NCBI GenBank assembly: GCA_009777735.1
Contig: WRLF01000004.1
Location: forward strand, 62,001-126,000
DNA length: 64,000 bases
Source of the DNA: Treponema sp.
GTDB taxonomy: Bacteria > Spirochaetota > Spirochaetia > Treponematales > Breznakiellaceae
Reading direction: 5' to 3'
In this document: in pieces, positions 1 through 64,000 of the stretch
How the letters are laid out: every line of letters begins with the position of its first letter
How positions within the stretch are numbered: position 1 is the stretch's first letter
Notes under the pieces: generated by a model
The model's input: the letters and a program-made list of their open reading frames with translations, nothing else
The model's database searches: none
Told to the model about the DNA's origin: nothing
Position numbers and translations under genes: made by a program

Positions 1-1
1 G

Positions 2-1324
2 GGAACCGGCCAGAACGGAATGGGACCGTCGGTTACCATTCCCATGAACAATGAAGCAGCCCGGTTTATCAGAATATCCGGCGCGAACAGAGGCGGCCCG
101 AATGCCGGCTTAAGCGCCGTCCGGGTTTATGTCGGGGAAGGCTGGTTTGCCGACCGCGCCACAGACTGGACAGCGTTGTTTTCCGTTTATCCTACATCCA
201 ATTCAGAATGGGCAGGAGCGGACGGGGTATTTTCCGTCAACCTGGATGGCAGGGACTTTAATCCTGCCAGAAGACCGGAAGACAGAAAAACACTGTGGAC
301 ATTCCAGGATTCGATAACTTCACGGGTGAATCCCATAACCGCAGCCCGGATGGGTTTCGGTATGCCGAATAACACCCGCGCCGTCCTGACCGGCAACCCC
401 CACCACCTCAACCTGACATTCAATACAGAGGCGATAAAGCCGGACCCGCCCGTCCCCCACCAGTTTTACTGGATTGGCGACAACTTTGTTGTCGGCGACA
501 AATTGTACATCCTGGGCGGTAAAGTTGACAATTCAACCGGCGGCGAATGGGGATTCTTCGGCGTCGGCAATGATTTGGCGCGGTTTACCATCGTGAACGG
601 CGAAATTGATGAATCGTCTTTAATCATTTTTAATGACGCAACGGAGGGAAGGTATCTCTCGAATTCGACAGCATCACCGGGCCAGCGGGGAAATTCCGAC
701 TGGGGCGTAGGCAATGCGGTATTTGAAAATACCGTACAAAACGGCGCCATTAACCCGGACGGGTATATTTACCTGTACGGTGTCGCCAGCGTTCCCGCCG
801 GTCAGTTTCCCGCCCGCAGGCTCATTGTCGCCCGCGTTCAGGAAGCGAATGTGGAAGATTTCACAAAAATCGAGTATTATTGGAACGACAATACATGGCG
901 CAATGAACCCTGGGGAAAATCAGTCACAAACCAGAAATACTTAAATCCGGGCAATCAAACGCAGTTTGCCGGGGAATGTAGCATACACCAGATGCAATGG
1001 GGACCGGACAGGGGTAAATTTTACCATGTGTATATGGACACCCAGTTTTTTGACCGGTGGCTCCGCGTCAGGGTTGCCGATTCCCCCTACGGCGATTTTA
1101 CTGATATGAGGCGGATTTTCTTTGCAATAGACCCGTTCATGTCGATTCCGCCCGAAGGCCACAAAGACATGTATACGTACAACGGAAAAGCACATCCGTC
1201 AATTTCCCCCGAAGGCGAATTGATCTTGACGTATAATACAAACGGCGGCGAGGCCATGTTTGCAGACATGTACCGGCCTCATTTTGTCCGTTATGCAGTT
1301 GTGCCGCCTGCACCGGCCAATTAA
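2..1324 (+). CDS. Secreted discoidin-like / DUF5005-like protein, 3' part
   Basis: The frame is open to the left edge, so the 5' end lies outside the window and the first ATG at 20 is internal. The first ~40 visible residues (RFIRISGANRGG...VRVYVG) resemble the last strands of an F5/8 type C (discoidin) carbohydrate-binding domain. The remaining ~390 residues are rich in W, Y, D and N and carry blade-like motifs (YWIGDNFVVGDKLYILGG, PDGYIYLYG, MQWGPDRGKFYHVYMDT). They resemble the DUF4185/DUF5005 group of putative beta-propeller glycan-active proteins. Family assignment is by recognition only; no catalytic residues can be named. A likely role is extracellular glycan binding or cleavage, in keeping with the glycosidases downstream. 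Confidence 0.55.
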   Translation, partial: GTGQNGMGPSVTIPMNNEAARFIRISGANRGGPNAGLSAVRVYVGEGWFADRATDWTALFSVYPTSNSEWAGADGVFSVNLDGRDFNPARRPEDRKTLWTFQDSITSRVNPITAARMGFGMPNNTRAVLTGNPHHLNLTFNTEAIKPDPPVPHQFYWIGDNFVVGDKLYILGGKVDNSTGGEWGFFGVGNDLARFTIVNGEIDESSLIIFNDATEGRYLSNSTASPGQRGNSDWGVGNAVFENTVQNGAINPDGYIYLYGVASVPAGQFPARRLIVARVQEANVEDFTKIEYYWNDNTWRNEPWGKSVTNQKYLNPGNQTQFAGECSIHQMQWGPDRGKFYHVYMDTQFFDRWLRVRVADSPYGDFTDMRRIFFAIDPFMSIPPEGHKDMYTYNGKAHPSISPEGELILTYNTNGGEAMFADMYRPHFVRYAVVPPAPAN

Positions 1325-1330
1325 AGCAAA

Positions 1331-1368
1331 AGATTTCAGGTTAGAGGGTTGCGCTCTAACCTGAATCT
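1331..1368. terminator. Hairpin after the first gene
   Basis: A perfect 11-bp stem, TCAGGTTAGAG (1336-1346) and CTCTAACCTGA (1354-1364), has a 7-nt loop and a few extra pairs beyond a one-base bulge. No T-run follows, so it is either a weak terminator or a repeat-derived hairpin. It lies between the stop at 1324 and the ribosome binding site at about 1386. Confidence 0.45.
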
Positions 1369-1396
1369 ATGGTAGTATCATCCCAAGGAGTTTAAA

Positions 1397-1996
1397 ATGA
1401 AAAAGATGATGATGGTTTTAGCCGGGTTTCTGGCATTCGGTTTACTTCTTGCAGCATGCGCCACAATTGATTACGGTGAGCCCACGTACAGCGGTGGAGG
1501 TAACCTCGTAATTGGCAGATGGATAGCATTTGCGGATTATGAAGGCGAAGCTGCTTTGGAAGAAGTATATTATTTCTTTGATAACGGCGAGTTCTACATG
1601 CACAATTACCATCCGTTAAAGGACGGCGTTGCCGAAACAGGCACCTGGACAGGCAGCCTGGAACCCGGCGGTGAAGTTGTCATGACAGTACTGTGGTACC
1701 AGGGCGGCGACAGAAAGGGTGACGGCGGTTTATACGGCGAAATCACCTATAAACATTTAGCCCCTCCTTTTACCTATACTGCAGAAATTTCCATGGACGG
1801 TGAAACCCTTACCGCAGAACGCTGGGACTATGCATTAAAGAACGAATATGGTTTTATTCACAGCGGCGCAACCCATAAGGATTACATCCTGCAGCTCGTA
1901 GGTGAACAGGAACCCCTCACCGAAGAAGAAGAAGAGGCTCTCATTAGCGCAGTAAAAGCATATTACTTTGCATGGATGGACGCCCGTAACAACTAA
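1397..1996 (+). CDS. Lipoprotein, tandem paralogue 1
   Basis: This is a 199-residue protein with a signal peptide ending in a lipobox (LLLAAC, Cys about residue 21), so it should be lipid-anchored in the cell envelope. A clear AAGGAG lies 7 bp before the ATG. The mature part is acidic and has the motifs TIDYGEPTYS, VYYFFDNGEFYMHNY, ETGTWTGSLEPGGEVVMTV and LTAERWDYALKNEYG, ending in YYFAWMDARNN. The next gene repeats nearly all of these, so the pair arose by tandem duplication. The alternating short beta-type segments and the phrase 'TGTWTGSLEPGG' recall lipocalin-like or DUF-type small lipoproteins. I do not recognise the family and assign no function. Confidence 0.85.
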   Translation: MKKMMMVLAGFLAFGLLLAACATIDYGEPTYSGGGNLVIGRWIAFADYEGEAALEEVYYFFDNGEFYMHNYHPLKDGVAETGTWTGSLEPGGEVVMTVLWYQGGDRKGDGGLYGEITYKHLAPPFTYTAEISMDGETLTAERWDYALKNEYGFIHSGATHKDYILQLVGEQEPLTEEEEEALISAVKAYYFAWMDARNN

Positions 1997-2022
1997 TACG
2001 GCATAAGGATAAGGAGTAATGT

Positions 2023-2631
2023 ATGAATAAATTGAGATTGGCCTTGACAGTAGCATTGAGCCTCCTGGCATGTATCGTGCTCATAACCGCCTGCACCAGT
2101 ATTGACTATGGCGAGCCCACAACATATCCCAACGACGGCAACCTCGTAAGCAGCTGGGAAGCATTTGCCGGTTGGGAAGACACCGTAATATTGGAAGAAG
2201 TGTTTTATTTCTACGACAACGGCGAGTATTATATGTATAATCATCACTATAATAAAGGCGATGTCGCTGAAACAGGCACCTGGACAGGCAGCCTGGAACC
2301 CGGCGGTGAAATTGTCATGACAGTACAATGGTACAGGGGCACAACAAAAGAAGGCGAAGGTTTCTTCCACGAAGTGAGCTACAGCCATTTACACCCGCCA
2401 TTTGAGTATGTTGCAGAAATCTCAATGGACGGCCAAACCCTTACCGCAGAACGCTGGGACTACACAATCAGAAACGAATACGGATATGCACACAGCGGCG
2501 CCACCCACAAGGATTACAATCTGCAAGTCCCCAAAGACCCCGATGAAGAAGAAGATGAAGAAGAACTTCAAGCCCTTTTTAACTCATTAAGATCGTACTA
2601 CTTTGCCTGGATGGATGCCCGCAACAATTAA
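2023..2631 (+). CDS. Lipoprotein, tandem paralogue 2
   Basis: This 202-residue protein has a signal peptide and lipobox (LITAC, Cys about 24). It is strongly similar along its whole length to the preceding gene: both share SIDYGEP/TIDYGEP, ETGTWTGSLEPGGE, AEISMDG, LTAERWDY, HSGATHKDY and the terminal YYFAWMDARNN. The gap is only 26 bp with an AAGGAG ribosome binding site, so the two are probably co-transcribed, and a canonical terminator follows. The C-terminal linker has an acidic run (DPDEEEDEEE) that is shorter in the first copy. The function is unknown. Confidence 0.85.
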   Translation: MNKLRLALTVALSLLACIVLITACTSIDYGEPTTYPNDGNLVSSWEAFAGWEDTVILEEVFYFYDNGEYYMYNHHYNKGDVAETGTWTGSLEPGGEIVMTVQWYRGTTKEGEGFFHEVSYSHLHPPFEYVAEISMDGQTLTAERWDYTIRNEYGYAHSGATHKDYNLQVPKDPDEEEDEEELQALFNSLRSYYFAWMDARNN

Positions 2632-2650
2632 TGCCCGCGCATAATCCACA

Positions 2651-2680
2651 AAAAACCCCGCTTTTCGGCGGGGTTTTTTA
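2651..2680. terminator. Rho-independent terminator
   Basis: The stem CCCCGC (2656-2661) and GCGGGG (2668-2673) has the loop TTTTCG. It is preceded by an A-run and followed by TTTTTT, so it could work in both directions. It closes the two-lipoprotein unit. Confidence 0.9.
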
Positions 2681-2691
2681 TTTAACGCCGC

Positions 2692-2720
2692 TTGCCAGGT
2701 ACCCGCAGTTGTGCGATAAT
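2692..2720 (+). promoter_or_regulatory. Promoter of the UPF0175/DUF3368 pair
   Basis: TTGCCA (2692-2697), a 17-bp spacer and GATAAT (2715-2720). The ATG at 2726 starts only 5 bp after the -10 box and has no Shine-Dalgarno sequence. If this promoter is used, the transcript would be leaderless. Confidence 0.5.
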
Positions 2721-2725
2721 GGAAT

Positions 2726-2989
2726 ATGATACAAGTAACAATACCTGTTTCCAACAGCATATTAACTTCCCTGAACATGGAAGCAGATGAATTCTCCTTT
2801 TCTATGCGTAAAGAATTCGCATTAAAATCATTTCGTGACGGGAAACTTACTCTTGCCCAGGGAGCCGATTTTTGCGGCATGAGTATTTACGATTTTATCT
2901 CATTCACTTCTCAGGCGAATATCCCAATAATAGATTACAATATAGAAGATGTAGATCGGGAATTGGCACAATTAAATGATTATAGTTAG
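2726..2989 (+). CDS. UPF0175 family antitoxin
   Basis: This 87-residue protein matches UPF0175, a small family usually placed directly before DUF3368 PIN-like proteins and treated as the antitoxin half. Visible features are the N-terminal strand MIQVTIPVSNSI, the helix SFSMRKEFALKSFRDGKLTLAQGADFCGMSIYDFISF (family-typical 'K...G.ls..qAa...g.s..eF...l') and the C-terminal segment IPIIDYNIEDVDREL, common to this family. It overlaps the next gene by 14 bp, which implies translational coupling. The start has no Shine-Dalgarno sequence. A second, broken member of the family lies in the island at 57259. Confidence 0.85.
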   Translation: MIQVTIPVSNSILTSLNMEADEFSFSMRKEFALKSFRDGKLTLAQGADFCGMSIYDFISFTSQANIPIIDYNIEDVDRELAQLNDYS

Positions 2990-3473
2990 TGATTCATCGC
3001 CAATCATCGCGCTGGCAATATGCGATAAACTTGATTTGCTGGAAAAACTATTTGATCGGGTAAGTATACCACAAGCCGTATATAACGAATTGGCTATCTC
3101 TAACAAACCGAGAGCAAGGGAGATCATGGAATGGGCAGATGGTAAAGTTGTTCCTGCCAGAAATACTATAGCAATAGCGGCCTTTTCCATAAGTCTTGAT
3201 CCCGGTGAATCAGAAGCGCTTTCACTTTATTGGGAAACCAATGCTGACTTTTTGCTCATCGATGAGAAACGCGGTCGAATAATAGCTCAGAGAAACAAAA
3301 TAAAAATTATAGGGACAATGGGTATTCTGTTATTTGCCAAACAACGCGGGTTAATTATTCAAATCAAACCGCTATTGGATGTATTAAATAAAAATGGCTT
3401 TCGTATTTCGGATGTACTCTATCTAAATATTTTGGAAAGAGCTGGAGAATTAGGGGGTTTACGCCAAACTTGA
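2976..3473 (+). CDS. DUF3368 PIN-like toxin
   Basis: This 165-residue protein begins IIVSDSSPIIALAICDKLDLL, the DUF3368 signature (PIN-fold; the N-terminal Asp is a metal ligand). Further acidic positions are in PGESEALSLY and LLIDEKRGR, matching the remaining PIN carboxylates. It is predicted to be a metal-dependent RNase toxin neutralised by the upstream UPF0175 protein, which overlaps it. The C-terminal helix region (GILLFAKQRGLIIQIKPLLDVL) is also family-typical. All key acidic residues look present, so it is probably functional. Confidence 0.85.
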   Translation: MIIVSDSSPIIALAICDKLDLLEKLFDRVSIPQAVYNELAISNKPRAREIMEWADGKVVPARNTIAIAAFSISLDPGESEALSLYWETNADFLLIDEKRGRIIAQRNKIKIIGTMGILLFAKQRGLIIQIKPLLDVLNKNGFRISDVLYLNILERAGELGGLRQT

Positions 3474-3551
3474 CCCACAAACGTCAGCAGAGGGCCAGTA
3501 TAGACAATATAAACGCAAACATGATGGTAGGGGGTTGTATGAGAAAGAAAC

Positions 3552-3605
3552 TTAATCCGTCATACCTGTGTTTTGCAGGCACGCTGCCCCGCCCGACGTC
3601 GATTT
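3552..3605. repeat. Dispersed repeat, copy A
   Basis: Positions 3552-3568 are identical to 4404-4420 (TTAATCCGTCATACCTG), and 3569-3605 is identical to 4629-4665, a 37-bp GC-rich block. Copy A therefore joins two modules that are separate elsewhere. It lies in the gene-free gap 3474-3704 between two TA pairs. Confidence 0.75.
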
Positions 3606-3640
3606 GTTACCAGACAAAATGTTAGATCAAGATTTTGTAC

Positions 3641-3669
3641 TTGACTAATATGTATAAAGTATAAATAAT
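3641..3669 (+). promoter_or_regulatory. Probable promoter of the Phd/RelE pair
   Basis: TTGACT (3641-3646), a 17-bp spacer and AATAAT (3664-3669), in an AT-rich stretch ahead of an AAAGGAG ribosome binding site and the ATG at 3705. Confidence 0.45.
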
Positions 3670-3704
3670 TCTCAGTAGAATAATACATATAAAAGGAGAG
3701 TATT

Positions 3705-3980
3705 ATGCTGGTTGAAACGAAACAAATGGTTCCCATAACCAGATTACAAAAACAACTCACTCAAACAATCAGGAATTTATCGGATTCTGGAGAAGCTGTA
3801 TATATATTAAAGAATAATAATATGGAAGCCGTATTACTGTCATACCAGGAATATGAATATTTAAAGGAAATTGAGGAGATTTTTGAACATTTTGAAATAA
3901 AGAATATGGTTGATACCCGATTAAAAAACTATAACCCCCAAAAAAATATTTCTTGGGATAAAATAAGGGAAAACAAATAA
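3705..3980 (+). CDS. Phd/YefM family antitoxin
   Basis: This 91-residue protein has the Phd/YefM fold signature: 'MVPITRLQKQLTQTIRNLSDSGEAVYILKNNNMEAVLLSYQEYEYL'. The N-terminal half should bind DNA as a dimer and autoregulate the operon, and the C-terminal acidic/basic tail should wrap the toxin. AAAGGAG precedes the ATG. The toxin gene starts 3 bp after the stop. Base composition is much more AT-rich than in the flanking metabolic genes, which fits horizontal acquisition. Confidence 0.9.
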   Translation: MLVETKQMVPITRLQKQLTQTIRNLSDSGEAVYILKNNNMEAVLLSYQEYEYLKEIEEIFEHFEIKNMVDTRLKNYNPQKNISWDKIRENK

Positions 3981-3983
3981 ATT

Positions 3984-4295
3984 ATGTCTATAGAATTTAT
4001 TCCAGAATCTGCTAAAGAGTATAAATCGCTTGATGGAAGTATCAGAATATTAGCAGATAAAAAATTAGAACAACTTAAGAAAAATCATTACCTTGGTGAA
4101 GAATTAGGTAATAAGTATAATATGGATTTGACTGGATTTTATAAACTATATTTTCGAAAAAAAACATATAGGATTGTTTATAGAATAATCAAAAACGGAA
4201 TTGAAATAATTGAAATATGGGGTATTGGGAAAAAAGATAAAATGGCAATATATAAAGATATAGATAAAAGAATAAAAGACAGACAGTTAACATAG
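3984..4295 (+). CDS. RelE/ParE superfamily toxin
   Basis: This 103-residue basic protein fits the RelE/StbE family: SIEFIPESAKEYKSLD at the N terminus, LGNKYNMDLTGFYKLYFRKKTYRIVYRI in the core and IEIIEIWGIGKKDKMAIYKDI near the end. The run of Lys, Arg and Tyr in the core matches the ribosome-dependent mRNA interferase surface. It pairs with the preceding Phd/YefM antitoxin (3-bp gap). It is very AT-rich. I see no truncation. Confidence 0.88.
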   Translation: MSIEFIPESAKEYKSLDGSIRILADKKLEQLKKNHYLGEELGNKYNMDLTGFYKLYFRKKTYRIVYRIIKNGIEIIEIWGIGKKDKMAIYKDIDKRIKDRQLT

Positions 4296-4783
4296 ATTGT
4301 TAAGCCGTGTAATCTGCCATGAAAGTGGTGTACTTCAGTCATGCTCACTGTGCCAGTCAGCATTTACCCGGTCACCATTCCCGCATCTTCTGCTCTTGAA
4401 AGTTAATCCGTCATACCTGGAATCAAGGCGGCGGCGGGCGGGGTGGCGGGACGGCAAAACATTTGCAGGCATCTCTGCTGGAGAAGACGAGCGAGAAAAA
4501 TCAAAAATAGCATACAGAAAATGCTGCCCGGTGCATAAAGCATGAGGACAACACCAATTTACACAATTCCTGAATACATGAAGGATAATAAATACCGGGC
4601 AGCGGCTTCGAAAGCAGATTCCCCAGCATGTTTTGCAGGCACGCTGCCCCGCCCGACGTCGATTTTGCGATTTGGATGCCGGTAAACACAGATTAACACG
4701 GATTATTAATATAATGTTTATCTTTAATCCGCGTAATCTGTGAAAATCTGTGTCCCTCTCCGTGTGGTAACCCTTCGTGTTAT
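4296..4783. repeat. Gene-free region of mixed repeat modules
   Basis: No supported gene. It contains repeat module 1 (4404-4420) and module 2 (4629-4665, identical to 3569-3605), a 10-bp inverted repeat GCTGCCCGGT (4523-4532) and ACCGGGCAGC (4592-4601), and an imperfect palindrome of CACAGATTA/TAATCTGTG type (about 4687-4736). A short frame at 4541-4684 (ATGAGGAC...) would give 47 residues but runs through module 2 and has no good ribosome binding site. The patchwork suggests repeated insertion and decay. Confidence 0.65.
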
Positions 4784-6421
4784 TTATCTTGCAAAGAAAC
4801 GGTCTGCTGCTGCATTGTAAAGCTCAAGTACCCTTTCAATATTGCCCATACGGTGGATGCCGGCAATGAATGTACTGTCCCACGTGTCAAAGCCGCTCGA
4901 ACCGTTTATGTACCGCAGTACATTTTCGTCAATAAATGTGTAAATGGCCTGCATGTTTCGGGCTATTTCATCGCTTTCTTCCGTGGAGAACATCAGGACC
5001 GGCTCATGGAATGTAGGCGGCACAAACGGATGATTCGGGAACGGTAGACTCAATGTCATCTGGGATAATTCTATTGGCTCTACGTGCAGTGCGCCGTTAT
5101 AAAACAGCCAGTCATTCGGCGCCAAAGCGACAAAGGCGGTAGCGTCGGCGATAACACCCAGACCGGGGCGCATATTCCTGCTGGCGCGCATGCCATAGGC
5201 ATCGGCTGCTATCCACGGGTCACTGGCGCTCATGATTTCATCCACAAATGACTTGCTGCCATCCGGGTTAAAGTAAAATGTGACTCCTTCTATACCCCAG
5301 GTTAACAGCTGTACTATTTCCGGATCAAATTGCAGATCGATAAACTCCATAATCAAATCCATGTTAGAAGCCCGGGAACTGATAACGCCGTTAAAAAACG
5401 GGTTGCGGGCTATCTGGTTTACATTCTCTACTGTCTGCCATGCGTACGGGCCGGCTGCCGGATTATTGGGGAACCAGGTAGCGGCAAAAATTTGCCCGGA
5501 ATCGCTGAGGCGGGTAAGTTCGCCGGGTGTGGTAAACCAATCGCACAATACGATAAAAGTTCTGTCCGTTAAAAGTTTGCTTCTTAAAGAATCATCGGAA
5601 TCAAGTATCCATTCGGGATCAAGGAGATTGTCTGCCGTCAGCCTTCTGGCAAATTCCACCGCAGTGCGGTATCCGGGCAGAAGGGGGCCGAATACGTATT
5701 CTTCTCCGTTCCAGAATATGTCTGCTACCACATGGTTGGCGGCAAACAGGGAGCGTAAATCCCGCCACCGGGAATTAATCGGATACACATTCGGATACAG
5801 TTCTTTTAAACGGAGTGCGGCAGTGTACACATCTTCAAGGGTTTGCGGTATGGGGATTCCGTGCTGCTCAAATATATCATAGCGGTAACTGCTCACATTT
5901 GAAGGCAGAATGCCCCTGTCCGGTTCAAACCTCGGTAGGCCAACCCCGATTATATCGTGTATTTGGCCGTCAACCGTTGTTACACCGGCGCGTCCTGCGG
6001 GTGTCTGATCAAGATAATTAAAATAGCGGGGAAGCTGATCTTCATAGTCAAGCAAATTCACAAACATGCCCGCCCGTGCAAACCGTGATGCATCAAATAA
6101 AAACGGCAATTGGAAAAAGTCATCAATGTCATCGGCGGCCAAAAGAAGCGCCGCCCGTTCCCCGTAATCACCACCCGGTATTAAAGTGTAGCGAATTTCC
6201 ACGGGCCTTCCCATTTTCTGCGAAACAAGCTCCTGGAATGCGTCTTCTATCATTGATGTTCTGGAGTCTGCGCTGCCTTCCAGGGTAATCGTTATAATGA
6301 ACGGTTCTCCTGCACCAAGAGCCTCCTGCCGGACCCTGCCGCTGCTGCGGCTGCAAGCCGCCAGTGTCAAAAGCCCGATTACCGCCATTGCGGCGATAAT
6401 AATTTTTACGAATCTGAACAT
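4784..6421 (-). CDS. Extracellular solute-binding lipoprotein (sugar ABC transporter)
   Basis: This 545-residue protein has a signal peptide and lipobox (LLTLAAC, Cys 23). The length and the pattern ITITLEGSADSR...FQELVSQKMGRPVEIRYTLIPGGDYGERAALLLAADDIDDFFQLP are typical of the LipO/LplA-type binding proteins that serve LplB/LplC permeases. It should capture an oligosaccharide outside the cytoplasmic membrane and deliver it to the two permeases encoded just upstream. GGAGGA lies about 9 bp before the ATG. It is the last gene of the operon; the 43-bp gap to the permease gene shows no terminator. The substrate is unknown; the adjacent rhamnosidase suggests rhamnose-containing oligosaccharides. 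Confidence 0.9.
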   Translation of the reverse strand: MFRFVKIIIAAMAVIGLLTLAACSRSSGRVRQEALGAGEPFIITITLEGSADSRTSMIEDAFQELVSQKMGRPVEIRYTLIPGGDYGERAALLLAADDIDDFFQLPFLFDASRFARAGMFVNLLDYEDQLPRYFNYLDQTPAGRAGVTTVDGQIHDIIGVGLPRFEPDRGILPSNVSSYRYDIFEQHGIPIPQTLEDVYTAALRLKELYPNVYPINSRWRDLRSLFAANHVVADIFWNGEEYVFGPLLPGYRTAVEFARRLTADNLLDPEWILDSDDSLRSKLLTDRTFIVLCDWFTTPGELTRLSDSGQIFAATWFPNNPAAGPYAWQTVENVNQIARNPFFNGVISSRASNMDLIMEFIDLQFDPEIVQLLTWGIEGVTFYFNPDGSKSFVDEIMSASDPWIAADAYGMRASRNMRPGLGVIADATAFVALAPNDWLFYNGALHVEPIELSQMTLSLPFPNHPFVPPTFHEPVLMFSTEESDEIARNMQAIYTFIDENVLRYINGSSGFDTWDSTFIAGIHRMGNIERVLELYNAAADRFFAR

Positions 6422-6464
6422 ACTGTATCCTCCTTGGGTATATATAACAGCGGTCTACGCGCCA

Positions 6465-7376
6465 TTATCCTTTTATTGCGCCAATCATGACGCCTTTTAC
6501 AAAATGCTTCTGGAAAAACGGATAAATTGCCATAATGGGAAACATGGTAACAACAACCATGGCCATCTGCAGGGCTCGTGGGGTAAGCTGCTGGATTAAT
6601 GCCGGGTTCGATGCGCCGCCGCCCATTCCCGCCCTGGCCTGAAGCTGCTGTACGCTGACAACATACAGATATTCACGCAGAATTAACTGGAGAGGATGCA
6701 GATCCCTGTCAGTTAAATAAATAAGGGCGGAAAACCAGTTGTTCCACATGCCCACTATGCCGAACAAACCAAAAGTAGCCAGCAGCGCTTTTGACAGCGG
6801 CAGCACAATTTTAAACAAAATACTAAAATCATTGGCGCCGTCCATCTTGGCCGATTCAATAAGCTCTACAGGTAAACTTTGAAAAAATGTGCGGAATATA
6901 AATACATTCCATGCGCCAACCGCTCCGGGAACAATAATGGCCAAAGGGTTGTTGATCAGGTTGAGGTTACGCATGAGCAGGAATGTGGGGATCATACCGC
7001 CACTGAAAAACATGGTAATGGCCAGATACACCGTCAGGACTTTTTTTAACGCGAATCCCCTGAGAGCCAGAGGGTATGCAAACATACTCGTTAAAAGCAG
7101 CATAATCAGCGTTGAAGAAATCGAATAAAATATGGAATTGCGGTACCCTATCCAGACTGTGCCGTCTTTAAGAATGTGATGATATGCTTCGGTAGTAAAA
7201 CCTTTGGGGTAGATCGTAATTTGCCCCCTGCCGACATTGAGGGCATCGCTGAAGGAAACGGCGATAACATTTAATATCGGATAGATTATCACAACGATAA
7301 GACAGAACATGATAAATAAGTTAAAGGCATCAAAAATTTTGTCGCCCAGGCTGGTTCTTACTTTCATTGCGCGCAT
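6465..7376 (-). CDS. Sugar ABC transporter permease, LplC/MalG type
   Basis: This 303-residue membrane protein has about six predicted helices and the EAA loop ESAKMDGANDFSILFKIVLPLSK, which docks the ATPase. The N terminus (LGDKIFDAFNLFIMFCLIVVIIYPILNVIAVSFSD) and the C-terminal FVKGVMIGAIKG are typical of the LplC group. AGGAGG is well spaced before the ATG at 7376. It starts 10 bp after the LplB-type gene. It forms the heterodimeric channel with that protein. No ATPase gene is nearby, so a shared MsmX/UgpC-type ATPase must be encoded elsewhere. Confidence 0.92.
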   Translation of the reverse strand: MRAMKVRTSLGDKIFDAFNLFIMFCLIVVIIYPILNVIAVSFSDALNVGRGQITIYPKGFTTEAYHHILKDGTVWIGYRNSIFYSISSTLIMLLLTSMFAYPLALRGFALKKVLTVYLAITMFFSGGMIPTFLLMRNLNLINNPLAIIVPGAVGAWNVFIFRTFFQSLPVELIESAKMDGANDFSILFKIVLPLSKALLATFGLFGIVGMWNNWFSALIYLTDRDLHPLQLILREYLYVVSVQQLQARAGMGGGASNPALIQQLTPRALQMAMVVVTMFPIMAIYPFFQKHFVKGVMIGAIKG

Positions 7377-7386
7377 AACACCCCTC

Positions 7387-8325
7387 CTACCACAGGCTCG
7401 TATCTGACACTTTGCGACTGATAAAATTTGCCATTAACAACAATACAAAGGCGACAACAGAGTTAAACAACCCGATAGCGGCGGTAAATTCAAAACGGCC
7501 CCCTACCAGGCCAACCCGGAATGTATACGTGCCGATAACGTCGGCAACAGAGTAAATTCCCGGATGATACAACAGCAATACCCTCTGGAAGTCTGTCCCC
7601 AAAATACCGCTGATGGCAAATATAAGCAGAATCGTTACGGTAGGCCGCATGTGGGGTATGGTAATATGCAGCGCTTTTTTGAACCGGTTCGCCCCGTCAA
7701 TTGCCGCCACGTCATACAGGGTAGGATCTACGCCGGAAATGGCGGCCAGGTAAATAATGGTACCAAACCCAGCGCCCTGCCATATACCGGAAATGATAAA
7801 AAGAGTCCTGAAATAAATGGGATCGAGAAAAAACAGAACCGGATCCATGCCCAGCAGTAACCGAATTTGGTTAAAAAGCCCGTCCCTTGATGCAAAATCA
7901 CGCAGCATACCGGCAACGATGACAACAGAGAGAAAATGGGGGAAGTAGGAAATGGTCTGGGTCACTTTCTTGAAATGGGGATTTTTTAGTTCATTAAACA
8001 GAAGCGCCAGGATAATGGGTACGGGGAAACTCCAGAGCAGGGAATAAATGCCCAAAAGCAGGGTATTTTTAATGACCCTGAAAGACATGGGATCGCTGAA
8101 AAAATTTCTGAAATGGGTCAATCCTATCCACTCGCTGCCCCAAATGCCCGCACGCGGGTCAAAATTCTGAAAAGCGATAAGCACCCCGTAAATGGGGATG
8201 TAGTGAAAAATAAACACAACCAGAAAGCCGGGTAATACCATTAAATACAGGTATTTTTGCGCTGTCAATTTAGCCAACTTTCTATTCATTATATTAATTT
8301 TTATGCATTTTTGCCGTTTTGTCAA
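7387..8325 (-). CDS. Sugar ABC transporter permease, LplB/MalF type
   Basis: This is a membrane permease with about six helices and the EAA loop YDVAAIDGANRFKKALHITIPHMRP. The segment FVVFIFHYIPIYGVLIAFQNFDPRAGI is characteristic of LplB-like proteins. The open frame begins at a TTG (8325), but an ATG at 8289 (MNRKLAKLTAQKYLYL) better matches family N termini. The TTG also overlaps a TTGACA that may be a -35 element, so I favour 8289. It heads the three-gene operon and is divergent from the GH78 gene, with which it shares the regulatory region 8290-8364. Confidence 0.9.
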   Translation of the reverse strand: MTKRQKCIKINIMNRKLAKLTAQKYLYLMVLPGFLVVFIFHYIPIYGVLIAFQNFDPRAGIWGSEWIGLTHFRNFFSDPMSFRVIKNTLLLGIYSLLWSFPVPIILALLFNELKNPHFKKVTQTISYFPHFLSVVIVAGMLRDFASRDGLFNQIRLLLGMDPVLFFLDPIYFRTLFIISGIWQGAGFGTIIYLAAISGVDPTLYDVAAIDGANRFKKALHITIPHMRPTVTILLIFAISGILGTDFQRVLLLYHPGIYSVADVIGTYTFRVGLVGGRFEFTAAIGLFNSVVAFVLLLMANFISRKVSDTSLW

Positions 8326-8364
8326 TATATTCTTCTATTTACAATTCCAAACAGGTGAGGTATA

Positions 8365-11178
8365 GTGATGAAAGGTAATTTTATGCAGAAAAAAAACAAT
8401 ATATTCCTGGGATGCCTGCTGCTGCTTCCGGCGGTCATCCCAGCTGACGGTTTCATAACCCCTATTGCACGGATCATCTATGAAGGTGATTCCGCCGTTG
8501 TTAAATTCAGCTGGCTGGTAACAGCGCCGGGGCAGGGAAAATCCCAATCGGCATACCGGATAATGGTTTCATCAACAAGGGCAAATTCCGGTGAATTTAC
8601 AGGAGATATGTGGGATTCGGGGAGAATTTCCGGGCAGAATAATTATGACATTACCTATGCCGGAAGGCCGCTTGCTGCGGGAACAGAGTATTTTTGGTGT
8701 GTAGAGGTGTGGGATGAAAGAAATGCATCCCTGGGCACATCCGCTGTATCAACATTCGAGACAGTTTTGGCAACGGAAAGCGACTGGGGGGGAGCCCGGT
8801 GGCTGCGCGGCACGGCTAACCCGCCATCATCCATGTTCAGAAAGCAATTTACGGTGGACGGCAGTGTTGAAAGGGCCCGTATTTTTATTTCCGGACTTGG
8901 ATTGTATTTGGTAACCGTCAACGGACAGCCTGTTGACGGATCGGTTCTGAACAGCAGCGTGACTCAATACAATAAAACCATCCCTTACGGGATGCATGAC
9001 ATAAAAGACCTTTTGCGGCAGGGTGAAAATGTAATAGGCGTGGAACTGGGAGACGGCCCTTTCAGCGACCGGGGCGGATTCGTCAATTTTTTCTACCATT
9101 TCCGGGGCGGCTGGGACGGTACCGGCAGTTGGGCGCCCTGGCTTACCCCGGCCGATGACACCCAAAGGTTACTGCTCCGAATGGATATCAATTATTCGAA
9201 CAGGCCAACCCAAACAATCGTTTCCGATGACACATGGCGTTTTTCCGATTCCGGACCCATTACCCGGAATGAATTTTGGGAAGGGGAAACATACGATGCC
9301 CGGCGGGAAATGCCCGGCTGGGACAGTCCCGGTTTTACGGAAGGCTGGCAGTGGCGGAATGCGGCGTATACGTCCGCACCTGCGGGAGCAGCATTGCGGT
9401 ATTCGTATGTTGACCCCATGGAAAAAGTCCAGTCTTACGAGCCGGAATCAATAACCCGCCTTTCTGACGGCAGTTGGGTCATAGCTGCCCCCGAAATGAT
9501 GTCGGGCTGGATGTCACTCAGGCTAAATACCCGGAGAGGTGCACAAATTGTAATACAGTACGGCGAAATGTTAAACGAAACAGCGGGCAGGGAAAACAGA
9601 ACCCGGTACCTTGCCGGGAGCGTAAAACCCACGATAGACAGAGGTTTTGGAACAAGAACTGTTTTACAGCAGGATGTTTATATCGCAAAAGGAGAGCCCG
9701 GCGAGGTGTATGAACCAAGATTCAGGTACAGCGGGTTTCAATTTGTTCAAATCAACGGTTATCGCGGGGAAATAACAAAAGATGATATTACATTTTACCG
9801 GGTAAACAATGCCGTCAGAACCACATCCGGTTTCTCTACATCAAGTTCCTATCTAAACCAACTGCATCACATGATGCGGATGACGCTTTTAAGCAATTTC
9901 CACGGCAGACCGACGGACACTCCCGTATTTGAAAAACAGGGGTACGGCGGGGATGTAATTGCGGTTTTGCCTTCCATGACATTCAATTTTGATGTGAGCC
10001 GGTTTTTGCTGCATTATCATGATGCACTGCGGGATACGCAGGGGCAGGACGGCGAAATACTCAACCGCGCCCCCGGCAACGACAGCCACCAGCCTGACGG
10101 CGCAACCCTGGATCCCGCCTGGGGTTCCGTATACATTTTTATTGCCGATACTCTGGCGAATAAATACGGCATGCAAAACATCATTGCGGAACGGTATGAC
10201 AGCATGAAAGCCCTTGCGGACTGGTATATTCAGCAAAGCAGGGACCGGTTTAACTGGACATGGGCGGGTAACAGATTCGGGGACTGGCTGGCGCCGGGTG
10301 ATATAAATAACCCCGATTCAACATCGGGCAGCCCGGAAGGCTCCCAAATAACCGGCGCCGCTTATGTGTATTTCGCTCTGCAAAAAATGGAGCAATTCGC
10401 CCGGCAGCTGGGCAAAACAGCCGATGCCGCACATTTCCGTGATGCCATGGACAATATTGCCAATGCATTTAACACAAATTTATGGAATGAAACATTGGGG
10501 TTTTACCGGGTAAGCAGTCAGTCTTCCGGCCGGTTCCGCCAAACATCAAATTACCTGCCTCTGGCAATGGGCATTGTACCTGCTGACCGCAAAGAGCGGG
10601 TGGTACAGAACATTCTTAATGACATGGAAAGAATTTTCTACCGGATTGACACCGGCTTTTTGGGCGCAGCATTAATTTTGCCATTCCTGTCTGATTACGG
10701 TTCCGATAATGCGGCGTTTAAGGTTTTAAACAACACAAATTTCCCCAGCTGGGGGTATTGGATTGCAAATGGGGCTACATCGCTATGGGAGGAGTTCCCG
10801 CTGCACACCCGCTCCAGAAACCATTTCTTCTGGGGTTCCTACGATAACTGGTTCCACGAATACCTTGCCGGGGTAAGGGATATCAGGGACGGTTACCGGA
10901 CATTTACGTTAAAACCCGCAATAACGGACAGATTAAGCTGGGTACGGCTTGAGCTTGACACGGTAAGGGGCAAACTCATCAGCCATTGGGAAAGATCAGG
11001 CGGCGTAATTACGTATACTGCAGTTGTACCGTTTGGGTCAACCGCTGCCATATATCTTCCCGCAGACGGCGGAAGAACGTATACCGTAAATGAAGGCGCG
11101 GTTTACAAGGGAACGGAGAACGGCTTTGCCGTGTATGAAGCAGGCTCGGGGAATTATATATTCAGAGAGGGAAGATAG
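8365..11178 (+). CDS. Alpha-L-rhamnosidase, GH78 (copy 1)
   Basis: This is a 937-residue secreted enzyme. It has an N-terminal hydrophobic signal (IFLGCLLLLPAVIPADG), a fibronectin-like domain (~30-150), the Bac_rhamnosid_N beta-sandwich (FRKQFTVDGSVERARIFISGLGLYLVTVNG), then the (alpha/alpha)6 barrel and a C-terminal beta domain. The GH78 acid motif is present as TDTPVFEKQGYGGD (Glu 523), and TSLWEEFP (Glu 809/810) matches the second catalytic Glu region. It should remove terminal alpha-L-rhamnose from glycans. It is closely related to the gene at 38627-41515. Unlike that copy it lacks a convincing lipobox Cys at the signal end, so it may be freely secreted. Divergent from the ABC importer operon, it is likely co-regulated with it. 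Confidence 0.9.
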   Translation: MMKGNFMQKKNNIFLGCLLLLPAVIPADGFITPIARIIYEGDSAVVKFSWLVTAPGQGKSQSAYRIMVSSTRANSGEFTGDMWDSGRISGQNNYDITYAGRPLAAGTEYFWCVEVWDERNASLGTSAVSTFETVLATESDWGGARWLRGTANPPSSMFRKQFTVDGSVERARIFISGLGLYLVTVNGQPVDGSVLNSSVTQYNKTIPYGMHDIKDLLRQGENVIGVELGDGPFSDRGGFVNFFYHFRGGWDGTGSWAPWLTPADDTQRLLLRMDINYSNRPTQTIVSDDTWRFSDSGPITRNEFWEGETYDARREMPGWDSPGFTEGWQWRNAAYTSAPAGAALRYSYVDPMEKVQSYEPESITRLSDGSWVIAAPEMMSGWMSLRLNTRRGAQIVIQYGEMLNETAGRENRTRYLAGSVKPTIDRGFGTRTVLQQDVYIAKGEPGEVYEPRFRYSGFQFVQINGYRGEITKDDITFYRVNNAVRTTSGFSTSSSYLNQLHHMMRMTLLSNFHGRPTDTPVFEKQGYGGDVIAVLPSMTFNFDVSRFLLHYHDALRDTQGQDGEILNRAPGNDSHQPDGATLDPAWGSVYIFIADTLANKYGMQNIIAERYDSMKALADWYIQQSRDRFNWTWAGNRFGDWLAPGDINNPDSTSGSPEGSQITGAAYVYFALQKMEQFARQLGKTADAAHFRDAMDNIANAFNTNLWNETLGFYRVSSQSSGRFRQTSNYLPLAMGIVPADRKERVVQNILNDMERIFYRIDTGFLGAALILPFLSDYGSDNAAFKVLNNTNFPSWGYWIANGATSLWEEFPLHTRSRNHFFWGSYDNWFHEYLAGVRDIRDGYRTFTLKPAITDRLSWVRLELDTVRGKLISHWERSGGVITYTAVVPFGSTAAIYLPADGGRTYTVNEGAVYKGTENGFAVYEAGSGNYIFREGR

Positions 11179-11185
11179 TCAAACC

Positions 11186-11215
11186 TTGACTGGTTTTTAA
11201 CGAACAAGGTATAAT
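11186..11215 (+). promoter_or_regulatory. Promoter of the long glycan operon
   Basis: TTGACT (11186-11191), an 18-bp spacer and TATAAT (11210-11215), just after the GH78 stop at 11178. It is one of the best sigma-70-type promoters visible here and probably drives the run of genes to 29572. Confidence 0.7.
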
Positions 11216-11235
11216 AAACGGCAAAGGGGTGGTAT

Positions 11236-12858
11236 ATGAAAGCAAAAAAAACGGTTTTTTATGGTTTTGTGTTTGTTTGCATCATGGTTTTGGCGGGGTT
11301 TACCGCCTGCACAAGGCAGGGAGGCAGAGCCGGAGCGATCTCAGGGGATATTATCGAGATCACCATCATGGAATGGGGCGGAGACGACACATTCTACCGG
11401 GATATTGGCAGTATGAACCTGCGCCCGGATGATTTACGGGCTATGAACCTCGCTATGGCCTATGCAGTTGCCAAAGAATATAAAAACATCAACCCCAATG
11501 TTGCCATTAACTACTACGGCATCAGCGATTGGGCCTACCTTTCATGGGATCAGCACCGTGAAAATTTCCGCATGGAATACGGCGTATACCCCGATATCAT
11601 GACGACACTCGACTTAATCAGCGATGCGCAAAGGGGGCTTATTGCTGACCTGTCAATTTTTGAAGACGACCCCGTATACCAGAGCTTTCATCCGCGGGTA
11701 ATGGCCATGATGAATGTGGAAGGCCGCCAGTTCGGGGTGCCGGAATTTCTTTTACCAAAGGGTATATTTATCAATAAGTCCCTTGCCGAAGAATTCAACA
11801 TCGACGTACCGGATCCCGACTGGACCATCGCCGAGTTTACCCGTTTTATCAATAATTCCAGACCGAATGAATTTTACGGGAGCAACGGCGATTTTGACCT
11901 TGATATGGACATTATCATAACAGGCACACGGGACTTTACCTATATGCTGCTTAACCGGCAAAGCGGCGAACCTTTTGTAAACATCAATTCTCCTGCTACG
12001 CGGAATCTTCTGCGTTTTGCGGCCCAATGGCGGCATAACTCCGTACAGGCAAATTATAATTTAGGCAGAATATCGCAGGAATTTATGGATGCAAACGAAT
12101 CCGCCGGTTATATGTTTTTTGTAAACGGTAAAATGCTGACGTATAACTGGCATTACTGGAATCTGCAGGATTTGGCTCATCCCGATCCCAACCATTGGGG
12201 CTCGGCAAAAATGGCCGACTGGGATTATTACCCCCGCCCATCAACGGATTATATGCCCAACACAGTCGGCGTTGATATTACCCCGTTTGTTATCCGCAAT
12301 TACGCCATGGATGACGGCAATCCGGAGCTTTCCGCCGAAGAAGAAGCAAAACTCAGGGCAACCTGGGATTTTCTCAAATTCTATTTAGCCGACACCCGCT
12401 CATTTGAAGTCCGCGCCCGGCAGATGTACCGGGAAGGCCGTGAAGGCGAGGTGTTACGATCAAGCCTGCACCCTTCTTTTCCCGTTGTTACCGGCCCGGA
12501 ATTCCAGCGCCAAATGGAAATTTGGTTCTCCCCCGAAATACACCAGCGTTTCAGGGACAGAGAAAAAATGCCCGGTTTCCATTACATACTTGAACTGTGG
12601 GAAAACGGTCAATTCTGGGATATATCCGATAAAACATACCCATGGAACTACGATTTTGAAGGGAACCGCAGAGCGATTATCCATGAATGGAATAATGCAG
12701 CAAATCCTGATTATGTGGGCACTTTAAGCACCGATCCCAACTGGCTCGATCAGGTATATGCACGGCTGCCCCAATGGAACACAGCTTTTAACCAGCGATG
12801 GGAAGATGAAACGGCAAAATTACAAGAGGCGCTTGACCGCTATTATCCCAGACCTTAA
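11236..12858 (+). CDS. Extracellular solute-binding lipoprotein
   Basis: This 540-residue protein has a signal peptide and lipobox (GFTACTRQ, Cys about 25). Family features are an early strand ITIMEWGGDD, YKNINPNVAINYYGISDWAYL, PDIMTTLDLISDAQRGLIADLS and a GVPEFLLPKGIFINKSLAEEFNIDVPDPDWTIAEF segment typical of SBP_bac_1 sugar-binding proteins. It should deliver oligosaccharides to one of the two permease pairs downstream. It is the first gene after the 11186 promoter, with AAAGGGG upstream of the ATG. The many aromatic residues suit stacking on sugar rings. Substrate unknown. Confidence 0.9.
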   Translation: MKAKKTVFYGFVFVCIMVLAGFTACTRQGGRAGAISGDIIEITIMEWGGDDTFYRDIGSMNLRPDDLRAMNLAMAYAVAKEYKNINPNVAINYYGISDWAYLSWDQHRENFRMEYGVYPDIMTTLDLISDAQRGLIADLSIFEDDPVYQSFHPRVMAMMNVEGRQFGVPEFLLPKGIFINKSLAEEFNIDVPDPDWTIAEFTRFINNSRPNEFYGSNGDFDLDMDIIITGTRDFTYMLLNRQSGEPFVNINSPATRNLLRFAAQWRHNSVQANYNLGRISQEFMDANESAGYMFFVNGKMLTYNWHYWNLQDLAHPDPNHWGSAKMADWDYYPRPSTDYMPNTVGVDITPFVIRNYAMDDGNPELSAEEEAKLRATWDFLKFYLADTRSFEVRARQMYREGREGEVLRSSLHPSFPVVTGPEFQRQMEIWFSPEIHQRFRDREKMPGFHYILELWENGQFWDISDKTYPWNYDFEGNRRAIIHEWNNAANPDYVGTLSTDPNWLDQVYARLPQWNTAFNQRWEDETAKLQEALDRYYPRP

Positions 12859-12872
12859 AAAAGAGGAAAAGG

Positions 12873-15758
12873 GTGTCAAAATTTAAAGTCATTGTCCTGA
12901 TTTTAATTGTCTGCGCCCTTACCGGTTTGGTTACTGCATTTTTATTCAGCGCCCGCACAGTAAACATTATTCCGGAAAGCCGCAGCCGCACCGATGCCGC
13001 ATATACCCTTTTACGCAATTCCCTTACAAACCCGCGTTATACGTACACTGATTTTCTCACCGATAATCCGCCGGTAATGATGGCTGAACACACCGTTATT
13101 GTCCATGGTGATATTGGCCTCGGTGAAAATGAACGTACAACATTTATTGTTGATGCGCCCGAGGGGGGCATGTATTTTTTTTCCCTTGCCTATAATGCCT
13201 TAAGCACCAGTTTTAACGATATAACCATTGCATTACGGGTTAACGGGGAATTGCAATATGCCGAGGCAAACACCATCATCCTGCCATTTTTCTGGGAAGA
13301 TGAATCAAAAATATACCCTATTGATAAATACGGCGATGAATCGCGCCCCATGCAAAGACAGATACCCGGCCCTTACACGGTATATCTCTTTGACACGAGC
13401 TACACATCGGATATTCCCCTGAATTTCCTTTTGGAGCAGGGTATTAACAGCATTGAAATAACGAATGAAACCTCGCAGCCCCTGTGGCTGGGGGAATTAA
13501 GCGCATTTACGTACCGTCAGCCTGCGCTATACCGTACGCCATCCGGCAGTGTGATACAGGAAAACATCCGCATAAATGCCGCCGATTATGTGATAAAAAA
13601 TTCTTTTAGTGTTTTCAGTGAATCAACTTCCAGCCCTCACATTACCCCTTATGACCCGGTAAACAGAAAAATCAATACGCTTACATTTGACCGGTCGGGC
13701 AACGAAGTTTTTTTTGATTTCATTGCACCCCATGACGGCTATTACGCAATTACTTTCCGCTATCGGACTGAGGTAGAGGACTTTGCTTCTTTTGTCAGTG
13801 TTAAAATTAACGGGGAGTTCCCTTTTGCCGAAACTGCGTCATACCCCCTGCTTCCTGCCGCCGGCAGATGGCGTTTGCATACCCTGGCGGATGAGAACGG
13901 GAACCCGTATTTGGTGCATTTATCACAGGGGACACACACGCTTTCTGTAAAAACCGAAATTGCGCCCATTGCCCGCCAGATACGCGGCCTGCGGCTGCTC
14001 ATTGACCATATAAATCAATTTTCCATTGAGATACGGAAAATTACCGGAACAACCATAGACCGTAACCGCACATGGCGGCTGTCCGAATACATCCCCGAAA
14101 TAAAGGATTATTTAGACGCTTACGATATAATTTTCCGGGATATTATTCATGAAGTTTCCCAATACAGCCCCAGGGGGATGAATTCTTCCGTTATTTCGCC
14201 CATGGTACAGGCAGTGTCGTACCTGGAAAGGCTGCGGGAAAAATATGACGAGCTTCCCCTGTATATTCGCTCACTGAGCGGACAGGACGCATCGGTGCTG
14301 CAGCAGGCGGGCGCCGCTCTGGATTCACTTTACAATAATGTCATCAGAATAAATGCCGTATATGCGGGAAGCGCCCAAAACCTGCCCAGGGAAAACGCTC
14401 ATTTTTTCACCGTGATTGCAGACGGCCTGCGAAAATTATGGCACAGTTACACATCCGATAAATTCAGAATTCGCAACCAGGATGACGCACTCAATGTGTG
14501 GTACGCATCATCATATATGCAGGTTGACATGCTGCAAAGACTCATTGATACCCGCTTTACCCCTCAGACCGGCATCAAAGTAAACCTTTCCGTTATGCCC
14601 GATGCTACAAAGCTCATAATGGCACGGGCCGCCCGGACAAACCCGGATATTGCTTTGGGCATGGCTTCGGGGATGCCATTTGATCTGGCCCTGCGTAACG
14701 CATTATTTGACTTTACCCGGTTTGATGATTTCTGGCAGTTCATGGGCAGTTTTGTGCCGGGCTCGGTCGTCAGTTATATCTTCAATGAAGGCGTGTACGC
14801 AATTCCGGAAACCATTACGTTTGCCGCTGCAGCATACCGTGAAGATATATTAAACCAGTTACGCATACCGCCGCCCGATACGTGGACGGATGTTACCGAA
14901 ATGATGGCTGAATTGCAGCGCTTTGATATGAGTTTTTATCTGCCCATTGCCTCCGGCATAAGCCTGAAAGGGTTTCATCAAACAGCCCCCCTTGTTTACC
15001 AGAACAACGGCCTGCTGTACCGCAGCGACGGTTTAGGCACAGTAATAAACGAAACAAGCGCAGTTCGCGGCATTACTTTTCTGGGGGATTTGTTTACCAC
15101 TTATGCTTTGGCGGAGCAGGTCCCGAATTATTTTAACGCATTCAGGCTTGGGCAAACCCCGGTGGGAATTATTGATGCGGAAACATATTTGCTGTTGAAC
15201 TATGCCGCGCCGGAACTCCTGGGCCAGTGGAGAATAATACCCTACCCCGGCACAGTGCAGGAAGACGGCAGCATTTCCCGCTGGTATATCGCCAACGGCA
15301 CGGGCAGCGTTATTTTTGAAAATACGCGGCAGGCGGACGAGTGCTGGCAATTCCTGAAATGGTTCTTAAGCGAAGAAACGCAGACGGATTTTGCATTTTC
15401 CCTGTATACTAATTACCGTATATTTTATATGCCTTCCAATGAAGGCGCCCTGCGGAACATACCCATTGACGACAGGGACAAACGGATAATTCTGGAATCG
15501 GTTATGTGGCTGCGGGATGTGCCGCGCAGCCCGGGGCATTATTTACTGGAAAGGGGCCTGTCCGATATCTGGAACACGGTTGTTTTTGACGGAACTCCGG
15601 CAAGAGTCGCTATCGACAGGCAGGTAATTGAAATACAGCGTGAGTTCAGAAAGAAAATGACGGAATTCGGTTTTATAAATTCTCTGGGAGAACAACTCAA
15701 ACCCTATACAGTCCGTGAAATTGACTGGGTTATTGAGCAGATAGAAAGCGCAAGGTAA
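12873..15758 (+). CDS. Large two-part membrane-anchored solute-binding protein
   Basis: This 961-residue protein starts at GTG, 14 bp after the previous stop, with AGAGGAAAAG upstream. A hydrophobic N-terminal segment (VIVLILIVCALTGLVTAFLF) is a signal anchor with no lipobox. Residues ~60-400 hold two beta-rich, carbohydrate-binding-like halves (VDAPEGGMYFFSLAYNAL and FIAPHDGYYAITFRYRT are equivalent segments). Residues ~400-530 are helical, and ~535-960 form a normal SBP_bac_1 binding domain (VWYASSYMQVDMLQRL ... GIKVNLSVMPD). Typical binding proteins are 400-550 residues, so this is a fusion of glycan-binding modules to a transporter receptor. It probably holds polymer near the importer. 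Similar long proteins occur with YIP1 and DUF5696 genes in Firmicutes (family knowledge). Confidence 0.8.
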   Translation: MSKFKVIVLILIVCALTGLVTAFLFSARTVNIIPESRSRTDAAYTLLRNSLTNPRYTYTDFLTDNPPVMMAEHTVIVHGDIGLGENERTTFIVDAPEGGMYFFSLAYNALSTSFNDITIALRVNGELQYAEANTIILPFFWEDESKIYPIDKYGDESRPMQRQIPGPYTVYLFDTSYTSDIPLNFLLEQGINSIEITNETSQPLWLGELSAFTYRQPALYRTPSGSVIQENIRINAADYVIKNSFSVFSESTSSPHITPYDPVNRKINTLTFDRSGNEVFFDFIAPHDGYYAITFRYRTEVEDFASFVSVKINGEFPFAETASYPLLPAAGRWRLHTLADENGNPYLVHLSQGTHTLSVKTEIAPIARQIRGLRLLIDHINQFSIEIRKITGTTIDRNRTWRLSEYIPEIKDYLDAYDIIFRDIIHEVSQYSPRGMNSSVISPMVQAVSYLERLREKYDELPLYIRSLSGQDASVLQQAGAALDSLYNNVIRINAVYAGSAQNLPRENAHFFTVIADGLRKLWHSYTSDKFRIRNQDDALNVWYASSYMQVDMLQRLIDTRFTPQTGIKVNLSVMPDATKLIMARAARTNPDIALGMASGMPFDLALRNALFDFTRFDDFWQFMGSFVPGSVVSYIFNEGVYAIPETITFAAAAYREDILNQLRIPPPDTWTDVTEMMAELQRFDMSFYLPIASGISLKGFHQTAPLVYQNNGLLYRSDGLGTVINETSAVRGITFLGDLFTTYALAEQVPNYFNAFRLGQTPVGIIDAETYLLLNYAAPELLGQWRIIPYPGTVQEDGSISRWYIANGTGSVIFENTRQADECWQFLKWFLSEETQTDFAFSLYTNYRIFYMPSNEGALRNIPIDDRDKRIILESVMWLRDVPRSPGHYLLERGLSDIWNTVVFDGTPARVAIDRQVIEIQREFRKKMTEFGFINSLGEQLKPYTVREIDWVIEQIESAR

Positions 15759-15770
15759 AAGGGAAGAGAG

Positions 15771-16679
15771 ATGAAAAATAAAAAAAGGTCAAGAACAGCA
15801 ATAGACGGCTTGCATGCGCTTGGCCTGCTGTTACCTTATGGGGTGTTGTTTTCCCTGTTTATCGCCATACCCATTGCGGTGGCAATTTATTTATCATTTA
15901 CCTATTTTGATTTGGTACAGGCGCCTTCATTTGCCGGTTTATACAACTATATTACTTTGCTCACCCAGGATACGGTTTTTTTCCGGCATGTGTTGCCGAA
16001 CACAATCCAGTTTGCCTTGATTGTCGGCCCGGGCGGTTATGTCATTTCCTTTCTGATGGCATGGATGCTTTCCCAGATACAAAAAGTTCCCCGCACGGTG
16101 CTTGCCCTTCTTTTGTATTCGCCGTCTTTGGCCGGCGGCGTGTTTATCAGCGTATTATGGCGGACAATTTTTTCCGGCAACCAATCCGGTTATATTAATG
16201 CGATTCTTTTGCGCTGGAATATTATCCAAACCCCTGTTCAATTTTTACAGTCGCCGGATTTTTTAATGGGCATCATGATCCTTGTTTCACTGTGGAGCGC
16301 AATGGGCATCGGGTTTCTGGCAATGCTGGCCGGCATATTAAACATAAATGAAGAACTGTATGAAGCGGCCTATATTGACGGCCTGCGCAACCGTTTCCAG
16401 GAAATAGTGTACATCACGATCCCGTCCATGAAACCGCAAATGCTTTTTGGCGCGGTAATGGCCATTGTAGGAGCATTTAACAACGGGGCAATCGGCGTTG
16501 CGCTTTCCGGCGCAAACCCCACACCGCAGTATTCGGGGCAGTTGATTACAAACCACATTGATGACTATGGATTCCTGCGATACGAAATGGGTTATGCGGC
16601 AGCGGTGTCCGTTGCCCTGCTGTGTATGGTGTGGGTGTTCTCAAAACTTGCATATACATTTTTTGGGGAGAAGGACTGA
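15771..16679 (+). CDS. Sugar ABC transporter permease, MalF/UgpA type
   Basis: This 302-residue membrane protein has a six-helix pattern and the EAA loop [27 protein letters not shown]. Segments [23 protein letters not shown] and [19 protein letters not shown] are typical of the MalF/UgpA group. It starts 12 bp after the large binding protein with a GGGAAGAGAG ribosome binding site. It pairs with the permease that follows 1 bp after its stop. It should import the ligand bound by one or both preceding binding proteins. Confidence 0.92.
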
Positions 16680-16680
16680 T

Positions 16681-17550
16681 ATGGCAAGCTTTCAGGGCAT
16701 GAAAATTAACCCAAAAAAATTTCATGTATCACAGCTTAAATTTTATCTTGTGATAATACCTGTCGCCCTTTTCATGACATTGCCGATTATATACATCCTT
16801 AACCAGGCATTTAAGCCCCTGGAAGAACTGTTCCGTTTCCCCCCCACATTTATTGTCCGCCGCCCTACCCTGCTGAATTTCCGCATGATTATGGACCTTA
16901 CTTCCGGTACCGGAATCCCCATGTCCCGGTTTTTAATTAACACCATCATAGTTACCGTGTTCACGGTGGGCTTGTCTGTGTTAATTACCGCAATGTCCGC
17001 TTACGCATTTTCCAAGAAAAAATTCCGCGCCAAAGAATGGCTGTTCAGACTGAACCAGGCAGCCTTGATGTTTGTACCTGCCGCCGTAGGTATCCCCCGC
17101 TATTTAATTATTGTGAATATTGGTCTAAACAATAATTTTCTCGTGCATATTCTGCCCCTCCTGGTCATGCCGGTGGCATTGTTTCTCGTCAAGCAATTTG
17201 TCGATCAAGTGCCGGATTCCCTCATTGAATCGGCACGGCTGGACGGCGCCGGAGAAATTACCGTGATGCTCAAAATTGTTTTTCCGTTAATTAAACCCGC
17301 CCTTGCCACAGTGGGCATCCTGTGTTTCCAGATAGTATGGGGAGCAACGGAAGCTTCGAATTTATATCTCGTAGACGATACGTTAAAATCATTTGCATTT
17401 TATATTGGAACCCTTGCCACCCTGAATACGCCCGCAATGGCAGGGGTACAGGCGGCGGCTTCGCTTATCATGTTTCTGCCAAATTTGATTATCTTTATTG
17501 CCATGCAGTCACGGGTCATGAATACCATGAGCCATTCGGGGATAAAATGA
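16681..17550 (+). CDS. Sugar ABC transporter permease, MalG/UgpE type
   Basis: This is a 289-residue protein from ATG 16681 (MASFQGMKINPKK). A longer frame upstream runs into the previous gene and is rejected, because a GGGGAGAAGG site sits just before 16681. It has six predicted helices and the EAA loop IESARLDGAGEITVMLKIVFPLIKP. It partners the permease at 15771-16679. Its TGA overlaps the next ATG (ATGA), so translation of the NHL/YIP1 protein is coupled. Confidence 0.92.
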   Translation: MASFQGMKINPKKFHVSQLKFYLVIIPVALFMTLPIIYILNQAFKPLEELFRFPPTFIVRRPTLLNFRMIMDLTSGTGIPMSRFLINTIIVTVFTVGLSVLITAMSAYAFSKKKFRAKEWLFRLNQAALMFVPAAVGIPRYLIIVNIGLNNNFLVHILPLLVMPVALFLVKQFVDQVPDSLIESARLDGAGEITVMLKIVFPLIKPALATVGILCFQIVWGATEASNLYLVDDTLKSFAFYIGTLATLNTPAMAGVQAAASLIMFLPNLIIFIAMQSRVMNTMSHSGIK

Positions 17551-19574
17551 AAAAGATTGCGGCAATTATTTTTTTCACTGCGACATCCGGCGCCCTTGCC
17601 GTTTTCCCGCAATCCACTACGGTCAATTTTGCGGCAAACAGAAGCGGTATGTTTGTGCCAACCCAGGACGGCTATCTTCCCGACCGTAATATCACCGGCA
17701 TTGGTTTAAACAGGCCTGAAAACATTACATTCGGCAATAACGATATTCTGTATATTGCCGATACGGGAAACAGGCGCATCGTACTTTTTGACGTAAATTC
17801 GGGGAACATAGTCAGGGAAATCAGGTATGAAGGTTTCGGCGCACCGCGAGGCATTTTTGTAACGCCGGACGATATGCTTTATGTGGCGGATTCCATTGCG
17901 GGAGCGGTATTCATTTTCAATCCCAATGATGAAATTATTAAAACCATCAGCGCTCCCCGTTCCATTGCATTCGGGGATACGCCATTTGCCCCCGTCCGTA
18001 TAGGAGTAGACCCGCGGGGCAGTATGTATATCATCGGCGAAGGCGTATACAACGGGATCATTCATCTTTCCGGTGAAGGCGAATTTTTGGGCTTTTTCGC
18101 ATCCAACGAAACCGCGCTTACATTTATACAGTTCCTGCAAAACATTTTTTTTACCGAACGGCAGAAGCAGGGCCTGCTTGACCGGCTGCCCCTTACATTT
18201 TCCAATGTATTTGCCGATCCCCGCGGCATTGTCTATTCCGTTTCCATGGGGCGCGACATTGCCCGGACGGGCGAGGCTATAAAAAAATATGATATGGCCG
18301 GCCGCAATATGCTGAAAACCACAACAACAATGTCCCTTACCGATATTACCGTTGACCGCTACGGCAATATATTTACCACATCCACCGAAGGCTGGATACA
18401 GGTGAACGCCGCAGACGGTGAAGAAATATTTTTCTTTGGTGCCGGGCATTTAAGCAGCGAAGATATTGCCGGCTGGTTTACAAACCTTATTTCGATAGCT
18501 GTTTCTTCGCATGGACATATCTGGACGCTTGACGGCACAAAGGCGTTTTTGCAGAGCTACACCCCGACAGAATACACCCAGTCAATTTACCGGGCGCAGC
18601 AGCTTTTCAATGAAGGTCATTACATTGAAGCCGGCATTGAATGGAACAATGTACTGCGTTTTAATCAGATGTCCGTTCTTGCGCATAACGGTCTGGGCAA
18701 GTCCTGGTTATACCAGGAAGAATACGAAAAAGCCCGGCATGAATTTATTGTGGCGGGCAACAGGGAATTTTACAGCCAGGCTTTTTGGGAAACAAGAAAT
18801 ATGTGGCTGTTAAACAATATGTCTTTTATACTTACAGCTTTCATAGTATTATTTACCGGTTTATTTATTGTAAAAAATGTTGATAAAAAACAGATAATAA
18901 AAACAGGTATTAAAAACAGCAGAAATGCGGTAATGAACGCACAGTATATCGGCAATATCCTGTTCGCTTTTTCCGTTGCCCGCCGCCCGCTGGATTCGTA
19001 TTATTATCTTAAACGCAAAGAAAAAGGTTCTGTGCGGGGGGCAGCGGTTAATTTTCTGCTGTTCTTTGCAGCCTATATGATTTTTCAGACTTCAAAAGGT
19101 TTTATCGTACAGTTTGCAGAAATTGAAGATATGGATTTTGGCGTGATCATCGGCGGATTTTTGGGGTTGTACCTGTTATTTATAATCTGCAATTATCTGG
19201 TAACATCAATTAATGACGGAGAAGGCGGCTTTTTTGATATTTTCAAACTCGTATCTTATGCCATGTTCCCCCTATCCGTTACATTACTGGCTGTTACGGT
19301 AATTTCGCATGTGTTAACGGAAAACGAAGTTTTCCTGCTGGTATTTATGTTAATCGGCGGTTTTGCATGGAGCGGGATACTTTTATGGCTTGGTTTGCAG
19401 GAAGTGCATAATTACAGTTTTACCAATACATTTAAAAGCCTCATTTTTACCGCTCTGTTTATGTTAATTGCACTGGTTGTACTTTTTAACATGGCAATAT
19501 TGTTCAGTCAGTTTGCCCAGTTTATTGAATCTTTTGTCAGGGAGGCTTATGCGAATATCACCGGAATGTATTAA
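17547..19574 (+). CDS. NHL-propeller / TPR / YIP1-domain membrane protein
   Basis: This is a 675-residue protein from ATG 17547, overlapping the permease stop; a longer upstream frame is an overlap artefact. Order of parts: signal peptide (~1-22); an extracytoplasmic NHL-type beta-propeller (~40-340; repeats such as NDILYIADTGNRRIVLFD and DDMLYVADSIAGAVFIFN); a short TPR-like helical pair (YIEAGIEWNNVLRFNQMSVLAHNGLGK...EYEKARHEFIVAG); one transmembrane helix (~421-443); and a C-terminal YIP1-like multi-span domain (~450-675). Family knowledge gives no defined role. The architecture suggests an outside sensor or scaffold coupled to the membrane. It sits between two permease pairs, so it probably belongs to a glycan importer. 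Its 3' end overlaps the next gene by 26 bp. Confidence 0.8.
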   Translation: MKKIAAIIFFTATSGALAVFPQSTTVNFAANRSGMFVPTQDGYLPDRNITGIGLNRPENITFGNNDILYIADTGNRRIVLFDVNSGNIVREIRYEGFGAPRGIFVTPDDMLYVADSIAGAVFIFNPNDEIIKTISAPRSIAFGDTPFAPVRIGVDPRGSMYIIGEGVYNGIIHLSGEGEFLGFFASNETALTFIQFLQNIFFTERQKQGLLDRLPLTFSNVFADPRGIVYSVSMGRDIARTGEAIKKYDMAGRNMLKTTTTMSLTDITVDRYGNIFTTSTEGWIQVNAADGEEIFFFGAGHLSSEDIAGWFTNLISIAVSSHGHIWTLDGTKAFLQSYTPTEYTQSIYRAQQLFNEGHYIEAGIEWNNVLRFNQMSVLAHNGLGKSWLYQEEYEKARHEFIVAGNREFYSQAFWETRNMWLLNNMSFILTAFIVLFTGLFIVKNVDKKQIIKTGIKNSRNAVMNAQYIGNILFAFSVARRPLDSYYYLKRKEKGSVRGAAVNFLLFFAAYMIFQTSKGFIVQFAEIEDMDFGVIIGGFLGLYLLFIICNYLVTSINDGEGGFFDIFKLVSYAMFPLSVTLLAVTVISHVLTENEVFLLVFMLIGGFAWSGILLWLGLQEVHNYSFTNTFKSLIFTALFMLIALVVLFNMAILFSQFAQFIESFVREAYANITGMY

Positions 19575-21918
19575 AAAAGCCATTATAACATCTGCAATTT
19601 TCCTCATCCTGTATTTATGTTCATCGGTATTTGCCGATTTTTTACCAAATAACAGGGATACACGGCTGCCGCCGCCGCAGGCTCAACTGGAAATAATAAA
19701 TACAGACGGCTATGAATTGCTGGGCCGTTTTGAAAATTTAGCGTATTACTACCGTTCTGACCGGGACATAATTTTAATTGAAGACCTTGTAAATGGATAT
19801 ACCTGGAAAACAGGCCTTGATGCGCCTTTTGGCCAGGATCTGGATCGTGCCATTGAAGCAGCGCAGACCATGGATGAAAGAATTAAAGCCGCCGAGCCAA
19901 GGGAAGTACGTTTGAACGCAACGTATGTGGGTTTTGCCAATTCATTGCTCAGTGTGGAACTGTACGATCATGTTTTTAATATGAGTATTGCTTCATCGGC
20001 TTCCCGCCGGGGAACACGATCTGAGCTGGTAAAAATCGATGAAGGGCATTTTCGCCTTGATGTCCGGTTTATTGATATTGATTTAACCATCAGGCTGCAT
20101 ATTCATTTATCCAGCCGGGGAATACAATACCGTATCTACGATAACGAAATTGAAGGGGCGGGAGCGGACAGGATGGCTTCTGTCATCATATCCCCATTCC
20201 TGTGCGCTGCGGGAGGCGTTCGACAATACTATAATTTTGATACGGGAGAATACGGAGAAGAAATTCCTGTTCCCATGACGCCGGGTTATGCGTTTGTTCC
20301 GGACGGCAGCGGGGCGCTTATCCGGTATCAGGACCATACGGTAAGCATCAACCGCTATACGGGGAATGTATACGGAGACAATCCCGCAGAAGCCATGTTT
20401 TATTACGATGATACTGCCTATGCCGTGCGGAAAAAAGAACCGGTAATGCCGGTCTTCGGTGCAGCACTGGGCAATAACCAGAAAGGTTTTGCAGCATGGG
20501 CCGACAAGGGCGGAGAAAACATGGAAATTGTCATGTCCCCCAAAGAAAATATCACGAATTATAATTTTATATACCCCCGTTTTGTATACAACCGGCAAAT
20601 ACATCAAGTGTATAACCGGAAAGGCCAGGGGTATTTCCGTCTTTATCCCGACCGTTTACGCTATGACATTTCCATTGATTACCATTTTCTCACGGGAGAA
20701 GAAGCGAACTATGTCGGTATGGCATTGGCCTACCGCAGTCACTTAATTGAAAATAACATATTAATCCCCGGCAAAGTAACCGCAGACGGAACTGTACCGC
20801 TTCGTACCGATTTTATTATGAGCGATGTTAAAAAAAATATTATAGGCCAGGCAAATGTAGTAACAACAAAGGCAGCAGATGTGAAAAATATTATCTTCGA
20901 TATGCTGCATAACGGCATTGGTTCCATAAACGGCGGGCTTTTGGGCTATCAGGACGGCGGCATAACAACCGGGAAACCCTGGGGGTTTAATTTTACCCGT
21001 GCAATTGGAACCGCCGGTGATTTCCGCAGGCTTTTTGCGGAAACTGCCGCACTGGGCGCCGATCTTTCTTTTTCACAGGATTATTTCACCATAAACAAAA
21101 TCCAGATGAACCTGCCGCGCAACCAGGCGTACCATAAAAACCGGTGGGGCATACGGGCTCGGGATAATTATAACACATTCCTGCCAGTCCAGGAAATTTC
21201 ATTTGCACGGCCCCAGCGCAGTGCGGACTGGTTTACCCGTCAGGCACATAAAGCGGCGGAACTCGGCGCCCTGTCAATTACCGCTTTCGGCATTACGAAT
21301 AACCTGATAAGCCATTGGGGCAGGATCGATTCCATATCCGCTTCACAAACAATAGATTTATTTGAAAAAACATTTGCAGACAGCCCCCTTCCCGTAAATG
21401 CAATAATACCAAACCAGTATTTATGGAAACATACATTCCGTTTTTTACAAACCCCGGTATTTCCGACTCAGTATATTTTACAGACCGATACCGTTCCGTT
21501 TTTACAGCTTGTACTGCACGGAACAATGGAAATGTATGCTCCTTATGCCAATTTTTCATTTTATACCCAGCGGGATATTTTACGGATGATCGATTACAAT
21601 GTGTACCCTTCTTTTGTGTTAACGCAGGAACCTGCTCATTTGCTCTCCAGCACAAATTCGCTGAAGTTTTTTTCAACTGAGTATGAAGTATACCGTGATA
21701 TTATCAAACATGTGTATACCGAAGTATCCGCTGCCCTTTCCCCGGTTAAAGGCCGGCAATGGATAAACAGAACAGTTCTTGCAGAAGGGGTTATTTTAAA
21801 CGAATACAGCGAAGGAGCAGCAATTGTCATTAATTATACGAATGATGAATACCATTATGATGGCATCGCCGTTGGCGCCCTGTCTGCAGCGGTATTACGG
21901 GATGGGCAGCCATTATGA
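19549..21918 (+). CDS. DUF5696-domain exported protein
   Basis: This is a 789-residue protein from ATG 19549, preceded by GGAGG; a longer upstream frame lies within the previous gene. The N terminus (KKAIITSAIFLILYLCSSVFADF) is a signal peptide. The body has TWKTGLDAPF, PGYAFVPDGSGALIRY, YPRFVYNRQIHQVYNRKGQGY and a late (beta/alpha)8-like region (LGADLSFSQDYFTINK, ELGALSITAFGITNNLISHWG, TEVSAALSPVKGRQW). This matches DUF5696, a family found beside sugar ABC transporters. A glycosidase-like fold is plausible but not proven. Its stop overlaps the next permease start by 4 bp (ATGA). Confidence 0.8.
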   Translation: MRISPECIKKAIITSAIFLILYLCSSVFADFLPNNRDTRLPPPQAQLEIINTDGYELLGRFENLAYYYRSDRDIILIEDLVNGYTWKTGLDAPFGQDLDRAIEAAQTMDERIKAAEPREVRLNATYVGFANSLLSVELYDHVFNMSIASSASRRGTRSELVKIDEGHFRLDVRFIDIDLTIRLHIHLSSRGIQYRIYDNEIEGAGADRMASVIISPFLCAAGGVRQYYNFDTGEYGEEIPVPMTPGYAFVPDGSGALIRYQDHTVSINRYTGNVYGDNPAEAMFYYDDTAYAVRKKEPVMPVFGAALGNNQKGFAAWADKGGENMEIVMSPKENITNYNFIYPRFVYNRQIHQVYNRKGQGYFRLYPDRLRYDISIDYHFLTGEEANYVGMALAYRSHLIENNILIPGKVTADGTVPLRTDFIMSDVKKNIIGQANVVTTKAADVKNIIFDMLHNGIGSINGGLLGYQDGGITTGKPWGFNFTRAIGTAGDFRRLFAETAALGADLSFSQDYFTINKIQMNLPRNQAYHKNRWGIRARDNYNTFLPVQEISFARPQRSADWFTRQAHKAAELGALSITAFGITNNLISHWGRIDSISASQTIDLFEKTFADSPLPVNAIIPNQYLWKHTFRFLQTPVFPTQYILQTDTVPFLQLVLHGTMEMYAPYANFSFYTQRDILRMIDYNVYPSFVLTQEPAHLLSSTNSLKFFSTEYEVYRDIIKHVYTEVSAALSPVKGRQWINRTVLAEGVILNEYSEGAAIVINYTNDEYHYDGIAVGALSAAVLRDGQPL

Positions 21919-22814
21919 AAAAAACAGGCGTTTTTGCAAAAAGGCAGAATTTTCTCGGTTATATGTTTCTGTTACCCTGGCTCATCGGTTTTTTTGTCCT
22001 GACGGTCTGGCCGTTTTTGTACACGGTTTTTTTAAGTTTTCACGAAGTCCAGCTTACCATTGAGGGCTGGCAAACAAGATTTACCGGCATTGACAACTAT
22101 AACCTCGCATTTTTCAGGAATACGGAATTTGTACCAAACCTCATCTCTTTTGTGATTATGGAAATTACGTACGCGCCGGTAATTACCGTAATCGCTTTTA
22201 TTCTCGCCCTGCTGCTGAATCAGGAAATAAAGTTTCGATCAGGTTTTCGTGCATTGTTCTTCATGCCCGTTATTGTCATGAGCGGCCCGGTAATGCACCA
22301 GCTGATGGATTCCGGCGGCCTGACATTCACCGGCATAGACGATATGGTTTTATTCCGAATGGTGGCGCAGTTTTCCCAGCCGATTGCCAATGCGCTTGTT
22401 TTTCTTTTTCAAAACTTTGCCATGATTTTATGGTTTACCGGCATCCCCATTATCCTGTTTATAACCGGTTTACAAAAAATCAATATCAGCATGCTGGAAG
22501 CCGCCAGAATAGATTCTGCAACTTCATGGCAGATTCTCTGGAAAATAATAATTCCCATTATCAGGCCAATTGCCCTTGTGTCAATAATATTAACCATTGT
22601 GCAGCTAGGCACATATTCCATTAATCCGGTGTTATCCCAGGTGCAGGGTGCGATATATAACACGGCCCACGGGCTTGGGCTGGCAAGTGCTTTTGCCTGG
22701 ATTTATACCGCAGCAGTATTGGCGTTAATGGGACTTGCTTATGCACTTCTGAAAAATCCCCGGGAAAATTTTGAAGAAGATCAAATGCGGGCAAGAAAAA
22801 AAAGGGAACTATAA
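21915..22814 (+). CDS. Sugar ABC transporter permease, MalF type (second pair)
   Basis: This is a 299-residue, six-helix permease with the EAA loop LEAARIDSATSWQILWKIIIPIIRP and the N-terminal FLGYMFLLPWLIGFFVLTVWPFLYTVFLSFHE typical of MalF/LacF. It overlaps the DUF5696 gene by 4 bp and is followed by a MalG-type partner after 13 bp. This is the second permease pair in the same operon, so either one of the two binding proteins serves it or the operon holds two transport systems under one control. Confidence 0.92.
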   Translation: MKKTGVFAKRQNFLGYMFLLPWLIGFFVLTVWPFLYTVFLSFHEVQLTIEGWQTRFTGIDNYNLAFFRNTEFVPNLISFVIMEITYAPVITVIAFILALLLNQEIKFRSGFRALFFMPVIVMSGPVMHQLMDSGGLTFTGIDDMVLFRMVAQFSQPIANALVFLFQNFAMILWFTGIPIILFITGLQKINISMLEAARIDSATSWQILWKIIIPIIRPIALVSIILTIVQLGTYSINPVLSQVQGAIYNTAHGLGLASAFAWIYTAAVLALMGLAYALLKNPRENFEEDQMRARKKREL

Positions 22815-22827
22815 CAGGAGGCCGGAC

Positions 22828-23760
22828 ATGACGAACAAATTGCTTACTGTTAGACAGATGCTAAAACGGAAAAAATACTTAAATCTGGCCCTTTATGCGG
22901 TACTCATTCTCATTAGTTATCAGTTTATGTATCCCCTGCTTAGGATGATTACCATATCGTTAATGAGCCAGGAAGACATTATTAACCCAACCGTTAACTG
23001 GCTGCCCAAAACCACATCATTTGGCAATTTACGCACCGCTCTTGGTGTGCTTGATCTTAAAACCACCCTGGTAAATTCACTTTTACTGTCAAGTTTACTG
23101 GCCCTGTGTCAGACACTTGTTTCGGCAATGACGGGATTTGCTTTTGCACGGTTTCAGTTTAAGTTTAAAAATTTTTGGTTCATTATGGTTATACTTACGT
23201 TTATTCTGCCCACACCGATTACACTCATACCCCGTACCATGATGGCGGTATCTGTCAGGGAAACTCTGGGTTTTCAGATGATCGGAACCCCCTACCCCCA
23301 GCTGCTGATGGCACTGACCGGGCAGGGTATTTTTTCGGCCATACTTATTTTGATATTCTATAATTTTTTCAGGCTTATTCCCCGCGTCCTCGATGAAGCT
23401 GCAGCCATAGACGGGGCTAATCCCCTGCAGATATTCTACCATGTAATACTAAAATTAAGCCTCAGTACCATTTTAGTGGTTTTTCTGCTTTCATTCGTAT
23501 GGAACTGGAATGAAACGTATATCACCAATACATTTATCAGGGGCCAAATCCCCCTGCTTCCGCCCCGTCTTGCATCATTCGACAGCATTTTTGAACAATT
23601 GGCATCTGCCGGAACTGCCGGTCAGGAACAGCAGCGCATAAATGAAGCGTACAAAATGTCAGCCACCCTTATATCCATACTGCCCCTTTTTATTTTATAT
23701 TTGATTGTACAGCGCCAATTGATCAGGGGAATTGAAAACGCCGGATTAACGGGCGAATAA
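22828..23760 (+). CDS. Sugar ABC transporter permease, MalG type (second pair)
   Basis: This is a 310-residue protein from ATG 22828 with a strong AGGAGG; the longer frame from 22771 overlaps the previous gene and is rejected. It has six helices and the EAA-like loop DEAAAIDGANPLQIFYHVILKLS. The C terminus (YLIVQRQLIRGIENAGLTGE) ends like MalG-family proteins. It pairs with the permease at 21915 and is followed 18 bp later by the alpha-mannosidase gene, suggesting mannosides as one imported substrate. Confidence 0.92.
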   Translation: MTNKLLTVRQMLKRKKYLNLALYAVLILISYQFMYPLLRMITISLMSQEDIINPTVNWLPKTTSFGNLRTALGVLDLKTTLVNSLLLSSLLALCQTLVSAMTGFAFARFQFKFKNFWFIMVILTFILPTPITLIPRTMMAVSVRETLGFQMIGTPYPQLLMALTGQGIFSAILILIFYNFFRLIPRVLDEAAAIDGANPLQIFYHVILKLSLSTILVVFLLSFVWNWNETYITNTFIRGQIPLLPPRLASFDSIFEQLASAGTAGQEQQRINEAYKMSATLISILPLFILYLIVQRQLIRGIENAGLTGE

Positions 23761-23778
23761 TAATACAGGAGTACAGCC

Positions 23779-26700
23779 ATGATGTTAACAAAAGAACTGC
23801 ACAGGAGAATTGACAAAATACTGCATGAACTGGGATCACTAAGATATTCGCAGGAAATTCCCGTTTGTGATTACACACTATCAAAAGAAAAACCCCAGGA
23901 AGGTCCCCGTGAATACCATTGGTTTGAGAAAGACATTGTTATCCTTCCCGAATTTGACGGTAAATGTGTTTTTTTTAATATGCAAACCGGCATTGAGGGA
24001 GGACATGATGATTTTTCTTTTTATTTAAACGGAAAATTTATTCAGGGAATAGACAGGGAGCATAATGAAGTACTGCTTGAAGAAACAGCGTATGCCGGAC
24101 AGCGTTTTAACATTAAACTGTGCGCCTATACCGACAATCAGACTTTTCACCAAAAAATGAAAACATCTCTAAAAGTTCTTGATCGAAAAACAAATACACT
24201 GTATTACGATTTAAAAACACCGTATGATGTTGCTGTTATTCACCCGCATGACAGCCGTGAATTTATTACCATCATTCACGTACTCAATGAAACCATTAAT
24301 CTGCTTGATCTTCGGGTTGTTTTTTCCGGTGAATATTATGCATCTATTGACAGGGCGCAGGAGTATATTACACGGGAATTTTATAAAAAAAGCTGCAATG
24401 TAAACAACTCTGAAATAATTCATTGTGTCGGCCATACCCACCTTGACGTGGCATGGTTGTGGCCATTGGCTGTAACCGAGGATAAAACCCTGCGTAGTTT
24501 TGCCACAGTGTTACAACTGATGGACGAATATCCTGAGTATCTTTTTATGTCAAGCCAGCCTCAGCTGTATCAATATGTCAAAAAAAACTCACCTGAACTC
24601 TATGAACGGATAAAGGAATGTATTGCTTCGGGCAGGTGGGAAGCGGAAGGCGGCATGTGGCTTGAAGCGGACTGCAACATTTCATCGGGCGAGGCGCTTA
24701 TCCGGCAATTTGTCCACGGAAAAAAGTTTTTCCGGGAAGAATTTGGAAAAGACAATATTATTTTATGGCTTCCCGATGTATTCGGCTACTCCGCTGCTTT
24801 GCCGCAAATTATGGATAAATGCGGCATCAAATATTTTATGACAACAAAGATAAGCTGGAATGAATTTAATAAAATGCCCTACGACACTTTTATGTGGGAA
24901 GGCATTGACGGGACAAGTATTCTTACCCATTTTATTTCCACAAGGGGCATTGTCGATGACGGCACGTGGTATTTCGGAAGCCCCAATCAGAATATAACGA
25001 CATTTAATTGCATCATGAGCGCCAATGAGATTATGGGTACGTATGTACGATACCAGCAAAAAAATCTTAACCGGGAATTGCTGTGTTCATTCGGCTGGGG
25101 CGACGGCGGAGGCGGACCGACAAGAGAAATGCTGGAAATGCAAAGGCGTTTCGCACAAGGCATCCCCGGCTGCCCGGTAACAAAGATGGGTACGGCCCGT
25201 TCTTACTTTGAAAAACTGGAAAAAGATGTTTCAAACAATAAATACCTGCCTTCATGGACGGGAGAACTGTATTTTGAATTTCACAGAGGCGTTTATACTA
25301 CAATGGGGCGCAATAAAAAATACAACCGTACATCGGAGATTACCTATCAGAATGCCGAGAATATTGCCGTAATGGATTCAATTTTTAACGCATCCGAATA
25401 CCCGGCACAGACATTATTTGAAGGCTGGGAAACCATTCTGCTTAATCAGTTCCATGATATTCTTCCCGGTACATCAATTAAAGAAGTATACGAAGACAGT
25501 AATGAACAATATGAAGCGGTGCTGAAAACAGGCAATGAAATACTGCACGGCAAACTGGCAAATCTTACAAATAACATAAACACACCGGCCCAGTCGCTTA
25601 TTGTGTTTAACCTCAACGGCATGGAATGTGATGCGCCTGTTTCTTTTGAAACATCATTGAAAAACCCTGTTGTATGCAGCGGCGAAAAAGATATCACCGC
25701 CCAGCATGACGGCAGCGGAAAAGCGGTATTTATAGCGCAAGGCGTTCCGGCAAAAGGCTGGAAATCATTCAGCTTAAAAGAAGGGCAAACTGCCGCAGAA
25801 GCGCACTCAATTAAAATTTCCGCTGACTGCATGGAAAATATATATTTTGCAATAAAACTCAACAGCAAGGGGCAATTTTCTTCGATTTACGATAAAACAG
25901 CGAATCGAGAATTACTGCCCGCAGGTCAATGCGCCAATGTAATAATGTCCTATGAAGATAAACCATGCGGCGGCGATGCATGGGATATAAACCATTTTTA
26001 TACTGAACAGTCATGGGAAATAGACCAGATAGAATCCATATCCGTTACGGCGCACGGGCTGGTATATGCGACACTGCGCATTGATCGAAAATACCTCAAT
26101 TCAACCATTACGCAGTATATCACCATGTATGCCGGTATACCGCGAATTGACATTGGTTATGATATTGACTGGAAAGAAAAACAAATTCTTGTAAAATCCC
26201 TTTTTCCGTTTGATATAAATACCGATGAAGCAGCATTTGACATTCAATTCGGCAATGTCAAGCGTAAAATACATCAGAATACTTCATGGGATGCGGCAAG
26301 GTTTGAAGTGTGCATGCAAAAATGGCTTGACGTATCGGAAGAAGGGTACGGTCTGAGCATACTTAACGATTGTAAATACGGTGTAAGCATTCAGGATAAA
26401 ATTATTGGTCTTACCATGCTCAGATCTACTACCTCTCCGAATCCCGATGCTGACAGGGAACGTCATGTTTTTTCGTATTCGCTGTATCCCCACAGTGAAG
26501 GCTGGCGGGAAGCAGGAACAGTACAGCAGGCAGCTTTTTTCAACAACCCCATGATCGCAGCGGTCAAGGAAAATACCGGCGGCACCATGCAAAATAATTT
26601 TTCCCTTGTTACCTGCGATAGTGAGAATGTCATTGTTGAAACAATAAAACAGGCCGAAGACGGCAGCGGCATTATTCTGCGGCTTTATGAATGCCATAAC

Positions 26701-26862
26701 CGGCGCACTGCTGCCAGGCTGGAATTCGGCATTGCGCTTAAGTCAGTGTGTGTATGCAATATGCTCGAAGAGGAAGAAACGCCGATTAAAACTGAAAACG
26801 GGAATTTAGTAAAACTTACTGTTAAACCGTACGAAATCGTAACACTGAAGATTAAGGTATAA
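23779..26862 (+). CDS. Alpha-mannosidase, GH38 (copy 1)
   Basis: This is a 1027-residue GH38 enzyme without a signal peptide, so it is probably cytoplasmic and acts on imported mannosides. Zinc ligands are in GHTHLDVAW (His 219, His 221, Asp 223), and the nucleophile is Asp 333 in LPDVFGYSAALPQI. A third metal or active-site histidine region is NQFHDILPGTSI. The order is N-terminal extension, catalytic domain (~210-480), middle three-helix domain and C-terminal beta-sandwiches. CAGGAG precedes the ATG. It retains zinc hydrolysis of alpha-mannosidic bonds and is followed after 1 bp by a related but divergent gene. Confidence 0.92.
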   Translation: MMLTKELHRRIDKILHELGSLRYSQEIPVCDYTLSKEKPQEGPREYHWFEKDIVILPEFDGKCVFFNMQTGIEGGHDDFSFYLNGKFIQGIDREHNEVLLEETAYAGQRFNIKLCAYTDNQTFHQKMKTSLKVLDRKTNTLYYDLKTPYDVAVIHPHDSREFITIIHVLNETINLLDLRVVFSGEYYASIDRAQEYITREFYKKSCNVNNSEIIHCVGHTHLDVAWLWPLAVTEDKTLRSFATVLQLMDEYPEYLFMSSQPQLYQYVKKNSPELYERIKECIASGRWEAEGGMWLEADCNISSGEALIRQFVHGKKFFREEFGKDNIILWLPDVFGYSAALPQIMDKCGIKYFMTTKISWNEFNKMPYDTFMWEGIDGTSILTHFISTRGIVDDGTWYFGSPNQNITTFNCIMSANEIMGTYVRYQQKNLNRELLCSFGWGDGGGGPTREMLEMQRRFAQGIPGCPVTKMGTARSYFEKLEKDVSNNKYLPSWTGELYFEFHRGVYTTMGRNKKYNRTSEITYQNAENIAVMDSIFNASEYPAQTLFEGWETILLNQFHDILPGTSIKEVYEDSNEQYEAVLKTGNEILHGKLANLTNNINTPAQSLIVFNLNGMECDAPVSFETSLKNPVVCSGEKDITAQHDGSGKAVFIAQGVPAKGWKSFSLKEGQTAAEAHSIKISADCMENIYFAIKLNSKGQFSSIYDKTANRELLPAGQCANVIMSYEDKPCGGDAWDINHFYTEQSWEIDQIESISVTAHGLVYATLRIDRKYLNSTITQYITMYAGIPRIDIGYDIDWKEKQILVKSLFPFDINTDEAAFDIQFGNVKRKIHQNTSWDAARFEVCMQKWLDVSEEGYGLSILNDCKYGVSIQDKIIGLTMLRSTTSPNPDADRERHVFSYSLYPHSEGWREAGTVQQAAFFNNPMIAAVKENTGGTMQNNFSLVTCDSENVIVETIKQAEDGSGIILRLYECHNRRTAARLEFGIALKSVCVCNMLEEEETPIKTENGNLVKLTVKPYEIVTLKIKV

Positions 26863-26863
26863 C

Positions 26864-29572
26864 ATGGAAAAAACATTGCTGTATTACATAGACGGGTATC
26901 ATGGCGGTATAAGAGGCCACATGCCGCTGGGGTGCTGGCGGGACATTCTTGAAGCACTCAAAAACTGCCCGCAATGGAAGCTGGGCATTGATGTAGAGCC
27001 GGTCTCATGGGACTTTTTAAAGATGCGTGATCCGGCAGCGTATGACGAGTTACGCGAAATGATCCGCGATCAATCCATCGGTTCCCGCATTGAAATGGTA
27101 GCGGGCAGTTATGCCCAGCCATACGGGTGGATCACGGACGGCGAAAGCAATATCCGGCATCTGACAATGGGTATAAATACTTTAAAAAAACATTTTCCCT
27201 GGATTGAAATAAAAACGTATGCGGTACAGGAACCGTGCTGGACAAGCGCAATGCCGCAGATACTTAAATCACTGCGTTTTGAACAAGCGGTACTGAAAAA
27301 CCCGTCCACTGCCTGGGGCGGATACAGCGCCGGTTTTAACGCGGAAGTTTGTTTATGGGAAGGCCCTGACGGTACGCAAATCCCCATGGTGCCGCGTTAC
27401 GCCTGTGAAGAACTAAAAAATGTATTTGAAACAGAATCGGTCTACGGCGATAAGGATTTTGCCGAAAAGTGCATTGCCAACGGAATCCCCCGCCCCGCCG
27501 GAATGTATTTTCAGGATTTAGGCTGGCCTGCCAGACCCAGAATGAAAAACAAACCCGGTTATGAAGGTACATTTTTTCCCGATTATCTGGAATACACAAC
27601 ATGGCGGGAATATTTTGAAACCATCGCCGGACAGCCGGAAGCAATATGGAATGTATCGCAGGAAGTTTTTCAGGGAGCGCTTCCCTGGGGTGAGCGTGTT
27701 CTTGTTCGCATGGCCCGCCAGGTACGGCGCGGTGAAGCGGCATTACTGAACAGTGAACGCATATACGCACTCTCACAATTTTTGGGCGGCGAGACTGACG
27801 ATGATTCCCGGTCACGGCTGGATGAAGCATGGGGCCACCTGTTAATGACCCAGCACCATGACGCATGGATATGCGCCGGAGCGGGACCGGGCGAACGCAA
27901 CTGGGCGTGGAAAACATCCGCTCAAATATACGCCGCAGAAAGGCTGACCGATCCCATTAAACGAAAAGCCCTGTATGAAATCGGTAAATTTACCTGCCCT
28001 GTTACCGTTAAAGATCACGCATCCGAGATGATCAGCGTGTTCAACCCTCTTGCCAGGCCGGAGATACGAACAGTATCGGCGGAAATTACCAGCGCGCGCG
28101 GAATCGAAAGTTTTGATGTGTATGACGGCGATGAAAAAATTACCAGCCAATATATCCCCACCCGAAAACATGAAGACGGCAGTAAAAACGCCGGTTACCT
28201 GACGTTTAACGCACCACTACCGGGCTTTGGCGCAAAGGCATTCAGAATAGAGCCTTCAACAAAAGCAGAACCCCGCGATAAACCGCTGGATATTTTCATG
28301 GGGGAGCGAATTTATTTTAAAATAATGCAGGCATTAGCGCCCATTCCCATACAGCAATTGCCGCCCGAAGCGCCGCAGATACAGACAAAATGTTCTCAGG
28401 GGAATGAACATCTGCTTTCTGCGGAAGATAAAAATGATTCAGCCTCGGCAGCAGTTACAGACAGTTTCGCATATCTTGAAAATACATTTTACCGCATAAC
28501 ATTTGATTTACAGGCCGGCGGAACCATATCTTCACTGTACGATAAACGCCGCGGTGCGGAAGTAACCGATCAAAAAAACGAACGTAAATTCAACGAATAC
28601 AGCGGCTACTTTATCAATGAAGCCCGGTATATTTCAAGTACAGAACAGGCAGCACAGGCAACGGTCATGGCCTGCGGTCCGGTGTACGCGGCATTGCTGA
28701 TACAGGGCCGCATAGGCGAATCTCATTTTACGCAAATGATCAGCGTAACGGAAGGCGATGTAAAAATTAATGTCAGGGTGATTTTCCATTTCCCGGAAAA
28801 AACATACATAGGCGAACCGCATGAAATCCCGTTTGAGAATAACCGGACAGAAGGATACCGCTCCCACCATGACGGCAGGTATAAACTCAACGCCTGGTTC
28901 CCCACTTTGTTTGAGCAAAAACAATTGTATAAAGATGCCGCTTACGATGTTTGTAAAAGCAATCATGAAAACACCCATTTTAAACACTGGAATGAAATCA
29001 AACACAATATCCTGATTGGCTGGGTGGATGTTTCAGACGGCGAGCAGGGCCTGGCAATAATGGCGGATCATACCACCTCATATACCCACGGAGACGGCTA
29101 TCCGCTGGGGCTGACGATGGCATGGGGCTGGGACGCAGGATTCTGGTGGCGCAGGCGGCAGTTAAAGGGTTTTCACGAACTGGTATATGCAATTATGCCC
29201 CATGCGGGTGATTGGCGCACCGGCGATATCTGGCATGAACATCAGAAGATGCTGCATGTTCCCATGGCGCAGCGTGTAACAGGCCGCGTACCCGCTCTGC
29301 AGCACATCGAACTGATCGCAGTGGACGGACAGGTGCAGATGAGCGCCGCATATCTTGATGCCGAGGATCGAATGTTGGTCCGCCTGTTCAATCCGGGCAG
29401 GGCGGTGTGCGCAAAGATAGCAATTGACGAAAAAGCAGCCGGCCTTGTGGAATTGGTCGAACTTGACGGTCTTGCGATATGCCGCCCGGATACGGTACGG
29501 GAGAACGGTAAAGCTATTGTAAACATTGATATGAGAGAATTCGGTATTTGCACATTGCGCATAACCCGGTAG
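26864..29572 (+). CDS. Divergent GH38-like protein, altered active site
   Basis: This is a 902-residue cytoplasmic-type protein starting 1 bp after the mannosidase stop with a weak ribosome binding site, so it is probably translationally coupled. The general layout is that of GH38: MPQIL motif, NGIPRPAGM, MTQHHDAWI equivalent to NQFHD, and beta-sandwich C terminus. The expected metal motif (H.HLD) is replaced by YIDGYHGGIRGHM at residues 8-20, and the LPDVFG nucleophile motif by QEPCWTSAMPQI (Glu 123). It therefore either uses different catalytic residues or a different substrate. GH38-type N-terminal hits are expected. Exact chemistry is unknown. Its 3' end is 6 bp from the convergent glycyl radical enzyme gene. 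Confidence 0.7.
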   Translation: MEKTLLYYIDGYHGGIRGHMPLGCWRDILEALKNCPQWKLGIDVEPVSWDFLKMRDPAAYDELREMIRDQSIGSRIEMVAGSYAQPYGWITDGESNIRHLTMGINTLKKHFPWIEIKTYAVQEPCWTSAMPQILKSLRFEQAVLKNPSTAWGGYSAGFNAEVCLWEGPDGTQIPMVPRYACEELKNVFETESVYGDKDFAEKCIANGIPRPAGMYFQDLGWPARPRMKNKPGYEGTFFPDYLEYTTWREYFETIAGQPEAIWNVSQEVFQGALPWGERVLVRMARQVRRGEAALLNSERIYALSQFLGGETDDDSRSRLDEAWGHLLMTQHHDAWICAGAGPGERNWAWKTSAQIYAAERLTDPIKRKALYEIGKFTCPVTVKDHASEMISVFNPLARPEIRTVSAEITSARGIESFDVYDGDEKITSQYIPTRKHEDGSKNAGYLTFNAPLPGFGAKAFRIEPSTKAEPRDKPLDIFMGERIYFKIMQALAPIPIQQLPPEAPQIQTKCSQGNEHLLSAEDKNDSASAAVTDSFAYLENTFYRITFDLQAGGTISSLYDKRRGAEVTDQKNERKFNEYSGYFINEARYISSTEQAAQATVMACGPVYAALLIQGRIGESHFTQMISVTEGDVKINVRVIFHFPEKTYIGEPHEIPFENNRTEGYRSHHDGRYKLNAWFPTLFEQKQLYKDAAYDVCKSNHENTHFKHWNEIKHNILIGWVDVSDGEQGLAIMADHTTSYTHGDGYPLGLTMAWGWDAGFWWRRRQLKGFHELVYAIMPHAGDWRTGDIWHEHQKMLHVPMAQRVTGRVPALQHIELIAVDGQVQMSAAYLDAEDRMLVRLFNPGRAVCAKIAIDEKAAGLVELVELDGLAICRPDTVRENGKAIVNIDMREFGICTLRITR

Positions 29573-29578
29573 GTTTAT

Positions 29579-31735
29579 TTACATTGCCAGCCAGCGGTCA
29601 ACAACCTGCTGACGGTACTCCGGTGACAGCGAACGAAAGAACGCGCTGTACCCGGTAACCCGCACGACCAGGTCGGGAAACTTCAGCGGATCTTTGTGCG
29701 CCGCAAGTATTTTTTCTTTTGATACCACATTAATGTTAACAAGCGTGCCGCCCATTTTATTATGCGCCCTGATATACGCCTTGATATTTTCAATGCCGCC
29801 GGTTTCTTTTGCAAAAGCAGCGTCAATGTCGGCCTGCAGGGGCGTAGAATTCCCCCAGCCGGACTGCACGCGGGCAACAGCATTTGCTTTTGCGCTGGGG
29901 GCGGAACTGCCGCCGGGGAGAAAACCCGGATCGGGATCGGCGCTGTGGGAAATTGGCTCTCCGGCAAAACGCCCGTTGGGAGTTGCTCCCAGGTTTTTAC
30001 CGTGCTTGTAAACATCACCGTGTGAAAAAATGCCGGGCAGTACGGTAAAACCGTCCTTTGTCGGCGTATTGCGCATCAAATCGGTGTACAGACGGGATAG
30101 ACGAAGGGCATAGTCATCGGCAGGAGTATTTCCCGCACCGTACTGGGGAACATTTTTTAACATGAGCCGTATTTCTTCATAACCCCGGTAATTTGCATCA
30201 AGCACTTTTTTGAGTTGCTCCATACTCAGACGTTTTTCCCGCACAACACGCTGTTCAATGGCGGCAAAAGAATTGGCGGCAGTCGCCAGGGAAACGGCAT
30301 CGCAGGCAAAATTGACAATATCCACGCCGCCTGCGGACATATCTATGCCGCGTTCAATGGGGCCGTGACAGAGCAGGTTTAACACAAGCTCCGGTTTATT
30401 ATGGCGTTTATACTGTACATGCCAGTCAACGCCGTCCTTTATGACCTGCACAATGGTTTTCAGATGTTCTGCATACAAGTCCCAGAGTCTTTCCATGGAA
30501 TGTTCGCCCGGTGATGAGAGAAGATCGTCAAGGGCAAGCAACAGCGGTTTTGCCAGATCAACACGGGTCACATCCTGCAGGGTATATTCAATACCGGGAA
30601 GGGCTGTCCAGTTGCAGCCGACTTTGGAACGCATCCGTGCAAGAGCCGCCGGATATCCATTGCGCATATACCCTTTGTCCAGCCCGTTCGACAGGGAATA
30701 ACACACCCCCGTTCCGTCTTCAAGCAGGTTTTTAACTGCCTGGGTAAACAGCGCATCATTGGTATTTTCATGAATACGCAAAGCAAGATTATTGGGGATT
30801 CCCAAACGATGCTGCCCTTCAAGCACAAGGAACGAAAGAGCATTTGATACGTCCGAACCGTCAACGGGATTTTGCCCGCCAATCATGTGGTAATGCGGGT
30901 CATTAAAAAACATTGAGGCAAAATACCAGACCGCTTCTTCATCATCGCATAACAATCCGTTTTCCCGGTCGCGTTGGTAGTAGGGGTACAATAACGTGTC
31001 AATTTCCTGCCCGGCGCCGCCGTTAAAATACATGCGGTCAATGTCATCGTACCATGAAATCCACTGCACTGCTTCGCGAAGGGTGCGCGGCGCCCCTTCG
31101 CACAGGTAATCGTTCATGGCAGCAAGGTTAAGAAGGTTTTGTCTCTCAAAAGAATCCGAAACAGCCGCCGCTGTATTTCTGCAATGATCCGCCGTGCGTT
31201 TTATGTACCGCTGCAATGCCTTTACGAGGCGTTCTTCGCCGTCATAAAATTCATTTGATTCTGAGCTTGCGGGAAGACGCGCGCGGCATGTGCGGATTTT
31301 TGCAAGGAGGCCGCCCCACCCCAGATCAAGGCCGATAGCCAAATCCGGCGCAGAATGATTCATCGCATAATGGCCGCGTGAAGTGATGTTATACTTTTGC
31401 AGTAGGGGTTCTGCGCATTCAAACAGATGCTCGGGCCGCCAGCCTTCATCCATGTACGGCAAATTGCCTATCCAGCACCCGGCAACGGCACTTTTGGGGT
31501 GGGCATAACAGGGATGGGCATCAAGATAGTCCGCAAAAACGCGGCTAACTGCCTCCATGCCGGTACATTTTTTGCAGGCTGGATCCTCAAACCGCTGCAC
31601 CGGGCGGGTTAGATCAAGGGGTATCCACCCATGGTCATCGGTGTCGTAGCTGCCGCCTCGGCGGCGGAGTTTTTCTTCGTTGAATTCCAGCTTTTGACGG
31701 TGCAGAGCGTCAATGCGATCCCGGTAACTCGCCAT
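29579..31735 (-). CDS. Glycyl radical enzyme of unknown substrate
   Basis: This is a 718-residue glycyl radical enzyme. The C-terminal radical motif RVTGYSA has the radical glycine at Gly 695 (codon 29651-29653). The thiyl cysteine is Cys 374 (codon 30614-30616) in the motif KVGCNWTALPG; the 321-residue Cys-Gly spacing fits the family. Dehydratase and decarboxylase members mostly have GCVE here, with Glu as catalytic base. This one has GCNW, so the base is missing and the known subclasses do not fit. It is shorter than pyruvate formate-lyase (~760) and lacks the paired CC. The enzyme should be cytoplasmic and oxygen-sensitive, activated by the radical SAM protein encoded upstream (26-bp overlap). 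The substrate is unknown; the neighbouring dehydrogenases suggest a sugar derivative. Confidence 0.88.
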   Translation of the reverse strand: MASYRDRIDALHRQKLEFNEEKLRRRGGSYDTDDHGWIPLDLTRPVQRFEDPACKKCTGMEAVSRVFADYLDAHPCYAHPKSAVAGCWIGNLPYMDEGWRPEHLFECAEPLLQKYNITSRGHYAMNHSAPDLAIGLDLGWGGLLAKIRTCRARLPASSESNEFYDGEERLVKALQRYIKRTADHCRNTAAAVSDSFERQNLLNLAAMNDYLCEGAPRTLREAVQWISWYDDIDRMYFNGGAGQEIDTLLYPYYQRDRENGLLCDDEEAVWYFASMFFNDPHYHMIGGQNPVDGSDVSNALSFLVLEGQHRLGIPNNLALRIHENTNDALFTQAVKNLLEDGTGVCYSLSNGLDKGYMRNGYPAALARMRSKVGCNWTALPGIEYTLQDVTRVDLAKPLLLALDDLLSSPGEHSMERLWDLYAEHLKTIVQVIKDGVDWHVQYKRHNKPELVLNLLCHGPIERGIDMSAGGVDIVNFACDAVSLATAANSFAAIEQRVVREKRLSMEQLKKVLDANYRGYEEIRLMLKNVPQYGAGNTPADDYALRLSRLYTDLMRNTPTKDGFTVLPGIFSHGDVYKHGKNLGATPNGRFAGEPISHSADPDPGFLPGGSSAPSAKANAVARVQSGWGNSTPLQADIDAAFAKETGGIENIKAYIRAHNKMGGTLVNINVVSKEKILAAHKDPLKFPDLVVRVTGYSAFFRSLSPEYRQQVVDRWLAM

Positions 31736-32651
31736 AATTATTCCTTACTCTAATGTGCCGAGCTGCAAGGCGTTCAAGGGTTTCCATACGCTCTTTCTCC
31801 GGCGCCCGGAAATGATGGTATTCCTGCTCCAGAATATCGTATTTTATTTTAGCCAGACTGTGGCATGGTATGAGCATATAGTACTGCAAGTTCTGTAACC
31901 CTGCAAGCATCTGTGCAATTGCACCGATTTCATCTTCAGAATCATTCACACCGCTGACACAGGGAGTGCGGACAATAAACGGTACGCCGGCTGCATCAAG
32001 GCGCTTGAGGTTATCCAGCGCAAGGGAACGATCGGCATGAATGTAATCGCTATAAATAGCGGCATTGATGCCTTTAATATCATACATAACCATGTCAAGA
32101 AATGGCACCAACCGATCAAGCATGGCAAAGGGGTAAAAACCGGCTGTTTGCAGATTTGTATGAATGCCTTCATCACGGAGGCGCTTAAGCAGGGTTTCGC
32201 AGAAATCTCCCTGCAAAACAGGCTCGCCGCCGGAAAGGGTCACACCGCCGCTGCTTTCACGGTAATACGGTTTATCGTCCAATACCTGACGCAGGACTTC
32301 ATCGGCATCCATTTCTTTACCGGACATTACCAGAGCGTTGCTGTGACACTCCAGAGAGCCGCGGTTACCGATACGGGTACATGTACCGCAGTTAATGCAG
32401 CGGTCTGCATAATACTGAACCTGCGGGCGCATGGAAAATGATTCAGGGTTGTGACACCAGGCGCAGCGGGCGGAGCATCCTTTGAGAAAAACCGTTGTGC
32501 GGATGCCCGGCCCGTCATGAACACAGAAACGCTGGATGTCAAAAACAATACCGGTCAAGGTGAAAGGCCCATCACTGCACTGCTTCGGCCATGGCTGCAA
32601 TATTTTCCGGCGGCACATTGGGCAGAATTGATTCATGGCTTGGCGACACAA
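31710..32651 (-). CDS. Glycyl radical enzyme activase (radical SAM)
   Basis: This is a radical SAM protein with the SAM-cluster motif C59-S-A-R-C63-A-W-C66, preceded by the activase signature VHDGPGIRTTVFLKGC. A second iron-sulfur cluster motif is CINCGTC at 85-91 with C102, as in the dehydratase-type activases. It should install the glycyl radical on the neighbouring enzyme, using SAM and reduced flavodoxin or ferredoxin. The ATG at 32651 lies inside the upstream UroD-like gene; the homologous part begins at about residue 32, so the true start may be the in-frame TTG at 32558. Good matches to GGEPVLQGDF and IRTPCVSGVNDSEDEI are visible. Confidence 0.92.
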   Translation of the reverse strand: MCRQAMNQFCPMCRRKILQPWPKQCSDGPFTLTGIVFDIQRFCVHDGPGIRTTVFLKGCSARCAWCHNPESFSMRPQVQYYADRCINCGTCTRIGNRGSLECHSNALVMSGKEMDADEVLRQVLDDKPYYRESSGGVTLSGGEPVLQGDFCETLLKRLRDEGIHTNLQTAGFYPFAMLDRLVPFLDMVMYDIKGINAAIYSDYIHADRSLALDNLKRLDAAGVPFIVRTPCVSGVNDSEDEIGAIAQMLAGLQNLQYYMLIPCHSLAKIKYDILEQEYHHFRAPEKERMETLERLAARHIRVRNNYGELPGSH

Positions 32652-33582
32652 TGAAACTGGGTCCGAACAGGTTTTTAAGCCGTTTTACTTCATTGCGGAC
32701 ATCATCAGGCCCGCAAAAAGGAAGAAGATGCTGAGTATCAACGCCGCCCATAAAAATAATTTTCCCGTTATATTTTTCCGCAAGGGATTGCGCGTCCATA
32801 TTTTTTGCCAACGCCTGAATCGGATGCAGTATATCAACTCCCGATTCAATAAAACGGGGGATAACCCTGTCTATGGCTCCGCAGGAATGCAGAATAACTT
32901 TATACCCATAACGGCGTGCCTGATCGATAAATTCATTGAAGTAACGCATGATATACCGGTCAAAGTGTTCCAGAGAAACGAGCAGATCAAGCTGGCTTCC
33001 AAAATCATTGCCAAAGAAAAAACCGTCAATTTTATTTCCTGCCAGCTTAAATAGTTTTTCATTTGCCGCAAGGTAAAAATCCGTAATATGGCGTGTAACG
33101 GCATCAACAACATCGGGATCGGTGTGCATTTTAATGAAATACTGTTCCATGCCGAAAAAATCACAGGCAACATGAAAAAAACTACTCCATGTGCCGCTTA
33201 ACACCGCCTGCCCCGCCTGTATGGTTTTATCGATTTCACGCAATGTTTCGCCGAAGTCAAGGCTTTGCGGATCCTGCCAGGGAAAATCTTCAACTTCGGC
33301 AGGATCTTCTGTCTCTGCAAAAATGCCGTTTTGATTCAGTGAACTGCGATCCCTGCCGCCAAGGGTGTCAAACATTGGTTCATTTTTGACCCAGGCATGG
33401 TGATTTTCCGGTCTGACCCAGCGGCAGCATGATCCAAGCTTAAGTCCCAGCTCAAAATCATTGTTCACTCCAAAATAGGCATACAAATTTTCAATACTGG
33501 CATGGTTTGGTTCGCCGTGCCAGAAACCGCATGTTTCGGATTTGCCTGCAGCAATTGCATTAAATCGTTCTTTTCCTGTCAT
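32572..33582 (-). CDS. UroD/MtaA-like protein 2
   Basis: This is a 336-residue protein of the uroporphyrinogen decarboxylase superfamily. The zinc motif of the MtaA/CmuA methyltransferase branch is visible as H232-S-C234 in LHSCGAIDRV, while true UroD proteins lack it. This points to a zinc-dependent methyl or alkyl transfer role, not haem synthesis. It overlaps the preceding UroD-like gene by 4 bp (ATGA) and the activase gene follows. Neighbouring glycyl radical and dehydrogenase genes suggest a catabolic role. No corrinoid-binding protein is encoded in the window, so the methyl acceptor is unknown. Confidence 0.85.
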   Translation of the reverse strand: MTGKERFNAIAAGKSETCGFWHGEPNHASIENLYAYFGVNNDFELGLKLGSCCRWVRPENHHAWVKNEPMFDTLGGRDRSSLNQNGIFAETEDPAEVEDFPWQDPQSLDFGETLREIDKTIQAGQAVLSGTWSSFFHVACDFFGMEQYFIKMHTDPDVVDAVTRHITDFYLAANEKLFKLAGNKIDGFFFGNDFGSQLDLLVSLEHFDRYIMRYFNEFIDQARRYGYKVILHSCGAIDRVIPRFIESGVDILHPIQALAKNMDAQSLAEKYNGKIIFMGGVDTQHLLPFCGPDDVRNEVKRLKNLFGPSFIVSPSHESILPNVPPENIAAMAEAVQ

Positions 33583-34631
33583 GAATGACCTCTTACAGTT
33601 TTTACTATACTCCGGTATGTTTCCAGGCTGACGGTATTGGGAATGGAATGATCCGATGAAAAAATATATCCCCCGTCTTTTTTTACAATGGGAAGTATTT
33701 CTTCGATGTACGGAAGAATTTTTTCCGGTTGATCCATCAGGAGGGCGTCGGCGCCGCCATGTAACACGAGCTTATCGCCAAAATCCCGTTTAAGGGTTTT
33801 AATGTCCATCCCGGCTTTAATTTCAATAGGGTTTAGGCAGTCAAGGCCGATTTCAACAAGCTGAGGCACACGCTGCATAATATTCCCGCAGGAGTGAAGG
33901 TGGGTTTTAATTCCTCGGTTGCGGGCCCAATCAATGGCTTTTTTGTGGAAAGGCTGCAGAACATCCTCATAAATTTTATTGGAAAAAAAGAGATGGTCTT
34001 TGTATCCCATATCATCAAACCAGAATATGCTGTCAAAATGATAACCTTCATCCCAGATCATATCAAAAAGAGCAATGGACATATCAAGATATGTTTCAAA
34101 TATATCTTTAACCCATTCCGGTTCTTCCATGAGCGCGTATATTATGGGTTCAAAACCGGTCATCCATGAATGGGTAACATCGAAACCAAACCAGAACAAG
34201 CCCTGCACCCAGCGGCCTTCCGATTTCCAGCGGGGATAATTCGTTTTGAGATAATCCCAGTCAATCCGGTCCCGGTTAGGCTTCATACGGGCTTTTGCCT
34301 TTTCCCAGGATGCCGGATCGGTAACGGTATAATCAAGAAATTCAGGCGTAGAATCGGGGATCTTAAAATTCTTAAGGGTAACGCCCCATTCGGTAGTGGA
34401 AATAACAAAACGGTCGTTTTCTTCGATTATTTTCCGTTCAAACCGGGGGCTGTTATCCGCCTGAATTGTTTCAATTTTATCAACATCAAAAAAATCCCGC
34501 CAATCCGCATCGGGCGGCATTCCTTCCTGTTTCCAGCGGGCCAGTGTTCCTGCCCAGGGATGGTCTGCTATGGGAATCCTGTCCGCTTCCCGATGTTCAA
34601 AAGCAAGCGTCAACCGTTCTTTTGTGGTCAT
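33579..34631 (-). CDS. UroD/MtaA-like protein 1
   Basis: This is a 350-residue protein of the UroD superfamily with the zinc motif H246-S-C248 in HLHSCGNIMQRV, so it belongs to the MtaA/CmuA-like branch. The N terminus (TTKERLTLAFEHREADRIPIADHPW) is the standard opening of that branch. It is only moderately similar to its neighbour at 32572-33582, so the two are old paralogues with probably distinct roles or a heterodimer. It overlaps the upstream oxidoreductase gene by 4 bp (ATGA), showing tight operon organisation. Confidence 0.85.
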   Translation of the reverse strand: MTTKERLTLAFEHREADRIPIADHPWAGTLARWKQEGMPPDADWRDFFDVDKIETIQADNSPRFERKIIEENDRFVISTTEWGVTLKNFKIPDSTPEFLDYTVTDPASWEKAKARMKPNRDRIDWDYLKTNYPRWKSEGRWVQGLFWFGFDVTHSWMTGFEPIIYALMEEPEWVKDIFETYLDMSIALFDMIWDEGYHFDSIFWFDDMGYKDHLFFSNKIYEDVLQPFHKKAIDWARNRGIKTHLHSCGNIMQRVPQLVEIGLDCLNPIEIKAGMDIKTLKRDFGDKLVLHGGADALLMDQPEKILPYIEEILPIVKKDGGYIFSSDHSIPNTVSLETYRSIVKTVRGHS

Positions 34632-35602
34632 AACACGACAATACGCTGTTCTTTATCGGAGATGTAGGCGTTTTCCAGCAGTTCGGTAAGGGCAATGCCT
34701 TTGTCCAGATCAAAGGGAATGGGCGAGCCTTTAATAATACCATCCAGCCAGAGGCGTATTGATACATCCAGGGGATCAGGGAGTTTTGCGGGGATAAACC
34801 AGCCGTCCTTGAACCGGTTCGAGCGCACTTTCACTTCGCCGCCTACTGAAGTAACGGCTCCTTCTGTACCCAGCAGTTCAAAACACTGAGCCTGGAAAGG
34901 GGAAATAAATGAAGTTTCCAGTACGGCAATGGCCTTGTTTTCAAACTCAACAACGGAAACGGCATTATCATCCACGGATTGCGGCGCATAGTTATTGTTG
35001 AACATGGAAACAATGCGTTTGGGCTTGCCCAGTAAATATGCCGCTGTGTACATGGGGTGGCAGCCAAGGTCCATCATGGCGCCGCCGCAGGCTTTTTGTG
35101 CATCATACCAGTATTCGGGAAGCCAGGCATTAACCGATCCGTCATGTGCCGTCCTCATGCGCATATAGTGGATTTTCCCCAGCCAGCCTTCATCTATGGC
35201 CTGTCTGCAGTATTGCGCAATGGAAGTTGTCAGGTGCGGGTGGGAAATGCAGAATTTGACGCCGCTTTTTCTGACTGCATCGGCAATTGCTTTACAGTCC
35301 TCCACTGTTGGGGCAAGCGCTTTTTCGGTAAAAATATGCCTGCCTGCATTCGCTGCCAGAATCATCACCCGGCGGTGATCGCTCGTCGGCGCATCGACAA
35401 CAACCGCATCCACATCGCTGCGCGCAAGGGCTTTTTCCAGATCAGGCTCAAATGGCACACCAAGCTCTTTTGCCCAGTCCCCGCCGCGTTTTACATCGTC
35501 ATCCCAGACGCAGGATACTTTTGCATCCGGCTGGGCATTGATCGTTTTTGCATAGCCGTCGGCATGAACATGCCATTTAGACAGCATCAATACATTTACC
35601 AT
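34628..35602 (-). CDS. Gfo/Idh/MocA family oxidoreductase 2
   Basis: This is a 324-residue protein with the Gfo/Idh/MocA fold: an N-terminal nucleotide-binding part (NVLMLSKWHVHADGY, with the glycine motif altered), DVDAVVVDAPTSDHR, HIFTEKALAPTVEDCKAIADAV and the C-terminal GGAMMDLGCHPMYTAAYLLG typical of the substrate domain. The EKP motif of the family is EKA here. It should oxidise or reduce a sugar or cyclitol with NAD(P). It follows its paralogue after 14 bp and overlaps the UroD-like gene. The substrate is unknown. Confidence 0.88.
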   Translation of the reverse strand: MVNVLMLSKWHVHADGYAKTINAQPDAKVSCVWDDDVKRGGDWAKELGVPFEPDLEKALARSDVDAVVVDAPTSDHRRVMILAANAGRHIFTEKALAPTVEDCKAIADAVRKSGVKFCISHPHLTTSIAQYCRQAIDEGWLGKIHYMRMRTAHDGSVNAWLPEYWYDAQKACGGAMMDLGCHPMYTAAYLLGKPKRIVSMFNNNYAPQSVDDNAVSVVEFENKAIAVLETSFISPFQAQCFELLGTEGAVTSVGGEVKVRSNRFKDGWFIPAKLPDPLDVSIRLWLDGIIKGSPIPFDLDKGIALTELLENAYISDKEQRIVVL

Positions 35603-35616
35603 ATATGACTCCCGTT

Positions 35617-36717
35617 TTATATTTTTGGTATTTTTATTTCAACTTCTTTTCCCAGCTTTGCTGAACGGTATATCCCGTCACAAATTGCCTGGTTGTACAG
35701 AATTTGCTCTCCGGGAACGGGCGCCGGGCCGTTTTTGTGAATTGCATCGACAAATGTCCTCATTTTGCCAAACCACATATCCATGGGTCTTTCGGAAGCA
35801 TAGGCGTTAAACGGGATGGTAGGCAGTACAACAGAATCGATGTGCTGTCCGTTGACATCGGTGTAATACATAATCCGCGATTCTTTGTTGTGGCTTTCAA
35901 ACCCCGTTGTTACCTTGATTGCCCCTTCCGTGCCAAGCCAGAGCGTATCCCCCAGTGTGTCGGCATGCATGGCCCAGGACTGTTTAAACACAAAAGTAAC
36001 ATCTCCTTCAAGGCGCACAAAAGCTACAGAAAAATCATCCACTTCAAATGTTTTTGCGCCCGGCCAGTATTTTGGATTTTTTCCAAAATAGTTTGTTGCC
36101 ATGGCCGATACCGTCAGAGGTTTTGGATAACCAATGGCATTCAGGCATTGGTCGATGGAATAACAGCCAATGTCGCCCAGGCAGCCAAATCCGGCCTTGT
36201 CTTTTTCCACAAAAGTACCGCCGGGAATGCCCCGCCTGCGCCCGCCGCCGGATTGCATATAATACACTTTCCCGATTGCGCCGGAGCCAATCAGATTGTC
36301 CACCTTTTGATGCATAAAATCATGGCGCGGCTGAAAACCAATGGTGAGAATTTTTTTTGCTTTACGCGCGGCGCGTACCATGTCTACGCCTTCCTTGAGG
36401 GTAAACGACATGGGTTTTTCACACAAAACATGTACCCCTGCTTCAAACAGGACAATGCAGCATTCCGCATGAGTTGTATTGTATGTACAGACACTTGCGC
36501 CGTCCATCTGCACATTTTTTACCATATCCTTTACATGCTCAAACGCAGGAGCCCCGATAAGATTGTATTTATCCAAAAATTCCCGCGCCCTGCCCGGAAT
36601 GATGTCGCATGCACCGACAACCTCAACATCATTAAAGTCCATATAATGCTTCATGTGCGCATGGGCAATGCCCCCGGCTCCGACAATTCCGATTTTTAAT
36701 TTCTTTTTTTGTTTCAT
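35617..36717 (-). CDS. Gfo/Idh/MocA family oxidoreductase 1
   Basis: This is a 366-residue NAD(P)-dependent sugar dehydrogenase-like protein with a good Rossmann motif (GIVGAGGIAHAHMKHYMD), CEKPMSFTLKEGVDMV (EKP, Lys implicated in hydride transfer) and GFGCLGDIGCYSIDQCLNAIG. It is the first gene of the six-gene operon. GGAGGAG lies before the ATG, and the 83-bp gap separates it from the divergent GH2 gene. It probably acts on a hexose, inositol or sugar acid. It is complete. Confidence 0.92.
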   Translation of the reverse strand: MKQKKKLKIGIVGAGGIAHAHMKHYMDFNDVEVVGACDIIPGRAREFLDKYNLIGAPAFEHVKDMVKNVQMDGASVCTYNTTHAECCIVLFEAGVHVLCEKPMSFTLKEGVDMVRAARKAKKILTIGFQPRHDFMHQKVDNLIGSGAIGKVYYMQSGGGRRRGIPGGTFVEKDKAGFGCLGDIGCYSIDQCLNAIGYPKPLTVSAMATNYFGKNPKYWPGAKTFEVDDFSVAFVRLEGDVTFVFKQSWAMHADTLGDTLWLGTEGAIKVTTGFESHNKESRIMYYTDVNGQHIDSVVLPTIPFNAYASERPMDMWFGKMRTFVDAIHKNGPAPVPGEQILYNQAICDGIYRSAKLGKEVEIKIPKI

Positions 36718-36800
36718 ATACAGGCTCCTCCTTTTTTTTTATAATACCAGCAGAGCGGGAAAAAAACAATATAGCGCAATATTTTAATTAAGAGGTTTTT

Positions 36801-38576
36801 ATGAAATGTTATCAAAACGGTTATCCGCGACCCCAGTTTGTACGGGATCGGCAATCATGGGAAAACCTTGACGGCCCGTGGGACTTTTCTTTTGATGATA
36901 AAAATGAGGGTATCGCAAAAAAATGGTTTAATACATTTCCGGCAGGCCGGGAAATCATTGTTCCGTTTTGCCATGAAAGCCCCGCCAGCGGTATTGGAGA
37001 CAGTTCCCGGCATGATGTGGTCTGGTACCGAAAAACCCTGACGTTACATCCCAGGCAAAAACAGGGCAGCCGGGTTATACTCCATTTTGAAGGATCCGAT
37101 TATCATACAAAGCTGTGGGTCAACGGTTCTTTTGCAGGCAGCCATGACGGCGCTTATGCACGTTTCTCTTTTGATATAACCTCTTATGTAAAACCGGGAA
37201 ACAATACCCTTACGGTAAGGGCCGAAGACTCTCCTGACATTTCCCAGCCCCGAGGCAAACAAAGGTGGAAAAACGAAAGTTACGGGTGCTGGTATGTTCA
37301 AACAACCGGTATCTGGAAAACCGTTTGGCTTGAGTATGTAAACCCCAGCCATATTGCATCGGTAAAAATGACACCGTTTCCGTCACGGGGAATCCTTGAT
37401 ATTGAGGCTGAAATTGAATCGCCGTGCGAAGACATGGAACTGGAAGTACAAATCAGCTTTAAGGATTTAATGGTAACAAAACTAACGGCAGATGCCGGAG
37501 CAAAGCGCCTTTGTTTATCCGCCGGTGTTTTTTCCACCGCTGTCTGTGAATGGGGGCTGCATACCTGGTCGCCCGGAAATCCCAACCTGTATGATATTTC
37601 CTTTACGTTAAAAAAGAGCGGTAAAATTATTGATCAGGTTCTTTCATACTTTGGCATGAGGGAAATACGTATTGACGGGCGGTATATACTGCTCAACGGA
37701 CACCCCCTGTATCAGCGGCTCATTCTCGATCAGGGCTACTGGAAAGACAGCCATTTGACGCCTCCCGGCGAACAGGCTCTTGTTACCGATATTGATAAAA
37801 TACTTTCCGCCGGTTACAACGGCGTCCGCAAACACCAGAAAGTTGAAGATGAACGGTTTCTGTACTGGGCTGATGTAAAGGGCCTTCTTGTATGGAGCGA
37901 AATGGCCAGCGCTTATGAATTCAACGATGACGCCGTAAGCATGTTTACGAGGGAATGGATGGAAGTGGTAAAACAGCATTATAATCACCCCTCCATTATT
38001 ACATGGACACCTTTTAATGAATCATGGGGGATCAGTTCAATTAAAAACCGCGCCGACCAGCAGGCATTTACCCAAACGATTTATTATCTTACGAAATCCT
38101 ATGACCAATACCGCCCGGTGATCTGTAATGACGGATGGGAACATACCGTCTCGGATATTATAACCCTCCATGATTATGAAGAAAAAGGGGATGATTTTTT
38201 TGCCCGTTACGGTGAACATCTTGAGGAAATCCTCAATAACCGGTTGTACCCGAATCTTCACCGAGCCTGCTTTGCTTCCAGCCATACATACCGGGGTCAG
38301 CCGATAATTATCAGCGAATATGGCGGCATTGCCTTTGACGATGGTCAGGGCTGGGGTTACGGCAATAAAGTGACAACAAAAGAAGACTTTATAAAGCGTT
38401 TTGATGCAATTACCACAGCAATAAAAAAAGTTAACGGTTTATGCGGTTTTTGCTATACCCAGGTTACCGATGTTCAACAGGAGATAAACGGTATTATGGA
38501 CATGGATCGCAATTTTAAAATCGATCCGGATATCCTGCGAGAAATTAATGAACGAAAAGTGAACAAACTGGTATAA
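36801..38576 (+). CDS. GH2 family beta-glycosidase
   Basis: This is a 591-residue GH2 enzyme without a signal peptide. The sugar-binding jelly roll (~20-180), immunoglobulin-like domain (~185-290) and catalytic barrel (~290-590) are in the usual order. The acid/base is Glu 407 in TPFNESWG and the nucleophile is Glu 506 in IISEYGG. Members of this short GH2 group include beta-galactosidase, beta-glucuronidase and beta-mannosidase activities; the substrate cannot be chosen from sequence. AGAGG lies before the ATG. It is divergent from the glycyl radical operon, suggesting shared control from the 36718-36800 gap. Confidence 0.9.
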   Translation: MKCYQNGYPRPQFVRDRQSWENLDGPWDFSFDDKNEGIAKKWFNTFPAGREIIVPFCHESPASGIGDSSRHDVVWYRKTLTLHPRQKQGSRVILHFEGSDYHTKLWVNGSFAGSHDGAYARFSFDITSYVKPGNNTLTVRAEDSPDISQPRGKQRWKNESYGCWYVQTTGIWKTVWLEYVNPSHIASVKMTPFPSRGILDIEAEIESPCEDMELEVQISFKDLMVTKLTADAGAKRLCLSAGVFSTAVCEWGLHTWSPGNPNLYDISFTLKKSGKIIDQVLSYFGMREIRIDGRYILLNGHPLYQRLILDQGYWKDSHLTPPGEQALVTDIDKILSAGYNGVRKHQKVEDERFLYWADVKGLLVWSEMASAYEFNDDAVSMFTREWMEVVKQHYNHPSIITWTPFNESWGISSIKNRADQQAFTQTIYYLTKSYDQYRPVICNDGWEHTVSDIITLHDYEEKGDDFFARYGEHLEEILNNRLYPNLHRACFASSHTYRGQPIIISEYGGIAFDDGQGWGYGNKVTTKEDFIKRFDAITTAIKKVNGLCGFCYTQVTDVQQEINGIMDMDRNFKIDPDILREINERKVNKLV

Positions 38577-38581
38577 TTAGT

Positions 38582-38616
38582 GTCTGTCCGCAAAGTCGAT
38601 CACTTTGCGGACAGAC
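38582..38616. terminator. Long perfect hairpin between convergent genes
   Basis: Perfect 15-bp arms GTCTGTCCGCAAAGT (38582-38596) and ACTTTGCGGACAGAC (38602-38616) flank the loop CGATC. It lies between the GH2 stop at 38576 and the convergent GH78 stop at 38627. No clear T-run is present on either strand, so it is either a bidirectional terminator of weak form or a repeat. Confidence 0.5.
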
Positions 38617-38626
38617 ATTGCTGTTT

Positions 38627-41515
38627 CTATCTTACTTCCCTGAAAATAAAAGTGCCCGATCTTGCTTCAAATACGGCAAAACCGTTTTCCATTCCTTTGT
38701 ATACCACACCGTCAGCCGCAGTCAGAGCAGTGATATCTTTGTTGTTTACCGTATAACTTCTGTTGACCGAAGGGAGATATATGGTAGTGGTAGAGCCAAA
38801 CGGAATACCCGCGGTATATGTAACCAGACCGCCAATTCTCTCCCATCTGCTCGTCAATTTGCCCCTTACCGTATCAAGCTCAAGCCGTACCCAGTGTAAT
38901 TCACTCGTGAATGTCGGTTTTAAGGTAAATGTCCGGTAACCGTCTCTAATATCCCTTACCCCGGCAAGGTATTCATGGAACCAGTTGTCATAAGAACCCC
39001 AGAAAAAGTGGTTTCTGGAGCGGCTATGCAGCGGGAACTCCTCCCATAACGATGTGGCTCCGTTTTCAACCCAATACCCCCAACTGGGGAATGTCCGGTT
39101 ATTCAAAACCCTGAACGCCGAATTTGTTGCGCCGTAATCGGACAGGAACGGTAAAATAAAAGCTGCGCCCAAAAAGCCGGTATCAATCCGGTAGCCGATT
39201 CTGTCCATGTCATTAAGTATGTTCTGTACCACCCTGTCTTTTTGGTCATCCGGTACAACGCCCATGGCAAGAGGCAGATAATTTGATGTTTGACGGAAAC
39301 GGTTATTGTCTTGATTCGTTACCCGGTAAAAACCTAATGTACCGTTCCATAAAGTCGTGTTATATGCATTGGCAATACTGTTCATGGCGCTGCGGAAATG
39401 TGCGGCATCGGCTGTTTTACCCAGTTGCATGGCGAATTGTTCCATTTTTTGCAGTGAAAAATACACATACGAGGAACTGGTTATTTGAGAGCCTTCCGGG
39501 TTATGTGATGCCGAGTTTGGATTATCCAAATCTCCCGGCGCCAGCCAGTCACCGTACCGGTCATTTGCCCATGTCCAGCCGAATCTGTCCCTGCTTTGCT
39601 GTATATACCAGTCTGCAAGACGCTTCATGCTGTCGTACCGTTCTGCTATTACATTTTGCATACCGTACACATTGGCCAGAACATCGGCAATTAAAATATA
39701 TACGGAACCCCAGGCGGGGTCCATGCCGCGGCCGTCATCGTGGTGCAGGTCGGTGCCGGGGGCACGGTTAAGTACCTGCCCGTCCCAGTTTTGGGAATCC
39801 CGCAGTGCGTCATGGTAATGCAGTAAAAAATTACTTGAGTCAAAATTAAATACAATTGAAGGCAGGACTGCTACCACGTCTCCGCCATAGCCCATTTTTT
39901 CAAATATGGGAGTGTCTGTCGGCCTGCCGTGAAAATTGCTTAAAAGGGTCATCCGCATCATGTGGTGCAGCTGGTTTACATAAGCGCTTGATGTGGAGAA
40001 ATCGGATGTGGATCTGAGTGCATTGTTTACCCGGTAAAACCGAACATCATTTGCGGTTATAATCGCATCATGACCGAATATTTGCACAAACTGAAAACCG
40101 CTGTATCTGAATTTTGGTTCATATATCTCGCCGGGTTCTCCTTTTGCAATATAGATATCTCTCTGAAAAGTTGCATTCGCTCCGTAACCCCATTCTACCG
40201 GCGGTTCTACACTACCGGCAAGGTATGAGCCATGAAGAGGGTGTACGCCATTGCTTGCATATGTTTTTTCGCCGTATTGGATGGTAAGCTGGGTATAAGC
40301 AGGAGCGTTTATTCTGAAAAGCATCCAGCCCGACATCATTTCGGGCGCTTCAATGACCCAACTGCCGTCATCAAGGCGGGTTATTGATTTTGGTTCATAC
40401 TCTATAACTTTTTCCATTGGATCAATGTATGAAAATTTTAATTCCCCTCCCTCAGGCGCTATGGTATATGTCGCATTTAGCCACTCCGGGCCTTCGGTAT
40501 ATCCCGGCTTATTCCAACCGGGCTTTTCCCGGTTCGCATCGTATGTTTCCCCTTCATAAAAGAAATTCCGGGTAGTGGGTCCGGTGTCTGTCCAGCGCCA
40601 TGTATTATCGGAAACTACAGTTTGAGTTGGACTGCCGGAATAATGGACATCCATACGGAACAACATTCTATGCGTATCATCAGCCGGGGTAAGCCATGTC
40701 CATTGTTCATCACCCCAAATACCTCCCCGGATGCGGTAGAAAAAATTGTTAAACCCGCCGCGGTCGCTGAAAGGGCCATCCCCCAGTTCCACGCCAATAA
40801 CATTTTCACCCTGCTGCAGAAGGTCTCTAATTTCATACATCCCGTAAGGGACGGTCTTGTTGTATTGCGTCACGCTGTTGTTAAGAACCGTTCCGTCAAC
40901 AGGCTCCCCGTTGATCGTTAATATATATATGCCAAGCCCGCTGATAAATACGCGGGCCCTGTCAACACTCCCGTTCACATAAAATTGCTTCCTGAACAAT
41001 GATGAGGAATTGGACTCTGTTCCGCGCAGCCACCGGGCGCCCCCCCAGTCGCTTTCCGTTAACAATACAGTCTCGAATACGGAAATAACGGAAGTGCCCA
41101 GAGACTCATTATTTTCATCCCACACTTCTACCCGCCAAAAATATTCCGATCCCGAAGCAAGCGGCCTTCCGGCGTAGGTAATGTCGTAATTATTTTCCCC
41201 GAAAATTTTTCCTGAATCCCACATATCACCCAATAATGCATCGGCATTTCTTCTTGTTGACGACACTGTTATCCAGTATGCTGATTGCGATTTACCCTGC
41301 TCTTCCGCTGTTACGGTCCAGCTGAATTTAATCGCGGGGGTATTCCCCTCATAGATGATCTTTGCAATGGGAGCTATGGAATCGGTAGTCTTTCCGCCTA
41401 TTCTGGAAACAGGCATGGCAAACCCATCAACAGGACTTTTACACCCATTAAAAAATACCAGAGCCGCCGGAATAAGTAGCAGGCATCCCAGAAATACATT
41501 GTTTTTTTTCCTCAT
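38627..41515 (-). CDS. Alpha-L-rhamnosidase, GH78 (copy 2), lipoprotein
   Basis: This is a 962-residue GH78 enzyme, closely similar to the gene at 8365 along its whole length (for example SQSAYWITVSSTR, PVDGTVLNNSVTQYNK, TDTPIFEKMGYGGD, TSLWEEFPLHSRSRNHFFWGS). The N terminus has ALVFFNGCKS, a relaxed lipobox, so it may be lipid-anchored, unlike copy 1. The remaining family features are the same. It follows the SUMF1-like gene after 18 bp with GGAGG before the ATG, so it is the last gene of the four-gene surface operon. It should release terminal rhamnose. Confidence 0.92.
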   Translation of the reverse strand: MRKKNNVFLGCLLLIPAALVFFNGCKSPVDGFAMPVSRIGGKTTDSIAPIAKIIYEGNTPAIKFSWTVTAEEQGKSQSAYWITVSSTRRNADALLGDMWDSGKIFGENNYDITYAGRPLASGSEYFWRVEVWDENNESLGTSVISVFETVLLTESDWGGARWLRGTESNSSSLFRKQFYVNGSVDRARVFISGLGIYILTINGEPVDGTVLNNSVTQYNKTVPYGMYEIRDLLQQGENVIGVELGDGPFSDRGGFNNFFYRIRGGIWGDEQWTWLTPADDTHRMLFRMDVHYSGSPTQTVVSDNTWRWTDTGPTTRNFFYEGETYDANREKPGWNKPGYTEGPEWLNATYTIAPEGGELKFSYIDPMEKVIEYEPKSITRLDDGSWVIEAPEMMSGWMLFRINAPAYTQLTIQYGEKTYASNGVHPLHGSYLAGSVEPPVEWGYGANATFQRDIYIAKGEPGEIYEPKFRYSGFQFVQIFGHDAIITANDVRFYRVNNALRSTSDFSTSSAYVNQLHHMMRMTLLSNFHGRPTDTPIFEKMGYGGDVVAVLPSIVFNFDSSNFLLHYHDALRDSQNWDGQVLNRAPGTDLHHDDGRGMDPAWGSVYILIADVLANVYGMQNVIAERYDSMKRLADWYIQQSRDRFGWTWANDRYGDWLAPGDLDNPNSASHNPEGSQITSSSYVYFSLQKMEQFAMQLGKTADAAHFRSAMNSIANAYNTTLWNGTLGFYRVTNQDNNRFRQTSNYLPLAMGVVPDDQKDRVVQNILNDMDRIGYRIDTGFLGAAFILPFLSDYGATNSAFRVLNNRTFPSWGYWVENGATSLWEEFPLHSRSRNHFFWGSYDNWFHEYLAGVRDIRDGYRTFTLKPTFTSELHWVRLELDTVRGKLTSRWERIGGLVTYTAGIPFGSTTTIYLPSVNRSYTVNNKDITALTAADGVVYKGMENGFAVFEARSGTFIFREVR

Positions 41516-41533
41516 AAAAAATTTCCTCCATAT

Positions 41534-42460
41534 CTAAGGTTTAACAACACGAAATCCGATGTCATCAGCCCGGCTGTCCGGACTGCGGCTGTCCCGGTAG
41601 ATAGAACGGATATCTCTGCTGTCATTCCAGCTCCCGCCGCGCCGCACACGGGTATTCCCTGAAATAGCGCCGGCAGGATTTATCTTGGCGCCGCTTATAT
41701 AATTTCCATACCAGTCCCAGCACCATTCGGAAACATTGCCGGTCATATCAAACAGACCCAGACCGTTGGGGTTTCTCGTTCCTACAACACTGGGGCCGCC
41801 TCCGCTGTTCCCGCTCCACACTGCAATATTGTTAATCTGGTTACTTCCCGAATAAGTGAATGTATCTCCCCTGTTGGCGCCTTTGGCGGCATATTCCCAT
41901 TGCGCTTCTGTGGGCAAACGGTAGCCGTTGGCGGCAGGATTTTGAATTACCAGCCATTTAAGAGGATCGGAAGAATCGGTATTATTGGGATCATTCTGTT
42001 CTCTATGGATAGTGTAAGCAGGCGTTAATCGTTCGTGTCGGCTGAGCCTGTTACAGAATTCAATTGCCTCATACCAGCTTATATAATATATGGGGAAATC
42101 ATCACCTTTAAACAATGTATTTTTTTCCACTAAATCCGGTAAGTATCCCATAACATTTTTCCATTCCAACTGCGTTACGTGGTGTTTACCCAGCCAGAAT
42201 CCTCTTGAAAATGTTACCTGATGCGTATTGGGAATATCCAACATATAATTCCAATCTGGATGGTAGCTTGGATTATCAACGGGCGGGAGCGGATTAAGCT
42301 CCTTTCCAATTTCAAAACTGCCTGCCGGAATCCATATCATGTCATAATTAATCGGTCTTATGGGGTATCCGGTAGAACTATCCGTTGTTGCGTTTACGCA
42401 GCCGGCCAATACCACTACTGCATACAGTGTTATGACCCACAGTTTAAATATATTCATCAT
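41534..42460 (-). CDS. SUMF1/FGE-fold lipoprotein
   Basis: This is a 308-residue protein with a signal peptide and lipobox (VVLAGC, Cys about 21). It has the FGE-sulfatase fold signature: YDMIWIPAGSFEIG, YRLPTEAQWEYAAKGANRG, GLFDMTGNVSEWCWDWYG and RVRRGGSWND. The copper-binding cysteine pair of true formylglycine-generating enzymes is not visible near the C terminus (RDIRSIYRDSRSPDSRADDIGFRVV). It is therefore more likely a structural or binding protein than a sulfatase activator; no sulfatase is in the window. It sits 16 bp after the LRR gene in an operon of exported proteins. Confidence 0.88.
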   Translation of the reverse strand: MMNIFKLWVITLYAVVVLAGCVNATTDSSTGYPIRPINYDMIWIPAGSFEIGKELNPLPPVDNPSYHPDWNYMLDIPNTHQVTFSRGFWLGKHHVTQLEWKNVMGYLPDLVEKNTLFKGDDFPIYYISWYEAIEFCNRLSRHERLTPAYTIHREQNDPNNTDSSDPLKWLVIQNPAANGYRLPTEAQWEYAAKGANRGDTFTYSGSNQINNIAVWSGNSGGGPSVVGTRNPNGLGLFDMTGNVSEWCWDWYGNYISGAKINPAGAISGNTRVRRGGSWNDSRDIRSIYRDSRSPDSRADDIGFRVVKP

Positions 42461-42476
42461 GCCATACTCCTTACGT

Positions 42477-43334
42477 TTACTGCCAAACTGTCTGCACCCC
42501 GTTTACCCAGCGCCAGAAAAGGCCGGTAGCGGGAGGCTGAGTTTCGGAATAGTAGTAGCGGGCTGCACCGGTTAACTGCGTATTCCCCGTATTATTGACA
42601 GTTACTCCACTCCATGCCGCCAAACCGAAAAAAACCGTACTCAGGCTGCTGCAGTCCAGGAATGCATTTTGCCCGATACTCGTTGCACTCATCGTGATGG
42701 TTGTCAGGCTGCTGCAATCACGGAATATGGAATTACCGATATTTGTCACACCGGCAGGAATAATGATGCTCGTCAGGCTGCTGCAGCCTTCGAAAGCAAA
42801 ATTGCCGATGCTGGTCACACTGGCCGGTATGGTAACGCCGGTTATATTTTGCAAACCGATAAATCCGCTAGCCGCAATCGCGGTTACCGGGCGTCCCATG
42901 TGTATCGCCGGAATGACAATATCGCCTGCCGTTACCATACCTGCGGCAACTTCATAAGCCATACCGCCTTCTATCAGCGTGAAATACAGACCGGATGTTG
43001 GCGGAATTCCGGATGCTTCATATTCAACGGTATACGACCAACAGGAATTAATTGATTTTATCCCGTCGCCAATGGCTCTGACTTTAACCGTATAGTTTCC
43101 CGGCTCCAAACCCGTAAGTAAATAATAGTTTGTATTTGCCGGCGCTTCCGCATTATCAATACCGACACTATACCCGATTGCCCCCGTTACAGCGTTCCAT
43201 GTGACGATTCCGCCGCCGATTTGCGGATCCGGGGCTGCAAGAGCCCGATAGGAATCTTCGGGAGAAACTGAACATGCGGCTAAAACAACCAAAAGCATCA
43301 TCAGGCATATTATCCAAGATTTCGAGGTCTTCAC
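42477..43334 (-). CDS. BspA-like LRR lipoprotein
   Basis: This is a 285-residue lipoprotein with lipobox VVLAAC. Residues ~30-110 resemble a fibronectin-type fold (IGGGIVTWNAVTGAIGYSVGIDN...GLEPGNYTVKVRAIG). Residues ~125-250 are BspA-type LRR_5 repeats with the 23-residue pattern 'SVTSIGNFAFEGCSSLTSI'. Such proteins of oral and gut treponemes bind host or polymer surfaces. It is the second gene of the operon, 25 bp after the beta-helix lipoprotein. Confidence 0.88.
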   Translation of the reverse strand: MKTSKSWIICLMMLLVVLAACSVSPEDSYRALAAPDPQIGGGIVTWNAVTGAIGYSVGIDNAEAPANTNYYLLTGLEPGNYTVKVRAIGDGIKSINSCWSYTVEYEASGIPPTSGLYFTLIEGGMAYEVAAGMVTAGDIVIPAIHMGRPVTAIAASGFIGLQNITGVTIPASVTSIGNFAFEGCSSLTSIIIPAGVTNIGNSIFRDCSSLTTITMSATSIGQNAFLDCSSLSTVFFGLAAWSGVTVNNTGNTQLTGAARYYYSETQPPATGLFWRWVNGVQTVWQ

Positions 43335-43359
43335 TTAATTCCTCCTGTTTTCATACACA

Positions 43360-45429
43360 CTAGGGCCGGTTGTCGGTAATATTACCGGTAATTGAGCCAA
43401 TAATATTGGCGTTGGGACCGATGGTTACATTTGCATTATTATTTTGCCTCACAGCAAAACCCGAGCCTGCTTTGAATACCGTGCCGCTGTTGATGGTTAC
43501 TGTTACTCCCTCGTTCTGACCTCCTCCGGCTCCTGCGTAAATGGTGTTACCACCGCCGGTATCGAGGTTTTCTATCCTGCCGCCATTCATGGTCATGGTA
43601 ACGCCTCTTTGTATACGTATTACGCCCCTCTCGTTGCCGTTATGGCGTCCTATTACATGAGCCGTCCCGCCTAAATTGAAAGTATGGATATTGCTCTCGT
43701 ACCGGATTACATTACAGCGGACGGTTCCTTCGATTCTGCCGCCGGTCAGGGTAAAAGTAGTTCCTGAGTTCTGGAAGAAGAGTAAACCTTCACCATCATT
43801 ATCATGACCACTTGTTATGGTTCCGCCGATGATTCTTACTGTTGCACTGCCGGATTCGATTTTCATTACCCTGCCACTTGGTGCTCTAAGATTGCCGCCG
43901 GAGATGGTTAAGTTTCCGGCTCCATCTACGATTCTCATCATAGCTTCACCACCTACATTAGAGAGATGTGAGCCGCCGGCGATATGTATGGTGGGGTTAC
44001 CGCGGAGCATTACCGTAGAAGCCTCACCACTACCCGTGTTTGTTATATCCGCTACGATAAGCAGGTTAACACCGTTCCTGCCGGTTATAATTCCGGCATT
44101 ATTCGCGTTTGTTTGTCCGCTAACTCTTCCGCTTATGGTTACCTGACCGCCCCAAGTATTGGCGCCTGAGCCGTTGGCAAATTCAATTGCTGAATTGCCG
44201 CCGCCTGAGAAAGTACCGACATTCAGAGTTGTTCCGCCGTCTCCAAGTTGAATGCCTACTGCGCCGGTGGAATGAGCCCGTATGGCATCAATTTGGGCCT
44301 GTATTGCAGCACCATCTGTTCCAATGGTTGTGCCGTCTTTTCGTACATTAAACCCGCCACCAGAGGCTGTGATGATGTAAGGGGTGGGGGTGGTAGCGGG
44401 GAACTCACGAATCAAGGTGGCAGTTGTTTGGGTCGTTGTTGTAGTACCAGGAGCCTCTCCATTGACAGTTCCGGTAAAGCCGCCGGTAATGATATTACCC
44501 GGCATTGCCGTAACGACTACCGTGGCAGTGTACGCAGTTGATGGTTCGAATGTAGCATGTGCCGGCGACCATGTTACGGCGGCAGTGTAGTTGTAGCCGT
44601 CAAATCCGGGAGACGTAACGGTAGTATCCGGTACGGCGCCTGTTATGGGCCACGTTACGCTGACACCGGCTATTTCAACATAACCAGGGTCTGTCTCGGG
44701 GAATGTATACGATAGGGTAATTATAACAGAACTATTTCTTGTTACCGTCACGCCGGTATTCGTCCCGTTAATTGTGATGACGGAATCCGGCATACCGATA
44801 AAGTTAAAGCCGGATGCTGCCGTTATGGTAACGGAGGCGGTGTACTCCATCTGCGGGAGAAATGCATCGGCAATTGCGGGAGACCATGTTATGGCGCTTG
44901 CGGTATACTGATTGCTCGTGAATGTTGCGTTGGTACTTGGCATCCTTTCCGTTACGGGAGCAGTAATTTGAAGGGTGACTGCAGTAACCGGTTCGGGTTC
45001 AGCGTCTGTTCTTTCAAAGTGATACCACAGGATAATGTAATTTCCCATGTTTATTTCTGTCCCTGCCGGGTCGTTATTGATGAGCGGTGTGGCGGTACCC
45101 AAAAATGTATAGTCTTCCTCCGCCGTAAGGGTAACGGTAGCCCTATATGCTGTTTCGGCGGCAAAAAGACCGCCGGTAACTTCAGGCTGCCATGTAATAT
45201 TACCGCTGGTATACTGGTTGCTGACTGTTGAAGCGGCGGCAACCGGCGCTTCACCGACAACCGGGACGGTAATAAAAATACTGATATCGAAAATAACATT
45301 GCCGGAAGGCGGCGGATCGGGATCAGGGTCAGGATCATGACCATTGTTAACAATGTCATCACATGCGGCGAATACGAATATCACAGCAAGGGCGATAATC
45401 AGGAACGACGCTTTGAATGTGTTTTTCAT
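43360..45429 (-). CDS. Surface lipoprotein: three Ig-like repeats plus beta-helix
   Basis: This is a 689-residue lipoprotein (lipobox FVFAAC). After a DPDPDPDPPP linker come three ~85-residue repeats with the shared pattern 'I..P..G..P.........Y....I.W.P.......TAYTATVT.TA..GF.F.G' (about 48-130, 150-235, 250-340). Residues ~350-420 form a module (PYIITASGGGFNVRKDG...IQLGDGGTTLNVG) also present in the protein at 50059. The remainder is a right-handed beta-helix with repeats such as TISGGNLRAPSGRVMKI. It is likely a surface adhesin or polymer-binding protein. It is the first gene of the operon, with AAGGAG before the ATG and a good promoter. Confidence 0.85.
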   Translation of the reverse strand: MKNTFKASFLIIALAVIFVFAACDDIVNNGHDPDPDPDPPPSGNVIFDISIFITVPVVGEAPVAAASTVSNQYTSGNITWQPEVTGGLFAAETAYRATVTLTAEEDYTFLGTATPLINNDPAGTEINMGNYIILWYHFERTDAEPEPVTAVTLQITAPVTERMPSTNATFTSNQYTASAITWSPAIADAFLPQMEYTASVTITAASGFNFIGMPDSVITINGTNTGVTVTRNSSVIITLSYTFPETDPGYVEIAGVSVTWPITGAVPDTTVTSPGFDGYNYTAAVTWSPAHATFEPSTAYTATVVVTAMPGNIITGGFTGTVNGEAPGTTTTTQTTATLIREFPATTPTPYIITASGGGFNVRKDGTTIGTDGAAIQAQIDAIRAHSTGAVGIQLGDGGTTLNVGTFSGGGNSAIEFANGSGANTWGGQVTISGRVSGQTNANNAGIITGRNGVNLLIVADITNTGSGEASTVMLRGNPTIHIAGGSHLSNVGGEAMMRIVDGAGNLTISGGNLRAPSGRVMKIESGSATVRIIGGTITSGHDNDGEGLLFFQNSGTTFTLTGGRIEGTVRCNVIRYESNIHTFNLGGTAHVIGRHNGNERGVIRIQRGVTMTMNGGRIENLDTGGGNTIYAGAGGGQNEGVTVTINSGTVFKAGSGFAVRQNNNANVTIGPNANIIGSITGNITDNRP

Positions 45430-45476
45430 AAAATCTCCTTATGGCATAAAGCCGGAAATGCAGACTAATTCAGAAA

Positions 45477-45505
45477 ATCATACCGCATTTATTAATTAAA
45501 GTCAA
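45477..45505 (-). promoter_or_regulatory. Promoter of the surface lipoprotein operon
   Basis: Read on the minus strand: TTGACT (45505-45500), a 17-bp spacer and TATGAT (45482-45477). It lies ahead of the AAGGAG and ATG at 45429. Confidence 0.65.
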
Positions 45506-45510
45506 TTGCT

Positions 45511-45541
45511 CTTTCTATTAAGATGCTTTTTCTATAGAAAG
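45511..45541. promoter_or_regulatory. Operator-like inverted repeat in divergent gap
   Basis: CTTTCTAT (45511-45518) and ATAGAAAG (45534-45541) are exact inverted arms; the right arm also holds the 10-bp palindrome TTCTATAGAA (45530-45539). It lies just upstream of the -35 box of the lipoprotein operon and before the divergent GH106-like gene, so it could be a shared repressor or activator site. Confidence 0.45.
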
Positions 45542-45588
45542 CCTTGACAGGGATAACCCGAAACTGCAAGATAGAGGCCGGAGGCACT

Positions 45589-48500
45589 ATGTTATATCCC
45601 AAACGAACAAAAAACCTTGACGCTGCGGACTTTAAAAATCCTGCAAGCGAGTACCGGGCCACGCCATTTTGGGCATGGAATAATGCACTTGATAAAGATG
45701 AATTGGTCTGGCAAATAGAGCAGTTAAAAAAAATGGGATTTGGCGGTTTCCACATGCATGTGCGAACCGGCCTTGCCACAGAATATATGAGCGATGAGCA
45801 CATGGAAGCGGTGAGTGCCTGTGTGGAAAAAGCCCGGCAGGAAAAAATGCTTGCATGGCTTTACGATGAAGACCGCTGGCCTTCAGGCGCCGCTGGAGGC
45901 CTCGTAACAAAAAACCCCCAATACCGGCAGTGTTACCTGCTGCTGACCCGCAAGGCTCAGACCGCTTTCGGCGAAAATGAAAAACTTATCGCCTGTTTTG
46001 ATGTAGTATTGCATGCAAACGGAGAATTGCAGAGCTATTCTGTCATTAATGAAAACGACAAGGCACAAGGCTTCAAACTGTATGCGTATCAAAAATTTGC
46101 CCCGCCTACCCCCTGGTTTAATAATCAGGCCTATTTAAATACCCTGGATGCCGCATCGGTGCGGGAATTTGTCCGCGTTACCCACGAAGTTTATGAAAAA
46201 CGCTTTGGTAAGGATTTTGGCGGCGTCATACCTGCTATTTTTACCGATGAACCGCAGGTTTCAATGAAAGAAACCCTGGATTACGCCCAGGAAGAAAAAG
46301 ATGTCACCCTGCCCTGGACTATGGATATTGAAGATACGTATCAGGCCGCATACGGAGGCCAAAGCCTTATTAACGGGCTGCCTGAGCTTTTCTGGGATCT
46401 TCCGGACGGCAAGGTTTCTCAAATCCGCTACCGCTACCACGACCACACCGCCGAACGTTTTGTCTCGGCCTTTGCCGATCAGATTGGCGAATGGTGCGCG
46501 GAACACAATATCATGCTTTCCGGCCATCTCATGGAAGAGGCCAGCCTGTGGAGCCAGACCCGCGCCCTGGGTGATGCAATGCGTTCATACCGGTCGTTCC
46601 AGTTCCCCGGCATTGATATGCTTTGCGACTGTTTTGAATTTAATACTGCCAAACAGGCCCAGTCTGCGGCACGGCAAATGGGCGTACCCGGCACCATGTC
46701 GGAGTTGTATGGGGTTACAAACTATAATTTTGATTTCCGGCGGCATAAAATACAAGGCGACTGGCAGGCTGCCCTGGGAGTTACCGTCCGGGTTCCTCAT
46801 CTTTCCTGGGTTTCCATGAACGGAGAGGCAAAACGTGATTATCCTCCCAATTTTAACTACCAGGCTCCCTGGTATGAGGAATACCCTTACGTGGAAGACC
46901 ACTATGCGCGGACCGCTTCTGCGTTAACGCGGGGTAAGGCTGTCTGCCGTGTCGGGGTGATTCATCCCATAGAAAGTTATTGGCTGCATTGGGGGGCAAA
47001 GGAAAATACCGCCGCAGTCCGTGACGAAATGGACAGAAAATTCGGCCAACTCTGCGACTGGCTGCTGAGGGGGCTTATTGACTTTGATTATATCTGTGAA
47101 TCCACTCTGCCCAGGTATTGCGCCATTAATGATATTCGCGGACAAAGCTTTCCTGTAGGCGATATGAACTACGATGTGATTATCATCCCCGCGCTGGAAA
47201 CAATCAGAAAAACTACTCTGGAACGGCTGGAAGCTTTTCAAAAAGCAGGGGGCAGGATTGTCTTTTTAGGTGATGCGCCCAAATACATAGATGCTCTCGC
47301 TAGTGACGGCGGTAAAAAACTGCGGGAAAACGCGCAGCAGGCACACTTTGAACAGCTTTCCGTCCTGAGCGTTCTGGACGATATCCGGGAAATTGAAATA
47401 AGGGACAATTCCGGGGCAATGACCAGAGATTTGCTCTACCAGTTGAGGGAGGAAGAAAACGGGAGCCGCTGGCTGTTTATCGTCCATGCGGACAGACCGG
47501 GGCAGCCCGATACGCCCCATTCTGAGCTTATCAGGGTGAAACTCCGGGGCGAGTGGGCGGCAACGCTGTACGACACCATAAGCGGCGAAATTACCCCGCT
47601 GCCGGTAAGCCTGCAAAACGGCTGGACTGTTATTGTCCGGCCATTTTGGGAACACGACAGCCTCCTGCTGAAACTGGACAAATCAAAACCAGCCAGTACC
47701 AGTCTGGAGTCGCAGATCCAGGCCGCCAACAATACCCTCAGAAAAAAGTCCGCCTTTTCGCCGGATGCCGCATTTTCCCGTTTTTCCGGTCCTGTACCGG
47801 TTACCCTGGAAGAACCCAACGTGCTGCTGCTTGATATGGCCGAATACGCTTTGGACAATGAAGATTACCGGCCCCGGGAAGAAATCCTGCGGATTGACGA
47901 TACCCTGCGCAGGGAATTGCAATGGCCGCTGCGCTGTAACGCTGTTGCCCAGCCCTGGGTTGAACATGACGGCAGCACACCCCACACCCTGAAACTCCGC
48001 TATACATTTGCAAGCGAAATCCCGTTTACCGGTGCTGAACTTGCTCTGGAAAATGCCCTGTCCGCAACGGTGACACTTAACGGCGAAAAGGCGGGAGATG
48101 CAGCGGGTTTTTATGTGGATAAATGTATTGGCAAACGCAGCCTCCCGGATATTAAAGCCGGAACAAATATCCTGGAAGTAAGCATTCCCTACGGACGTAA
48201 AGTTGATGTTGAGGCAATGTACCTTCTGGGCGATTTCGGTGTATACGCAGCCGGAAGTTCCGGTACCATTACCCCCCCGGTACGTTCGCTGCACTTTGGC
48301 GATATTACCCCGCAGGGTCTGCCATTTTATGGCGGCAACCTGATTTATCATTTGGAAGCGGAAACTTCCGGTGACTTTACCATTGTTGTTACCAATTACC
48401 GGGGCCACCTGCTGAGGATAAAGACAGACGGAAAAGATTACGGCCCCCTGGCTTATTCCCCCTACGCAATGGAAATAAACGCCGGAAAAGGCCGCCACAA

Positions 48501-48684
48501 GATCGACATTAAACTTTTCGGCAACAGGATAAATACATTCGGGCAGCTGCACCGCGTAGTACGTGAACCGCACTTCATGTGGTGGGGCCCCGATTCCTGG
48601 CGGCCCCGCGGCTCCGGCTGGTCATACGAACACCAACTCTGGCCTCAGGGGATAATGAAATCCCCGGAGATTGTGGAAATGTAA
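45589..48684 (+). CDS. GH106-like glycoside hydrolase
   Basis: This is a 1031-residue protein from ATG 45589 with GGAGG just before it; a longer frame from 45544 is rejected. There is no signal peptide. The N-terminal block (YRATPFWAWNNALDKDELVWQIEQLKKMGFGGFHMHVRTGLATEYMSDEHMEAV) and LYDEDRWPSGAAGG mark the family related to GH106 alpha-L-rhamnosidases (Glyco_hydro_106-type). Middle segments such as GVIPAIFTDEPQ carry carboxylates of a barrel active site. A C-terminal jelly roll ends in WRPRGSGWSYEHQLWPQGI. It probably acts on imported rhamnose-containing oligosaccharides. It is monocistronic and divergent from the lipoprotein operon. Confidence 0.82.
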   Translation: MLYPKRTKNLDAADFKNPASEYRATPFWAWNNALDKDELVWQIEQLKKMGFGGFHMHVRTGLATEYMSDEHMEAVSACVEKARQEKMLAWLYDEDRWPSGAAGGLVTKNPQYRQCYLLLTRKAQTAFGENEKLIACFDVVLHANGELQSYSVINENDKAQGFKLYAYQKFAPPTPWFNNQAYLNTLDAASVREFVRVTHEVYEKRFGKDFGGVIPAIFTDEPQVSMKETLDYAQEEKDVTLPWTMDIEDTYQAAYGGQSLINGLPELFWDLPDGKVSQIRYRYHDHTAERFVSAFADQIGEWCAEHNIMLSGHLMEEASLWSQTRALGDAMRSYRSFQFPGIDMLCDCFEFNTAKQAQSAARQMGVPGTMSELYGVTNYNFDFRRHKIQGDWQAALGVTVRVPHLSWVSMNGEAKRDYPPNFNYQAPWYEEYPYVEDHYARTASALTRGKAVCRVGVIHPIESYWLHWGAKENTAAVRDEMDRKFGQLCDWLLRGLIDFDYICESTLPRYCAINDIRGQSFPVGDMNYDVIIIPALETIRKTTLERLEAFQKAGGRIVFLGDAPKYIDALASDGGKKLRENAQQAHFEQLSVLSVLDDIREIEIRDNSGAMTRDLLYQLREEENGSRWLFIVHADRPGQPDTPHSELIRVKLRGEWAATLYDTISGEITPLPVSLQNGWTVIVRPFWEHDSLLLKLDKSKPASTSLESQIQAANNTLRKKSAFSPDAAFSRFSGPVPVTLEEPNVLLLDMAEYALDNEDYRPREEILRIDDTLRRELQWPLRCNAVAQPWVEHDGSTPHTLKLRYTFASEIPFTGAELALENALSATVTLNGEKAGDAAGFYVDKCIGKRSLPDIKAGTNILEVSIPYGRKVDVEAMYLLGDFGVYAAGSSGTITPPVRSLHFGDITPQGLPFYGGNLIYHLEAETSGDFTIVVTNYRGHLLRIKTDGKDYGPLAYSPYAMEINAGKGRHKIDIKLFGNRINTFGQLHRVVREPHFMWWGPDSWRPRGSGWSYEHQLWPQGIMKSPEIVEM

Positions 48685-48695
48685 TGAATATGTGA

Positions 48696-49208
48696 TCAAG
48701 CGCCAAAACCAATCTTTTTGGTTTCCACCGGTTTGGCTATCAAATTGTTCAACGCGATAATAATGTCATTAACCCGTTTGTCATTCTTTTCAATGTATAA
48801 TAATAACAATTTCCTTAATTCCGCTATCTGCGCGTTAGTATCTTGCCCCATAACATAATGCCGTAACTGTACGAATGTACGCATTATTTGAATGTTGACT
48901 TTAATAGCAATTTCGCTGTTTAATAAACCGGATAACATGGCTATACCTTGTTCAGTAAAGACATGAGGGTTATACCTGATTTTTCCAACCATTTTTGTGG
49001 TGCCAATTTGGCACCGCAAATGTTCCCATTCGTCATCGGTAAGCTGAAACATAAAATCCGCCGGAAACCGCGTTATATTTCTTTTTGCGGTTCTGTTTAG
49101 GTACTTTACTTCAACTTGATACAGTTCTGCCAGATCGCTGTCCAGCATGACTTTTTGGCCGCGAATTTCAAATATCATCTTTTGTATCTTCGTTACGGCC
49201 TTTCCCAC
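48696..49208 (-). CDS. ORF6N-domain protein
   Basis: This is a 170-residue protein from a GTG start at 49208 with GCAAGGAG upstream. The N-terminal ~110 residues match the ORF6N domain, a DNA-binding module of phage and mobile-element regulators ([50 protein letters not shown] ... YNPHVFTEQGIAMLSGLLNSEIAIKVNIQIMRTFVQLR). The C-terminal tail is helical. The role is unknown; such genes are often present in several copies in genomes with mobile elements. A decayed copy lies 400 bp upstream. Confidence 0.88.
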   Translation of the reverse strand: MGKAVTKIQKMIFEIRGQKVMLDSDLAELYQVEVKYLNRTAKRNITRFPADFMFQLTDDEWEHLRCQIGTTKMVGKIRYNPHVFTEQGIAMLSGLLNSEIAIKVNIQIMRTFVQLRHYVMGQDTNAQIAELRKLLLLYIEKNDKRVNDIIIALNNLIAKPVETKKIGFGA

Positions 49209-49284
49209 CTATCTGCTCCTTGCTTTAATCATACCCGATTTCTCCCTTCCTTGCTATCACTGAAAATAAGGGTTAGGTACTGCC

Positions 49285-49482
49285 TTACGGCGTTCCGCCC
49301 TGTAAAACGGTTAAATATCGTTTTTTACTCATGGTTTCAAAAGCTTTACCTGACCTTTTTGAAACATCATTGGCGGTTTTGGTTATTTTATTCAGTTCTA
49401 AATTGTATTTGGCTATATCCAATGGCAGCTTTTCTAATTTATTTTTTATCTGTGCATAAACAGGCCCTGCGTCAACGCTCAT
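49285..49482 (-). CDS. Small hypothetical protein
   Basis: This 65-residue frame has a strong GTAAGGAGAACTATAATG start and two helical segments rich in Lys and Asn (VYAQIKNKLEKLPLDIAKYNLELNKITKTANDVSKRSGKAFETMSKKRYL). It lies between an intact and a decayed ORF6N gene on the same strand. I do not recognise it. It may be a short gene or the remnant of a longer one. Confidence 0.4.
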   Translation of the reverse strand: MSVDAGPVYAQIKNKLEKLPLDIAKYNLELNKITKTANDVSKRSGKAFETMSKKRYLTVLQGGTP

Positions 49483-49602
49483 TATAGTTCTCCTTACGTC
49501 ATCACGACGTTAGTAGTTATTTTTATATTGTAAGCCTGAGCCTTGATTCTGAAAACTGGTATTCTGTCGCGAAATGGAGCGCTTCACTTACATAAGTACC
49601 TC

Positions 49603-49965
49603 TCAACCTCGGATCAGTATTAGTTTCTTCCTCACAGGAAGCAAACACTGTACGAATATACGCATAATACTGATATTAACATCGATTGCTTTTTGGCTGT
49701 TCAGAACCGCTGCCAGCATTGCTACTCCCTGCTCGGTAAAAACATACGGCAAAGTACGCCTACCGCCATGCTGTTTGCTTGATATTCCAATTTGGAATGT
49801 CAAGTTTTCCCATTCTTCTTTGGTTAATTGAAACATAAAATCACCGGGGAAACGGCCAATATTACGTTTTACGGCTTTATTCAAATTGAAAGTTTCAACC
49901 TCGTACAACCCCGCCAAGTCGCTGTCCAGCATGACTTTTTGACCGCAACGGCCTTTCTCACATAT
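49603..49965 (-). pseudogene. Decayed ORF6N-domain gene
   Basis: The open part (49603-49932) is 109 residues and matches the gene at 48696 from [13 protein letters not shown] to IMRIFVQ. Upstream, the DNA still resembles the start of the intact copy (GGAGTAGATATGTGAGAAAGGCC versus GGAGCAGATAGGTGGGAAAGGCC). About 33 bp of the coding sequence is missing between GGCCGTTGCG and GTCAAAAAG, and the start codon region has become ATG TGA. The C terminus also ends early. It is a broken paralogue, left over after local duplication. Confidence 0.7.
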
Positions 49966-49980
49966 CTACTCCTTGCCCCA

Positions 49981-50020
49981 TAAAAAAGCCTGCCGAACAA
50001 CTAACCGTGTGCAGCAGGCC
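49981..50020 (-). terminator. Rho-independent terminator
   Basis: Read on the minus strand: GCCTGC (50019-50014), a 20-nt loop, GCAGGC (49993-49988), then TTTTTT. It follows the beta-helix lipoprotein gene that ends at 50059. Confidence 0.7.
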
Positions 50021-50058
50021 TATGTGTAAGTATTTTAATTAAGCATTTTTCTTTGTGC

Positions 50059-51171
50059 TTAAAGTTGCGTTGCGCCAACTATGGTAGCGCCTGAGCCTAT
50101 TGTTACGGTTCCGATGCCGTCATTTCTTACCGCATAACCGCTGGTGCCGGCTTTTGAGACCGTGCCGCCGGTGATATTTATTGCGCCGGAAGAATTGTTG
50201 AAAATCGCGTTACCGCCGCCTTCATTGGTATTTCGCACCGTGCCGCCGATCATTTGAAGGACAATATCGCTTCCGTTGGCAATATGGATGGTACCTTGAT
50301 TAGCCGCAGTGCCTCCCGCGGTAAGCAGCGCTGTTCCCCTGACAATGATGTTTCCCTGGTTCAGGTTATATACCGCCCTGCCTCCAACAGCCTGTACCGT
50401 GCCGCCGGAAATTTCTATGGTACCTGTGCTGTTGTTTAAGAGCCCGGTACTGCTTCCCGACGAAACCGTGCCGCCGGTGACATTCACGGGACCTGCACCG
50501 TTGTTTACAACGGTAAAGTCAGATGTTGTCTCGACAGTACCGCCGGAAATCCTTAATTCCCCCTCGCCATTGTTCAGTGCCGCTCTGTATCCTGAGGAAA
50601 CAGTGCCGCCGGAGATGTTTATTACACCAGCCTGAAAATTTGATACCGTATAGCCAGCTTCCGAATGAACCGTACCGCCACGAATGGTTACTGTGCCGGT
50701 GCCGCTGTTGGACAAAGCCCTGCCCCGGTTGGGGGTATCAGATGTGTTCGTGTTTGTTATATCCGCAGTACTGGTTATGGAAATGTTTTCACCGGCGGTT
50801 ATATGAATTATTCCAATAAGTTCGGCATTATAGGTTCCGGTAATACTCCCGCGCAATGTTATCGCGCCCCATGTGCCATCGCCGGAATTGTTAAATACAG
50901 CAGCTGCCGGGCCTATATTCATGGCCTCCGAGCCGTCGCCAAATTGAATGGTACAGGCTGCGCCGGCAGCATGTATTCTGATGGCGATCAGGGCATTGGC
51001 AAGGGTCAGGTCAGCTTCTCCTATCAATTGGCTGCCCCGGATTACGTTATATGCCGTAGGGCCTCCGGTTATAATGTAGGGGTCGGGAACACTGGAGCCG
51101 CCGCCTGAATCACAGGCAGCGAATAAAAGAAATGCAACCAAAATTGGCATTATGCCGGATAATTTATTCAT
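50059..51171 (-). CDS. Beta-helix lipoprotein
   Basis: This is a 370-residue lipoprotein (lipobox LLFAAC). Residues ~30-110 match the module PYIIT..G.....V..G..IG......AI..IR.HA.GA...IQ.GDG seen in the protein at 43360. Residues ~115-370 are a beta-helix of ~23-residue units with a repeated [IV].ISGGTV motif (for example INISGGTVSSGYRAALNNGEGEL, IEISGGTVQAVGGRAVYNLNQG). It is a probable surface polymer-binding or adhesin protein. It is in the same orientation as, and 77 bp upstream of (read on the minus strand), no obvious partner; a terminator follows. Confidence 0.85.
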   Translation of the reverse strand: MNKLSGIMPILVAFLLFAACDSGGGSSVPDPYIITGGPTAYNVIRGSQLIGEADLTLANALIAIRIHAAGAACTIQFGDGSEAMNIGPAAAVFNNSGDGTWGAITLRGSITGTYNAELIGIIHITAGENISITSTADITNTNTSDTPNRGRALSNSGTGTVTIRGGTVHSEAGYTVSNFQAGVINISGGTVSSGYRAALNNGEGELRISGGTVETTSDFTVVNNGAGPVNVTGGTVSSGSSTGLLNNSTGTIEISGGTVQAVGGRAVYNLNQGNIIVRGTALLTAGGTAANQGTIHIANGSDIVLQMIGGTVRNTNEGGGNAIFNNSSGAINITGGTVSKAGTSGYAVRNDGIGTVTIGSGATIVGATQL

Positions 51172-51247
51172 ACTTATCTCCTTTATTGACTAATATACCA
51201 TGCCGGTATGAAATATTCAAGAAATTTTACTGATTATTCCAGGCGGT

Positions 51248-52216
51248 TTATATGGATATTATTTTTCCATAACCTTCAAATGGATACGGTATTACTACCC
51301 GTCCTTCCGCTACATCCCCCAAACCGCCGTAAAGATCAGCTTTTCCGTCATCCCGCATGACAATGCCGCTGGTAAATGTACAGTCAACAAGATTAGGCAG
51401 TTTGGCGGGGCATGGAGGGTACGAAGACCGTACGGCAATAATTTTATCATCAAGGATGCAGCGCTTGACCGGATCAAAAACAAATGAGGTATTCATATAA
51501 ACGGCAAGATTGTCTTCCGACAGATAACTTTTGTGTGCAATGACCCCGATTAAACCAGAGTCCAGCAAATGGCACTGATTACAGCCGCCCCATTCGCCTT
51601 TACCGATCAGGCCGTTAATAATTTCCGCATTGGCAATCACCGTTTCATCCAGACTGTCAAGATCGGGAATAACGGTAAAACCGATAACGGAAGCGGAGCC
51701 GTATTGCTTTTCTATTTCTTCGCTCCGGGGGCGGGAAAACACACCTATCCCATTTGGCAGTTGTACCAGCCGGATATCTTTCATATAGACAGGCCCCGTG
51801 GTAAAGTACCGTAAATCTTCAATGTCGGTCCCCCGGTAAAAATAGCCGTAATACGTTTTCATTTCTCCCCGGCTGTAGACAACATGAGTACCGCCCATCA
51901 CTATTTCATCATTAATGGAAACAACAAAAGGATCTTCCAGTTGGTAGATCATGCTGTTTGGCACGAGGGTGTATTGATCCTTGCCCGTTTCCGTAAAAAG
52001 TTTTACCAGAGAACGGGCCCATTCATGCCGTTTTTCTACCCGTCCGTAGATAAACGTGCGTCCCTGCCAGGTAAACGGCACTGAACAGTTGTACACATCA
52101 AATCCGTCAATGCCTTTGAATGAAAGAATGACATTTTCAGTATTGGATTTATTTTTTTCAAACTCGGCTTTTTTCTCAGCCAGGTTATTGAAATCCATTT
52201 TGCGCTCCTTATTCAT
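51248..52216 (-). CDS. DUF1861 family protein
   Basis: This is a 322-residue cytoplasmic protein. The order GIDGFDVYNCSVPFTWQGRTFIYGRVEKRHEWARS, LVPNSMIYQLEDPFVVSINDEIVMGGTHVVY, and RLVQLPNGIGVFSRPRS with the late DLYGGLGDVAEGRVVIPYPF matches DUF1861, a five-bladed propeller family related to GH43/GH130-type enzymes. The EDPF motif is where GH130 proteins place sugar-binding carboxylates. It starts at the stop codon of the GH38 gene (1-bp overlap), so it is co-translated with a mannosidase. A mannoside phosphorylase- or hydrolase-like role is possible but unproven. Confidence 0.8.
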   Translation of the reverse strand: MNKERKMDFNNLAEKKAEFEKNKSNTENVILSFKGIDGFDVYNCSVPFTWQGRTFIYGRVEKRHEWARSLVKLFTETGKDQYTLVPNSMIYQLEDPFVVSINDEIVMGGTHVVYSRGEMKTYYGYFYRGTDIEDLRYFTTGPVYMKDIRLVQLPNGIGVFSRPRSEEIEKQYGSASVIGFTVIPDLDSLDETVIANAEIINGLIGKGEWGGCNQCHLLDSGLIGVIAHKSYLSEDNLAVYMNTSFVFDPVKRCILDDKIIAVRSSYPPCPAKLPNLVDCTFTSGIVMRDDGKADLYGGLGDVAEGRVVIPYPFEGYGKIISI

Positions 52217-55200
52217 TAAAAGTTAACGATAAAACTCTGCACTTCGTATGGCTTGAGTTTTGTTTTCAGGCATTGCCCGTCAATCGGAAATGCTTTTTTC
52301 TCCCGTTCAATCATATTGCAACTGTATGCCGATTGCAGCTTTTTGAAGAACGTAATATCAATGGGAGTTGTGCGCCCGGTTTTTTCGCAAATACGCACGA
52401 GATAGCCTTTGCCGTCCTCGCAGCGCTTAAACGCTTCAAGCGTAACATTTTTTGCCGAAACGGAAATGATTGAAACGGGCATATCTGCATTCTGGTGCTT
52501 CCCGTCCAGTTTACTCACCATGAAGGGGTTGTTAAGCTCAAGACCGCGCTGCAGGGTTTCCGCCTGCTTCCAACTGCCGGAATGCGGGTACATCGAATAC
52601 GTAAATGTGTTTATGCCTATATCGGATTGCGGGTCGGGATTCATGGGGCCTTTCAGCAGGGTAATGATCATGCGGTTACCGTCTACTTCATGCCCATATT
52701 TACAATCGTTAAGCAGGCTGATTCCGTAATCATCATCGGAAAGGTCGATAAAGTTATGGGCGGTAGCTTCGAATTTTGCCCTGTCATAGCAGTTGTATCG
52801 GTAGGTTGATCGCTCTATCGTAGAGAAGGCAATGTCGCTCGTGTACACGCGGGAAGATATGTCTACGGGGAACTCAACCTTCACAAGTTTGCGCCGTTCT
52901 TTCCAGTCAACCCAGGTGTCAAAGTCTATGCGATCCAGATCTTTGTACAATACGATGCGCTGGCGAAGCAGTGAATCCAGCAGCGGTTTGGCAATGGTGA
53001 CAACAATGCTGTTTTCACCTTCTTCCACCGATTCGATTTTTCCGTCAGCCAGGGTCATTTCATTGTCAACATACGTTGCAACAATATCCCAGGCTTCATA
53101 TTTGCCGGGCCTGTCCTCAAACATCCGGAAACGGTTCGCTTTGGCGCCTGCCGCAAGGACTTCCCTGTCCGCCCTTTTGTCATAAATAGACGTTATTTCC
53201 GCACTCTTGTTAAACGCAACCCGGAAGAATTTATTTTCTATTATGGTTCCGTCTTTTGGATTGGATACCGATAACCCGGAACCTGCCGCCCTGGGCTTTG
53301 TGTAATATACTCGGTATCCTGCCGCCGGAACTGCCTGGGCAATAAATTCCGTGCCGGAGGTTCCATCCAGACGTTTTACCGGCTGCGACAGAACTTTGGC
53401 TCCGTCACCTGAATAGACTTCGCAGTTCTCATCGGGGAGAATGGCGACGGAAGTGCTTTCCGTACCAAGCGGGTTAAGCAGGGCAAAAGGCTGACCCAGT
53501 GCACTGTCCCGCGGGATTCGTGCGGTTAGCGTACCCAAAATGCCTGTAAGCGCTTCATTACCCAGTGAGAAAATGTCATCATATTCTTTTAAAAGGTCTG
53601 TGTACACAGATGTGATATGCGATCCCGGCAAACTGTCATGGAACTGCGCCGTTAAAATTTTCTTCCAGCCCTCTAGTAAATTTTCAGTCGGATATACACC
53701 GCCGAACTGCTCGGCAGCAGCGCCGAACAATTCAATGGCGCGGTACAGGTTTTCCGCTCTGCGGTTGTATTTTTTGAGCAGCCCTTTTGTTGTGGCAACC
53801 CCCCGGTGCGCTTCAAGGTACAATTCATCTTTCCAGACAACAAGGTCTTTGGCATTGGATACCATACGCTCCAGTGCATCCTCAACCTTTAGTGGTTCCG
53901 TTTTGGGCAGCCCGGGGAATTTCCTGTAGCGGGTCATAAACTCAAGCATTTCGGGATCAACGCCGCCGCCGCCGTCACCCCAGCCGTAAAAGTACAGGGA
54001 TTCGCCGACTCTTGTTTTCTCGCTGAACTTATTCCAGTGAGCGCGCAGGCTGTCCGCTTCCATTGTTCCCATAAAATGGGTGGGCGGCACAACACCGAAC
54101 ACGCGGCTGCCTTCGGGGCCTTCCCACCAAAATGCGCTGTGCTGCCAGGGGTTTGTGTCGTTCCAGACATTCATTTTATGGGTAATAAAATATTTTATGC
54201 CGGACTTTGCCAATATTTGCGGCATGCCGTAACTGTTGCCAAAAACATCGGGTAAAAAGCACGTATGTGGTGTTACGTTAAACCATTTTTCATAATACAG
54301 CGTGCCTAAAAGAATCTGGCGTACAAATGATTCGCCGGAAATCAGGTTGCAATCCGGTTCGCACCACATTGCCCCTACCGGCTCCCAGCGCCCTGCCTTT
54401 ACTTGCTTTTGAATCTGCTCAAACAGCGCGGGGTAATGGATACGCAGTTCCTCGTACATTACCGGCTGGCTTTGCGAAAAAATAAAATCGGGGTATTGTT
54501 CCAAAAGCCGCAGCATGGTGGCATGAGTGCGCCCGGCTTTTCTGATAAATTCCTTGTAATCCCATAAAAACACCAAATCAAGGTGGGAATGACCAATGAG
54601 GTCCAGCGTTCCCTGGACATGAAAGTGGGGATTCTCAAATACTTTTTTTCGGAGGATTTTTTGACCGTCAAGCAGGAGCGCCCTGAATGCCGCAGGGTCT
54701 TTTTCGTCAAAGTCAACATACGCTATCGCTTCTTTTAAAATGCTTTTGAGGGTTTCCAGAAGCGACTCATCTACATTCGGCATGGCCAGGGCGCCGAAAA
54801 CGGCCCGGTAATCCCAGTACGCGCTTTCGATTTCCCTGTCAATAACGGCGATACAGGAGCAGTCTATTGTTTTTATTATACTCTCGCCCTCATGCCATTT
54901 GTAGTAGGACTCTACATCAATCTCAAATGTCTCGCCGCCTTTGGCTTTTTCGGCAAGCAGCACACTGTTGCGGAAGGGGTCCAGACCGTGGTACGGAACG
55001 CCATTAATTGAAAGAAGGGAATCTCCTTCAAGATACAACATCAGGGCAACGGGTTTACCCTTCATTTCCTGCGGAATGGTTATTTTATTGCGGAAAAAAG
55101 CGCTTCTGCCCTCCCCGCCCCAGTTGTCGCCCACATCTATCGTGCGCCATTCGGTGTCGATAAATTTATATTCGCCAATGCCCGTATGAATACATTCTTT

Positions 55201-55386
55201 TATCTGCCAGGCGGGAATCTCGCGCACCATGGGATAAATCTTTATTTTGAGATCGGCAAGTTTAATGTTCATGAGGTCATCAAACGAGAAAACACCCCGT
55301 TGTTTGCCTTTAATAATCCAGCGCCAGCCGTTTAATTTTTCTTCCAGCTTCGCCGTTGTGGGACTAAGTTTCTTGTTTTCTTCCAT
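52216..55386 (-). CDS. Alpha-mannosidase, GH38 (copy 2)
   Basis: This is a 1056-residue GH38 enzyme without a signal peptide. Zinc ligands are in GHSHLDLVF (His 266, His 268, Asp 270) and the nucleophile is Asp 380 in LPDVFGNSYGMPQI. The metal His of TAQFHDSLPGS is also present. It should hydrolyse alpha-mannosides in the cytoplasm. It is clearly related to the gene at 23779 but belongs to a different subgroup, so it probably has a different linkage specificity. The last gene of this unit is the DUF1861 gene, overlapping by 1 bp. Confidence 0.93.
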   Translation of the reverse strand: MEENKKLSPTTAKLEEKLNGWRWIIKGKQRGVFSFDDLMNIKLADLKIKIYPMVREIPAWQIKECIHTGIGEYKFIDTEWRTIDVGDNWGGEGRSAFFRNKITIPQEMKGKPVALMLYLEGDSLLSINGVPYHGLDPFRNSVLLAEKAKGGETFEIDVESYYKWHEGESIIKTIDCSCIAVIDREIESAYWDYRAVFGALAMPNVDESLLETLKSILKEAIAYVDFDEKDPAAFRALLLDGQKILRKKVFENPHFHVQGTLDLIGHSHLDLVFLWDYKEFIRKAGRTHATMLRLLEQYPDFIFSQSQPVMYEELRIHYPALFEQIQKQVKAGRWEPVGAMWCEPDCNLISGESFVRQILLGTLYYEKWFNVTPHTCFLPDVFGNSYGMPQILAKSGIKYFITHKMNVWNDTNPWQHSAFWWEGPEGSRVFGVVPPTHFMGTMEADSLRAHWNKFSEKTRVGESLYFYGWGDGGGGVDPEMLEFMTRYRKFPGLPKTEPLKVEDALERMVSNAKDLVVWKDELYLEAHRGVATTKGLLKKYNRRAENLYRAIELFGAAAEQFGGVYPTENLLEGWKKILTAQFHDSLPGSHITSVYTDLLKEYDDIFSLGNEALTGILGTLTARIPRDSALGQPFALLNPLGTESTSVAILPDENCEVYSGDGAKVLSQPVKRLDGTSGTEFIAQAVPAAGYRVYYTKPRAAGSGLSVSNPKDGTIIENKFFRVAFNKSAEITSIYDKRADREVLAAGAKANRFRMFEDRPGKYEAWDIVATYVDNEMTLADGKIESVEEGENSIVVTIAKPLLDSLLRQRIVLYKDLDRIDFDTWVDWKERRKLVKVEFPVDISSRVYTSDIAFSTIERSTYRYNCYDRAKFEATAHNFIDLSDDDYGISLLNDCKYGHEVDGNRMIITLLKGPMNPDPQSDIGINTFTYSMYPHSGSWKQAETLQRGLELNNPFMVSKLDGKHQNADMPVSIISVSAKNVTLEAFKRCEDGKGYLVRICEKTGRTTPIDITFFKKLQSAYSCNMIEREKKAFPIDGQCLKTKLKPYEVQSFIVNF

Positions 55387-55468
55387 AGGAAGGCACTCCT
55401 TCTAAATACACAGTATGGTCTATAATATGACATTTCACAGAAAAAAAAACAAGTGAGAATTTGATACC

Positions 55469-55497
55469 TTGACAAGGGAGATTCATCGGTAAATAAT
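55469..55497 (+). promoter_or_regulatory. Promoter of the YiiX-like gene
   Basis: TTGACA (55469-55474), a 17-bp spacer and AATAAT (55492-55497). The ATG is at 55504 with no Shine-Dalgarno sequence, so the message would be leaderless if this promoter is used. Confidence 0.45.
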
Positions 55498-55503
55498 TGA
55501 ACC

Positions 55504-56265
55504 ATGATCAGAAAAAAGAAACTCATAATTATTGGTGCAATATCATTACTGATAATTATCATTGGCGCCTTGCTGATTTTTACCCCCGGGGAAAGTTTGC
55601 ATATCCCCATAAAAGGCCCAATAATATTCCTGGATCACCCTCCGCGTCTTTCCAATGTAATACCGTATATACAGGACGGTGATATTATTCTTCGTATGGC
55701 AGAAGGTACCTGGTCTATGGTGTTTCGCGAATATTCACCGGTAGACAAACGGTTTTCCCATTTGGGCATAGTACGGATGCGGGATAACAGAATAACCATT
55801 ATCCAGTCAATGGGCTCTTTCACGAACCCGAATTTAGGCGTTGAAGAAATACCGCTGTATCGTTTTATGTCAGTCGCATCAGCAATAGGCATCTTCAGGT
55901 TACGGGGAGCTGACGGTACTGTAATTTCCGATACGGCCATACAGTATATGGACCGTTTGTTTGACTTTGATTTTGATCATACAGACGACAGCAAAGTGTA
56001 CTGTACTGAATTATTATACCTTGCATTAAAACCGCTGCAATTAGAGCATATTTTACCGACAGTCTATGCGGAAGAAGTTAACAGACAAATAATTCCCATG
56101 GATTCCGTATCAAACAACCCCGCCTTTGATGAACTGGCATACATAGTGGATCAAACCGTCCAAAGGACAGATGAAGAAAAAGAGATTGTACTTACCCGGC
56201 CAAATCCCGTTAAACTAAAGTTTCTTCAGAGACTCCCGCCGCTTTTGGGAAGAATTAGAAGATGA
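55504..56265 (+). CDS. YiiX/YebB-like NlpC/P60 cysteine hydrolase
   Basis: This is a 253-residue protein with an N-terminal membrane anchor (LIIIGAISLLIIIIGALLIF). The segment YIQDGDIILRMAEGTWSMV...FSHLGIVRM and YCTELLYLALKPL match the YiiX group of NlpC/P60 superfamily enzymes, with the catalytic Cys in VYCTEL and the His in FSHLG. These are circularly permuted papain-like hydrolases acting on cell-envelope or lipid amide bonds. The gene ends 7 bp before the left direct repeat of the tRNA-Arg island, so it is the chromosomal neighbour of the insertion. Confidence 0.85.
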   Translation: MIRKKKLIIIGAISLLIIIIGALLIFTPGESLHIPIKGPIIFLDHPPRLSNVIPYIQDGDIILRMAEGTWSMVFREYSPVDKRFSHLGIVRMRDNRITIIQSMGSFTNPNLGVEEIPLYRFMSVASAIGIFRLRGADGTVISDTAIQYMDRLFDFDFDHTDDSKVYCTELLYLALKPLQLEHILPTVYAEEVNRQIIPMDSVSNNPAFDELAYIVDQTVQRTDEEKEIVLTRPNPVKLKFLQRLPPLLGRIRR

Positions 56266-56272
56266 TTGTTTT

Positions 56273-56298
56273 TTGACAGACGCGGGACTCGAACCCAC
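56273..56298. repeat. Distal attachment repeat of the island
   Basis: A 26-bp copy (TTGACAGACGCGGGACTCGA plus ACCCAC) of the 3' end of the tRNA-Arg gene at 59321-59346. The rest of the tRNA is absent here, so this is the far attachment site left by site-specific integration. Confidence 0.85.
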
Positions 56299-56350
56299 AT
56301 CTCTCTTCGTAAGTCATTACTAGATAAAGACTTACATTAACGTATTTTGC

Positions 56351-56369
56351 AAGGTCTAAATAAGGTCTA
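56351..56369. repeat. Putative integrase arm sites, left end
   Basis: Two direct copies of AAGGTCTA (56351-56358 and 56362-56369), 11 bp apart, about one helical turn. A matching pair lies at the other end at 59129-59147. Confidence 0.6.
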
Positions 56370-56491
56370 ACCTTTTTTTAGGTGCCATATGGCAAATTCC
56401 GGCTTATCAATCATGCCGATTGAGCCTGACCCTAACAGGGTATGGTAATTATAGCATACTTTACAAAAAAAAACTACACCTCTATTCGTCT

Positions 56492-56550
56492 TTGACATAG
56501 CAGGATTAATGTTTTACTATAATTACAGTAGATGCATTGATTCCAATGCA
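56492..56550 (+). promoter_or_regulatory. Promoter and operator of AbrB-PIN pair
   Basis: TTGACA (56492-56497), 17 bp, TACTAT (56515-56520) forms a good promoter. Just downstream is the perfect inverted repeat TGCATTG (56533-56539), four bases, CAATGCA (56544-56550), then AGGAGG and the ATG at 56572. The inverted repeat suits autoregulation by an AbrB dimer. Confidence 0.6.
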
Positions 56551-56571
56551 ATGCATACAGGAGGGCCTAAT

Positions 56572-56847
56572 ATGGAACTGGCAAAAATCACCCTTCGGGG
56601 GCAGATAACTATTCCGGTAGAAATCCGCAAGAAGCTAGGGGTCAAAGACGGCGATAAGGTTATCTTTATTGAGGATAACGGGCGTATTGTTATGGAAAAT
56701 TCGGTTAGGGTTGCCCTCAAGGATGTACAAGATGCATTCAAAGGTGAAGCCGACCGTCTCGGGTTGGTGAATGAGCAGGACATTGTGGCTATGATCAAAG
56801 AAATACGGCAGGAGAAACAGGGGCATGTCAATGCGAGTCATGCTTGA
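56572..56847 (+). CDS. AbrB/SpoVT family antitoxin
   Basis: This is a 91-residue protein from ATG 56572 with AGGAGG upstream; the longer frame from 56509 is rejected. The N-terminal ~45 residues are a SpoVT-AbrB swapped-hairpin DNA-binding domain (AKITLRGQITIPVEIRKKLGVKDGDKVIFIEDNGRIVMEN). The C-terminal helix region should bind the PIN toxin. It overlaps the toxin gene by 23 bp. A fragment of a second copy is at 58218-58277. Confidence 0.92.
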   Translation: MELAKITLRGQITIPVEIRKKLGVKDGDKVIFIEDNGRIVMENSVRVALKDVQDAFKGEADRLGLVNEQDIVAMIKEIRQEKQGHVNASHA

Positions 56848-57226
56848 TACCAATGTTCTTGTCTCGGCTATTATTTTTCCGAACCAAAGGATGGATTCAC
56901 TGATATTCAAAGCTGTATTGGAACACCAGCTTGTTCTTTCATCTTATATTATTGAAGAACTGTTTGATGTTATTGAACGGAAATTTCCTGATAAGATAAA
57001 ACATGTCGATTTGTTTCTCACCCGGTTTCCCTATGAGTTGGTATATACACCAAGGGAGCAAAACCATGAGTTTTTCAATATTTCCGACAAAGACGATTAT
57101 CCGGTCTTGTATTCGGCAATTATTGAGGATGTTGATTTATTTGTTACCGGTGATAGTGATTTTAAAGGTATTGAGATTGAAAAACCGGAAATCATTAGCC
57201 CGGCAGATTTCCTTGAAAAATATTAA
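56825..57226 (+). CDS. PIN-domain toxin
   Basis: This is a 133-residue PIN protein. The first catalytic Asp is in MLDTNVLVSAII, the second acidic position in IIEELFDVIE and the last pair in DLFVTGDSDFKGI. These four carboxylates should bind Mg/Mn for RNA cleavage. It is the toxin partner of the AbrB-type antitoxin, overlapping by 23 bp. ATG 56825 has AGGAG 8 bp upstream; ATG 56831 is an alternative. All key acids are present. Confidence 0.92.
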   Translation: MSMRVMLDTNVLVSAIIFPNQRMDSLIFKAVLEHQLVLSSYIIEELFDVIERKFPDKIKHVDLFLTRFPYELVYTPREQNHEFFNISDKDDYPVLYSAIIEDVDLFVTGDSDFKGIEIEKPEIISPADFLEKY

Positions 57227-57258
57227 TATTTTGAAATGAAATGTGAGGAGAATATACT

Positions 57259-57495
57259 ATGGAACTAACCCTTACAGTTCCGGATATGGCTAATCTATCT
57301 CAGGCTGATGCCCAAATACTATTCGCTACAAAACTCTTTGAATCTGAAATTCTCTCTCTTGGAAAAGCTGCTGAAGTTGCCTGACTTTCATACCGCACTT
57401 TTTACGATCTGCTTATCCGATATGGCGTTCCTGTTGTCTCCATGACCGAGGAAGAAGTAATCGAGGATATAGCGAATGTTGACCAATTTCTATGA
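57259..57495 (+). pseudogene. UPF0175 antitoxin gene with in-frame TGA
   Basis: GAGGAG precedes ATG 57259. The reading frame gives MELTLTVPDMANLSQADA...LGKAAEVA, a TGA at 57382-57384, then LSYRTFYDLLIRYGVPVV and IEDIANVDQFL to a stop at 57495. Both parts match UPF0175; the stop replaces a residue that is usually Gly in this family (AxxAG). The paired DUF3368 gene is missing. It is therefore most likely a decaying orphan antitoxin. Confidence 0.75.
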
Positions 57496-57543
57496 AAAGA
57501 CCGTTATTGTATTACATTTCCTCTCGATAAACCTCCTAACCTA

Positions 57544-57566
57544 TTGACAATACGTGATAATACGTG
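57544..57566 (+). promoter_or_regulatory. Probable control region of HicAB
   Basis: TTGACA (57544-57549) is followed by two copies of ATACGTG (57550-57556 and 57560-57566), which may be HicB operator half-sites. No clear -10 box is visible at 17 bp. Confidence 0.35.
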
Positions 57567-57589
57567 TACTTCTTACAGAGGGATGAATC

Positions 57590-57769
57590 ATGACAAAGCG
57601 GGAGCTTGAAAAGAAACTGCTAAAAGCTGGCTGGGTGATTACTCATGGCAGGGCGCATGATCAGGCGACTAATCCGCAAAAACCTGGGGTAAAGATACCG
57701 ATACCCAGGCACGCTGGAGACATTCCCATGGGCACGGTTAAATCAATATTAAAGGACGCAGGCCTTTAA
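57590..57769 (+). CDS. hicA: HicA family toxin
   Basis: This is a 59-residue protein: MTKRELEKKLLKAGWVITH, then GRAHDQATNP, then VKIPIPRHAGDIPMGTVKSILKDAGL. It has the HicA dsRBD-like fold with the conserved His in GRAHD (His 23) as the catalytic residue for mRNA cleavage. The C-terminal phrase (IPRHAGDIPMGTVKSILKDAGL) is the most diagnostic. AGAGGG lies upstream. The HicB gene starts 32 bp downstream, so this is the toxin-first order normal for HicAB. Confidence 0.9.
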   Translation: MTKRELEKKLLKAGWVITHGRAHDQATNPQKPGVKIPIPRHAGDIPMGTVKSILKDAGL

Positions 57770-57801
57770 TAAGGCATATGGGCGGTACAGGAGGAAGGGT
57801 T

Positions 57802-58206
57802 ATGAAATATGTGTATCCGGCAATTATTTCTGCCGAAGATGGAAAATTTTTAGTAAGCGTTCCTGACTTACCGGGCCTACACACATTCGGTAACAGTATG
57901 GCAGATGCTCTATATATGGCGCAAGACGCTATTGAAATGTGGCTATGGGATGCGGAAAACAACGGCGAGGCCATCCCCCAAGCATCCGATACCCAAAAAA
58001 TTACTAAAATGTGCAAATCAAAGGATCAGGTTGTAAGCCTTGTAGCCGCCGACACAGACGAATACCGTAGGCAGAATGATACACGCTCCATAAAAAAGAC
58101 TCTTTCAATTCCATCATGGCTTAACCATAAGGCGGAAATGGCCAATGCGCCTTTTTCTCAGATTTTGCAACAAGGGCTTAAGGATTATCTGCATATCGCA
58201 CAATGA
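57802..58206 (+). CDS. hicB: HicB family antitoxin
   Basis: This is a 134-residue protein from ATG 57802 with GGAGGAAGG upstream; the ATG at 57778 is less likely. The N-terminal partially degenerated RNase-H-like fold is clear (YVYPAIISAEDGKFLVSVPDLPGLHTFGNSMADALYMAQDAIEMWLWDAENNGEAIP). The C-terminal part (KKTLSIPSWLNHKAEMANAPFSQILQQGLKDYL) is a ribbon-helix-helix DNA-binding domain for autoregulation. It neutralises the HicA protein. Confidence 0.92.
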   Translation: MKYVYPAIISAEDGKFLVSVPDLPGLHTFGNSMADALYMAQDAIEMWLWDAENNGEAIPQASDTQKITKMCKSKDQVVSLVAADTDEYRRQNDTRSIKKTLSIPSWLNHKAEMANAPFSQILQQGLKDYLHIAQ

Positions 58207-58217
58207 GCATAAGTAAA

Positions 58218-58277
58218 TGGGAGCCAAAGACGGCGATAAAGCTATTTTTATTGAGGATAACGGGCGTATTGTTATGT
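58218..58277 (+). pseudogene. Fragment of a second abrB gene
   Basis: About 60 bp nearly identical to 56637-56695 of the AbrB gene (AAAGACGGCGATAA...TATTGAGGATAACGGGCG...TATTGTTATG), then a stop. No start or C-terminal part is present. It lies immediately after the truncated integrase gene, where the integrase catalytic domain would be expected, and may mark the deletion junction. Confidence 0.75.
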
Positions 58278-58306
58278 AACCATCATCCTACTCTTGGCAG
58301 GTACTT

Positions 58307-59053
58307 TCAGTAACCCCGCATTTCAGCATCCTCTTTTTCCTGTTTTCCGGTTATTCGCAATAATGCAGTACCCTTAGTGTAGGGCAGTTTCTCCAACCCT
58401 CCGTTTCTCAGATGGTAGTCTAAAATACGGGTCAGAAAATTGAGGCGGTTGTTTATGGTTTTATCTTTCAGCCCTTTGGCCTGGAGGTAAGTTTTCAAGC
58501 CGTTATATACCGGCGTTGTGATTTCCTCTATACGAAAAATCTTATTTTCACGTAAATAGGGAATTAAATCAGATTCAATAAATGTCTGTGCATCCCTTCT
58601 TGATTTAGTGACTACCACACGCTTATTACTAACGGAATCGTCCTGTAAGTATTTTGACCCTTCCTGATAATAGCTTTCCAGCATTTTATAGAAACTTTTC
58701 CCGCCTTTCGGTTTGCCTTTGTTTAACCCGTATTTTTTCAGCACTTCCAAACGGTTATCAAAACCGATCTTCACCGCCTCATCGCTTAAGGCGGTTTTAG
58801 TTGTGTATGTCGCTTTTCCTTGGGGTATTTTTTCTCCGGCCAAGTCTAATTTGTATCGTATTTTATATGAGTAGCTCTCTGAGAATTTCCCAGGTTCACG
58901 TTTTACTGTGGTAAGGTCAAAGTATTTTCTGTACTTTTCTGTTTTAGGGTCTAGCTCTTCTTTTGTATACACCATATGCAATATATCCTCCAAAGAAGCG
59001 CCGTGCTTCAATAGAAGCTGGGAAAACTCCCGGATAAAAACTGTGCCTATCAT
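58307..59053 (-). pseudogene. Tyrosine recombinase remnant lacking catalytic domain
   Basis: The frame gives 248 residues. Residues ~25-115 look like an arm-binding or AP2-like N-terminal domain, and ~155-230 are a core-binding SAM-like domain (AQTFIESDLIPYLRENKIFRIEEITTPVYNGLKTYLQAKGLKDKTINNRLNFLTRILDYHLRNGG). The protein ends soon after LRITGKQEKEDAEMRGY, before the R...H.RH...Y catalytic domain (~170 residues) expected in this family. It is next to the tRNA, as expected for the island integrase. GAGG precedes the ATG at 59053. The remnant may still bind att DNA. Confidence 0.75.
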
Positions 59054-59128
59054 TATACCTCAAACCTCGCTGACGGTTAATGCTTTGCAGGCTCTGAATT
59101 GGTATAGAATGATAAGCTGGAAAAAACC

Positions 59129-59262
59129 AAGGTCTAAAAAAGGTCTATTTGAGCTTTTGCGGGGCATAACAATACGCTATGTACAAGACGCAATAATATA
59201 GAAGAAACCTCCCATATTTTTCTTGCCCTGCTTGCTTTTTTTTGTACCTTATTTTAGACCTT
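59129..59262. repeat. Putative integrase arm sites, right end
   Basis: AAGGTCTA occurs at 59129-59136 and 59140-59147 (11 bp apart, direct), and the inverse TAGACCTT at 59255-59262, with a weaker copy at 59243-59250. The spacing equals that of the pair at 56351-56369. The region 59054-59321 holds no gene. Confidence 0.6.
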
Positions 59263-59280
59263 GCTGTAATGTGAGTTTTG

Positions 59281-59307
59281 CTAATTCCTTATGTAGTAAG
59301 GAATTAG
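59281..59307. other. Perfect hairpin between integrase and tRNA
   Basis: CTAATTCCTTA (59281-59291), a 5-nt loop and TAAGGAATTAG (59297-59307). No T-run, so a DNA-binding site or structural att feature is as likely as a terminator. Confidence 0.5.
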
Positions 59308-59321
59308 CTCAATAAAATCAT

Positions 59322-59395
59322 TGACAGACGCGGGACTCGAACCCACCACCTTTAGCTCCGGAGGCTAACGCTCTATCCACATGAGCTAGTCTGTC
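59322..59395 (-). tRNA. tRNA-Arg (anticodon CCG)
   Basis: A full cloverleaf reads on the minus strand: acceptor GACAGAC/GTCTGTC, D-stem GCTC/GAGC, anticodon stem TTAGC/GCTAA with loop CTCCGGA (anticodon CCG), T-stem GTGGG/CCCGC with TTCGAGT, and discriminator A. CCA is not encoded. The 3' end is the integration site of the island, and the tRNA is intact. Confidence 0.95.
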
Positions 59396-59448
59396 TATGC
59401 AACCGGTAATGTTACTGTACTTGGAGAGCGGGGAAGTGTCAAGGGTAA

Positions 59449-61962
59449 CTATATTAACCCTTTCTGCACCGCAATACGGATTAGTTCTGCCAGGTTTTCG
59501 GCGCCCAGTTTGGAATAAATGCTGTTAATAACCATCTTTACGGTATTGACCGAAATGTCGTGGTTGTCGGCAATTTCCGTGCGGGAAAGGCCGCGGGAAA
59601 GATCGGCAAGGATGTCTGTTTCCCTCGGTGATAAAACAGCGCTGATCGTGATGTTGTTTACACGCCGGTATTCAGCGGCAACATGTCCGCGGTTTTTGGC
59701 ATAAATGGCCGCTTTCCGGTTGATCGTTTCAAGCCAGGGTTTGGGAATGCCGGATGCTGATTCCTTGAGAGCGGAAGCTGCCAGGGTTCGCATGTCTTTG
59801 CCCATTTCAATGAAGGGTAAAATGATATTGTTGGGTGACGCTGTATTATATGCTTCTTCCAGCGCGGCAAATGCAAGAGACTTTTCCTTCATTTTATAAT
59901 GGGTGCAGGCTTCCATCACGAGCATCTCAACACGCTCAAAAAGAAACGATTCCCGGTGTTTCATTTCTCCGATATACGACAAAAGAGGATTATAATCCCG
60001 TGTAATATAGCAATAATATGCTTTCATCCGGTTAATAAAATTTTCCATAAAACCGGCATGGCTGTAAGGAGAAAAATCATCTTTGAACCAGCCGGGAACA
60101 TTTTCCGGCATGTTGAGAATATAGTAATACCAGGCAAGACAGATATCGTAATTCGTAAAGCGATCGGGGTATTCTGTTTCACTTAATTGATCCTTAATGC
60201 CCCGGACTGCCTGCTGCGCTTTGGGAAAATTGCCGCGCGCAACACTTAAGCGCAGGATATAAAACAACGCCATGTGGATAATGCCAAACTGCCGGTGTTC
60301 TTTTGCCTGTTTCAGCGCTCTGATGACGAATGGTTCCGCCGCACGGTTATCACCCTGGTAATATTTCAGTTCACCCCGCGCCAGTTCTATTTCACCGGAC
60401 AATAATCCGCCGATATTTTTTGATATAAGTGCTGACATGCGGGCTGTCGCAGCAATAAATTCTTCCGGAGCGCCTTTCCTTGAGGAACCGGCGCGGTTAA
60501 TCCAGGCTCCCGGATGATACACGGGAAATGTACCCGGATTAACGGGACCGATTGAAGCAGGCGGTCCGCCAAGGCATGTGCAGAATTTTTCAACATAAAC
60601 ATCAAAATCATAGCGATCATCCGTTGTGCACAGCAGGGCGCGCAGATAACTCCAGGAAAAATACAGGCGGCTGAGGGTGCGTTTTTTTGATTCACTGTCT
60701 TCGAGTTTTAAAAGCCTGGCTTCATAATATTCGAGCAGATCTTTTGCTTTTTCCAGGAGACCCTGGCACAGACAGGAACGAACATGGAGCACAGGAAGAA
60801 GATCAACGGTATCAAACGCCTGTTCAGGGGCGCGATCAAAAATTTCCAAGGCGAATTTTGCGATATTCTCCGGTATCTGGACAGGAAAAGCAAACAGTAT
60901 TGGTACAATAGATTCATAATCCCCTGTTTTTTCATAATACGACAAAGCATCAATTTTAAAATCATTTTTGTCGCACCATTTCCCCGCAATCCGGTACGCT
61001 TCACATTTTTGATCTTCATCAAGAATATCCTGTTTTTGGCGCAGAAATTCCAGAAAAAGATGATGGATGAGGTATGTATTGGTATGACTGTCCCTGCGGA
61101 TATAGGCGCTTTGCTCTTCCATCCCGGCAATCAGGTCTTTATCATGTCCCGCCAAAAGTACAATAAGGTCAACGGACAAATGATCTATAAGGGAAAGGCG
61201 CACCAAAAAAGGCCGGAGGTGGTCGGAAAGCCCGTCCCATATTTCAGTTTCCATGAGCCGGAAAATATTTGATTTCATCGCATTGCGGGTATACCCTTTG
61301 TATCCCGGCGCTTTTTCGTATGACCGTGCAATAAAGTTAATGGCAAAAACCCAGCCTTCGGTGTCTAGCATTATATTGCGTATAACATCAGGCTGCACAG
61401 CAATGTTCAATTGGCGGAAATAACCGGAAAGTTCATCATCGCTGAAATGCAGGTCATTTTCATTGATGCCGAACAAAAGGTCTTTTACAGCCAGCGCTGC
61501 GGTATTGATACCGGGAGCAGACCGGCAAACAAAAAACGCCGACGTACCCGGCGGCATTTTTTGAATGATACATTCTTCCACAAAGCGAATCACCTGCCGG
61601 TCTTCAATGAGATGAAAATCATCAAAGATCAATACCCGCCGCTTCATCAAAACAAGATCACGCGACAGCGTCACATATTGATTGCGCTTGTCTGAGGTAT
61701 CGGGAAAGCCCAGTTTTGTATATTCCGCAGCAAGGGGTTTGTTTACCTGCGCTACGGCATGGGTATAATTTTCCCAAAAACGCGCGCCGACATTATCCCG
61801 TTCGGAAAGCTGCATCCATAAAGTTACAGCCTTGTATTTCCGCACAAAGTCCTGCACAGCGCTCGTTTTACCGTACCCGGCCCCGGCGCATACAACAACA
61901 ACCGGGTATCGGACCGCTTGTGAAAATAATTCATGTAACCGCGGCCGCTCAAAATGGTACAT
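59449..61962 (-). CDS. MalT/LuxR-type STAND transcription regulator
   Basis: This is an 837-residue protein. A P-loop AGAGYGKT (residues 26-33) opens a STAND-type NTPase domain, with LIFDDFHLIED as Walker B-type. A winged-helix and a long TPR-like helical region follow, and the C terminus (LSPRETDILADLSRGLSRTEIADNHDISVNTVKMVINSIYSKLGAENLAELIRIA) is a LuxR HTH. The layout is that of MalT, an activator that senses a small molecule through its TPR domain. It starts 28 bp after the large surface protein, so the two are probably in one operon. Its target genes cannot be read from here; glycan genes are candidates. Confidence 0.92.
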   Translation of the reverse strand: MYHFERPRLHELFSQAVRYPVVVVCAGAGYGKTSAVQDFVRKYKAVTLWMQLSERDNVGARFWENYTHAVAQVNKPLAAEYTKLGFPDTSDKRNQYVTLSRDLVLMKRRVLIFDDFHLIEDRQVIRFVEECIIQKMPPGTSAFFVCRSAPGINTAALAVKDLLFGINENDLHFSDDELSGYFRQLNIAVQPDVIRNIMLDTEGWVFAINFIARSYEKAPGYKGYTRNAMKSNIFRLMETEIWDGLSDHLRPFLVRLSLIDHLSVDLIVLLAGHDKDLIAGMEEQSAYIRRDSHTNTYLIHHLFLEFLRQKQDILDEDQKCEAYRIAGKWCDKNDFKIDALSYYEKTGDYESIVPILFAFPVQIPENIAKFALEIFDRAPEQAFDTVDLLPVLHVRSCLCQGLLEKAKDLLEYYEARLLKLEDSESKKRTLSRLYFSWSYLRALLCTTDDRYDFDVYVEKFCTCLGGPPASIGPVNPGTFPVYHPGAWINRAGSSRKGAPEEFIAATARMSALISKNIGGLLSGEIELARGELKYYQGDNRAAEPFVIRALKQAKEHRQFGIIHMALFYILRLSVARGNFPKAQQAVRGIKDQLSETEYPDRFTNYDICLAWYYYILNMPENVPGWFKDDFSPYSHAGFMENFINRMKAYYCYITRDYNPLLSYIGEMKHRESFLFERVEMLVMEACTHYKMKEKSLAFAALEEAYNTASPNNIILPFIEMGKDMRTLAASALKESASGIPKPWLETINRKAAIYAKNRGHVAAEYRRVNNITISAVLSPRETDILADLSRGLSRTEIADNHDISVNTVKMVINSIYSKLGAENLAELIRIAVQKGLI

Positions 61963-61990
61963 AACAATGTTTTACTTTCCCCCTTACCCC

Positions 61991-64000
61991 CTACTCACCT
62001 ATCGGATAACTGAACTCAATGTTATTGGCCAGATACCCCAGTATGGGATCACCGTTCGGGCGGAAGTCCAGGTTGACTTTCTGGAACTTCGTGGAGCCGC
62101 CCTGCGGCGGGTCAATTGCCGGTACGGTGCGATATTCCCATCTGTTTGTGGTAAAGCCGTTGATGTCTACGCCGGGGTTCGCAATGGCAAGCGCCGTTGT
62201 GTTAATGGCTACTTTTGCCCAGGCGATTTTAATGGACTCGCGGCCGCCGGTTTCGGTAGCGTTGTAGTAGGCGATGTACGGCGTGCCTGCGGCAATGGCA
62301 GGAACACCCGTTGCCGCGGGTCTGCCGGGATGGAGTTTGATTTGTGTCCAGTTACCGACCGAGCCGTAAAAATCTACTGTTACATGAACAACGCCGGCGC
62401 CGCCCTCTGTAGTTGCCTGATAATCATGGATATAGATGTAGCTGAGTGTTGAGTCCAGGGCGTTGAAAGCGGCGATGTGCAGGCTATTGCTTGTTGTACT
62501 ATGCGCCATGGAAATGTGCATACCAACGTAATCGGGCAATATGGCCGGAGAAGATATCCAGGTGGGAGAAGTACCTACTGTGCCGTCCAGCGCCTGTGAG
62601 TACTTGATTCGAATTCTGCCTGCAGTTTCATCGTAGTAGGCAATGACCGCCCGGTTCGCCGAAGCTCCGTTGTCAACCACCATGGCAAAGTGGCTGGAGG
62701 CGCTTTCAGTCGCGTTGTTATCAACCGCTATTCTTCTGACGGTATCAATGGTGGTGTTAGTCGCACTGTTGTTGTTAAGGTTTGTGTAACCATCGTAACT
62801 CCTCCCGTGGAAATCAGTACGGTTCGTGGTCGTGTTCGTGGTATACAAACGACCGTTACCAGCTGTAGAGCTGTTGCCTATCCGGAAATGACGGAAAATG
62901 ATCTGCCGGGAATGTGCGTCATAGTACGACATATAATACCGGGCGAAACCGGTTACGGAATTACCCCGTGCAATGAGTTTGGGGTACGTGTATCTGTCCA
63001 GCATGAGTCCTGGAGCAAAATTATGTGTTTCCAGAGCAATACCGTTGTTGTTCTCAGCTCTACCGGCATTAGTACCAATAGCATTTGCATTGCTGGCCGA
63101 TACGCCGGGATATCCGGTGTACGTGGTTCCCTGCCCCCAGCCTGTCCCCCAGTTCGTAACATCGGTTGCCGCTCCCTGGGTATGCAATTCAGCAAACCGG
63201 TCGTACACAAGGTGGAAACTGGCGTTGTCACGGTTATATGCGGAAGCATGGATGTACCGGCCCGAATCGTCGCGTGCCATTCCCATGGAATCCCAGATAT
63301 TCGCTTTAATAAGATGTTCCGTGTCTATCCTGAACCCGGTGTCAATATTGAATATTGTCCGTTGGGGCATGGCATGGCTGGGGTTGTATGAACCCGCGTT
63401 TCTTACTGATGCAACATTTGAAGTTGGTGCCCAGTCAATACCGGTAGCGGAATTGCCAAGGGTTGCAGCTCCGGCAGTTCCGGTCCCTGTTCCCCCTGTC
63501 AGGTCTACATAGCCAAAGACCGGGTGCCCTTCCTGTTCAACATTGGTAATGCCGGCGCCGCTTCTGTTTTGCGTCATCATCATCACCGGGTAGTAGCCGT
63601 TAGCCACATTTGTCTTGACAACTTTGTAGAACTGGAGGTAGCGGTCGTCGTTTAGGGTGATGTTTCTCGTAATATAGCGGTCTGCATTACGGTTCGGCAT
63701 ATTCTCTTCATCAGAGCCGTTGGAACCTTCTATATCAGCAGTACTGGGAATAAGCTGGTACACAGTACCCACACTGGGATCGGGAGTACTCAGTCTCAGC
63801 CGGTAATCACCCAGGGCATTGTCGTTGTTGATGTTGTTCAGCGAACCAATGTTGTTGACAATGACCGTCAGATAACCGGAAACATTTGAGTTATTTGACA
63901 TGGTGAATGAGGTATACGGAGCCCCCATGCCTGAAGGGGTAAACGCTGTTCCCACTGCCGCATTACCGGGATTACCGGTAGTGGGATTGGGAGTCCTGTA
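61991..64000 (-). CDS. Large secreted protein, 3' part
   Basis: The frame is open to the right edge, so at least 669 residues of a larger protein lie here and the N terminus is outside. The sequence is rich in Asn, Thr and Gly. It holds repeated propeller-like units with the pattern '...AVIAYYDETAGRIRIKYSQ', 'YYMSYYDAHSRQIIFRHFRIG', 'PYIAYYNATE...SIKIAWAK'. This suggests a beta-propeller, sialidase- or concanavalin-like surface or secreted protein. No catalytic motif can be named. Large proteins of this style are found in treponemes (family knowledge, weak). The MalT-like regulator gene follows after 28 bp. Confidence 0.6.
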   Translation of the reverse strand, partial: YRTPNPTTGNPGNAAVGTAFTPSGMGAPYTSFTMSNNSNVSGYLTVIVNNIGSLNNINNDNALGDYRLRLSTPDPSVGTVYQLIPSTADIEGSNGSDEENMPNRNADRYITRNITLNDDRYLQFYKVVKTNVANGYYPVMMMTQNRSGAGITNVEQEGHPVFGYVDLTGGTGTGTAGAATLGNSATGIDWAPTSNVASVRNAGSYNPSHAMPQRTIFNIDTGFRIDTEHLIKANIWDSMGMARDDSGRYIHASAYNRDNASFHLVYDRFAELHTQGAATDVTNWGTGWGQGTTYTGYPGVSASNANAIGTNAGRAENNNGIALETHNFAPGLMLDRYTYPKLIARGNSVTGFARYYMSYYDAHSRQIIFRHFRIGNSSTAGNGRLYTTNTTTNRTDFHGRSYDGYTNLNNNSATNTTIDTVRRIAVDNNATESASSHFAMVVDNGASANRAVIAYYDETAGRIRIKYSQALDGTVGTSPTWISSPAILPDYVGMHISMAHSTTSNSLHIAAFNALDSTLSYIYIHDYQATTEGGAGVVHVTVDFYGSVGNWTQIKLHPGRPAATGVPAIAAGTPYIAYYNATETGGRESIKIAWAKVAINTTALAIANPGVDINGFTTNRWEYRTVPAIDPPQGGSTKFQKVNLDFRPNGDPILGYLANNIEFSYPIGE

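Follow-up and report, generated by a model that had tools for sequence, protein, structure and literature searches.

A Treponema operon that joins a glycyl radical enzyme with an altered catalytic loop to UroD-like proteins and sugar dehydrogenases

Glycyl radical enzymes (GREs) carry out chemistry that, to our knowledge, is open to few other enzymes, and only few known types act on carbohydrates. DgpA is a glycoside 3-oxidoreductase, and in MtaA-type proteins the third zinc ligand is a Cys. According to excerpts of PMC12441222, which refer to Ma et al. (2024), PflD and YbiW are GREs for 1,5-anhydromannitol-6-phosphate and 1,5-anhydroglucitol-6-phosphate that open the ring, and the titles of the PDB entries 8id0 and 8id7 name these ligands. 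For the DgpABC system, an excerpt of PMC10539306 describes the release of a hexose enediolone, and for the mlp clusters the excerpted text of Kountz and Balskus (PMC10418091) indicates methyl-sulfur or methyl-selenide metabolism. In searches of open-licence PMC text, outside which most subscription papers lie, neither a GCxW loop in a GRE nor an operon joining GRE, UroD and Gfo/Idh/MocA genes was described in the titles and abstract openings listed.

The window, that is the whole stretch of 64,000 nucleotides analysed here, comes from a Treponema sp. that is probably a gut spirochaete. All six minus-strand ORFs that the first-pass annotation had grouped as one operon were found at the coordinates it had assigned. 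Pfam calls were PFL-like plus Gly_radical, Radical_SAM, URO-D (twice) and GFO_IDH_MocA (twice), and since each match exceeds its curated cut-off, the six-gene assignment is far from chance. The genes are separated by 14 bp (DH2/DH1) or overlap by 4 bp (DH1/MT2 and MT2/MT1, the two ATGA junctions seen earlier) or by 26 bp (activase/GRE). Of the two larger overlaps noted before, the one between activase and GRE stands, whereas the one of 80 bp with MT1, obtained if the activase is read from TTG 32651, is probably a start-codon artefact, because an in-frame TTG at 32558, 13 bp past the MT1 stop, opens TGIVFDIQRF, which we take to be a typical N-terminal start of GRE activases. The activase scores 279 bits against TIGR02494 (cut-off 174) and adjoins the GRE. 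RBS-like sequences precede both DH2 and GRE, promoter-like sites in the window are slightly above chance (18 versus 11.7, sd 2.8), terminator-like sites are at chance level, and a tRNA was the sole match in an Rfam scan. As had been reported, the operon lies next to glycosidases, with GH38 genes at the GRE end and a GH2 gene at the DH2 end.

Table 1. Coordinates of the operon, its catalytic positions and the adjoining glycosidase genes in the window.
Feature	Coordinates	Strand	Basis or remark
Operon	29579..36717	minus	DH2, DH1, MT2, MT1, ACT, GRE in transcription order
DH2, Gfo/Idh/MocA dehydrogenase, 366 aa, first gene	35617..36717	minus	PF01408 95 bits; RBS-like GGAGG
DH1, second Gfo/Idh/MocA protein, 324 aa	34628..35602	minus	Pfam
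MT2, UroD-fold MtaA-like, 350 aa; presumed zinc ligands H246, C248, H328	33579..34631	minus	
MT1, UroD-family MtaA-like, 336 aa; HSCG and SPSHE motif	32572..33582	minus	URO-D 78 bits
ACT, radical-SAM GRE-activating enzyme, 282 aa from likely TTG start	31710..32558	minus	TIGR02494
GRE, glycyl radical enzyme of W-type group, 718 aa	29579..31735	minus	Pfam, NCBIfam, alignment
GRE catalytic loop C374 to D388 (CNWTALPGIEYTLQD); C374, W376, E383, Y384, D388	30572..30616	minus	Invariant columns; differs from GCVE/GCIE
GRE H127, aligns with conserved His of GRE diol dehydratases	31355..31357	minus	Alignment
GRE G695 within VVRVTGYSAFF, the glycine predicted to carry the radical	29651..29653	minus	Pfam, alignment
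Two GH38-family genes, tail-to-tail with GRE	23779..29572	plus	Pfam
GH2 glycosidase, divergent from DH2, with start codons 83 bp apart	36801..38576	plus	

The GRE displays the features of its superfamily, namely the C-terminal glycyl radical motif, the Cys of the Gly-Cys loop, the GRE fold and an adjacent activase, and scores 244 bits against PF02901 and 47.6 bits against PF01228 (cut-off 22.2). It groups, with strong support, with 15 relatives; in all 16 members of this group, here called W-type, the residue two positions past the catalytic Cys (Cys+2) is a Trp where eliminases have a Glu, and a Glu-Tyr pair is conserved nine and ten residues past that Cys. In the same alignment, Glu occupies Cys+2 in eight of nine other GREs of the family (the remaining one being gapped) and in two of three E. 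coli GREs, PflB having a Ser. The glycyl Gly is kept in all 15 of the 16 rows that reach its position, as is H127 in the 15 rows reaching it, D388 (Cys+14) is invariant in 16, and both H127 and D388 align with a solved diol dehydratase. A His before the barrel and an Asp at Cys+14 are, as we assume, catalytic residues in GRE eliminases; measured against eliminases, the window GRE thus has the His and the Asp but not the Glu at Cys+2. As judged from sequence, the loss of this key acid residue means that the altered active site may break down sugars by undescribed means.

Identity of the GRE to solved GREs is about 16-23%, and it exceeds no cut-off of an NCBIfam model for a named GRE (CutC, HypD, HpsG/HpfG, decarboxylases, PFL), with 203 bits against TIGR01774 (cut-off 678) and 171 bits against the best equivalog (cut-off 1000); a known GRE type was rejected on these scores. 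The NCBIfam scan also covered nine further GREs of the family, and the first of these was over no cut-off. Assignment as a PFL was likewise rejected, given the lack of a PFL-type Cys pair and the weak PFL score, yet the GRE is the sole PFL-like match in its own genome, which is 83% complete. Thus, in the comparisons made (alignment, NCBIfam, profile search), the enzyme falls outside the characterised ones, as had been supposed. PflD heads the profile list, where glycerol dehydratase and propanediol dehydratase score nearly as high, and PflD also heads the VIA fold list, where rows within 1 Z count as tied and the GRE model was built from 16 sequences only, so that the fold points to no single GRE type; in Foldseek, propanediol dehydratase came top. 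That the GRE cleaves C-C bonds in, or decarboxylates, a keto-sugar or sugar acid, with the loss of the Cys+2 Glu marking the change, is suggested by the arylacetate decarboxylase 7e7l, which at 257 bits in the profile search comes near the lowest eliminases, and which (GCVLH), like E. coli PFL (CCVS), is without this Glu, kept in those eliminases whose loops were viewed. A ManD-like gene near the GRE of one relative (G093) and an aldolase-type gene near that of another (G064) would also suit sugar acids. However, profile scores to PFL and 4-hydroxyphenylacetate decarboxylase lie clearly below those to eliminases, the His and the Cys+14 Asp are retained and the double Cys of PFL is absent, and we consider such an activity unlikely.

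An activase lies beside the GRE in 13 of the 15 relatives, the two misses being contigs cut nearby, and a family scan recognised carbohydrate genes around the GRE in seven of the 15. In two of them, from one genus, a GH38-type C-terminal domain (G285) or a GH38-type gene followed by a GH92 gene (G017) runs tail-to-tail into the GRE, the GH38-type proteins being only about 20% identical to the window GH38. The carbohydrate setting proposed earlier therefore holds for several relatives, while six of the 15 neighbourhoods (L002, L004, L010, L032, L033 and L037), several of them short, are without a recognised carbohydrate gene. By eye, the GRE of L002 adjoins a P-type ATPase gene and that of L033 an amino-acid-type ABC gene. 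Since neighbours differ between relatives, the W-type group may hold several activities.

The idea of a single conserved six-gene system did not survive: neighbourhoods of W-type GREs were fetched for the 15 relatives, and no homologue of MT1, MT2, DH1 or DH2 was found in any of them (phmmer, E 1e-5), the DH2-DH1 pair and MT2 occur at other loci without a GRE, and orthologues of MT1 and MT2 lie in other loci, in one genome (G028) on a single contig at about 3.42 and 2.55 Mb, respectively. The full set was present in no other genome examined. Two outcomes together had been named as speaking against an undescribed system, of which one, a lack of conservation among the neighbours, was observed, whereas clustering of the GRE with a known enzyme was not found. 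The operon is a composite of a radical pair (ACT, GRE) and a dehydrogenase/methyltransferase module (DH2, DH1, MT2, MT1).

Sampling of W-type (GCxW) enzymes reached this order and one Chloroflexi contig, on which a contig search found a partial relative at 48%; viral contigs gave no match. Among 392 genomes of the phylum, the window's own was the sole GRE match at E 1e-60, and among the matches listed for at least 21 same-genus genomes besides its own (E 1e-60), a W-type GRE occurs only in G267 and belongs to the outer subgroup. This patchy spread, together with the variable operon, might indicate that the GRE pair is a transferred passenger acting on a downstream product of deoxyhexoses, such as the lactaldehyde or 1,2-propanediol formed when rhamnose or fucose is broken down, in a recent layout with no joint pathway. 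The outer-subgroup GRE lies near an L-fucose isomerase gene (L035), and two rhamnosidase-family genes occur in the window. We find this account improbable as well: propanediol dehydratase keeps GCVE in the alignments, and it would be strange for one reaction to be served by two unlike active sites; neither lactaldehyde reductase nor fuculose/rhamnulose aldolase was found among 29 window proteins scanned.

The two UroD-like proteins both carry the H-x-C-G zinc motif reported before, as HSCG, and the UroD fold is indicated for MT2 by Pfam and a structural model and for MT1 by Pfam. With 39.7 and 37.6 bits they do not pass the cut-off of TIGR01463 (MtaA/CmuA; 235.4), the presumed third zinc ligand is a His in all 25 aligned rows of MT1 and MT2 type, and the MtaA-like protein of the same genome follows the Cys pattern. 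Neither MT1 nor MT2 had a match at 1e-3 when searched against PDB sequences. The operon itself contains no corrinoid protein or RACo gene; the genome has a single gene for a free corrinoid protein and, in neighbourhoods that appear unrelated by eye, two RACo genes. Because RACo genes lie near MT2 orthologues in at least three of 12 fetched contexts (the RACo scan covered these three) and because of the corrinoid and RACo genes of the genome itself, it is plausible that the UroD-like proteins work with a corrinoid. The earlier view of MtaA-like methyl transfer via a corrinoid is tenable to that extent; neither the score nor the third ligand supports an MtaA/CmuA assignment.

Both dehydrogenases possess a Rossmann and a Gfo/Idh/MocA C-terminal domain according to Pfam. 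The nearest solved relatives of DH2 are DgpA (7xr9, 155.5 bits) and DgpA1 (122.8 bits), the best non-Dgp protein reaching 76.8 bits, and those of DH1 are, tied, 6nor and the 1,5-anhydro-D-fructose reductase 2glx (81.6 and 81.0 bits). Of six loci fetched, five have DH1 beside DH2 and two contain GH38 genes, and sugar-isomerase-like TIM-barrel genes adjoin the pair in three loci. These relationships, the first place of PflD in the profile and VIA lists, and the DgpABC and PflD/YbiW reactions excerpted above would fit a route in which DH2 forms a 3-oxo-glycoside, elimination yields a hexose enediolone, DH1 reduces this, and the resulting 1,5-anhydrohexitol has its ring opened by the GRE; we regard it as quite improbable, as the fold ranks are tied and Foldseek prefers propanediol dehydratase, the profile scores lie close together, the similarity of DH1 is generic, the catalytic Glu is absent from the GRE, no PTS gene occurs among 29 distinct window proteins scanned and the operon has no kinase for a 6-phosphate.

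Our preferred reading, to which we give a probability of roughly 0.4, is that of an anaerobic spirochaete sugar-catabolic operon joining two modules, in which the GRE would act as a radical C-O lyase and the sugars would be modified ones, possibly carrying O-methyl groups; gene content, motifs, grouping, fold and the link of several relatives to carbohydrate genes are what the data show, whereas its reactions, its substrate and the methyl transfer are what we infer. The DgpA-like DH2 would oxidise, probably at C3, either a glycoside or a free sugar, with DH1 as its partner oxidoreductase. MT2 and MT1 would pass the methyl group of an O-methylated sugar to a corrinoid protein encoded elsewhere, which RACo would keep active. 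The activase would place a glycyl radical on G695, giving rise to a thiyl radical on C374 that would take hydrogen from a sugar-derived polyol, leading to C-O cleavage by elimination; H127 and D388 would line the pocket, where Trp376 stands in place of the Cys+2 Glu and E383-Y384 might take over acid-base or substrate-binding work. Against this reading speak the loss of the Glu, unexpected in an eliminase, the six neighbourhoods without recognised carbohydrate genes, the location of corrinoid and RACo genes outside the operon, the low MtaA/CmuA scores with His for Cys, and the occurrence of the full set in a single genome with differing neighbours in relatives. A bolder proposal, which we think unlikely, is that W-type GREs are radical carbohydrate lyases of a functional class not described before. 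With Trp by the thiyl Cys and the Glu-Tyr pair in its new place, they would cleave C-O bonds of sugar-sized substrates, whether in a ring ether, a methyl ether or a hydroxyl, and, coupled here to corrinoid-dependent sugar demethylation, would provide an oxygen-independent route for methylated or blocked glycans.

The W-type group, well supported and with an altered catalytic loop, offers a clear target requiring one enzyme, one activase and few sugars. In the literature searched, we did not find described a pairing of radical chemistry with UroD-fold methyltransferases in glycan breakdown. Anaerobic sugar demethylation, if true, would explain how such anaerobes handle methylated glycans without oxygen.

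Compared with known systems, the window GRE shares with PflD and YbiW a carbohydrate-type substrate, as proposed here, a dedicated activase and the same Cys, His and Gly positions. It differs from them in identity (about 20-22%), in its loop (GCxW-x6-EY versus GCVE/GCIE), in length (718 aa versus 765 for E. coli PflD) and in its setting, where glycosidases and ABC transporters take the place of PTS genes such as the frw genes of the E. coli PflD locus. B12-independent glycerol dehydratase and 1,2-propanediol dehydratase have Glu at Cys+2 in contrast to the Trp and the extra conserved Glu-Tyr of the window GRE, and the operon is without microcompartment or glycerol-pathway genes. With the MtaA/MtbA/CmuA types and the mlp clusters, MT1 and MT2 have in common the UroD fold, H-x-C-G, a corrinoid protein in the genome and RACo near some MT2 orthologues; they differ from MtaA/MtbA/CmuA in the His for Cys as third ligand and in the lack of a corrinoid gene in the operon. 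The mlp context, methyl-sulfur or methyl-selenide in the excerpts of PMC10418091, contrasts with the sugar context found here. The closest solved proteins to DH2 are the DgpA-type glycoside 3-oxidoreductases, and its partner in the window operon is a second Gfo/Idh/MocA protein.

The six-gene minus-strand operon described in the first-pass annotation was recovered, in the order DH2, DH1 (Gfo/Idh/MocA dehydrogenases), MT2, MT1 (UroD-like, MtaA-like proteins), ACT (radical-SAM activase) and GRE (glycyl radical enzyme), with successive gaps of 14, -4, -4, 13 and -26 bp, where the value of 13 assumes that TTG 32558 is the activase start. An RBS-like GGAGG precedes DH2, whose start lies 83 bp from that of a divergent GH2 gene, and two GH38 genes meet the GRE gene tail-to-tail on its downstream side. 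The window (G000:C4:62001-126000) is one large region for glycan use, which carries, besides GH38, GH78-type and GH2 genes, several genes for ABC transporters. It belongs to an assembly of 2.69 Mb (completeness 83%); the organism is probably a spirochaete living in the gut, of the Breznakiellaceae type.

Positions of additional genes and clusters in the window and at fetched loci (L)
Location	Coordinates	Genome	Observation
Window	41534-42460	G000	FGE-sulfatase-domain protein (PF03781), same orientation as the rhamnosidase-family gene directly downstream
Window	43360-45429	G000	689-aa protein among glycosidases, almost without Pfam match
Window	45544-48684	G000	1046-aa protein among glycosidases, almost without Pfam match; weak rhamnosidase and GH42 similarity only
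Window	51248-55386	G000	Third GH38 alpha-mannosidase-family gene, adjoining a DUF1861 protein (370 bits)
L029	4474-6843	G064	789-aa protein without Pfam or NCBIfam match, adjoining a W-type GRE pair and ABC transporter genes
L140	2-1971	G064:C111	Truncated GRE-activase-like ORF (92 bits to ACT), closely preceding a 48% homologue of DH2
L115	132-7422	G000:C33	The only free corrinoid protein found in this genome (PF02607), flanked by MtaA-like and UroD-like genes; GH42 beta-galactosidase and ROK-like regulator (regulator by eye) nearby
L102 and L103	3567-9849 (L102)	G057 and G089	Tandem UroD-like gene clusters; L102 also holds a DUF4432 (PF14486) gene, a PfkB kinase and a short-chain dehydrogenase (last by eye)

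The proposal that the six genes form one conserved system did not hold, since homologues of MT1, MT2, DH1 and DH2 were found in none of the 15 neighbourhoods of GRE relatives. An activase adjoins the GRE gene in 13 of them, the other two being a 3.1 kb contig and a contig cut within the GRE.

Among solved relatives, DH2 is nearest to the glycoside 3-oxidoreductase DgpA (155.5 bits) and to DgpA1 (122.8), the next match scoring 76.8; an excerpt of PMC11239390 describes the oxidation to 3-oxo forms of puerarin by DgpA and of various C- and O-glycosides by D3dgpA. For DH1, 6nor and 1,5-anhydro-D-fructose reductase tied as best solved relatives. Outside its own genome DH2 has seven matches at 72-75%, six of which were fetched with context, the seventh being a fragment (G618). 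DH1 adjoins DH2 in five of these six loci, the sixth contig stopping at DH2, and stands beside none of five DH2 homologues at 47-56% (five fetched of six). On the contigs of the six closer loci, a TIM-barrel sugar-isomerase-like gene occurs in three (G064, G285, G614), GH38 in two (G064, G285) and MT2 only in G285; the MT2 gene of G614 is grouped with GH38 and GH4 on a contig separate from that of DH2. The ORF at L140 hints, for the second time, at a radical activase adjoining this family of dehydrogenases. The corrinoid locus L115 is a candidate for another methyl-sugar cluster. Some family genomes (G028, G031, G297 and others) seem to hold a strongly enlarged set of UroD-family proteins, first-look candidates reaching 42 in G031.

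The window GRE gave clear PF02901 and PF01228 matches and fell far under the cut-off of every NCBIfam GRE model (this holds for the window protein; the 15 other members are represented by best E-values only). Among 98 family genomes, near full-length relatives (37-67%) occur in seven besides its own, and an outer group (28-32%) in G040, G048, G005 and G078. At E 1e-60, matches were obtained in 10 of 291 genomes of the order, its own included, and among 392 phylum genomes in its own only, the three samples overlapping. A Chloroflexi contig carries a relative at 48%. Among the 21 other same-genus genomes listed, a W-type GRE (Trp replacing Glu at Cys+2) was present in G267 only, in the outer group; this patchy presence makes transfer likely.

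We consider a two-module sugar operon, with the GRE as radical C-O lyase, the best explanation (probability about 0.4). A family scan covering a selection of neighbour genes recognised carbohydrate genes in 7 of the 15 GRE-relative neighbourhoods: GH38-type and GH92 (G017), GH38-type and glycerol kinase (G285), a NanA/KDG-aldolase-type protein (G064), an RbsA/AraG-type ABC (G002), a ManD-like protein (G093), L-fucose isomerase (G267) and an MglB-like binding protein (G078). By eye, similar ABC genes lie near the GRE in the outer-group loci L034 and L036. No carbohydrate gene was recognised in L002, L004, L010, L032, L033 and L037, several of these contigs being short; by eye, a P-type ATPase lies in L002 and a permease of an amino-acid-type ABC system in L033. 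The GH38-GRE link is weak, because G017 and G285 belong to the same genus and the GH38-type genes there share only about 20% identity with those of the window. Together with the six neighbourhoods lacking a recognised carbohydrate gene, this slightly weakens the two-module reading and slightly strengthens the alternative that the GRE pair is a passenger gained by transfer, acting on a downstream product of deoxyhexose breakdown, which we nevertheless regard as unlikely.

All 16 W-type GREs, the window enzyme and its 15 relatives, share the loop GC[NHQ]W-x4-G-x-EY-x3-D, with C374, W376, G381, E383, Y384 and D388 invariant. In the same alignment, Glu stands at Cys+2 in eight of nine other family GREs and in E. 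coli PflD and YbiW, the exceptions being PflB (Ser) and L022 (gapped). When 28 GREs were placed in an unrooted tree, these 16 split off at 100/99. Their two subgroups are joined by long stems (1.54 and 1.7, with a program warning), and their union may therefore partly be a long-branch effect; the loop common to both subgroups argues for the union. The W-type enzyme is a GRE by every feature tested, without the eliminase Glu, and we infer sugar-directed radical C-O cleavage as its function. The novelty lies in this GRE group. The solved diol dehydratase has a His that aligns with H127 and an Asp at Cys+14 that aligns with D388, both of which we take to have active-site roles in GREs. With solved GREs the window enzyme shares about 16-23% identity; according to an excerpt of PMC11528403, 40-50% identity lies under the threshold separating most functionally distinct GREs.
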